DNA of 33,029 nucleotides from an uncultured Bacteroidota bacterium. Lineage in GTDB: Bacteria > Bacteroidota > Bacteroidia > Bacteroidales > UBA12077. The translations under genes and the position numbers were made by a program. The notes under the pieces are model-generated. The model worked only from the letters and a program-made list of their open reading frames with translations, ran no database searches and was not told where the DNA came from. Shown here piece by piece: positions 1-33,029 of the stretch (positions within the stretch are counted from its first letter, which is position 1; each line of letters starts with the position of its first letter). The stretch spans positions 1 to 33,029 of the forward strand of contig CAJXLK010000042.1 in NCBI GenBank assembly GCA_913055635.1. The letters run 5' to 3'.

Positions 1-982
1 TGGCAGCGCGATTTCTGTCTGCGCTATTGTTTTTATTCATCATTTCAAGGGTTGGAGTGTCAATGGCTTCAAAGCCGATCACCACCGCGCGTAATCCCAC
101 CTCTTTCCAGCGTTGTAATAACTCCGGATGACGCACTACCATATCGGAACGCACATCAGCGAGGTACTGGCGCTTAATTCCGGCAGCTGCGAGGCTTTCG
201 GCAAGCTTTAATGCCTGTTCAGGATGGCCGAAGCTGTTGGCATCCACGAGGCGGATCACCGGGGCATCCTCCAATGCTTCAATATCCGCAATAACGCCGG
301 CTATTGAACGCGTGAGGTAGCGTTTCCCCGTGATTGGAGGGATGCAGCAGAAATTGCACGCATACGGGCACCCAAGCGCACTGGATACCAATCCCATCTG
401 CAGCCCGAGAGAGGAGAGGTAGTATTCATTCCTATACCCTTCAACCAGATCATAGCGTGGTTTGCTGTAACACCCGGCGTCAGCATCCGTATAGCACCGT
501 TCGCGCCAGTGGAGCTTTTGCCCTGGTGTGGCTTTGGCTACTCCGTCTACTTTTGGGGCTCTACCGCGTTCGAGGTCTTCAACTATTTCGCGCAATGCAA
601 CAGTGCCGAGGCCGATGACGATCCAGTCAATCTCGGGGTGGTTGAAATCTTCAGGGCGGCATGTAGCGTGGCAGCCGCCTACTACAATGGAGGCGCTGCA
701 GGTGGTCCGAACCCCGCGTGCGAGGTCGAGAACCGTATTGACCTCACAGGTCATGGAGGTGAAGCCCACCACGTCGGGAGCAAAGGTTTTCAGTGCTTCA
801 TCCAGGGTGTCCGGCGCCGCTTTAAGGTCGACAATCCGTACATCATGTCCGGCTAGATTGCCCGCCAGGGTCTGGAGCGCAAGGGGCTCGCCGCGGAAGA
901 TCTGCTTCAGCGAATCAATGCCGTAGCGTTCTTCGGGAATGCTTCTGCCGCAATTGGGTGGATTGACTAAAAGAATGCGCAT
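1..982 (-). CDS. B12-binding radical SAM protein (partial, runs off left edge)
   Basis: An open frame of 327 codons starts at the ATG at 982 and is still open at base 1, so the C-terminus is missing. The N-terminal part (MRILLVNPPN, then VVGFTSMT, VVGGCHAT and IVIGLGT) has the pattern of a cobalamin-binding Rossmann-like domain. The radical SAM cluster motif CPYACNFC (CX3CX2C) follows at about residues 205-212, and a VRLVDANSF-like strand follows that. Proteins of this layout (B12-binding plus radical SAM) use S-adenosylmethionine and often methylcobalamin for methylations or rearrangements; the substrate cannot be told from this part. No clear Shine-Dalgarno sequence precedes the ATG. It may not belong to the same genome as the DNA right of about 1567, because the junction there looks artificial. 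Family assignment is firm; specific function is unknown. Confidence 0.85.
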   Translation of the reverse strand, partial: MRILLVNPPNCGRSIPEERYGIDSLKQIFRGEPLALQTLAGNLAGHDVRIVDLKAAPDTLDEALKTFAPDVVGFTSMTCEVNTVLDLARGVRTTCSASIVVGGCHATCRPEDFNHPEIDWIVIGLGTVALREIVEDLERGRAPKVDGVAKATPGQKLHWRERCYTDADAGCYSKPRYDLVEGYRNEYYLSSLGLQMGLVSSALGCPYACNFCCIPPITGKRYLTRSIAGVIADIEALEDAPVIRLVDANSFGHPEQALKLAESLAAAGIKRQYLADVRSDMVVRHPELLQRWKEVGLRAVVIGFEAIDTPTLEMMNKNNSADRNRAA

Positions 983-1557
983 GCGATTGGTCGCAGCTCC
1001 ATGAAGGTCAACAGGTCAGAAAACACTATACAAGCTAGCATAATATTTCCAGAGCCGGAATTTACCTGTTTTCCTTAGCCATGTCAAAAAAAGCTGAATA
1101 TAAAACTTGATTTTAATTCAGTGCCGGACTCTGAATAAGCGTCTGGTTGAAGCTCTGGCGCTCGAACTCGCGGACGCTTAACCCATCTCCAGCAGAGGGC
1201 GGTTGCTGCAGATAGAGAAGGTCACGGCGTACGGCGGGTTGTTCGGCAACTCTGGGGTGGGCAACATAGGTATTTATCGTCTAGGTGCTTGAAAAAACAA
1301 AGCGGATTGGCTAAGAAGATACCATAAACGTAAAAGAGTCAGCCGATCTTGCGCGTCGGGTCAGTAAGCGGTGTTGGGTCTAGCCCCCCAACGCCCCCTG
1401 GTATTGCCGTGGGTCCGCAAACGAGGGAGCGGTATTCCTCTGCTTTTCGCCGGTGAGAGCGCGAAAAGGTATAAAAAGCCGGAGCGTGGTATCCGAGATG
1501 GCCCGGATTTTCTGTTGACAAACAGAGCAGGAAGATGTGTGAACGTATTTAGGCCCA
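983..1557. other. Gene-poor stretch with possible gene remnants up to a suspicious junction
   Basis: No convincing complete gene. On the minus strand, about 1110-1275 can be read as an open stretch of roughly 50 codons that contains LREFERQSFNQTLIQSPALN-like text and ends in TAA, but it has no start codon. A second open minus-strand stretch (about 1339-1564) is rich in Arg, Ser and Pro and matches nothing I recognise. At about 1567 the sequence switches abruptly to a good APS kinase reading frame on the plus strand without its N-terminal half. Confidence 0.4.
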
Positions 1558-1854
1558 TTGACAAGGTTTTCTCCCTATAAAAAGGACCGCGAGCGGGCCC
1601 GCAATCTCAACGAAAAAGGTGATTTCATCGAGGTTTTCGTCACCGCTCCCCTGTCCATCTGTGAGAAACGTGATCCTAAAGGGTTATACAAAAAGGCCCG
1701 CCAGGGGGTTATTCCTGAATTTACTGGCATATCTGCCCCTTACGAGGAGCCCGATAACCCCGAGATCACCATCGAAACCGATAAGCTGGATGTACAGCAG
1801 GCCGTGGACAAAATCATTGATTACTTCAAACAGAAAGGAATCCTGTTTAAATAA
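1558..1854 (+). pseudogene. cysC: APS kinase, C-terminal fragment only
   Basis: APS kinase phosphorylates adenosine 5'-phosphosulfate to PAPS, the sulfate donor for sulfotransferases and assimilation. The visible 98 codons match the C-terminal half of the family: [50 protein letters not shown], then the final helix [12 protein letters not shown] full enzyme is about 195-205 aa; the Walker A region and the APS-binding N-terminal half are absent. The frame can only open from a TTG at 1558, and recognisable homology begins at about 1567 (FSPYKK), so the start is an accident of the junction rather than a real initiation site. Either the gene was cut by a rearrangement or two contigs were wrongly joined. 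A strong terminator follows at 1926. Confidence 0.85.
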
Positions 1855-1925
1855 AGAAGGTTATAGAACCCAGTTGCAGTTAAAAACAGCGGGATTTCTT
1901 GCAGAAACTTTTTATTCCTTCATAC

Positions 1926-1957
1926 AGGCAGGGATGCGATGGCATTCCTGCCTTTTT
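1926..1957 (+). terminator. Rho-independent terminator after cysC
   Basis: A 12-bp stem (1926-1937 with 1942-1953, one G-T pair) and a 4-nt loop are followed by a run of five T. It sits between the convergent cysC fragment and the NUDIX gene and fits termination of plus-strand transcription. Confidence 0.75.
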
Positions 1958-1964
1958 GATGACT

Positions 1965-2399
1965 TTATAAGTTCAGCTTTTCGATGGCCAGATCCAGGAT
2001 TTGTTGGTGGTCGAAGGCCAGGGCAGGGGGGTGGTGGATATCGAACCAGGCTGCCTTCCTGGCATCTGATCCGGCTTTCGCCTGTGGGGGGATGGTATTC
2101 AAAAAGGCATAATAGACCACTGATATGTTACGGCCCCGGGGATCGCGGCCCGGCTGGCCAAAGGTATAAAATTGATGCACCGGGATCTGGCTGAGTCCGG
2201 TTTCTTCTTCCAGCTCCCTTTGGGCAGCGGTTGGCAGGGGTTCTTCGATTTCGACAAAGCCCCCCGGAAGAGCCCATGAACCCTCAAAAGGTGGTTTGTC
2301 CCGCTGGATCAGCAGCAGATGCCAGCTATCCTGTTGGGGCAGAAAAATCATACAATCCACCGTAACGGCAGGCCTTGGATAGGTATAGGTGTAACTCAT
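1965..2399 (-). CDS. NUDIX hydrolase
   Basis: A 144-aa protein with a complete Nudix box at residues 47-69: G47, E53, then RELEEETGL at 61-69 (GX5EX7REUXEEXGU). NUDIX enzymes hydrolyse nucleoside diphosphates linked to another group; the compact single domain and the SWALPGGFVE stretch resemble ADP-ribose or sugar-nucleotide type hydrolases common in Bacteroidota, but the substrate cannot be read from the sequence. The start ATG overlaps the stop of the upstream 33-aa gene (ATGA), so translation is probably coupled. It is the last gene of a three-gene minus-strand unit. No signal peptide is seen, so the protein is expected in the cytoplasm. Confidence 0.9.
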   Translation of the reverse strand: MSYTYTYPRPAVTVDCMIFLPQQDSWHLLLIQRDKPPFEGSWALPGGFVEIEEPLPTAAQRELEEETGLSQIPVHQFYTFGQPGRDPRGRNISVVYYAFLNTIPPQAKAGSDARKAAWFDIHHPPALAFDHQQILDLAIEKLNL

Positions 2400-2497
2400 G
2401 ATGAATCATTTTGGCTTTTGTCGGATTTTCTGGTGATCACCAGATAGATAGCAATGATGATAACAACCAGAAAAATCAGGATGTATAGGCGTGTCAT
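2396..2497 (-). CDS. Small single-pass membrane peptide (33 aa)
   Basis: The ATG at 2497 overlaps the TGA of the NlpC/P60 gene, and its own TGA overlaps the ATG of the NUDIX gene; both overlaps are ATGA. The peptide is one hydrophobic helix (LYILIFLVVIIIAIYLVI, about residues 4-21) followed by a short polar tail (TRKSDKSQNDSS). This length and shape fit an inner-membrane microprotein. Two exact overlaps in the same direction make chance unlikely and suggest co-translation with both neighbours. I recognise no family. It could anchor or regulate a neighbour, but nothing in the sequence shows that. Confidence 0.7.
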   Translation of the reverse strand: MTRLYILIFLVVIIIAIYLVITRKSDKSQNDSS

Positions 2498-3297
2498 AGC
2501 GAATGGTTTTTTTGAGGTTCATCCATGATATTAATGATCACCCTCAAAGTGTGGGTGTATTGTTTGAGCTCGCGGTTGTAAATGCCTTGATGGTCAATGG
2601 CATCGATTCGGACTTTCCCGGAGGCATGAATGATGTGGTTGGGGTCGAGCATCATTCCGGTGTGGATGATTTCCCCCTCCTCATTGTCAAAGAAGGCCAG
2701 ATCGCCGGGGCGGGCATCTTTGATAAATCCCACGGTGGTGCCCCGATGCACTTGTTGATGGCTGTCGCGCGGCAAAACAATTCCTCCCATTCGGGCCAGA
2801 ATCTGGGTGAAACCGCTGCAATCCATCCCAAAAACCGTCTTGCCTCCCCATAAATAAGGGGCATTCAAATAGTTCCGGGCGGCCTGGGCCAGCTCTCCCC
2901 GCGACATCCCCCTGGCCACACCGCTTTTATCCTGTACCGTACAATGCCGGTTGGATAAAGTGAATGAGCCGGTAGAGGGATCAAAATCGGGTAAAAGCGA
3001 GCCCCCTGCAATCCACATCCCCTCATTTTCAATGTTCAACCACATGAAAGGTTCCCCTGCAACCCAAGGTGCCTTTTGCTGGTGTGCGGCGATCCATTCA
3101 CCACTCATCCTTAAAAAATACAAACTCTTCATCCATCCTTCATATCCATCGGGTAACCTGCGGATATGGTGCCATTCCCCCTGCGATTCCAGTATCCTGA
3201 AATGCTCCCCAAACAAAAGCTGATCGGTCAGCTCCCCCTGCCTGTCGGGTGTATCCCTTAAGGGAATCATACTGTTCAGGCAAATGCCGTTGTCCAT
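2494..3297 (-). CDS. SH3 and NlpC/P60 family cysteine peptidase (YkfC-like)
   Basis: A 267-aa protein. An N-terminal bacterial SH3-like region (about residues 10-65, with the GYEGWM motif) and a second SH3-like segment precede an NlpC/P60 domain from about residue 132. The catalytic Cys is in MDCSGF (C160), the likely catalytic His in IIHTG (H212), and a third polar residue in HIIHASG (H224). Enzymes of this layout cut the gamma-D-Glu-diamino acid bond in murein peptides; YkfC-type members act in the cytoplasm on recycled peptides that carry a free N-terminal L-Ala. No signal peptide is visible, which agrees with a recycling role. The gene is first in a coupled unit with the 33-aa peptide and the NUDIX gene. 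Confidence 0.88.
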   Translation of the reverse strand: MDNGICLNSMIPLRDTPDRQGELTDQLLFGEHFRILESQGEWHHIRRLPDGYEGWMKSLYFLRMSGEWIAAHQQKAPWVAGEPFMWLNIENEGMWIAGGSLLPDFDPSTGSFTLSNRHCTVQDKSGVARGMSRGELAQAARNYLNAPYLWGGKTVFGMDCSGFTQILARMGGIVLPRDSHQQVHRGTTVGFIKDARPGDLAFFDNEEGEIIHTGMMLDPNHIIHASGKVRIDAIDHQGIYNRELKQYTHTLRVIINIMDEPQKNHSL

Positions 3298-3313
3298 CCC
3301 AATGGTTTTTAAT

Positions 3314-3321
3314 CAAAAATA
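3314..3321 (-). promoter_or_regulatory. Candidate -7 element for the NlpC/P60 operon
   Basis: Read on the minus strand, TATTTTTG fits the Bacteroidota -7 consensus TAnnTTTG and lies about 17 nt upstream of the ATG at 3297. No clear TTTG is seen at the usual -33 spacing, so support is partial. Confidence 0.4.
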
Positions 3322-3690
3322 ACAAATTCTTACGAGTTATACCCGTATAAAGGCTTATTTAACTGTGGGTAAATAGGTATACCGTTGAATATCAGATTCA
3401 TGTCATTGAATATTCCCCTATGGCCGTGGCAAACGCATTGATGATCTTACTGGATGGTTTCCCATGCAAGTGGGCAACTTCATTTATGATCTTGTGGGGG
3501 CCTGTTGAACCGCCCATTTATTATTTAGGACCCTGTTTGATATTTGTTCATAAAATCTGCACAAGCTGGCAGGGTCGTTTAAGATGATTGAAAGGCCATG
3601 TTTTACCTGAGATGAGCCGGTGGTGGTTAAACATTGATTGCGGTTGAATGGTTTAAGGGGTAAATTGACCCGGGCTTTGGCCAAAATTTG

Positions 3691-3698
3691 TATTTTTG
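3691..3698 (+). promoter_or_regulatory. Candidate -7 promoter element for the PgpH-like gene
   Basis: TATTTTTG matches the Bacteroidota -7 consensus TAnnTTTG. A TTG at 3665-3667 lies about 23 nt upstream, slightly far for the usual -33 TTTG. The ATG at 3739 would give a 5' leader of about 35 nt. Confidence 0.5.
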
Positions 3699-3738
3699 TC
3701 GGGTACAAAATTTATTCTACTAAAAGGCTGCAAATTAT

Positions 3739-5937
3739 ATGAAGGATATTTTTTCATTCATCAAGAGCAAATATAAAAGCATCTTCAATGGGCTGTTATT
3801 TTTGGTGGCTCTTGTGATCCTTGTCAATTTGCTTCCACGGGAAGGCAAGTTCAAATACGAATTCCAGAAAGGCAAACCCTGGATGCACGAAACGTTGATA
3901 GCCCCCTATGATTTCCCCGTATATAAAAGTCAGCAACAGATCAAACAGGAACGCGACAGTGTTCTGGAGCACTTTAAACCTTATTTTCGCTATGATACCC
4001 TGGTACTGAAACGACAGGTTAAAAATTTCACCGAGGAGTACAACCAGCAGTTGAGGCAGGCCTTCAATGAAAAATTTTCGGACCGGCAATTGAAGGAAGT
4101 CTTTGTTGACAGCCGCTTTGAAGAGCGGACCCGCCAGTTTTATCAACCAGAAGACGGCATACGAGATGCGGACGTGACTGGAGTTCAGACGTGTGCTCTT
4201 CCGATCTACCAACGCACCATTCAATACCTGAAGGATATTTACCGCCAGGGTATTGCTGAAGCTGCTGCAATCAACGGGAGTCTGGATCGGGATTCAAAGG
4301 TTGTGATTCTCCGCGATAACCTGGCCGAAGAGCATGAGTTCGGAAAGATCTATGATCAGAAAGAGGCCTATAAATATTTGATGAATCATGTGGAAAAGTA
4401 TCTGGACTCGCTGGATGTGAAAGACGACCGGCAGCGAAACTTTTTTACTTCGCTTAATTTTTATGATTACATCAAGCCCAACCTCTTTTATGATCAGGAG
4501 ACTTCCCAAAAAGTCAAACAAAACATGCTGGACAACATTTCCATCACCCGGGGGATGGTTCAGGCGGGTGAGCGGATCGTATCGAAGGGGGAAGTGGTTG
4601 ATGCCAGGACCTTCCGCATATTGGAGTCCCTAAGGAGGGAATATGAGAAAAGCCTGGGCAGTGATTTTCAGTACAACCTGATTTTTCTGGGCCAGGCTAT
4701 TTTTGTTTTCGGGGCGATCTTTGTGCTCTACCTCTTCCTGTTTCATTTTCGCTATGAGATATTGCAGAACAGTCTGAAAACCGTTTTTATTCTTTTCCTG
4801 GTGGTTTTGATGGTGGGCATCGCCAGCATCACCGTCCGGGTGCGCCCAGATACCCTTTATATCATTCCTTTTGCCATATTGCCCATCATCATCCGTTCCT
4901 TCTATGATGCCAGGCTGGCCCTTTTTATCCATATTGTCACCATTATGATTGTGGGTTTTTTTGTGCCCAATGGCTTCGAGTTTGTCTTCCTTAATTTTAT
5001 TGCCGGTATTGTGGCCATCTTCAGTTTGACCAGTCTGAACCGCCGGGGCAAACTATTCCTTTCCTCGGCGATGGTGGTTTTGAGTTATATCTTCATTTAT
5101 TTCGGGCTGGCCATCACCCAGGAAGGCAGTATAGAAGGCATTAACTGGATGAATATTGCCTATTTCGGCATCAACGGTGCGTTGGTGTTGGCTTCTTATC
5201 CGCTGATCTATATCTTTGAAAAAAGCTTTGGCTTCTTATCGGATGTCACCCTCATGGAGCTTTCCGACACCAACCAGCCTTTGTTGCGTCGCCTCTCGGA
5301 GCAGGCCCCGGGCACCTTCCAGCATTCTCTGCAGGTAGCCAGCCTGGCGGAGACCGCTGCCTACCAGATTGGGGGCAATACCCTGCTGGTGCGCACAGGT
5401 GCCCTTTACCACGATATTGGTAAAATGGAACAACCCATTTATTTTATCGAAAACCAGGATACCGATTTTAACCCCCACAGCCAGCTGGAGTTTCTTGAAA
5501 GTGCGCGGCTGATCATTGGCCATGTGAAAAAGGGTGTGGAGTATGCCTCTAAATATAAGCTGCCCGGGCCCATTGTTGATTTTATCCGTACCCATCACGG
5601 AACTACCCGGGTGCATTACTTCTACAAGAAATATCTGCAGGCCTTCAATGAGGATGAGGTGGACGAGAGTCAGTTCTCCTATCCCGGCCCCAAGCCTTTC
5701 TCCAAAGAAATGGCGGTGCTGATGATGGCGGATGCCGTGGAGGCGGCTTCGAGAAGCTATTCATCGCTTGATGAGAAGACCATCAACAACCTGGTCGACA
5801 GCATCATCGATTCCCAACTCAATGGCGGGCAGTTTGAAAATGTGGACATTACTTTCCGCGATATCACCATCATCCGGGGTATCTTCAAGAAAAAGCTGCA
5901 AAATTTCTACCATGCCCGGATTAAATATCCGGCATAA
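3739..5937 (+). CDS. pgpH: 7TM-HD family c-di-AMP phosphodiesterase (PgpH-like), with an in-frame adapter artefact
   Basis: The layout matches PgpH: one N-terminal membrane helix (about residues 18-34), a long extracytoplasmic domain (about 35-310), seven predicted helices (about 320-505) and a cytoplasmic HD hydrolase domain. HD residues visible are H529 (FQHSLQ), H558-D559 (YHDIGK) and the THHGTTRVHYF segment. Characterised PgpH proteins hydrolyse cyclic di-AMP to pApA. Residues 138-156 (EDGIRDADVTGVQTCALPI) are a translation of an Illumina index primer, not part of the protein; the 60-nt match happens to keep the frame. The real protein should be about 710 aa, or slightly different if genomic bases were replaced. 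The gene stands alone, divergent from the NlpC/P60 operon. Confidence 0.9.
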   Translation: MKDIFSFIKSKYKSIFNGLLFLVALVILVNLLPREGKFKYEFQKGKPWMHETLIAPYDFPVYKSQQQIKQERDSVLEHFKPYFRYDTLVLKRQVKNFTEEYNQQLRQAFNEKFSDRQLKEVFVDSRFEERTRQFYQPEDGIRDADVTGVQTCALPIYQRTIQYLKDIYRQGIAEAAAINGSLDRDSKVVILRDNLAEEHEFGKIYDQKEAYKYLMNHVEKYLDSLDVKDDRQRNFFTSLNFYDYIKPNLFYDQETSQKVKQNMLDNISITRGMVQAGERIVSKGEVVDARTFRILESLRREYEKSLGSDFQYNLIFLGQAIFVFGAIFVLYLFLFHFRYEILQNSLKTVFILFLVVLMVGIASITVRVRPDTLYIIPFAILPIIIRSFYDARLALFIHIVTIMIVGFFVPNGFEFVFLNFIAGIVAIFSLTSLNRRGKLFLSSAMVVLSYIFIYFGLAITQEGSIEGINWMNIAYFGINGALVLASYPLIYIFEKSFGFLSDVTLMELSDTNQPLLRRLSEQAPGTFQHSLQVASLAETAAYQIGGNTLLVRTGALYHDIGKMEQPIYFIENQDTDFNPHSQLEFLESARLIIGHVKKGVEYASKYKLPGPIVDFIRTHHGTTRVHYFYKKYLQAFNEDEVDESQFSYPGPKPFSKEMAVLMMADAVEAASRSYSSLDEKTINNLVDSIIDSQLNGGQFENVDITFRDITIIRGIFKKKLQNFYHARIKYPA
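4148..4207 (+). other. Illumina TruSeq index primer sequence (assembly contamination)
   Basis: The segment starts with CAGAAGACGGCATACGAGAT, continues with six bases GCGGAC and then GTGACTGGAGTTCAGACGTG through to GCTCTTCCGATCT. This is the P7/index PCR primer of Illumina TruSeq libraries. The six bases are the reverse complement of GTCCGC, which I recall as TruSeq index 18. With four further upstream bases (CAAC against CAAG) the match reaches 64 nt with one difference. It is not genomic DNA and should be masked. Confidence 0.98.
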
Positions 5938-6009
5938 GTCCCGGCTATTTCTGAGTTTCCATCTGAGCCAATCCCCCTTTGCCTGGTAAGAAATTTTTTG
6001 AGGAGATAT
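5938..6009. other. Short spacer after the PgpH-like gene
   Basis: Together with 6190-6257 this is the remainder of a 320-nt interval without a large gene. I see no terminator hairpin with a T-run here; the only coding candidate in the interval is the 59-codon frame at 6010-6189. Confidence 0.3.
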
Positions 6010-6189
6010 TTAGCCAAGTTTCAAATTCTCGGGCAATAGATCATCCAACGGATTGGCCTGATAATCGGGAAGTGGCTGCCATTTAAGTGCAGTTTTTTTC
6101 CATTTAAACGGGCTATGATGGGTTTTATCATGATCCTTAAGCCGGGCAGGCATCCTGGCAAATGAGCCAAAGCTCGGCTTCCCGTTCAT
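6010..6189 (-). CDS. Candidate small basic protein (59 aa), unknown
   Basis: A complete minus-strand frame runs from the ATG at 6189 to TAA at 6010-6012. It begins MNGKPSFGSFARMPARLKD and ends NPLDDLLPENLKLG. It starts 68 nt after the lolA stop in the same direction. Codon choice (CCG, GGC, CTT, AAA) resembles its neighbours, and the composition is that of a real soluble protein: a basic N-terminal half, a Trp- and Lys-containing middle and an acidic-hydrophobic tail. No membrane segment, Cys pair or known motif is visible and I recognise no family. No clear Shine-Dalgarno sequence precedes it, which is common in Bacteroidota. It may be a real small gene in the lolA transcript or a chance frame. 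Confidence 0.45.
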   Translation of the reverse strand: MNGKPSFGSFARMPARLKDHDKTHHSPFKWKKTALKWQPLPDYQANPLDDLLPENLKLG

Positions 6190-6257
6190 TTAGGTGGCAT
6201 TCTTTACAGAAACAGATTTTTATAGAGATGTTTGTTTAAGAAGAAATGCCCTTCCGG

Positions 6258-6914
6258 TTAAAACCGCATGTCGATGACTTCTACTTTGGGATGGGCTTGT
6301 TTATCGAATACAAAGGATGAATCGGAGGCCGGTTTATCGGTTACCAGGTTGTCTATTTCGATGGTATATCGGGTGCCGTCCTTGGCAAAGACCCTGGCCG
6401 AATGGATCTGGACCGGCGATGGGGTGAGAAACAGCCTGATCCGGCTATAATCTTTGTCGAGGTCTTTGGGATAGAGATCGATTTTGTGCATCTGTATGCC
6501 CTCGATTCTCTCTTCACCCAGGTATTTATGCTTGAGCTCCATTTGATGAATCTCGAAGATTTGGTGGGGATGGTTGAGTATATCGCCTTCTTTTTGTTCA
6601 ACCGGTTCTGAAACATTGACCTCTTCTGCATCATGAAGGTGATTCCATAGGGTTTTGCCATCGTAGTAAACGGTGGAATGGTGAAGTTCAAGGCGATATT
6701 TTTGGCCTTTCATAAGAATTTGGCCTTCCCAGGAACCTTCTTCCTGTGATTGAAGGCTTTTATAGTGGAAGGTAAAATCGGCCCGGATGGTTTGATGGGC
6801 CTGGTTGTTTTCGGCCAGTTTTTTAAGGAGCTGTTGGGCCCGGTTATTTTGCTGGCCCGACACCTGAAGGGCCGGGAGCGATAGGAGGGTCAACAGCAGG
6901 ATTTTCAGTTTCAT
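6258..6914 (-). CDS. lolA: LolA-like outer-membrane lipoprotein carrier protein
   Basis: A 218-aa protein with a cleavable signal peptide (MKLKILLLTLLSLPALQVSG, about residues 1-20) followed by a LolA-type beta-rich fold: IRADFTFHYKSLQSQEEGSW, GQILMKGQKYRLEL, VYYDGKTLWNHL. LolA is the periplasmic chaperone that takes lipoproteins released by LolCDE and carries them to the outer membrane. Length and segment order fit Bacteroidota LolA proteins, which are divergent from the E. coli protein. It lies 193 nt downstream of ftsK in the same direction, an arrangement I recall from other Bacteroidota. A role in another envelope carrier process cannot be excluded. Confidence 0.85.
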   Translation of the reverse strand: MKLKILLLTLLSLPALQVSGQQNNRAQQLLKKLAENNQAHQTIRADFTFHYKSLQSQEEGSWEGQILMKGQKYRLELHHSTVYYDGKTLWNHLHDAEEVNVSEPVEQKEGDILNHPHQIFEIHQMELKHKYLGEERIEGIQMHKIDLYPKDLDKDYSRIRLFLTPSPVQIHSARVFAKDGTRYTIEIDNLVTDKPASDSSFVFDKQAHPKVEVIDMRF

Positions 6915-7107
6915 ACGGATATACTTTAATTAAAAGTTTATAAATCAATATAATCTGAATCTCAAAACAGACATTATCTGGTCAATCATTATGGAACCCG
7001 CATGTTTATTCATGTCCTTGTTGTGTAAGTTCTTGGATGGGGGGTTCATAGGGATTGTTTCGTTTTTGCCTTTTACTGCCATATTTCGCCAGGGATAAAA
7101 GGTTGGA

Positions 7108-9708
7108 TTATGTGGTGTTTTCATTGGAAGAAGCGTTCAAATATTGTTCCAAAGCGTATTCATCGGGGAAGAGAACCTGGCGGGCCTTGCTGCCTTCGTG
7201 GGAGCCCACGATGTTGGCCGCTTCAAGCTGGTCCATGATGCGGCCTGCCCGGTTGTATCCGATGGAAAACTTACGTTGTATCAGGGAAGTAGAGCCCTGT
7301 TGGTGTCGTACCACCATGCGGGCGGCCTCTTCAAAGAGCTCATCCCATTTTTCCACATTTTTGGCCTCGCCGTTGGCCCCTTCATCTTCCTGATATTCGG
7401 GCAGTTCAAATGGTTCCCCGAAGCCCTGTTGGTTGCTGATGAAATCGGTGATTTTTTCCAGATCCTCGGTTTCCAGGAATGCGCATTGCAGGCGGGTCAG
7501 ATCGCTGCCGGTGGATATGAGCATATCGCCCCGTCCGATCAGCTGATTGGCCCCCTGGCTGTCGAGGATGGTGCGCGAGTCGATCATCGAGGTGACTCGG
7601 AAAGCAATGCGGGCGGGGAAATTGGCTTTAATCACCCCGGTGATGATATTGGTGGTGGGCCTTTGGGTGGCAATGACCAGGTGAATGCCAATGGCCCGGG
7701 CCAATTGAGCCAATCGGGCAAGCGGGCTCTCGACTTCCTTACCGGCGGTCATGATCAAATCGGCAAATTCGTCGATCACCACAACAATATAGGGCAGGTA
7801 ACGGTGTCCTTTATCGGGATTCAGCCTTTTGCGGATAAATTTTTTGTTGTATTCCTTGATGTTGCGGACATGAGCAGCTTTCAGCAAATTGTAGCGCTCA
7901 TCCATCTCCAGGCATAGAGAATTCAGGGTTTTAATGATGTCCTGGTTCTCAGTAACAATGGGTTCTTCTATGTCAGGTATTTTGGCCAGATAGTGATTTT
8001 GGATCTTTGAATAAAGGGTCAGCTCCACTTTTTTGGGATCGACCATGACAAATTTGAGCTGGGCCGGATGCTTTTTATAGAGCAGGGAAGTGATGATGGC
8101 ATTCAGGCCCACTGATTTACCCTGGCCGGTGGCTCCTGCAACCAGCAAATGGGGCATTTTTGAAAGGTCCAGCGCATAGGTTTCGTTCGAGATGGTCCGG
8201 CCCAGGCCGATGGGCAGTTCATACTGGGCCTCGCGGAAAATTTTAGAGCTCAGCACCGAGCGCATGCTGACGATTTCTTTTTGCTCGTTGGGCACTTCAA
8301 TTCCAATGGTTCCCCTGCCCGGGATAGGGGCAATGATGCGAATGCCTAAAGCGGCCAGGCTCAGGGCAATGTCGTCTTCCAGGTTTTTGATTTTTGAGAT
8401 GCGAATGCCCGGGGCCGGCACGATTTCGTAAAGGGTTACTGTGGGGCCAACCGTGGCTTTGATCTTATCAATCTGAATTTTATAATTGGCCAGGGTTTCT
8501 ACAATTTTGTTCTTGTTGCGGTAAATCTCCTCTTTGTTGACTTCCGTCTGGCCTTCTTCATCGCCGTAGTCTTCAAGCAATTCGATGGGGGGCATCTGGA
8601 AATGGCTCAGCTCCAGGGTTGGGTCATAGTCCGGGATGTTTTCCGTGGGTATACTTCCTTCAGCACGTTCTTCTTCACTTTTCTCAATGGTGATCTGAAC
8701 GTCCTCTTGCGAATCCTCTTCGGCCGGGCCCTGGTCAGGGTGATTTTGTGGCTCACCGTTGCTTTGATTTGGGGATGCTGCGGGTTCCTCTCTGGTTGAC
8801 TCCTGATTGGAGGTGGCCTCGGGGGTTTTGTCCTGTGATGTTTTGTCTTTAGCCGTTTCGCTGGTACCAGGGCTTTCGTCACTTGTTTGAGCTTGCCTGT
8901 TGGAAGCCCCGGTCTTAGGGGTGATCTGCTCCCATTCAGTGACTGCTTCATCGGGGGGCTCCCCCTCCTGTTGGCCTGCGGTAGATTGTCCGGAGGATTC
9001 AATAGGGGTGTTGTCGACTTCCCGGGTAGCCTCTTTTTTCCCGGCCTTTTCCCCTGTTGAACCAGAAGGACCATCGTTTGCCGGCGATGGCCTGAGGGGA
9101 GCTTTGCTGAGGCCCAACCACCGAATTATCCTGCGATAGCCCCGTATGGCCGATTGCTCCAGCTCACCCACTGGTTTGTTGAGCAGGGCAAGCATGTAAG
9201 TGGCCAGGGCAATCACCAGCAGAAAAGCCGTGCCCGTTTTTCCGATCAGGGCATTTAACCAGCGGGCCATGAAAAGTCCATGCCCCCCACCAGGACCGTT
9301 AACCAGGTAACCCTCCAGGTCCTGGAAAAGGTAGCCCAAAAACAACGACAACAAGACCATCCCGGTCAGGCTGTAGAAAAGGGTCTTTTGTACCGGCAGT
9401 ATTTTGTAATTGAACAGCTTAAAGGCCAACACCACCAGAAAAAACGGCACCAAAAAGGAGGCAATGCCAAACCATTTGGCAATAAACATGTTGGCCAACC
9501 GTGCCCCCAGTTTGCCGCCCCAGTTCTCCACCGTTATGCTGGCCCCGGAAACAACCTGCCCCCATTCAAAACTCTGGTCAATCTGCCAGGTGAAAAAAAA
9601 GGAGGTAAAGGCCAAAATGATATAGATGGCCAAAAACAACAGAAAAAGACCCGTAAGAAACTTATACCGGTCATCCCGTGCTTGTCGCTTTTTGTTTTTT
9701 TTACCCAT
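7108..9708 (-). CDS. ftsK: FtsK/SpoIIIE DNA translocase
   Basis: FtsK pumps DNA at the division septum and helps resolve chromosome dimers. From the ATG at 9708 the protein is 866 aa. It has four N-terminal membrane helices (about residues 15-195), a long acidic, Pro/Ser/Glu-rich linker (about 205-350), and a motor domain with Walker A GATGQGKS (about residue 525) and Walker B VVVIDEFADLI (about 645). The C-terminal gamma winged helix (STSLIQRKFSIGYNRAGRIM) would read polar DNA motifs. The frame could open 36 nt earlier at a TTG, but the ATG giving MGKKNKKRQ is the better start because it begins with the basic segment ahead of the first helix. It is preceded by a lipoprotein gene (91-nt gap) and followed by lolA. 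Confidence 0.95.
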   Translation of the reverse strand: MGKKNKKRQARDDRYKFLTGLFLLFLAIYIILAFTSFFFTWQIDQSFEWGQVVSGASITVENWGGKLGARLANMFIAKWFGIASFLVPFFLVVLAFKLFNYKILPVQKTLFYSLTGMVLLSLFLGYLFQDLEGYLVNGPGGGHGLFMARWLNALIGKTGTAFLLVIALATYMLALLNKPVGELEQSAIRGYRRIIRWLGLSKAPLRPSPANDGPSGSTGEKAGKKEATREVDNTPIESSGQSTAGQQEGEPPDEAVTEWEQITPKTGASNRQAQTSDESPGTSETAKDKTSQDKTPEATSNQESTREEPAASPNQSNGEPQNHPDQGPAEEDSQEDVQITIEKSEEERAEGSIPTENIPDYDPTLELSHFQMPPIELLEDYGDEEGQTEVNKEEIYRNKNKIVETLANYKIQIDKIKATVGPTVTLYEIVPAPGIRISKIKNLEDDIALSLAALGIRIIAPIPGRGTIGIEVPNEQKEIVSMRSVLSSKIFREAQYELPIGLGRTISNETYALDLSKMPHLLVAGATGQGKSVGLNAIITSLLYKKHPAQLKFVMVDPKKVELTLYSKIQNHYLAKIPDIEEPIVTENQDIIKTLNSLCLEMDERYNLLKAAHVRNIKEYNKKFIRKRLNPDKGHRYLPYIVVVIDEFADLIMTAGKEVESPLARLAQLARAIGIHLVIATQRPTTNIITGVIKANFPARIAFRVTSMIDSRTILDSQGANQLIGRGDMLISTGSDLTRLQCAFLETEDLEKITDFISNQQGFGEPFELPEYQEDEGANGEAKNVEKWDELFEEAARMVVRHQQGSTSLIQRKFSIGYNRAGRIMDQLEAANIVGSHEGSKARQVLFPDEYALEQYLNASSNENTT

Positions 9709-9799
9709 GGGCAGTGAGATGCTTTTCAAACGAAAAAAACGCAATTACAAAGAAAATAAAATTAATGGGAAATCACGACCATTGCACGGGGTAAAAACG

Positions 9800-10504
9800 T
9801 TATTTGAGCAGTTCAATTATCTTTTTCATTGATTGTTTGTTGACCCTCTTGTAGCCAGAAGGAACAGAAAACTTTTTGGGGGAAACCTCTTCGCCGGATA
9901 CTTCGGTAGCTTCCAGTTTAACTGGCAAGCCATAGAGTTGCACTTTAAATTTAAGCAATACCCCGTCAATGGACTGGTAGGGAGTCAGATCGGTGAAGCC
10001 CTCGATCTCAATATCCTGGGTGGCATATACGGCAAACGGCCCATCTTCCTGGCCGGTGTTCTTGCGGTGGATGATGTATTTGCGGCATTTACAACCCGCA
10101 ATTTCTTTCATCGTCGAGGTGCGTTCAATCTCCATCTCCGGTCGGCTCTGAAAAAAAATGGAAGGTTTATCGCTTTGCTCGATGTATTTGTACTGGTTGT
10201 TGAATATATCCACCAATGTGGTATAGGTTCCTTGCTCGTGGTTTTTTATATGGGTGAATGCCACTACACCGGCCAGATCGCTAATGCGGTTGCGGGTGTT
10301 GTTGTCCTTGAACCACATGGTCATCTTTTTGGGCAACAACTCGTATTTAAACCCGCGCATGCTGTCACCCTTGTAGGTCATCCGGTATTCAATGAAGCCT
10401 TCCTGAATCTGGCTTGCCGGTTTGTCTTTTTTCTGGCAGCAGGCCAAAAGCATTATAAGCAGGAGCAGCAGGGCATAATAAAGGGCCGTATGTTTGATTT
10501 GCAT
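9800..10504 (-). CDS. Putative lipoprotein of unknown function
   Basis: A 234-aa protein with a lipoprotein signal sequence: a hydrophobic stretch followed by the lipobox-like LLAC at about residues 19-22, then a charged Lys-rich start of the mature part. The rest is beta-rich, with repeated patterns such as GFIEYRMTYKGD, KMTMWFKDNNTRNRI and TSTMKEIAGCKCRKYII. This resembles the DUF4412-like group of Bacteroidota envelope proteins, but I cannot assign it firmly. The CKC pair at about residue 140 could form a disulfide after export. It lies directly upstream of ftsK on the same strand. Confidence 0.75.
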   Translation of the reverse strand: MQIKHTALYYALLLLLIMLLACCQKKDKPASQIQEGFIEYRMTYKGDSMRGFKYELLPKKMTMWFKDNNTRNRISDLAGVVAFTHIKNHEQGTYTTLVDIFNNQYKYIEQSDKPSIFFQSRPEMEIERTSTMKEIAGCKCRKYIIHRKNTGQEDGPFAVYATQDIEIEGFTDLTPYQSIDGVLLKFKVQLYGLPVKLEATEVSGEEVSPKKFSVPSGYKRVNKQSMKKIIELLK

Positions 10505-10716
10505 ATATTCTTGGGGGATTGGATGTTGTAAAACAATCTACAAAAATAGCAAAATCTGTCAAAAAGCCGTGTTTTAACCGGGACAATTTCCACGAGGATA
10601 GGAGGGGGATGGCGGTTCAGAAAGGGGTTAAATGAAAACAATGAGGGAGGTGGGTGTATATGGATAATTTTTATTAGATTTGTATCTCCTTGATTAATAA
10701 ATGTAAAAAATTGGTT

Positions 10717-11667
10717 ATGAGAAAATTAGCAGTTATAGCATTAGGTGGCAACGCATTGCTCCGGGGCAATCAGGCGGGGACGATAGAGGAGCAGGAACAA
10801 AATGTCACCGAGACGCTGGAAAATTTACTTTTCTTGCTGGAAGAGGATTATCACATTGTCATCAGCCATGGCAATGGTCCTCAGGTAGGTAATCTCCTGA
10901 TGAAAAACGATGCAGGTGAGCAGATGTACGACCTGCCTCAGATGCCGCTTGATGTATGCGTTGCTGATACCCAGGGTGAAATAGGTTATATGATTGAAAG
11001 GGCTATGCTCAATTTGTTGCGCAAGCATAACATCAACAAAGATGTGGTCACCCTGGTAACACAGGTAAAGGTAGACAAAGAGGACCCGGCCTTTCAGGAT
11101 CCTCAGAAGCGGGTTGGCAGGATATACAACAAGGAGCAGGCCGATAAGCTGGCCAGGGAAAAGGGCTGGGCTTTTAAGGAAGAAGTTAAAGCCGAAGGGG
11201 GCTGGAGAAGGGTTGTGCCTTCGCCCATACCCCAAAGCATCATGAATGAAAATGTGGTTGAGAACCTGGCACGACAGGGCAATATAGTGATTGCTTCCGG
11301 AGGAGGAGGTATTCCCGTTTACAGGGATGAACAACAGCGGATTCGCCCATCGGAAGCTGTCATCGATAAGGATATGGCCTCATCACTTATGGCAGCCCGT
11401 ATAAAGGCCGATGAGTTTTATATCCTGACCGATGTACCTTATGTCTACATCAACTATAAACAACCCAATGAAAAAGCACTGGATCCGTTGGATGTAAATG
11501 ATGCCAAAAAATACCTGGAGCAGGGGATGTTCTCCGAAGGCAGCATGAGTCCGAAGATCCGTGCTGCAGTCCAGTTTGTCGAGCAAGGCGGCGGAAAGAG
11601 TGTAATCACTGAAGCCACCCTGCTCAAGGATAAGGAATATGGCACCCGCATCATTGCTAATTATTAA
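10717..11667 (+). CDS. arcC: Carbamate kinase
   Basis: Carbamate kinase converts carbamoyl phosphate and ADP to carbamate and ATP, the energy-yielding last step of arginine or citrulline fermentation. From the ATG at 10717 the product is 316 aa, the usual family length. Motifs of the amino-acid kinase fold are clear: VIALGGNALL at the N-terminus, ISHGNGPQVGNL (about residues 45-56), RRVVPSPIP, and IASGGGGIPV near the middle. A longer frame from a TTG at 10690 would add nine residues before the conserved first strand and is less likely. The arcB-type gene follows after 18 nt, so the two are almost certainly co-transcribed. Confidence 0.93.
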   Translation: MRKLAVIALGGNALLRGNQAGTIEEQEQNVTETLENLLFLLEEDYHIVISHGNGPQVGNLLMKNDAGEQMYDLPQMPLDVCVADTQGEIGYMIERAMLNLLRKHNINKDVVTLVTQVKVDKEDPAFQDPQKRVGRIYNKEQADKLAREKGWAFKEEVKAEGGWRRVVPSPIPQSIMNENVVENLARQGNIVIASGGGGIPVYRDEQQRIRPSEAVIDKDMASSLMAARIKADEFYILTDVPYVYINYKQPNEKALDPLDVNDAKKYLEQGMFSEGSMSPKIRAAVQFVEQGGGKSVITEATLLKDKEYGTRIIANY

Positions 11668-11685
11668 CTTAAAAAATAGATTGTT

Positions 11686-12684
11686 ATGGCGTTTAATATT
11701 AAGAACCGTAATTTCCTGAAGCTGTTGGATTATACCCCACAGGAAATCGATTTTCTGCTGAGTTTGTCCACCGGCCTAAAGGCAGCCAAATATGCCGGTA
11801 CCGAACAACCCCGTCTCAAGGGCAAGAATGTGGCCCTGATTTTTGAAAAATCTTCCACCCGCACACGTTGTGCTTTTGAGGTAGCCGCCAAGGACCAGGG
11901 CGCCGATGTGACTTACCTGGGCCCGACCGGCTCGCAAATGGGCCAGAAAGAGTCGATGAAAGATACAGCCCGCGTGTTGGGCCGAATGTACGACGGCATT
12001 CAGTACCGCGGTTTCGGCCAGGAAGTGGTTGAGGAACTGGGCAAATATGCCGGGGTTCCCGTCTGGAACGGGCTGACCAACGAATATCACCCTACCCAGA
12101 TATTGGCTGACTTCCTTACCATGAAGGAACATACCGACAAGCCGCTGAAAAATGTCAAATTTGCCTATCTGGGCGATGCCCGCAACAATATGGGCAATTC
12201 CCTCTTGATTGGCGCCGCCAAAATGGGCATGGATTTCCGCTCGGTAGCCCCTGAAGAAACCCAGCCCTCCGAAGAACTGGTTGAGCAGGCCAGAGAAATA
12301 GCCCGGGAAACCGGTGCCAAAATAACCGTTACCGACCAGGTGGAGGAAGGTGTGCGCGACTGCGATTTCCTTTATACCGATGTGTGGGTCTCCATGGGGG
12401 AACCTGAAGAAGTATGGAAACAGCGCATTGAGCTTTTAAAACCCTATCAGGTCAATAAAGCCTTGTTGGAGAAAACCGGCAATCCCGATGTGAAGTTTCT
12501 CCACTGCCTGCCCGCTTTCCACAACCGCGAAACCAAAATCGGTGAAGATATTTATCAGAAGTTTGGCCTGGAATCGATGGAGGTCACCGAAGAGGTTTTT
12601 GAGTCGGAAGCTTCCATCGTATTTGATCAGGCGGAAAACCGCATGCACACCATTAAAGCTGTTATGGCCGCCACAATGGGCTAA
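11686..12684 (+). CDS. arcB: Ornithine carbamoyltransferase (probably catabolic)
   Basis: A 332-aa transcarbamoylase. The carbamoyl-phosphate motif EKSSTRTR, the [20 protein letters not shown] segment, NEYHPTQ and the ornithine-binding HCLPAFHN are all intact. The length and the close pairing with carbamate kinase suggest the catabolic enzyme: citrulline plus phosphate gives ornithine and carbamoyl phosphate, which ArcC then uses to make ATP. An anabolic role (argF) cannot be excluded from sequence alone. No arginine deiminase gene is in the window, so citrulline must come from a gene elsewhere or from outside the cell. A strong terminator follows at 12718. Confidence 0.92.
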
Positions 12685-12717
12685 ACCATACCCCCTTTTC
12701 TATTCCACCCTCCTTCT

Positions 12718-12749
12718 ATCAACCCCGCTTAGCGGGGTTGATTTTTTTA
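12718..12749 (+). terminator. Rho-independent terminator of arcC-arcB
   Basis: A perfect 25-nt inverted repeat (12718-12742, arms of 12 around one T, core CCCCGCTTAGCGGGG) is followed by a run of seven T. It is the first of three copies of the same palindrome. Confidence 0.85.
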
Positions 12750-12800
12750 ACCCCCGCTTAGCGGGGCCATTGTTTGAGGCGAACCCCGCTTAGCGGGGTT
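12721..12800. repeat. Three copies of the palindrome CCCCGCTTAGCGGGG
   Basis: Copies lie at 12724-12738, 12752-12766 and 12784-12798, separated by 13 and 17 nt. The first and third also share AA/TT-type flanks (AACCCCGCTTAGCGGGGTT). Only the first has a T-run of terminator type in the plus direction. A degenerate half copy (AAGCGGGGG) follows near 12808. They sit between the convergent arcB and DUF456 genes. Confidence 0.85.
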
Positions 12801-12824
12801 GATTGAAAGCGGGGGAATGGTGTA

Positions 12825-13346
12825 CTAGAAGACCAGGCTGTAATCGATGCGGGTAAAGAAGTAAAATGCCATAATCAGGGCGGCGATGAGTTTGAGACCG
12901 GTTCCCATTAAAAAGCCGATAAAGGAGCCGAATCCGGCCCGCAGGGAAGCGTTAAAATCGGAACCTTTGAGGGTTTCACCGACCACTGCACCTACAAAGG
13001 GCAGGATGATGATGCCAATGGGGGGGAAAAGGAAGATGCCCAGGACCACCCCAATGGTTGCCCCCCAGCTGCCATATTTGGTGCCCCCAAACCTTCGGGT
13101 TCCCCAAATGGGGACAAAATAATCCAGCAGGGTCACGACAATGGCGACAATGGCCAGAATAATCAGGGTAGTGGCGGAGAAGGAGGCGAAACCGGTCAGC
13201 TGCAACATCAGCAACCCCCCAAAACTAAGGGGCGGACCGGGGATGACGGGAAGAATGCATCCGGCCACACCTGCTACCATCAATATAACACCTAAAAATA
13301 CCAGTAAATAGTCGCTGAATCCAATGTTCGCTGCCAGTTCGATCAT
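12825..13346 (-). CDS. DUF456 family membrane protein
   Basis: A 173-aa hydrophobic protein from the ATG at 13346. It has several predicted membrane helices and the glycine- and proline-rich motifs of DUF456: GCILPVIPGPPLSFGGLLML near the N-terminus, DYFVPIWGTRRFGGTKYGSW in the middle, and FLFPPIGIIILPFVGAVVGE towards the end. The function of DUF456 proteins is not established. The frame extends further upstream without a good start, but MIELAANIGFSDYLL leads directly into the first helix and is preferred. The gene appears monocistronic and converges with arcB. Confidence 0.88.
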   Translation of the reverse strand: MIELAANIGFSDYLLVFLGVILMVAGVAGCILPVIPGPPLSFGGLLMLQLTGFASFSATTLIILAIVAIVVTLLDYFVPIWGTRRFGGTKYGSWGATIGVVLGIFLFPPIGIIILPFVGAVVGETLKGSDFNASLRAGFGSFIGFLMGTGLKLIAALIMAFYFFTRIDYSLVF

Positions 13347-13481
13347 GGTCGTTTTTAATTGTAAATATACATATTTTTCACCTTTCCTGATGAACACATC
13401 CCAGGTTGATTTTCTACAGAGCAATTTGGGCTAAGCTTTTACAGCGGCAATCGACCTTAACATCTTGATGTATACATAGAA

Positions 13482-13515
13482 GAAAGGAACCCGCTATGGC
13501 ATCCGGGTTCCTTTC
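13482..13515 (-). terminator. Hairpin downstream of the baeRF gene
   Basis: A perfect 12-bp stem (13482-13493 with 13504-13515) with a 10-nt loop sits 54 nt past the minus-strand stop at 13569. The T-run on the minus strand is weak (TTTCTTCT). A second perfect 7-bp hairpin (13532-13551) lies between it and the gene. Confidence 0.55.
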
Positions 13516-13568
13516 ACTGTGGTTCATCTTTGCCTGCCTTCACAGGCAGGCGCTTCATCCTGAAAGGG

Positions 13569-14717
13569 TCAAAACCGGTAAAGGGCATTGAGTGGTTTCT
13601 GGCCATCGGGCATTTCTTCGGGGGCCATCAGGTAGACCCGGCCATTGTTCAGAAAGGCCTTGACCGCAGCAAAATTGAGCAGATCTTCATCCCCGTTCTG
13701 CCTCTGGTGGTGTTGGGAGACTTCAAAGGTGTCATGGTGTAGGCTGCCCCAAACACATTCTTTTTTGTTTACAAACAGGGTTTCTACCCGGTTGTACAGC
13801 ACGTTGGGGAGGATGTCTTCAATCATAAAGGATTTGTTATTGGAGTCGAGATACTCCTTTACCTTTTGTGCCCTTTCCCGGTCCAGCTGATCCTGAATGA
13901 CCTGCCAGGCTTTTTTCAGCAAGCTTTTCTCGTTTTCATCCCGCGGACTTTCCGAAATGTTTCGATCGACCAGGTATTTGTAACCGGTTACTTCCCTGAA
14001 CAACGAGAAGATATAATCGACCGAGGCCACCACCAGGGGTTCGGTTTTATTGCTGAGGATGTTTTGCAGGCCATCTTCCACATATCGGAGAAACCGCTGT
14101 ACCTCTTGCTTTTTCTCTTCTTCCCCTTTGGCATGTCCATGGTAGAAAGTTTGACCACCTCCAACCACTGCACTGCGGTGTTGGTAAACTTTATCCTTGT
14201 ATTCATCGAACCCGGTGACTTCTTCAATCTGTTCGGGGATGAAGGCCTCGAGCTCAACGGGTTCGATGCTGAACCGGTTGGCTTTGTATAACTTCACCCC
14301 GTGCAGATTGAGCGAGAGGATATAGAAGTTTTTGTTTTCCTTTACAGGCCTGAGCAAAGGCAACAAGTAAAAATCTTCGCCCATATACAGGACGTTGTCA
14401 AAATCCAGAGGCAAGGTATAATATTTAAAGGTGCGTTCATTGAGAAAAATGGCAAGCCCATCCCACAGACTTCTCAGAAAACCGGCATCCTCAACAATGT
14501 CGTACAATGGTTTGAGGTATTGATCAATGTCTTTTTGCTGGAAACCTTGCTGTTCAAGGTTCTGACGGGCAGTCTTGATTTTATTTTTCAGGTTGATGCG
14601 GTTCCGGTTTTCTTTGGATTCGGGATCTTCACGGGTTGTAGGCAAATAAATGGAAATGCTGTTGGGGCTTCTTTCCTGACTTAATTTATCAATGGTTTGT
14701 TTATCAATTTGTTCCAT
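13569..14717 (-). CDS. baeRF family 7-type protein (bacterial relative of eukaryotic release factor eRF1)
   Basis: A 382-aa soluble protein. The start (MEQIDKQTIDKLSQ, then SISIYLPTTREDPESKENRNR), the central LWDGLAIFLNERTFKYYTLP and FYILSLNLHGVKLYKANRF, and the C-terminal FAAVKAFLNNGRVYLMAPEE fit the bacterial eRF1-like proteins described from comparative genomics (baeRF group; I assign family 7 from memory of Bacteroidota members). The family has a release-factor/Pelota-type domain core and has been proposed to act on stalled ribosomes; this is a prediction, not a demonstrated role. A GGxT/GGQ-like stretch (VVGGGQTFYHGHAKG) lies in the central domain at about residues 190-205. AGGAG lies four nt before the ATG. 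The gene is alone between DUF456 and the feo operon. Confidence 0.75.
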   Translation of the reverse strand: MEQIDKQTIDKLSQERSPNSISIYLPTTREDPESKENRNRINLKNKIKTARQNLEQQGFQQKDIDQYLKPLYDIVEDAGFLRSLWDGLAIFLNERTFKYYTLPLDFDNVLYMGEDFYLLPLLRPVKENKNFYILSLNLHGVKLYKANRFSIEPVELEAFIPEQIEEVTGFDEYKDKVYQHRSAVVGGGQTFYHGHAKGEEEKKQEVQRFLRYVEDGLQNILSNKTEPLVVASVDYIFSLFREVTGYKYLVDRNISESPRDENEKSLLKKAWQVIQDQLDRERAQKVKEYLDSNNKSFMIEDILPNVLYNRVETLFVNKKECVWGSLHHDTFEVSQHHQRQNGDEDLLNFAAVKAFLNNGRVYLMAPEEMPDGQKPLNALYRF

Positions 14718-15110
14718 AAGCTCCTGATTTTGGATTTAAACATCGATTTAACATCTCAGTGGCACAGCTTTTTCCTTCAAAAAGGGTGTTTTACTTTATT
14801 CAAACCGCTTTGTTATCGGCATTAAATTCAACGTAAGGTGATTTTTTGTTATTTTTCACGTTTGTAGATAAATGAGGCTATCAGCTGCGTAATACGTACA
14901 AATCCGGCTTTAAGCAGGATAAGGCAGGGGTATGGGATTGGTGGGATAAGAATCTTATAGACTGACACTTAACAGGAGTACATGCATAAGCCATGCGACT
15001 AAGTGGAGAGCTCCAACGATTAATTAGGGTTCAATACTGAGCATGATTGATCCCCTTTAAATGGGCCTTTAAATGAGTACAAAACTCGAGCCAATGGTTA
15101 TTGGGATGGC
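14718..15110. other. Intergenic stretch between the feo operon and the baeRF gene
   Basis: The 393 nt contain the upstream region of the baeRF gene at the left end and the downstream region of the feo unit at the right end. I see no complete gene, no strong hairpin with a T-run and no repeat. Confidence 0.4.
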
Positions 15111-15278
15111 TTATTTTTGGTAGGGAAGGGGGCGGGGGTTGGGATTTTTTTTCATCGGGCATGAAGAGCAGGGGCACATCCTTTTTTTGTTGCTTTGCCT
15201 GAAGAAGCGGAAGATATGGTAGCCTGCATAAGTAACTGCAGCGGCCACGATCAGATATGTAACAAGCCATTGTATCAT
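15111..15278 (-). CDS. FeoB-associated Cys-rich membrane protein (55 aa)
   Basis: The ATG at 15278 lies one base after the feoB stop, so translation is likely coupled. The peptide has one N-terminal membrane helix (MIQWLVTYLIVAAAVTYAGY), a basic stretch (FFRQSNKKR) and a cysteine cluster MCPCSSCPMKK (Cys 35, 37 and 40), then a Pro/Asn-rich tail. This shape and position match the FeoB-associated Cys-rich membrane protein family, thought to assist FeoB in ferrous iron transport, perhaps in place of FeoC. The cysteines could bind iron or an iron-sulfur cluster, but that is inference. Confidence 0.85.
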   Translation of the reverse strand: MIQWLVTYLIVAAAVTYAGYHIFRFFRQSNKKRMCPCSSCPMKKNPNPRPLPYQK

Positions 15279-15279
15279 A

Positions 15280-17754
15280 TCAGAGGAACAACGGGGTTAT
15301 TTGTTTTACAATATAAGCAACGATCCATGCCAGGGATGTAGTATACAGGATAGCAAAAGCCGACCAGCGCCAGCTTCCTGTTTCCTGTCGGATAGCAGCC
15401 AGGGCTGCCACGCAGGGGAAGTAAAGCAGGACAAATATGAGGAAGGCCATGGCGGTGGGGCGATCAAAGACCTTTTCGCCTTTATGGGGTCCCTGTTCAT
15501 ATCGGGCCTGCTGGAGGCTGCGGATGAGCTTATCGCGGTTGGTGTCGACTTGGGTATTGGCCTGATAAAGCACGCCCATGGTGCTGACTACGATTTCTTT
15601 GGCTGCAATGCCACTGACCAGGCTCACGCTCATTTTCCAGTCAAAACCGAGGGGCTGCATAACCGGGGCAATGAATTTTCCAATCCGGACGATATAGGAG
15701 TTATTGAGTTTGCTGGTGTCCTGGCCGGTTTGTCCGGGCTGATGTTCACCCCCTTTATGCTCCTTTTCGTCCATCTCCAGGGCCATGGTTTGTGGGTTAT
15801 TGGCCTCTGGTTGCTTAGGTTGCGGCGGGGATTGAGGGAAATAACCCAAAGCCCAGATGATGATGGAGGCCACCAGGATGACGCCCCCCATTTTTTTCAG
15901 GTACTGCGATCCCTTGCTCCACATGTGACCGGCCGTATTTTTGAGCGTAGGCATGCGGTAGGGGGGCAGTTCCATGACAAAGGGCACCTCTTCGGTGCGG
16001 AAAAGGGTTTTTTTAAAGACAATGGCTACGGCCCCGGCCATGAGAATGCCGAAGAGGTATATCGAAAAGAGCATGGTGCCCGGGTGTTCGGGGAAAAAAG
16101 CCGATATGATCAGTACATATACCGGAAGGCGGGCACTACATGACATGAAGGGATTGATCAGGATAGTCAGCAACCGGTTGTTCTTGTTTTTGATGGTCCG
16201 GGTGGCCATGATGGCGGGCACATTGCAGCCAAATCCCATGATGAGAGGGATAAACGACTGTCCGTGCAGACCGATCTTGTGCATGATCTTGTCCATAATG
16301 AAAGCTGCCCGCGCCATATACCCGGTGTCTTCCATGAACGATATAAAGAAGAACAGGATCAGGATGTTGGGCAGAAAGATGATGACTCCCCCCACCCCGT
16401 CAATGATGCCATGGATGATCAAATCCTTCAGGGGGCCTTCCTGCATGAGTTGATCCAGTTCGTTTCCGGTAAAGCCGACCAGCCCATCAATCCACTGCAT
16501 CGGATAGCTCCCCAGTTTAAAGGTGGCCTGGAACATTACCCACATGAAAAAAAGAAATATGGGGAAACCCAGGTATTTGTGAGTGAGATAGCGGTCAAGG
16601 CGGTCGGTTTTGTGGCGGTATTTGGTCTCTACATTGCCCTTGTAGGTTTCTTTAAGAGCTCCGGCAATGAAGGCATATTTGGCATCGGTGATTACCGCTT
16701 CGCTGTCTTCCCCCAGTTTATGCTCAATACCGGTAATCTCTTGCTTAGCCTGGTTGTTGATGGCCTGATAATTTTCCCAGTTGGAGAGGGTGAAATGAGC
16801 TGCCGAGTCTTTTTCCAGGAGTTTGATGGCATAAAAGCGCGAAGAGACCATATCGGTCAGGCGCTTGTTCTTCCATATCTCATCCTGGATGTTTTTCAGG
16901 GAAGGTTCGACTTCCTGGCCATAATTGATATGGATGTGTCGCACGGTGGGATCATTGTCTTCGAAAACCTGGATGGTTTTTTTGAACAAATCACGAATAC
17001 CGACTCCTTTTGAGGATATAGTAGGAACAATGGGGATGCCGATCATTTTACCCAGCGAGGGGTAGTCGAAATAATCGCCCCGCTGTTTCATCTCATCATA
17101 CATGTTCAGGGCAATGACCACTTTGATGTCCATATCGATCAACTGGGTGGTCAGATACAGGTTGCGCTCCAGGTTGGAGGCATCGACCACATTGATGACA
17201 ATATCGGGCATCTCCCCGAGGATGTGTTTGCGCACAAAAAGTTCTTCGGGCGAATAGACGCTTAAGGAATAGGTTCCGGGCAGATCTGTGATGTTGAAGT
17301 GATATCCCCCCTGTTTATAGCGGGCCATCTTGGAACCGACGGTGACTCCTCCGTAATTGCCTACGTGCTCTTTTGAGCGGGAAGCAAAATTGAACAGGGT
17401 GGTTTTGCCGGAGTTGGGATTCCCGACCAGGGCAACATTGATGGTCTTTTGCCGTTTTTTGGCTGTTGTTTTCAGCAACTGTTCGGAGATCACCCCGTTA
17501 AACTGACCGGGAGCCTCTTTTTTTGCTTCTTCCCGGGTGATCACTTCAATCAGTGAGGCTTCGCTGCGACGCAGTGAAACCTGATAGCCCATGATTTTGT
17601 ATTCAATGGGGTCGCGAAGGGGCGCATTCTTGACGACGGTGACCTTCTTTCCTTTTACAAATCCCATTTCCAGGATTCTTTTCCTGAAGGCCCCACGCCC
17701 CCTTACTTTTGTTATGATGCCCGATTCGTTGCGTGTTAACTCTGATAACCTCAT
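15280..17754 (-). CDS. feoB: FeoA-FeoB fusion, ferrous iron transporter
   Basis: An 824-aa protein of the inner membrane that imports Fe(II). Residues 1-73 form a FeoA (SH3-like) domain: MRLSELTRNESGIITKVRGR, ILEMGFVKGKKVTVV. The GTPase domain follows with G1 GNPNSGKTTLFN, the switch region NYGGVTVGSK, G3 DLPGTYSLS and the nucleotide motif ALNMYDE. The membrane core contains GFGCNVPAIMATRTI and NPFMSCSARLPVYVL, the Gate-type segments conserved in FeoB. A His/Glu/Lys-rich insertion (about residues 660-690) is typical of Bacteroidota members. A 55-aa Cys-rich partner follows after one base. FeoA-FeoB fusion is common in Bacteroidota. Confidence 0.96.
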   Translation of the reverse strand: MRLSELTRNESGIITKVRGRGAFRKRILEMGFVKGKKVTVVKNAPLRDPIEYKIMGYQVSLRRSEASLIEVITREEAKKEAPGQFNGVISEQLLKTTAKKRQKTINVALVGNPNSGKTTLFNFASRSKEHVGNYGGVTVGSKMARYKQGGYHFNITDLPGTYSLSVYSPEELFVRKHILGEMPDIVINVVDASNLERNLYLTTQLIDMDIKVVIALNMYDEMKQRGDYFDYPSLGKMIGIPIVPTISSKGVGIRDLFKKTIQVFEDNDPTVRHIHINYGQEVEPSLKNIQDEIWKNKRLTDMVSSRFYAIKLLEKDSAAHFTLSNWENYQAINNQAKQEITGIEHKLGEDSEAVITDAKYAFIAGALKETYKGNVETKYRHKTDRLDRYLTHKYLGFPIFLFFMWVMFQATFKLGSYPMQWIDGLVGFTGNELDQLMQEGPLKDLIIHGIIDGVGGVIIFLPNILILFFFISFMEDTGYMARAAFIMDKIMHKIGLHGQSFIPLIMGFGCNVPAIMATRTIKNKNNRLLTILINPFMSCSARLPVYVLIISAFFPEHPGTMLFSIYLFGILMAGAVAIVFKKTLFRTEEVPFVMELPPYRMPTLKNTAGHMWSKGSQYLKKMGGVILVASIIIWALGYFPQSPPQPKQPEANNPQTMALEMDEKEHKGGEHQPGQTGQDTSKLNNSYIVRIGKFIAPVMQPLGFDWKMSVSLVSGIAAKEIVVSTMGVLYQANTQVDTNRDKLIRSLQQARYEQGPHKGEKVFDRPTAMAFLIFVLLYFPCVAALAAIRQETGSWRWSAFAILYTTSLAWIVAYIVKQITPLFL

Positions 17755-17786
17755 CGACTATTCCCAGATGAACATTAAAAAGCCTA

Positions 17787-17817
17787 CAAAAATAGTATTA
17801 TTTTTTTTCTCCACCAA
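17787..17817 (-). promoter_or_regulatory. Promoter of the feoAB operon
   Basis: On the minus strand TATTTTTG (17787-17794) matches TAnnTTTG, and a TTG (17815-17817) lies 20 nt upstream as a -33 element. The ATG at 17754 leaves a short leader of about 25 nt. I see no obvious Fur box. Confidence 0.5.
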
Positions 17818-18153
17818 TGATTTGAACCATGATCAAAGATATGTTTTTATGAGGAAGGGCACCGGCGAAGAACATGCAGTAAGCCACCGGCAGCTATCAG
17901 CTCTGGCTAATCCATTGCATTGTAAAGGGGCACCATAAGAATAAGGCCATCATTGCTCAAGACATCCACGAAATAAACAGAAGGAGGTGGTAAAAATGAA
18001 TGGCTTTTTTAGAAAAACGGATGATTTGAATAAATGTCCCCCTCTTCAATCCTGGCCCGGATAAAGCAAAAGGCCTCCTTATAAGGCCTCGGTATGATTA
18101 TGATACAAAAAAAGCGTTTAAGCGCAAGGCTTAGGGAGGAACGATTGGACTAT

Positions 18154-18184
18154 AAAAAAAGGGCCCGGCCGGGCCCTTTTTTTT
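18154..18184 (-). terminator. Bidirectional terminator after the Pur-alpha-like gene
   Basis: A seven-base A-run, the perfect palindrome GGGCCCGGCCGGGCCC (18161-18176) and an eight-base T-run make a classical intrinsic terminator that can act in both directions. It ends six nt before the minus-strand stop at 18191. Confidence 0.85.
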
Positions 18185-18190
18185 GCTATG

Positions 18191-18631
18191 CTATTCCCTG
18201 TTATCTAAATCTTCAAATTCAATGTCAGAAGTGTAGCTTGAACTGGCAGCGGTTTCTTCAACCTGTTCGGCCTGCTCTTGCTCCTTCTCTTGCTGCCGTT
18301 GTTTGATTGCCTCCATCTCTTCACTCTTCTCTCGCTTGATGAAGTTGATCACTTCTTCTAAACTGTCGGTGAACTTGTCAAAGTCTTCCTTGTAGAGAAA
18401 AACTTTATGCTTCTCAAAAAAGCGTTTCCCGTTGTTTTTAAACCTTTTCTTACTTTCAGTAATGGTCAGATAATAATCATTTTTGCGGGTTGCTTTAACA
18501 TCCAGGAAATAAGTGCGCTTCCCGGCTTTGATCACTTTTGAGAAGATAATGTCCTGTCCGTTTTTCCCTTGTCCTTGTTCTTGTTCTTGTCCTTGGCCTT
18601 GTCCTTCTGTGTTTTCGTATCCGTCCATCAT
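18191..18631 (-). CDS. Pur-alpha-like nucleic-acid-binding protein (DUF3276)
   Basis: A 146-aa cytoplasmic protein. The central region (about residues 28-105) has the PUR repeat features of the DUF3276/Pur-alpha family: IIFSKVIKAGKRTYFLDV, then NDYYLTITESKKRF, FEKHKVFLYKEDFDKF. Bacterial PUR proteins bind single-stranded DNA or RNA; the cellular role is not settled. The N-terminus is a low-complexity Gln/Gly/Glu tract (GQGQGQEQEQGQGKNGQ) coded by hexamer-like repeats, and the C-terminus is a Glu/Gln-rich helix followed by an acidic tail. The gene is monocistronic with a strong terminator and is divergent from nusB. Confidence 0.88.
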   Translation of the reverse strand: MMDGYENTEGQGQGQEQEQGQGKNGQDIIFSKVIKAGKRTYFLDVKATRKNDYYLTITESKKRFKNNGKRFFEKHKVFLYKEDFDKFTDSLEEVINFIKREKSEEMEAIKQRQQEKEQEQAEQVEETAASSSYTSDIEFEDLDNRE

Positions 18632-18824
18632 TAATCGCTTTTAAAGTTTCACTTTGTAATTACCAAAAGTATAAAATAATTAGCGGATTGCGCTTACAAA
18701 AATACCTTTTTTTATAAAAAATTGTTCCCACCGGGTGAATTCATCCCCTAAATTTTAGTTTGAAGCATAATTTTCATTTACTTTGCACCCGGGCTAAAAT
18801 CGTGATGGATTAACGAAAACTGCG

Positions 18825-19775
18825 ATGATAACCAGACGTTTAATAAGGATCAAAATTCTTCAAATCGTATTTTCCTATTTGTTCTCCGAAGGGAAAACCA
18901 GGTATGCTGCCGAGAAAGAGCTGTTCTTTTCCATGCATAAATTTCACCATCTCTATCATAAATTGCTTTATTTGATGGTGGATCTGAAAAACTACGCCGA
19001 ACAAAAAATTGAGCTGGCCCGCTCAAAGAAAGCCCCGACTTATGAAGACCTTCATCCCAACACCAGGTTTATTGACAACCAGGTGATTAGGCAAATAGGA
19101 GAAAATCAACAGTTGCAGGCTTTTGTAGAGAAAAACAAGTTGGATTGGTCACAGCAGCGGGAGTTTTTAAGGGATCTTTATGCGCATTTAACCGAGACCC
19201 GTCTTTACCAGGATTACATGAGTCAGGAGGGGGCTTCGACCTATGAGGACGATAAAACTTTTGTTTTACGAATTTATGACACCATACTTCCTGAATTTGA
19301 AGGCCTTTTCCAGCAACTGGAGGAACAAAGCATCTACTGGAATGATGAGGTAGAGCTTGTAATCAGCTTTATTCTTAAATCTGTGCGCAATCTTCACCAG
19401 GAAGGCCCGGGCGAGCTTTATTTCCCGCTGTTCAAGAAGCAGGAGGATCAGGAATTTGCAGAACGATTGTTTCGAAAAACCATTGAACATTACCAGGAGT
19501 TCGACCAACTCATTGAAGGGAATTCCCAGAATTGGGACCTGGAGCGGATCGCTTTTATGGATATTCTGATCATGAAGATGGCCATTACTGAAATCCTTGA
19601 GTTTTCTTCTATACCAACCAAAGTTACTCTGGATGAATACATTGAGATCGCCAAGTACTATAGTACCGAGAAAAGCAATGTCTTCATCAATGGCATTCTC
19701 GATAAGGTCATTGCCCAGCTCAGGTCCGAAGACAGAATTCATAAACAGGGACGGGGATTGATCGGGGAAGTCTGA
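18825..19775 (+). CDS. nusB: Transcription antitermination factor NusB
   Basis: A 316-aa protein, longer than the roughly 140-aa E. coli NusB but typical of Bacteroidota, where an extra N-terminal helical region precedes the NusB fold. The NusB-like C-terminal part (about residues 195-305) contains FRKTIEHYQEFDQLIEG, WDLERIAFMDILIMKMAI and the conserved TKVTLDEYIEIAKYYSTEKS, FINGILDKV. NusB with NusE (S10) binds boxA RNA and promotes rRNA antitermination. The first codons MITRRLIRIKILQIVFSYLF match the expected start. A near-consensus TTACTTTG lies at about 18776-18783. It heads the block leading through yajC and coaE. Confidence 0.92.
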   Translation: MITRRLIRIKILQIVFSYLFSEGKTRYAAEKELFFSMHKFHHLYHKLLYLMVDLKNYAEQKIELARSKKAPTYEDLHPNTRFIDNQVIRQIGENQQLQAFVEKNKLDWSQQREFLRDLYAHLTETRLYQDYMSQEGASTYEDDKTFVLRIYDTILPEFEGLFQQLEEQSIYWNDEVELVISFILKSVRNLHQEGPGELYFPLFKKQEDQEFAERLFRKTIEHYQEFDQLIEGNSQNWDLERIAFMDILIMKMAITEILEFSSIPTKVTLDEYIEIAKYYSTEKSNVFINGILDKVIAQLRSEDRIHKQGRGLIGEV

Positions 19776-19814
19776 TGATTTTGATTTTATTACCTTCATC
19801 TTAATATTTTGTTA

Positions 19815-19822
19815 TAGTTTTG
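19815..19822 (+). promoter_or_regulatory. Candidate -7 element ahead of the DUF1573 gene
   Basis: TAGTTTTG fits TAnnTTTG, but there is no TTTG at the usual -33 distance. If used, transcription would begin at about the first ATG (19829), making that message leaderless or moving initiation to the ATG at 19844. Confidence 0.35.
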
Positions 19823-19828
19823 TAGCAG

Positions 19829-20251
19829 ATGATGCTATACCGAATGGCATATTATATTTTGCTGTTCACCTTATTTGTTGCGGGTTGCGGACAGCACCAG
19901 GCCGATAAAGGGGATGAGGCGAGCGACGAGCCAGCCGGCCCTGCTCAAATTGCTTTTGAACAGGTTTATTATGATTTTGGGGATTTGCAGCAGGGGGAAA
20001 AGGTTTCGTATGTCTTTGAGTTCAAAAATGAGGGGGGCTCCCCGTTGGTTATCCGCGATGCGGCGGCCAGCTGTGGCTGTACGGTACCCCGCTATAACAA
20101 GGAACCGATTCAGCCCGGGGAGGAAGGCAGCATCGAAGTTGTTTTTGATAGTTCCGGGCGCCGGGGCAATCAATACAAGACGGTGATCGTCAAGACGAAT
20201 ACCCCCAAACGGGAGGTGCGCCTGACGATCAAAGCCAATGTGATCGTTTAA
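19829..20251 (+). CDS. DUF1573 lipoprotein
   Basis: A 140-aa protein with a lipoprotein signal peptide: hydrophobic YYILLFTLFVAGC with the lipobox Cys at about residue 20. The mature part is one DUF1573 (immunoglobulin-like, ASH/MSP-related) domain: FEQVYYDFGDLQQGEKVSYV, FKNEGGSPLVI, AASCGCTVPRYNKEPIQPGE, then the strand VKTNTPKREVRLTIKANV. The function is not known; the family is abundant in Bacteroidota, often beside yajC as here. The start could be the first or second ATG at 19829/19832, or the ATG at 19844, without changing the lipobox. Confidence 0.9.
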   Translation: MMLYRMAYYILLFTLFVAGCGQHQADKGDEASDEPAGPAQIAFEQVYYDFGDLQQGEKVSYVFEFKNEGGSPLVIRDAAASCGCTVPRYNKEPIQPGEEGSIEVVFDSSGRRGNQYKTVIVKTNTPKREVRLTIKANVIV

Positions 20252-20277
20252 AGCTAAATATTAAAAATTTTTACATT

Positions 20278-20616
20278 ATGAACTTACTGTTTCAACTGTT
20301 TTTAGTAGGTGGTCAGGCCGGAGGCGAAGGCGCTGGCCAGGGAAGCACCTGGGGCACCCTTTTGCCTCTTTTACTGATTATTGTGGTGTTTTATCTCTTT
20401 ATGATTCGACCGCAGGTCAAACGGCAGAAAGAACTAAGGAAGTACCGCCAGTCCCTTCAAAATGGCGACCGGGTGGTCACTTCAGGCGGGATATACGGGA
20501 AGATCGTGGAAGTTTCCGATCAGACCGTGGTTATTGAAGTTCAGGATCAAACCCGCATTAAGATCGATAAGAATGCCATCTTGAAGGACGCCAAGGACCT
20601 TGGCGAAAAGAGATAA
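20278..20616 (+). CDS. yajC: Preprotein translocase subunit YajC
   Basis: A 112-aa membrane protein. A single N-terminal helix (TLLPLLLIIVVFYLFMIRPQ, about residues 27-46) is followed by the YajC signature RPQVKRQKELRKYRQSLQNG and the domain DRVVTSGGIYGKIVEVSDQT. YajC associates with SecDF next to the SecYEG channel and supports protein export. The glycine-rich N-terminal segment (GGQAGGEGAGQGS) is common in Bacteroidota YajC. It lies 26 nt after the DUF1573 stop. Confidence 0.95.
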   Translation: MNLLFQLFLVGGQAGGEGAGQGSTWGTLLPLLLIIVVFYLFMIRPQVKRQKELRKYRQSLQNGDRVVTSGGIYGKIVEVSDQTVVIEVQDQTRIKIDKNAILKDAKDLGEKR

Positions 20617-20636
20617 GTCCTGACCGATTTGTACAA

Positions 20637-20683
20637 CTCCCGGTGTGGTTTAGGCCAATGCCTGCCAATGCCGGGAGATTTTT
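20637..20683 (+). terminator. Weak hairpin between yajC and the ybbR-like gene
   Basis: CTCCCGG (20637-20643) pairs with CCGGGAG (20671-20677) and is followed by ATTTTT. The loop is 27 nt and may fold further. It could attenuate rather than stop transcription inside the block. Confidence 0.3.
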
Positions 20684-20696
20684 AAATTTCTGATCT

Positions 20697-21701
20697 GTGC
20701 GTTTTTCCAGTTTAAATGTAAAACAGGTCGTTCAACACCTTAAGGCCCGTGTGAATAACCGGCGGGTGGGGGTTTTTTTGATTTTTCTGGCAATCTCCGC
20801 CATGTTTTGGTTTTTGACCCAGCTGGAGGATGATTACGTAACCCGCATTTCCTATCCGGTCGAATATCAGGATATGCCAGCCGATAAGATTGTGGTGGGG
20901 AATTTACCCGCGCATCTTGATCTGGAGGTTAAAGGCCAGGGTTTTAAACTCCTCGAATATCAGTTCAGCAATGAATTGAATCCCCTGATTTTACATCTCA
21001 ACGCTTATAACCTTCAATCCCAGGACCAGGGGGATTCGCCCAAATACTATATTGTCACCCAATCTGCCTTTACACAGATCACCCAGCAATTGAGCCAGGA
21101 GGTGGAGATCCTCAACATTGCCCCCGACACCCTTTTCTTTGAGTTTGCTGAAAAAGCCCGCAAGCGGGTACCGGTACGCCCTGATATTGATTACAACTTT
21201 GATAATCAAATGATGCTCAAGGGGAAGGTCCGCCTGGAGCCCGACAGTGTAAACATTTCGGGGCCCAATTCCGTTTTAGATACCATAGAAGTGGTCTACA
21301 CCCAAAAGCGTACCTTTGATCATCTCAAGCAAACGGTCCAAACCAATCTGGGGTTGGCAAAGGCACATCCTCAGGTCGAGTATGACCATAACCGGGTTAA
21401 GTTGACCATCCCGGTCGAGCAATATACCGAAGGGGAAGTGGAGAAAGAGATTGTGGCAGAGCATTTGCCCGATTCTTTGATTCTTAGAACGTTTCCGCGG
21501 TCTGTCTCCATCACCTATCTGGTAGGGCTGAGCAAATATGAACGGGTTATCCCCGAGTTGTTCAAGGCTACCGTTGATTATCGGCAGGTTCAACAGGGCA
21601 GGGAGCATTTGAGGGTTGAGATAAAGCAGGCCCCGGATTATCTGAAATCATACAGTTTTGCCCCGGAAGAAGTGGAATATATTATCGAGAAGAAGCCATG
21701 A
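20697..21701 (+). CDS. YbbR-like domain protein
   Basis: A 334-aa protein starting at a GTG (20697). One N-terminal membrane helix (RVGVFLIFLAISAMFWFLTQ, about residues 23-42) is followed by YbbR-type beta domains in the periplasm: ISYPVEYQDMPADKIVVGNL, HLDLEVKGQGFKLLEYQF, and later KVRLEPDSVNISGPNSVLD. In Firmicutes a YbbR protein (CdaR) regulates the c-di-AMP synthase; whether this Bacteroidota protein does the same is unknown, though the PgpH-like c-di-AMP phosphodiesterase is in the same window. The stop overlaps the coaE start by four bases, so the two are translationally coupled. Confidence 0.85.
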   Translation: MRFSSLNVKQVVQHLKARVNNRRVGVFLIFLAISAMFWFLTQLEDDYVTRISYPVEYQDMPADKIVVGNLPAHLDLEVKGQGFKLLEYQFSNELNPLILHLNAYNLQSQDQGDSPKYYIVTQSAFTQITQQLSQEVEILNIAPDTLFFEFAEKARKRVPVRPDIDYNFDNQMMLKGKVRLEPDSVNISGPNSVLDTIEVVYTQKRTFDHLKQTVQTNLGLAKAHPQVEYDHNRVKLTIPVEQYTEGEVEKEIVAEHLPDSLILRTFPRSVSITYLVGLSKYERVIPELFKATVDYRQVQQGREHLRVEIKQAPDYLKSYSFAPEEVEYIIEKKP

Positions 21702-22285
21702 TCAAAGTGGGGGTTACCGGCGGCATTGGAAGTGGGAAGACTTTGGTGTGCCGGGTTTTTGAAACCCTGGGTACCCCGGTTTTTTATGCCGATCAGCAGG
21801 CCAAACAACTCTATGATGAAGATCAGGAGCTTCGCAATGAGATGATCCACCTGTTCGGACCTGAGATATATGGTCAGAATGGTTTGAATCGTGCCTTGCT
21901 TGCTTCTAAAATTTTTTCAGACCCGCAAACGTTGGACCGGGTGAACCAACTGGTGCATCCCAGGGTTCGGAGAAAATTCAACCAGTGGTGCCAGCTTCAT
22001 ACCGATCGGCCTTATCTTATCGAGGAGGCAGCGGTTTTACCGGGATCTAAAAACCAACACGGCCTCGATTACCTTATCCTGGTTTATGCCCCCAAAGAGA
22101 TACGCATTCAGCGTGTTATAGAAAGAGACCAGGTTAGCCGGGCCTCGGTGGAAAGGCGGATGGCCCACCAGGTTGAAGATGAGCACCGCATGGCCCGGGC
22201 CGATTTCGTGGTCTATAACGATGGCTCGCGGATGGTGCTTCCCCAAATTATTCACATACATCAACAATTAACAGACAGCGCTTAG
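21698..22285 (+). CDS. coaE: Dephospho-CoA kinase
   Basis: CoaE phosphorylates dephospho-CoA at the 3' hydroxyl, the last step of coenzyme A synthesis. The 195-aa protein begins with the P-loop [12 protein letters not shown] (residues 4-15) and continues with [27 protein letters not shown], and the lid-type segment [17 protein letters not shown]. The length fits the family. Its start overlaps the end of the YbbR-like gene (ATGA), a pairing conserved in Bacteroidota. Confidence 0.94.
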
Positions 22286-22289
22286 CCTT

Positions 22290-23009
22290 ATGGGAAAATT
22301 TACCAAATGGATCGCAGGAGGTTTGGGATGGGCTTTTTTGGGCCCAATTGGCGGAATCATGGGGTTTGTCCTTGGTTCCATGTTCGATGAAATGCAGGGA
22401 CAGCAAACTTCCGGTTACTCCATGACCACCACCGGCAGTTTTATCTCCAGTATGCTGGTGCTGGTGGCTGCCGTCATGAAAGCCGACCAAAAACTGATGC
22501 GTTCCGAACTGAATTATGTGAAAGATTATTTTGTCAGGAATTTTGGCCAGGAATCGGCCGAGGAAGCCATCCATCTTTTGCGCGATATCCTCAAACAGAA
22601 CATTCCGGTTAGCGAGGTGGCCCATCAAATCCGCAATAACCTGGATTACAGCAGCCGGCTTCAATTGTTGCATTTTCTCTTTGGAGTGGCTGCTGCCGAT
22701 GGCAGTGTCAGTCAAAGTGAACAGCAAACCATTGAACACATCGCCAACCAGCTCGGAATATCAGCGAAGGACATGAATTCGATTCGCTCCATGTTCATCG
22801 AGGATACCGATTATGCTTACCGCATCCTCGAGGTCGACCCCTCGGCCAGCGATCAGGAAGTGAAAAAAGCTTACCGGCGAATGGCCAATAAATATCATCC
22901 CGATAAAGTCAGTTATCTGGGAGATGATTTTAAGAAAGCGGCCAACGAGAAATTTCAAAAAGTCAATGAAGCTTATGAAAAGATTCGAAAGGAACGCAAT
23001 CTGAATTAG
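22290..23009 (+). CDS. DjlA-like TerB and J-domain co-chaperone
   Basis: A 239-aa protein four nt after coaE. The start is a glycine-rich hydrophobic segment ([20 protein letters not shown]) that could act as a membrane anchor. A TerB-like helical domain follows (about residues 50-155, with [15 protein letters not shown] and [20 protein letters not shown]). The C-terminal J domain (about 170-238) contains [20 protein letters not shown] and the HPD tripeptide in KYHPDKV, which stimulates DnaK ATPase. The organisation is that of DjlA. The client process is unknown. Confidence 0.9.
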
Positions 23010-23058
23010 ACGCTTCAACAATCTGCCGTTTTGTGCTTTTGAAGTTGCCACATTATGC

Positions 23059-23066
23059 TATATTTG
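23059..23066 (+). promoter_or_regulatory. Promoter -7 element of the DUF5606 gene
   Basis: TATATTTG is an exact match to TAnnTTTG and is followed by CACC. A TTTTG tract lies about 17-18 nt upstream, close to the -33 spacing. The ATG at 23163 would give a leader of about 90 nt. Confidence 0.6.
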
Positions 23067-23162
23067 CACCTGGAATCTCCATGAGCAAAACCTTATAACA
23101 GAAGGTGGGTCTTGAATCATGGACAGGTTCCTACCTATTTTCGAATTAAAAAACGAACCAGC

Positions 23163-23639
23163 ATGCTAAAGGATATTCTTTCCATAGCCGGCTACAGTGG
23201 GCTGTATAAGTATCTAAAGAAAAGCCGCAATGGCATCATTGTCGAGAACCTGGAAACAGGCAAGCGGATGAATGCCGATGCCACGGCCAGGATTAATTCC
23301 CTTGAAGACATCAGTATTTATACCGACCAGGGAGACCGTGAATTGAAGGATGTCTTCAAAGCCATCCATGAGCATGAAAACGGCCAGAAAACCATCAATC
23401 CCAAGAAGGTCTCCGGCAAAGAGCTGAAGGAGTATTTTGGCCGGGTCATTCCGGATTACGACCAGGAAAGGGTCTACACCTCGGATATGAAAAAAATCAT
23501 TGGCTGGTACAACACCCTTCAGCGTCTGGGATACATTGATTTAAGCCGGGATGAGGAGGCCAACGAAGAGGAAGGCAACTCGCAGGAGGCTTCAGGGCAA
23601 AATCCCGATTCGCAGCAACAGGATTCGACCGATGCATAG
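23163..23639 (+). CDS. DUF5606 family protein
   Basis: A 158-aa cytoplasmic protein from the ATG at 23163. An upstream TTG could add 17 residues, but MLKDILSIAGYSGLYKYLKK is the conserved family start. It continues with GIIVENLETGKRMNADATAR and LEDISIYTDQGDRELKDVF, a small beta domain, then a helical part (KKVSGKELKEYFGRVIPDYD) and ends in a Glu/Gln/Ser-rich low-complexity tail. The family is restricted to Bacteroidota as far as I know and its role is undetermined. It converges with mazG. Confidence 0.85.
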   Translation: MLKDILSIAGYSGLYKYLKKSRNGIIVENLETGKRMNADATARINSLEDISIYTDQGDRELKDVFKAIHEHENGQKTINPKKVSGKELKEYFGRVIPDYDQERVYTSDMKKIIGWYNTLQRLGYIDLSRDEEANEEEGNSQEASGQNPDSQQQDSTDA

Positions 23640-23769
23640 AAATGCACAAAATGACTCCCATTGGGCTCGGCAATGCCATTTTTGATTGAAGCATCAGCTG
23701 CGCCGGGAGCCATATCCTGCCCAGTTAAAGCCATAGACCAATGGAAAGGGTGCTTCGGGCATTTGATTT

Positions 23770-24540
23770 TTATTCATCCTGTTTTTTGGCTTCTTCCCAA
23801 ATGACATTCATCTCTTCCAGGGACATCTCTTTCAATGAGCGTCCTTTTTGCAGGGTGTTTGCCTCTAAATGTCGGAATCGCCGGATAAATTTTTTATTGG
23901 TTCGCTCCAGGGCATTTTCGGGGTCGATATCATAAAGGCGGGCGGCATTGATCAGGGAAAACAACAAATCGCCGAATTCCTGTTCGATGTGTGCCTGATC
24001 TTGTTGCTGGACTTCGCGTTCGAGTTCACCCAGTTCTTCGCGTACTTTGTTCCATATCTGTTCACGGCGGTCCCAGTCAAAGCCCACCCCACGCACCTTT
24101 TGCTGAATGCGGTTGGCTTTAATCATCGCTGGCAATGATCCGGGCACACCGGAGAGTATGGAGTGCTTGCCTTCTTTCATTTTGATCTCTTCCCAGTTTT
24201 CTTCCACCTGGCGGTGGTTCTCTACCTGGGTTTCTCCGAAGATGTGCGGATGGCGCTCGATAAGTTTGTCGCACAGCCCGTTGATTACATCGGTGATATC
24301 AAAGGCCTGTTTTTCCTGGGCTATTTTGGCATAAAAAACCACATGCAGCAGCAGGTCACCCAGCTCCTTTCTGATTTCCGGCATGTCGTCTTCAACAATG
24401 GCGTCGGCCAATTCGTAAGTCTCCTCGATCGTCAGGTTCCTTAAACTCTCCATGCTTTGTTTGCGGTCCCAGGGGCATTTTTCCCTGAGCTCATTCATGA
24501 TATTCAATAGTCGGTCAAATGCTTGCAGTGATTTTTTCAT
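23770..24540 (-). CDS. mazG: Nucleoside triphosphate pyrophosphohydrolase MazG
   Basis: MazG converts NTPs and dNTPs to monophosphates and pyrophosphate, removing abnormal nucleotides and, in E. coli, lowering ppGpp under starvation. The 256-aa protein has both MazG repeats. The first holds REKCPWDRKQSMESLRNLTI, EETYELADAI and EIRKELGDLLLHVVF, the EXXE...EXXD metal site. The second holds EELGELEREVQQQDQ and EQEFGDLLFSLINAARLY. The C-terminus RTNKKFIRRFRHLE and SLEEMNVIWEEAK match E. coli MazG. It is 46 nt downstream of the SAM hydrolase gene on the same strand. Confidence 0.95.
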   Translation of the reverse strand: MKKSLQAFDRLLNIMNELREKCPWDRKQSMESLRNLTIEETYELADAIVEDDMPEIRKELGDLLLHVVFYAKIAQEKQAFDITDVINGLCDKLIERHPHIFGETQVENHRQVEENWEEIKMKEGKHSILSGVPGSLPAMIKANRIQQKVRGVGFDWDRREQIWNKVREELGELEREVQQQDQAHIEQEFGDLLFSLINAARLYDIDPENALERTNKKFIRRFRHLEANTLQKGRSLKEMSLEEMNVIWEEAKKQDE

Positions 24541-24586
24541 GGTGTTGTATTTTTTCCATTCTCGATAAGTTATACCTCCCAGGGCC

Positions 24587-25360
24587 TCAGAAAAAAGTGA
24601 TCCGAACGGTGGAGTCGGTATCCAGCGAGAGGATCTGGGCGGCGTTGCCGCCGTTCATGGCGATTTCCAGGAGGTTCAGGGAATTGAACAGGGCCAGCAG
24701 TTCTCCTTCCGGGGCGTCATAGTAGTTGCTGCTGATCTGGTTGATTTTGTTGCTGTTGCTTTGTACAAAAATTTGGTATTTCCTGGAACGGGCCACCCGA
24801 TCAAATAAATCCTTTGATATATTGGTGATGGCGTTGTCAAAGGAGTCGATGTAGACGATTCGCCCAATGATTACTGACTCATCGATGGTCGGGCGCAATG
24901 GGATGCGTTTGTAGAAGGAAGGCTGCTGAGGGCCGAATTCATCGGGGCTTTTGCCTGAAATCAGCTGACTGGCCACTTCGGCAAACACACCTGCTGCCGG
25001 GAAGGTCGGAAGCGGGTTGGGCTGGTCTATACGAATGATTTGCTCAGGGGTCTGTTGAAAGATCAGTCCAAAGACTCCATTGTCGTTGCCCAGGAAATAG
25101 TGCCCATCATGAACCACCAGGATGGGATGCTGTTGATGGCCAAGGCTCTTGACGGCCATCACGTGAATCGTCCCCTGCGGAAAATGGGGGTAGGTATTGG
25201 CCAAAATGAAAGCCGCTTCAGGAACATGTAGGGGCTTGATTTGATGGGTGATCTCTATAATATGGGCATCATCATGGGCCTTCAGCAACTTGCCCTTGAA
25301 AGCTCCCGCATAGAAATCGTGCTTGTTCCAATCGGTGGTCAGTGTAACAATTGGCTTCAT
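24587..25360 (-). CDS. SAM hydroxide adenosyltransferase (DUF62 family)
   Basis: A 257-aa enzyme of the DUF62/SAM_HAT family, which hydrolyses S-adenosylmethionine to adenosine and methionine. It is related to fluorinases and chlorinases. Visible family segments: IVTLTTDWNKHDFYAGAFKG at the start, IIEITHQIKPLHVPEAAFIL, VGDD-like NDNGVFGLIF, GRIVYIDSFDNAITNISKDL and the C-terminal AMNGGNAAQIL. The Bacteroidota version has TTDW where others have TTDFG. It is transcribed divergently from phoH and ahead of mazG. Confidence 0.9.
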   Translation of the reverse strand: MKPIVTLTTDWNKHDFYAGAFKGKLLKAHDDAHIIEITHQIKPLHVPEAAFILANTYPHFPQGTIHVMAVKSLGHQQHPILVVHDGHYFLGNDNGVFGLIFQQTPEQIIRIDQPNPLPTFPAAGVFAEVASQLISGKSPDEFGPQQPSFYKRIPLRPTIDESVIIGRIVYIDSFDNAITNISKDLFDRVARSRKYQIFVQSNSNKINQISSNYYDAPEGELLALFNSLNLLEIAMNGGNAAQILSLDTDSTVRITFF

Positions 25361-25429
25361 AATGACCCCTTACCTGATATTGACCCGAATGATTTGACAG
25401 AGCCTTGCCTTTAATATCAAATAAATTAT

Positions 25430-25437
25430 TAGATTTG
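25430..25437 (+). promoter_or_regulatory. Candidate -7 element for phoH-purC
   Basis: TAGATTTG matches TAnnTTTG; a TTG at 25405-25407 is 22 nt upstream. The ATG at 25493 would give a leader of about 50 nt. Confidence 0.45.
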
Positions 25438-25492
25438 TTATTTGACACAAACCTGTTGCGGTGTCCAAAAGTACACAATATTTATCGAATTT

Positions 25493-26464
25493 ATGATGGA
25501 AAAGGTGATATATTTAGAGACCATTGAACCGGTTAATCTCTTTGGGGTCAAGAACAAGCGCCTGGAGAAACTCAAGGAGCATTATCCCAAGCTGAAGTTG
25601 ATCGCCCGGGGCAATGAATTGAAGGTGCAAGGGGAAGAGCAGGAGGTCCATGAATTTGAAGAGAAGGTGGATCTGATCGTAGAATACCTGAATAAATTCA
25701 AGAATCTTAAGGAGACCGAATTTGAAGCTTTGCTCAGCGATGAGGGGGAAGGCGAACAGATGATGAAGGCCAAGGAGAAGTCGGAGGATTCACTGGTCTA
25801 TGGCATTGATGCCCGTCCGATTCAGGCCCGCACGGTCAATCAGCGCAAGTTGGTGGAAGCCCATCAGAAGGACGATTTGGTTTTTGCCGTGGGCCCGGCC
25901 GGTACGGGCAAAACCTACACCGCCATTGCCCTGGCTGTTAAGGCCTTCAAAGAAAAGCGGGTGCGGCGCATCATCCTGACCCGTCCGGCTGTTGAGGCGG
26001 GTGAAAATCTCGGCTTTTTGCCCGGCGATATGAAGGAGAAGCTGGATCCTTATCTGCAACCCCTCTATGATGCCCTGCGCGATATGTTTCATCCACGCAA
26101 ACTCACCGAATTTATTGAAGAGGGAATCATTGAAATTGCCCCGCTGGCCTATATGAGAGGCCGAACCCTGGACAATGCCTTTGTTATCCTCGATGAAGCC
26201 CAAAATACCACCGTCAACCAGCTTAAGATGTTTTTAACCCGGATGGGGAAAAATGCCAAGTTTATCGTTACCGGCGATATTACCCAGATTGATTTGCCCC
26301 GCAAACAAAAAAGCGGGATGATTGAAGGTATGGAAATATTGAAGAACATTTCAGGCATCTCGATTGTATATTTTGACAAGCGCGATATCATCCGCCATGA
26401 ATTGGTAAAACAGATCGTAGAAGCTTATAGTGAATATATGAATCATCAGGATCCTAAAAATTAA
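25493..26464 (+). CDS. phoH: PhoH-like ATPase
   Basis: From the ATG at 25493 the protein is 323 aa. The N-terminal part (about residues 1-100) is a small RNA-binding-like domain ([35 protein letters not shown]). The ATPase core follows with Walker [35 protein letters not shown], Walker [21 protein letters not shown] and the sensor [14 protein letters not shown]. PhoH proteins are linked to RNA metabolism and phosphate stress, but the exact function is unsettled. The frame is open upstream from a TTG at 25442, but the conserved start is at or just after MMEKVIYLE. purC follows after four nt. Confidence 0.93.
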
Positions 26465-26468
26465 ACCT

Positions 26469-27419
26469 ATGCAGAAACCCATTCTTCGCACCGATTTTCA
26501 GCTGCCCGGCCAAAAGGACGTTTATAAGGGCAAGGTACGGGATGTCTACAACATCAACGACGATCATCTGGTGATGATTGTTACCGACCGCATTTCAGCC
26601 TTTGATGTGGTTCTGCCCCGGGGCATCCCTTATAAGGGGCAGGTGCTTAATCAAATCGCCGACCGTTTCCTGGAGGCCAGCCAGCAGATTGTCCCCACCT
26701 GGAAGATTGCCACCCCCGACCCCAATGTGATGGTGGGCCATAAAACCGAACCCTATCCCATAGAAATGGTCGTACGCGGATATTTAACCGGCCACGCCTG
26801 GCGGGAATACCGCTCCGGAAAACGGCAAATCTGCGGCGAACCCCTGCCTGAAGGAATGCAGCAACATCAGAAGTTTGAACGTCCCATCATTACCCCCACC
26901 ACCAAAGCCCATGAAGGCCATGATGAAGATATCTCCAAAGATCAGATCATCAGCCAGGGCCTGGTTAGTAAAGAAGAATACGAACAACTGGAAGCATACA
27001 GCCTCCGGCTCTTTGAACAGGGTACCCGGATGGCCCGCGAAAAAGGCTTGCTGCTGGTCGATACCAAATATGAGTTCGGCAAGAAAAACGGACAGATCTA
27101 TTTGATCGATGAGGTCCATACCCCTGATTCTTCCCGTTATTTCTATGCCGATGGCTACCAGGAAAGATTGGACAATGGCCAGCCTCAACGCCAGCTTTCC
27201 AAGGAATTTGTCAGGGAATGGCTCGTTGAAAGAGGTTTCCAGGGTGAAGAAGGCCAGAATGTACCCGATATGAGCGACGATTTTATTGAACAAGTCTCCC
27301 AACGCTATATTGAACTTTTTGAGCAAATTACCGGCGAGCCATTTCAATATACCGAAAGTGAACATGTAGAGCAACGGATAGAACAAAATATCCGCCAGCA
27401 ATTGGAACAACTCAAATGA
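26469..27419 (+). CDS. purC: SAICAR synthetase
   Basis: PurC joins CAIR and aspartate with ATP to give SAICAR in de novo purine synthesis. The 316-aa protein has the expected segments: [11 protein letters not shown] (nucleotide-binding loop), [54 protein letters not shown] and [14 protein letters not shown]. The length is that of the longer Bacteroidota/eukaryote-like form. It is coupled to phoH (4-nt gap) and closed by the terminator at 27511. Confidence 0.96.
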
Positions 27420-27510
27420 GTAGGTCTGCCCAGAGCACTGAAAACCCGCCCCGGGTGATCGCTTTGCCCACGGGCAATTGTAACCCCTAACGAAAGTAAA
27501 CTTTTACCGG

Positions 27511-27549
27511 AAAAGCCCCCGAAAGGAACCCACCTTTCGGGGCTTTTTT
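27511..27549 (+). terminator. Rho-independent terminator of phoH-purC
   Basis: An arm AAAAGCCCCCGAAAGG (27511-27526) pairs, with one bulged C, with CCTTTCGGGGCTTTT (from 27533), followed by a T-run. Confidence 0.85.
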
Positions 27550-27898
27550 ATCTGCTGGCTTTGTCCCAATCCAATGACGCAGTTTCATTGCCCGCATCTG
27601 TTTCAATCTGATGATGGAAGCGCTTATGCCTTTCCCATGGTGGAAGGGACCGCTCAGGTGCCGGCTTTGCTTTTTAAGGGTGGAATGGTTCGCGGCATGG
27701 GTCTAATCGGTCGTATTCAACATTTTAAGGTGGCTTGTATTTTTTCTTCCTTGGGGTTGTCCAAATGCAGCTTGGTATTTTGAACCGTATCCTGCTTTTA
27801 ATTTTTCAATAGAACATAATTGGCTTACCCGTATGGCTTTGTGATTGGGTTGGTTATGTAAATAAAAGAATTTTAATTACTTAAATAATCAATTCAAA

Positions 27899-27930
27899 TT
27901 TGGTTTTTACTTGAATATTGACTATGTTTG
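27899..27930 (+). promoter_or_regulatory. Complete Bacteroidota-type promoter with no gene behind it
   Basis: TTTG (27899-27902), a 20-nt spacer and TATGTTTG (27923-27930) match the Bacteroidota consensus TTTG-N19/20-TAnnTTTG at every fixed position. Transcription would start at about 27937 and run into the IS at 28126 without crossing an evident gene. Confidence 0.7.
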
Positions 27931-28125
27931 CACAGAACTAATTGACAACATGTGCTCACAATAATAATTAATTAACACACTGTTAGTATTTTATGTTACC
28001 TCAGCATCATGTCAACGGCGATTATCCCCAGCCTGCTTATTGCTTTCATCTAATTGGATGAAGGCGTAGATCCTCACTTTCGTCATTTTTTTCTTAAACT
28101 GCCTCATTTTGGGTTAATTTTTTTC

Positions 28126-28150
28126 TGGTTCATCCGGTTAATGCGTAGGT
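28126..28150 (+). repeat. Left terminal inverted repeat of the ISL3 element
   Basis: This 25-bp repeat is the exact reverse complement of 29409-29433. Confidence 0.92.
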
Positions 28151-28176
28151 AATATGTATAAATAAACTGGAAGTCA

Positions 28177-28184
28177 TAACTTTG
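28177..28184 (+). promoter_or_regulatory. -7 element of the transposase promoter
   Basis: TAACTTTG matches TAnnTTTG and lies 30 nt before the transposase ATG. No clear -33 TTTG is seen. Confidence 0.55.
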
Positions 28185-28214
28185 TATAGTTAACCAAAAA
28201 AATACAAAAGACTT

Positions 28215-29429
28215 ATGACAACCAGTTTATTATTCCATGTGTATGGTCTGAGGGACCAAGAGTTATTAAGAACTGATTTTAAATACTCAGCCGTGACTGT
28301 CAAAGTTAAAACAAAAGAAGATAAATTGCAATGTTCCCATTGCCATAGCTGGCAAGTAATAAAATCAGGAACGAAAGAACGTCTTTTCAGGGGTATTCCT
28401 ATCGGTTCAAGACCTGTGTACATCATAATTAAAGTTCAGCGCTTAGAATGCAAACAGTGCGGTCGTATAAGACAAGAGAAAATAAAATTTGCCAGGCCAA
28501 AATCGCATTATTTGAATAGTTTTCGTCGCTATGTATTGGAACTCTCCAGGATCGGAACCATATCTGATATAGCCGACCATCTTGGAATTGGATGGGATGT
28601 GGTCAAGGAAATCCAGAAAGAATATTTGCTTAAAAATTATGGTCGACCCAATCTGGAAAATGTTGAATATATTGCTATTGACGAATTTGCCATTGAAAAG
28701 GGACATAAATACATGACTGTTGTATATGACCTGGTCAGTGGTGTGATTTTATATGCCGCCAAAGGTAAAGATGCCGAAAGCCTCGAAGGCTTTTGGAGGA
28801 GACTAAAGAAAAAAGATGTACATATTAAAGCCGCTGCTATAGACATGTCACCGGCATATATATCAGCAGTATCAACCAACGTACCTGAGGCTCAGATTGT
28901 ATTTGACCGGTTTCATATTAAAAGACAATTCAATGAGCAAATAACAAAATTAAGAAGAGATTTATATCGACAAGAGACTGATCTGGGCAAAAAAGACCTT
29001 TTAAAGGGTACCAGATGGCTGCTTTTGAAAAACAAAGAAAACCTTGACTCTCAGAAAAACGAACACGCGCGCTTGCAAGAAGCACTAGATATAAACCGTC
29101 CTTTGGCCATAGCCTACTATATGAAAGAAGAATTGGATCTTATATGGGAACAAGATAACCGCGAGGAAGCAGAAAAAGTATTAGGAAGCTGGGTTGCCAA
29201 AGCATTTGCCTGTGGGGTACCCAGGCTAAAGAAATTTGCAAATTCCCTTTTAGCTCATCGATCAGGAATTTTTGCATGGTATGATTATCCCATATCCACT
29301 GGTCCTTTAGAGGGAATCAATAATAAGATTAAAACAATGAAAAGACAGGCTTATGGTTTTAGAGATGATGAGTTTTTTATTCTTAAGTTATATAGTCTTC
29401 ATGAGAAGACCTACGCATTAACCGGATGA
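28215..29429 (+). CDS. ISL3 family transposase
   Basis: A 404-aa transposase. An N-terminal zinc finger (C40, C43, C79, C82 in CSHCHSWQ and LECKQCGRI) is followed by an HTH-like region (ISDIADHLGIGWDVVKEI) and the DDE catalytic domain: D156 in IAIDEFAI, D210 or D231 in AAAIDMSPAY and FDRFHIKRQF, and the Glu in GPLEGINNKIKTMKRQAYGF. These are the ISL3 family signatures. All expected regions are present and the frame is intact, so the protein may be functional. Its GC content is lower than that of the housekeeping genes to the left. Confidence 0.95.
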   Translation: MTTSLLFHVYGLRDQELLRTDFKYSAVTVKVKTKEDKLQCSHCHSWQVIKSGTKERLFRGIPIGSRPVYIIIKVQRLECKQCGRIRQEKIKFARPKSHYLNSFRRYVLELSRIGTISDIADHLGIGWDVVKEIQKEYLLKNYGRPNLENVEYIAIDEFAIEKGHKYMTVVYDLVSGVILYAAKGKDAESLEGFWRRLKKKDVHIKAAAIDMSPAYISAVSTNVPEAQIVFDRFHIKRQFNEQITKLRRDLYRQETDLGKKDLLKGTRWLLLKNKENLDSQKNEHARLQEALDINRPLAIAYYMKEELDLIWEQDNREEAEKVLGSWVAKAFACGVPRLKKFANSLLAHRSGIFAWYDYPISTGPLEGINNKIKTMKRQAYGFRDDEFFILKLYSLHEKTYALTG

Positions 29430-29433
29430 ACCA
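29409..29433 (-). repeat. Right terminal inverted repeat of the ISL3 element
   Basis: This is the exact reverse complement of 28126-28150. The transposase stop codon (29427-29429) lies within it. Confidence 0.92.
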
Positions 29434-29572
29434 TTTTTAGTGATGTTTGAGCCAATGTAAATCATCTGGAAAAAGATTCGGAATTCCTTAGTATAAAAAC
29501 TTCTGTTATGCATTTGTAAATAGCAAATAAATAGCCATCAATTTTTCGCAATGTTATTTCCCCAGTTTATTT

Positions 29573-29818
29573 ATGCTAAAAGACAGAAACTATGATTATT
29601 ACAGGGTAGAAGATTTTGTTTTGGATCCATGTTTCAGGGATTGGGCATTGAATAGGGGCACGGCACAGAGTATTTACTGGCATTTATGGATTTTCCATCA
29701 TCCAGAAAAATATCAGGACATTCAGGAGGCCAGGATGATTCTATACATACTGCACCCCGCCTTTATTCCGAAAAAGGAAATCGGGAAAGAATTAAAGTGG
29801 CAGGAGATGTGCAATTGA
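29573..29818 (+). pseudogene. FecR-like anti-sigma factor, N-terminal remnant (81 aa)
   Basis: The 81 codons match the N-terminal domain of Bacteroidota FecR-type anti-sigma factors: YYRVEDFVLDPCFRDWAL, then WHLWIFHHPEKYQDIQEARM. Full proteins are about 320-390 aa with a membrane helix and a periplasmic FecR domain; here the frame stops after the cytoplasmic helices and no membrane helix follows before the next gene. Such proteins normally follow an ECF sigma factor and control a SusC/SusD pair; neither is present. The sigma gene may have been lost near the ISL3 insertion 140 nt upstream. It is probably a decaying gene, although a free cytoplasmic anti-sigma domain is possible. Confidence 0.7.
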
Positions 29819-29926
29819 AAAGAACTGGAAAGAAACAACAATATGAATCAAATGGCAGGAAGGAAAGGGTGGCTGGTATAATAAACGATTGATTTAATCG
29901 AGTTTATACAATGAAGAAGATGTAGA

Positions 29927-30928
29927 ATGAGGAAAAATCTTATCAGAACGATATTGTTTTTTTTAACAGGTGCTGGACTGTTTTGGTATGTTTATCGCAA
30001 CCTGGAGATTCATAAAATTCAGGATACTTTGTCGGAATTAAAATATGGCTGGATATTCCTGTCTTTTTTTCTGGGGTTATCCAGTCATTTTTTACGGGCG
30101 GTACGATGGAAGATGCTGATTCAACCTATGGGACATCAACCCAGGACATTGAATCTTTTTTTATCGGTGTTGGTATTATATTTTATTAATTTGGTGATAC
30201 CCCGTGGAGGTGAAATTGCCCGGTGCGGGACAGTCACAAAATTCGAGCAGATACCTTTTGTAAAGCTGGTTGGTACGGTTTTCGTGGAGCGTTTAACGGA
30301 TGTAGTTGCTTTCTTTTTGATCTTTGCGGGCCTCCTTTTCTGGAAGCTTGATGTGGTAAAACAGATGTTTTCTGGTCTGAAATATGATTTTACAGGATAT
30401 GATTTCCGGATTTTTTGGCTAGTTGGCGCAGTTTTTTTTATCGTGCTGGTTTATTGGTTGTCCAGAAAGCTGGGATGGTTGGATCGATTGTCTTCCCGTA
30501 TTAAAAGGTTGAAGGAAGATATCAAAGAAGGGGTTCAGTCGGTATTGTTATTGAGAAATAAAAGTTTGTATCTCGTATATACGCTATTAATTTTTGTCTT
30601 ATGGCTGTTCATGTTGTATGTCATTTTCTTTGCTTATACACCCACCAGCGACATGAGCTTTGCCGCCGCCATCTTTGCCTATACCGTTGGGACTTTTGCC
30701 TACCTATTACCTATTCAGGCTGGAATAGGGGTCTGGCATTTTCTGATCATTCAGGCCTTGTTCCTTTTCGGCCTCGAAAAGGAATTTGGGATGATGTATG
30801 CTCTGATCGCCCATACTTTTACCAACTTGGTTTATCTGATATTTGGTGGAATTGGATTCGTTTTATTGCCCTTTTTCAATCAAAATTCCGGGTTTAAATT
30901 TGAAAAGCTACAGCTTATGAATGATTAA
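29927..30928 (+). CDS. LPG-synthase/AglD-type membrane protein (UPF0104 flippase-like)
   Basis: A 333-aa polytopic membrane protein with about eight helices. Family motifs are LSSHFLRAVRWKMLIQP in the second cytoplasmic loop, LFLSVLVLYFINLVIPRGGE, ARCGTVTKFEQIPF, and the C-terminal LLPIQAGIGVWHFLIIQALF with a conserved Gly-rich turn. This is the lysylphosphatidylglycerol synthase transmembrane (AglD/UPF0104) family, whose members move or modify lipid-linked substrates. The soluble aminoacyl-transferase half of MprF is absent, so lipid lysylation is not implied. Its location next to polysaccharide-type genes suggests a role in envelope glycan or lipid handling; that is inference. Confidence 0.85.
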   Translation: MRKNLIRTILFFLTGAGLFWYVYRNLEIHKIQDTLSELKYGWIFLSFFLGLSSHFLRAVRWKMLIQPMGHQPRTLNLFLSVLVLYFINLVIPRGGEIARCGTVTKFEQIPFVKLVGTVFVERLTDVVAFFLIFAGLLFWKLDVVKQMFSGLKYDFTGYDFRIFWLVGAVFFIVLVYWLSRKLGWLDRLSSRIKRLKEDIKEGVQSVLLLRNKSLYLVYTLLIFVLWLFMLYVIFFAYTPTSDMSFAAAIFAYTVGTFAYLLPIQAGIGVWHFLIIQALFLFGLEKEFGMMYALIAHTFTNLVYLIFGGIGFVLLPFFNQNSGFKFEKLQLMND

Positions 30929-30946
30929 AATTAGGTATTTGTATCT

Positions 30947-30968
30947 AATGATAATTATAATTATCATT
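30947..30968. repeat. Perfect 22-bp AT-rich palindrome
   Basis: AATGATAATTATAATTATCA plus TT reads the same on both strands and is followed by TTTT. It lies 19 nt after the flippase-like gene stop and can act as an AT-rich terminator. It marks the start of the AT-rich right end. Confidence 0.6.
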
Positions 30969-31065
30969 TTTGATCTTTAAAGGTTTTTTATAAATAGCTC
31001 TTAATTACTTCATCCCTGTATTTGAATTGAATGCATTTGTACTTATTATGTTTAAAAGATTTGTA

Positions 31066-31893
31066 TTAGTCGTGAAATTTATAATCTTTCTCTTTATTAA
31101 GATTGGAATTTCTGTTGTCATCGATCAAGGACCATCGTTTATCTAACTGCTGTTTCAACGAAGAATTGTCAAAATTGTATCCAAAAATTTCGATATCTTT
31201 TTTATATATATGGGCAACAATATCCTTCATTTCATTGGTATAATAATCTTTATAATTATGTTTTCTATTTCCTGACTTATTTTCATGTTTAAGATATACA
31301 TCAGCATCCATTGATAGTTTATTCTTAATATATTTGAAATCATTTTCAATATTTTCAAAAAAACCTATGAAATCTACTAATATTTTTTTATTATAGGGGG
31401 TAAGTAAGAATTTATATTGTGGTTTAAAATGAAGATGTCGTCGAATATTTCGTTTAAATAAACCTATTTTAATAAATTCCTCAAAATTATCAAAAGCCTT
31501 AAGATTGATAGCTGCCCATTTTTCATCTATTTCATTCATACCCCCATTTTTTAGGAATGAATATGCAGAAAAAACTCTTTCCCATGGGTTTCGTACAAAA
31601 GTAAACTTGAAATAATTTAGAAATTCTTCCTTTGAATAAATTATTTGATACTTCTTTATTGAAATATGACCAGGGCCTAAGTTCCCAAATAAAGTCTTAG
31701 AAAGTGATATCCCTGCGGTTTTGGGTATGTGAATAAAAATGCATTTATAATGATCAAAAGATTTATAAGAATAGTCGTTAGTAACTATACTTCTTTTCTC
31801 TTGAAGCCGATTAAATGTTTTATTTTTATAGATTTTATATAACCTACTACGGGTTTTATATGGCAGTAAAAAGAAGGTTTTTTCTACTATCAT
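31066..31893 (-). CDS. PAPS-dependent sulfotransferase
   Basis: A 275-aa protein of the Sulfotransfer_2-like family. The 5'-phosphosulfate loop is in FIHIPKTAGISLSKTLFG (about residues 53-70) and the 3'-phosphate motif in FTFVRNPWERVFSAYSFL (about 97-114). These enzymes move sulfate from PAPS to a sugar hydroxyl, here probably on a surface polysaccharide, since the gene follows a glycosyltransferase fragment by 22 nt. The gene is far richer in A and T than the genes left of 27.4 kb, a mark of recent transfer or of a polysaccharide locus. No signal peptide or anchor is seen. Confidence 0.88.
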   Translation of the reverse strand: MIVEKTFFLLPYKTRSRLYKIYKNKTFNRLQEKRSIVTNDYSYKSFDHYKCIFIHIPKTAGISLSKTLFGNLGPGHISIKKYQIIYSKEEFLNYFKFTFVRNPWERVFSAYSFLKNGGMNEIDEKWAAINLKAFDNFEEFIKIGLFKRNIRRHLHFKPQYKFLLTPYNKKILVDFIGFFENIENDFKYIKNKLSMDADVYLKHENKSGNRKHNYKDYYTNEMKDIVAHIYKKDIEIFGYNFDNSSLKQQLDKRWSLIDDNRNSNLNKEKDYKFHD

Positions 31894-31915
31894 TATTATT
31901 CCCTTTTAAATGTTT

Positions 31916-32455
31916 CTACTTCAGATTGTGTTCCGTATGTAAAGTATGTTCATTATACCCCATTTTCCCTTTGTTACTAATTATATTAAATAATTTTTGA
32001 AGTTTTTTGTCAGGGCGGAGATATGTATGGTAATACTTCCTGTTATTTTTTTGAATATTTTCTCTCAGATCTTTATCCTTATATAATAAGTCTACTTTTT
32101 CCACACAGTCATCAACATTTTCATATTTTAAGTAATTTTCCCCGTCCACAAATTTCCCCAATAATTGAAATTTTTCAATTGGATTGGAAACTATGGCCAT
32201 ACCATGTGCTAAATATTCACCCATTTTCCATCCAATACTATGTTCAAGGCCCTGATTAGCTACTCCTATACTGCATTTTTTCAAAATGTTCAAGTACTTA
32301 TTTTTGTGCCCTTCTTTATATTTTAATAGTACTTCCTTATATTTTTGATTGTTTAATCGTTTTTCAGAAAAATTATCTTTCTGAATTCCTCCCAGAAAAT
32401 TACCACCGTACTTTTTTTTAAGTTCCATGCAAATATTAATTCTTTGAGAATTCAT
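31916..32455 (-). CDS. Glycosyltransferase (group 1 type), C-terminal part only
   Basis: From the first ATG (32455) the frame gives 179 aa, but it stays open without a start codon up to 32626, and the upstream residues (NNIIFRARLWDPKR) belong to the same protein. The C-terminal GT-B donor half is clear: LEHSIGWKMGEYLAHGMAIV, then VDGENYLKYENVDDCVEKVD and ENIQKNNRKYYHTYLRPDKK. A complete enzyme would be about 350-380 aa, so the N-terminal acceptor half is missing. Either the gene is broken by the sequence to its right or the contig is wrongly joined there. It lies just upstream of the sulfotransferase in the same direction and is AT-rich. Confidence 0.75.
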   Translation of the reverse strand: MNSQRINICMELKKKYGGNFLGGIQKDNFSEKRLNNQKYKEVLLKYKEGHKNKYLNILKKCSIGVANQGLEHSIGWKMGEYLAHGMAIVSNPIEKFQLLGKFVDGENYLKYENVDDCVEKVDLLYKDKDLRENIQKNNRKYYHTYLRPDKKLQKLFNIISNKGKMGYNEHTLHTEHNLK

Positions 32456-32585
32456 GATTTTTCTCTCTTCTTTTTTCCATAAAGTATTATTACGCTTTGG
32501 GTCCCATAACCGCGCTCTGAAAATAATGTTGTTTTTAGGGCATGTGTCAGTTTCTGTGGTTTTTAGGTGGCTTGTTCCAATGGAA

Positions 32586-32711
32586 TTATTTATATTTAGT
32601 ATTTTTGATAAATTTTTTATACTGCTTTACAGTAAATCTTTCGCCATATTTTTTAGAGCATTTAATAAAAGCTGTTTCAATATTATTGTCGCAACTATTA
32701 GTCTGCTCCAT
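32586..32711 (-). CDS. Small 41-aa frame, possible homing-endonuclease-associated repeat
   Basis: An ATG at 32711 follows a good Shine-Dalgarno-like GGGTGGTGAG and gives 41 codons ending in TAA. The text IETAFIKCSKKYGERFTVKQ YKKF resembles the first half of the HNH/homing-endonuclease-associated repeat (a helix, then G-x-T-v-x-x-Y). Past the stop the same frame reads FHWNKP, reminiscent of the FGSWNKA that ends such repeats, so this may be a repeat interrupted by a stop. It overlaps the open upstream end of the glycosyltransferase frame and begins 12 nt after the HTH fragment. The family suggestion is weak. Confidence 0.35.
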   Translation of the reverse strand: MEQTNSCDNNIETAFIKCSKKYGERFTVKQYKKFIKNTKYK

Positions 32712-32723
32712 ACTCACCACCCT

Positions 32724-33029
32724 TTAAATTGTTATAATTTTTATTAATGCTTTAGCATCTTCTATTTTTTTAATTATCCAGGATTTTTGTTCTCTTTTTT
32801 TCAGCCATTTTTTGTACCTGCTATTAATTGTTGAGTGGCTACAATTAAACTTTTCTCCTATTTCTTTTATTGTCATTCTTTCTTCATAATATAGTTTTTT
32901 AAGTTTCTCTTTGTTTTTCCAAGGAACATCAGAAGGGTATCCACCATTGCTACGGCTTTTTATATTATGCTCTTTTAGAGCATTTTTTACTGGAGTTCTG
33001 CTTTTATAGCCAAGCCTTTCAGCAGTTTC
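32724..33029 (-). CDS. HTH-repeat DNA-binding protein, C-terminal part (runs off right edge)
   Basis: 101 codons are open from the right edge to TAA at 32724-32726. Two helix-turn-helix units are visible: ETAERLGYKSRTPVKNALKE (first) and NKEKLKKLYYEERMTIKEIG with EKFNCSHSTINSRYKKWLKK (second). This pattern (W-x-N/D-k-e-x-L-x-x-L-Y, then an HTH ending in S-x-S/H-x-T-I) is known from HNH/homing endonucleases and phage-like proteins. The protein would bind DNA; the catalytic part, if any, lies beyond the window. It is AT-rich and Lys-rich like its neighbours. Confidence 0.6.
   Translation of the reverse strand, partial: ETAERLGYKSRTPVKNALKEHNIKSRSNGGYPSDVPWKNKEKLKKLYYEERMTIKEIGEKFNCSHSTINSRYKKWLKKREQKSWIIKKIEDAKALIKIITI

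Follow-up and report, generated by a model that had tools for sequence, protein, structure and literature searches.

An Illumina P7 index primer assembled in frame within a PgpH-like gene of an uncultured Bacteroidota bacterium

In the window (the whole stretch of DNA analysed, 33,029 nucleotides of contig CAJXLK010000042.1), a 60-nt segment inside the gene for a PgpH-like phosphodiesterase is a perfect match to the 3′ part of the Illumina P7 index primer. The segment is an artefact of sequencing and assembly of a known, ordinary kind and not a biological feature, and it was almost certainly produced by untrimmed adapter read-through that ended a contig, which was then joined to its overlapping true neighbour. 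The insert has no biological consequence, and its cost lies in reuse of the record: an alignment, structure prediction, or motif search that uses the host protein would inherit 22 spurious inserted residues in the extracellular domain of this signalling protein. The features concerned are collected in Table 1.

Table 1. Coordinates in the window of the host gene, the adapter and its parts, and the associated sequences
Feature	Position	Strand	Basis
Host gene for a PgpH-like 7TM-HD phosphodiesterase; the 732-aa ORF contains the 22 extra codons	3739..5937	+	Pfam; alignment with 29 relatives
False ORF, 142 aa, running through the adapter and containing DRKSTRLNSSHVRISYAVF	3796..4224	-	ORF list
ATCAAC, putative left-arm copy of the contig overlap; last four bases (CAAC) resemble P7 CAAG	4142..4147	+	Sequence; relatives without the 22 extra codons
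3′ 60 nt of the Illumina P7 index primer: P7 (20 nt), index GCGGAC (6 nt), and read-2 primer site (34 nt)	4148..4207	+	Exact match; artefact
3′ 20 nt of P7, CAGAAGACGGCATACGAGAT	4148..4167	+	Exact match
6-nt index GCGGAC	4168..4173	+	
34-nt read-2 primer site, ending GATCT	4174..4207	+	Exact match
ACCAAC, start of the genomic sequence past the adapter and putative right-arm copy of the overlap	4208..4213	+	Sequence; codon comparison with relatives

To locate the primer, the window was searched with the pattern CAGAAGACGGCATACGAGAT-N6-GTGACTGGAGTTCAGACGTGTGCTCTTCCGATCT, in which the 6-nt index was left free and up to three mismatches were allowed. The 60-nt segment was the sole match and was exact, and none of 100 shuffled sequences gave any match, which bears out the first-pass annotation in its reading of the 60 nt from 4148 as a P7/index primer. 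The wider range given there, 4144-4207, held only from 4148 onwards, because 4144-4147 reads CAAC where the first four bases of P7 are published as CAAG (a read end, an overlap, or an error). Across the whole assembly (4,083,064 bases in 77 contigs), the 34-nt read-2 site was matched once with up to three mismatches and the 13-nt common end GCTCTTCCGATCT was likewise matched once; the P5-side 33-mer had no match at the same tolerance.

The index had been named as TruSeq index 18. Its number agrees with the primer tables of PMC5100919 and PMC8044721, in which the full primer with the 6-nt index GCGGAC appears as 'IP 18' and 'PE2_MPX_18', respectively. Published forms bearing on the TruSeq label differ: the TruSeq Index 18 adapter in PMC8468003 has two more bases after the index, whereas 'Index Adapter 18', as given in PMC11616997, is without these two bases and agrees. 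On the opposite strand the TruSeq form with the two bases would read GTCCGCAC followed by ATCTCGTATG; it was not found, the window being without the AC. The oligo is index 18 in its PCR-primer form, which more than one kit could have supplied.

The host protein contains the Pfam domains 7TMR-HDED, 7TM-7TMR_HD, and HD, in that order (E values of 1.6e-20, 1.6e-30, and 1.8e-14), together with the HDIG domain TIGR00277 from NCBIfam; the three Pfam domains make up the architecture of PgpH. PgpH hydrolyses cyclic di-AMP, an activity that is putative for the host protein. The adapter interrupts the extracellular 7TMR-HDED domain (Pfam match 51-299), and the reading frame stays open through it, adding EDGIRDADVTGVQTCALPI as residues 138-156 of the ORF. 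Two of three forward and two of three reverse frames of the 60-mer are free of stops, and over all 4,096 indices four frames are open in 2,384 cases, three in 1,558, and two in 154. That the reverse strand also yields false frames, as first proposed, can be seen from the 142-aa ORF in Table 1, for which PHROGs and Pfam gave only weak matches (E of at least 0.08, those in Pfam below the cut-off).

A search for the host protein in 39 genomes (its own included) gave a match in 35 and none in 4. Of the 34 matching relatives, the 29 with a locus for their match (L003-L031) entered the alignment, each represented by its longest stop-free frame that contained the HD motif; the 5 other relatives and secondary matches were left aside. 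None of the 29 had residues in columns 138-156, the 19 false columns, which confirms both the false peptide claimed for this gene and the insertion expected at those residues. The true surplus is larger when measured against the same-genus copies: the 7TM-HD proteins of L003-L005 are homologous over the whole protein but are each 710 aa long, without the 22 residues, as against 732 aa in the window, and the net surplus is therefore 22 codons, or 66 nt. The adapter accounts for 60 of these nucleotides and a duplication (ATCAAC/ACCAAC) for about 6 more, the two copies being identical at five of six positions with a T/C difference. The gene had been said to stay open because 60 is divisible by three; it is indeed open, but what preserves the frame is the net insertion of 66 nt, not the 60 alone.

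At the insertion site, the same-genus DNA reads TTT TAT AAx in two of the three relatives and TTT TTC AAC in the third. L004 has TTT TAT AAC CGG ACC ATC at the position where the window has TTT TAT CAA C ahead of the 60-mer and AC CAA CGC ACC behind it. The six-base duplicate mimics a target-site duplication and is most simply explained by the end-to-end placing of two overlapping contig arms. Alternatively, the left edge could be read with CAAC as the CAAG of P7 carrying one error or as part of a consensus mosaic.

To place the artefact among public assemblies, pattern scans were run on GTDB and IMG/VR contigs, each returning at least 120 stretches; the index adapter was found at no fewer than 247 places in at least 240 loci, with at least 45 indices. 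Among the matches listed, the P7 side was no more than 300 nt from the end of the locus in 240 of 247 (124 of 127 and 116 of 120 in the two scans), and in these 240 the locus appears to end where the contig does. The P7 5′ end was kept exactly in 212 of the matches listed, preceded by four or more T in 200 of them; a T tract there is as expected when a read has run past the end of the adapter. Such near-end positions are as expected of untrimmed read-through, and the orientation of the adapter in the window fits the same process. One index made up 77 of the 247 matches listed, and GCGGAC was found in none of them, leaving no further contig from the same library for comparison. Seven of the 247 listed lay more than 300 nt from the P7-side locus end, and two of these (L115 and L231) were inverted and close to the other end, which speaks against simple read-through in those cases; L115 also holds a second adapter sequence. 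Another of the seven, the index adapter at L070:760-814 (NZ_LT546207.1), abuts a run of N, an internal case that fits scaffolding having buried an adapter-ended contig. This copy lies some 1.94 Mb into a type-strain genome scaffold of 5.5 Mb.

The adapter was present in 3 of 395 genomes sampled across the phylum (its own included), in 17 of 50,697 phage records, and in 2 of 5,426 E. coli genomes; the plasmid collection had no match to the 60-mer. Public read-through cases share with the window the same oligo except for the index, the same orientation to the insert, and the same false peptides. Unlike them, the window has the adapter 4.1 kb inside the contig, with the right gene on both sides, and has it cut at CAGAAG without a preceding T tract. 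The same residues in independent genomes had been named beforehand as grounds for doubting an artefact; they do occur, but the indices there are different and most copies are close to the end of a locus.

From the adapter, its orientation, the 22 extra codons, and the continuity of gene and gene order, we infer the following course of events. A library fragment ending at window 4208 would have been shorter than the read, which would have passed through the insert 60 bases into the index primer and been left untrimmed. The adapter-bearing read would then have become a contig end, presumably at low coverage, and during scaffolding or gap closing this contig would have been joined, adapter and all, to its true neighbour overlapping by about 6 bases. 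The outcome would be an adapter and a short duplicated overlap inside the gene. In favour of this account, the assembly holds one adapter copy and none from the P5 side; against it, one of the six bases is not shared between the overlap copies, and CAAC is one base away from CAAG. The same artefact could have arisen through a different join, a tolerant overlap of genomic TTTTACCAACGC (a reconstructed string) with a run-off end like TTTTTTCAAGCAG that left a mosaic consensus. Positions 4138-4150 may be read, gap-free, as such a mosaic, and T tracts before CAAG are common elsewhere, as in the public matches above. We regard this variant as unlikely, given that it needs a short mismatched overlap, of a kind unusual for de Bruijn assemblers, and that an overlap of 6 nt is the simpler account.

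Two readings depart further from read-through followed by joining to the true neighbour. The first-pass annotation had warned that the contig may be misjoined at the adapter, and since the public copies listed are nearly all close to a locus end, an internal copy does suggest that something was joined to it, conceivably from a second organism or a distant place. Both halves of the gene are nevertheless in frame and show comparable identity to the same relatives, that to L004 being 82.8% for residues 1-134, 73.2% for 157-313, and 95.0% for 314-732. L003 and L005 repeat this pattern of low identity in the middle and high identity at the end, which fits domain-specific conservation of a single gene. 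The DNA is also collinear, with gaps, with G003 (L280) over window 1570-13371 and again over 15157-15384, and with G002 (L281) over 1570-11256, so that gene order runs on across the adapter in both of these same-genus relatives; L282 adds little to this comparison, being barely more than the gene itself. Among L003-L005, the gene neighbourhood is as in the window for two of the three genomes; in the third, the gene lies on a 4-kb contig. A misjoin at the adapter is therefore not supported, and a chimeric origin is highly improbable. The remaining reading, a genuine lineage-specific insertion of 22 residues that resembles the primer by chance, can appeal to the open reading frame and the intact ORF. 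However, with four of six frames of the 60-mer open, an intact ORF is unremarkable, and chance cannot account for an exact match that spans 54 fixed bases and a catalogued index. As the residues are also absent from all 29 aligned relatives, this reading can be given virtually no weight.

The index adapter is unusually prone to leave reading frames open, so that read-through may well add the same few adapter peptides, in frame, to many real database proteins. Among the matches listed, 198 of 247 lay in a stop-free frame of 60 codons or more, 88 of them with VTGVQTCALPI, although these counts are of stop-free frames and not of annotated genes, many run to the contig end, and 77 of the 247 share one index. 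The prediction that protein databases would inherit such peptides has at least one example, the annotated hypothetical protein WVW77611.1 of Stenotrophomonas phage vB_SmaS_Bhz63 (OR797046.1), which contains VTGVQTCALPI; its locus matches only the 34-nt read-2 part, unlike the 60 nt of the window. At OR797046.1 38236-39066 (L284:862-1692), a PRK11100-superfamily domain is given in the note to this protein, which has a PhoP-like regulator as its neighbour; bacterial DNA may have been joined in here. No adapter peptide was matched in curated families of NCBIfam (three peptides) or Pfam (four peptides). In PHROGs, one of four peptides gave a weak match (phrog_34181, E of 0.093), which was not repeated with four further peptides or with the reverse ORF of the window that holds the same peptide. 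A search of one literature collection returned no mention of VTGVQTCALPI, RSEEHTSELQS, DRKSTRLNSSH, WSSDVCSSD, GVQTCALPI, or STRLNSSH, and no work on adapter contamination in assemblies as judged by titles; the effect is not claimed to be unreported. If real, it would make adapter read-through a systematic source of false shared motifs. More generally, deposited contigs should be screened for adapters inside genes and not only at their ends.

A suspicious break, separate from the adapter, is found near 1563. The bifunctional sulfate adenylyltransferase/APS kinase, 627 aa in L280, is matched in the assembly only from residue 531, at window 1561, and its first 530 residues have no other match in that assembly at an E value of 0.001. 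To the left of the break lies a B12-binding radical SAM ORF (2-982, minus strand), whose best match by E value in the genomes of relatives is about 32% identical. GC content is 0.535 in 1-1560 versus 0.475 in 1571-27400, but at third codon positions the radical SAM ORF (GC 0.59) resembles the genes around it. The DNA of 1-1560 was unmatched among plasmids. It is plausible that window 1-1570 is a chimeric contig end, and a real rearrangement is possible.

Elsewhere in the window, Rfam and tRNA scans found nothing. The PgpH-like gene is separated from the next aligned stretch by about 3.1 kb in L280 (L280:9787-12887) and by about 0.3 kb in the window. Window 13371-15157 is a stretch of about 1.8 kb that includes a baeRF-family ORF (13569-14717, minus strand), and its flanks are only about 60 bases apart in L280. 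The window ends in a low-GC tail (28215-33029, GC down to about 0.26) with ORFs for an ISL3-type transposase, a sulfotransferase-family protein, and a glycosyltransferase-like protein. Third-codon GC in the tail ORFs is 0.23-0.45, compared with 0.51-0.63 in the other genes measured, and the tail is perhaps an acquired surface-polysaccharide region.
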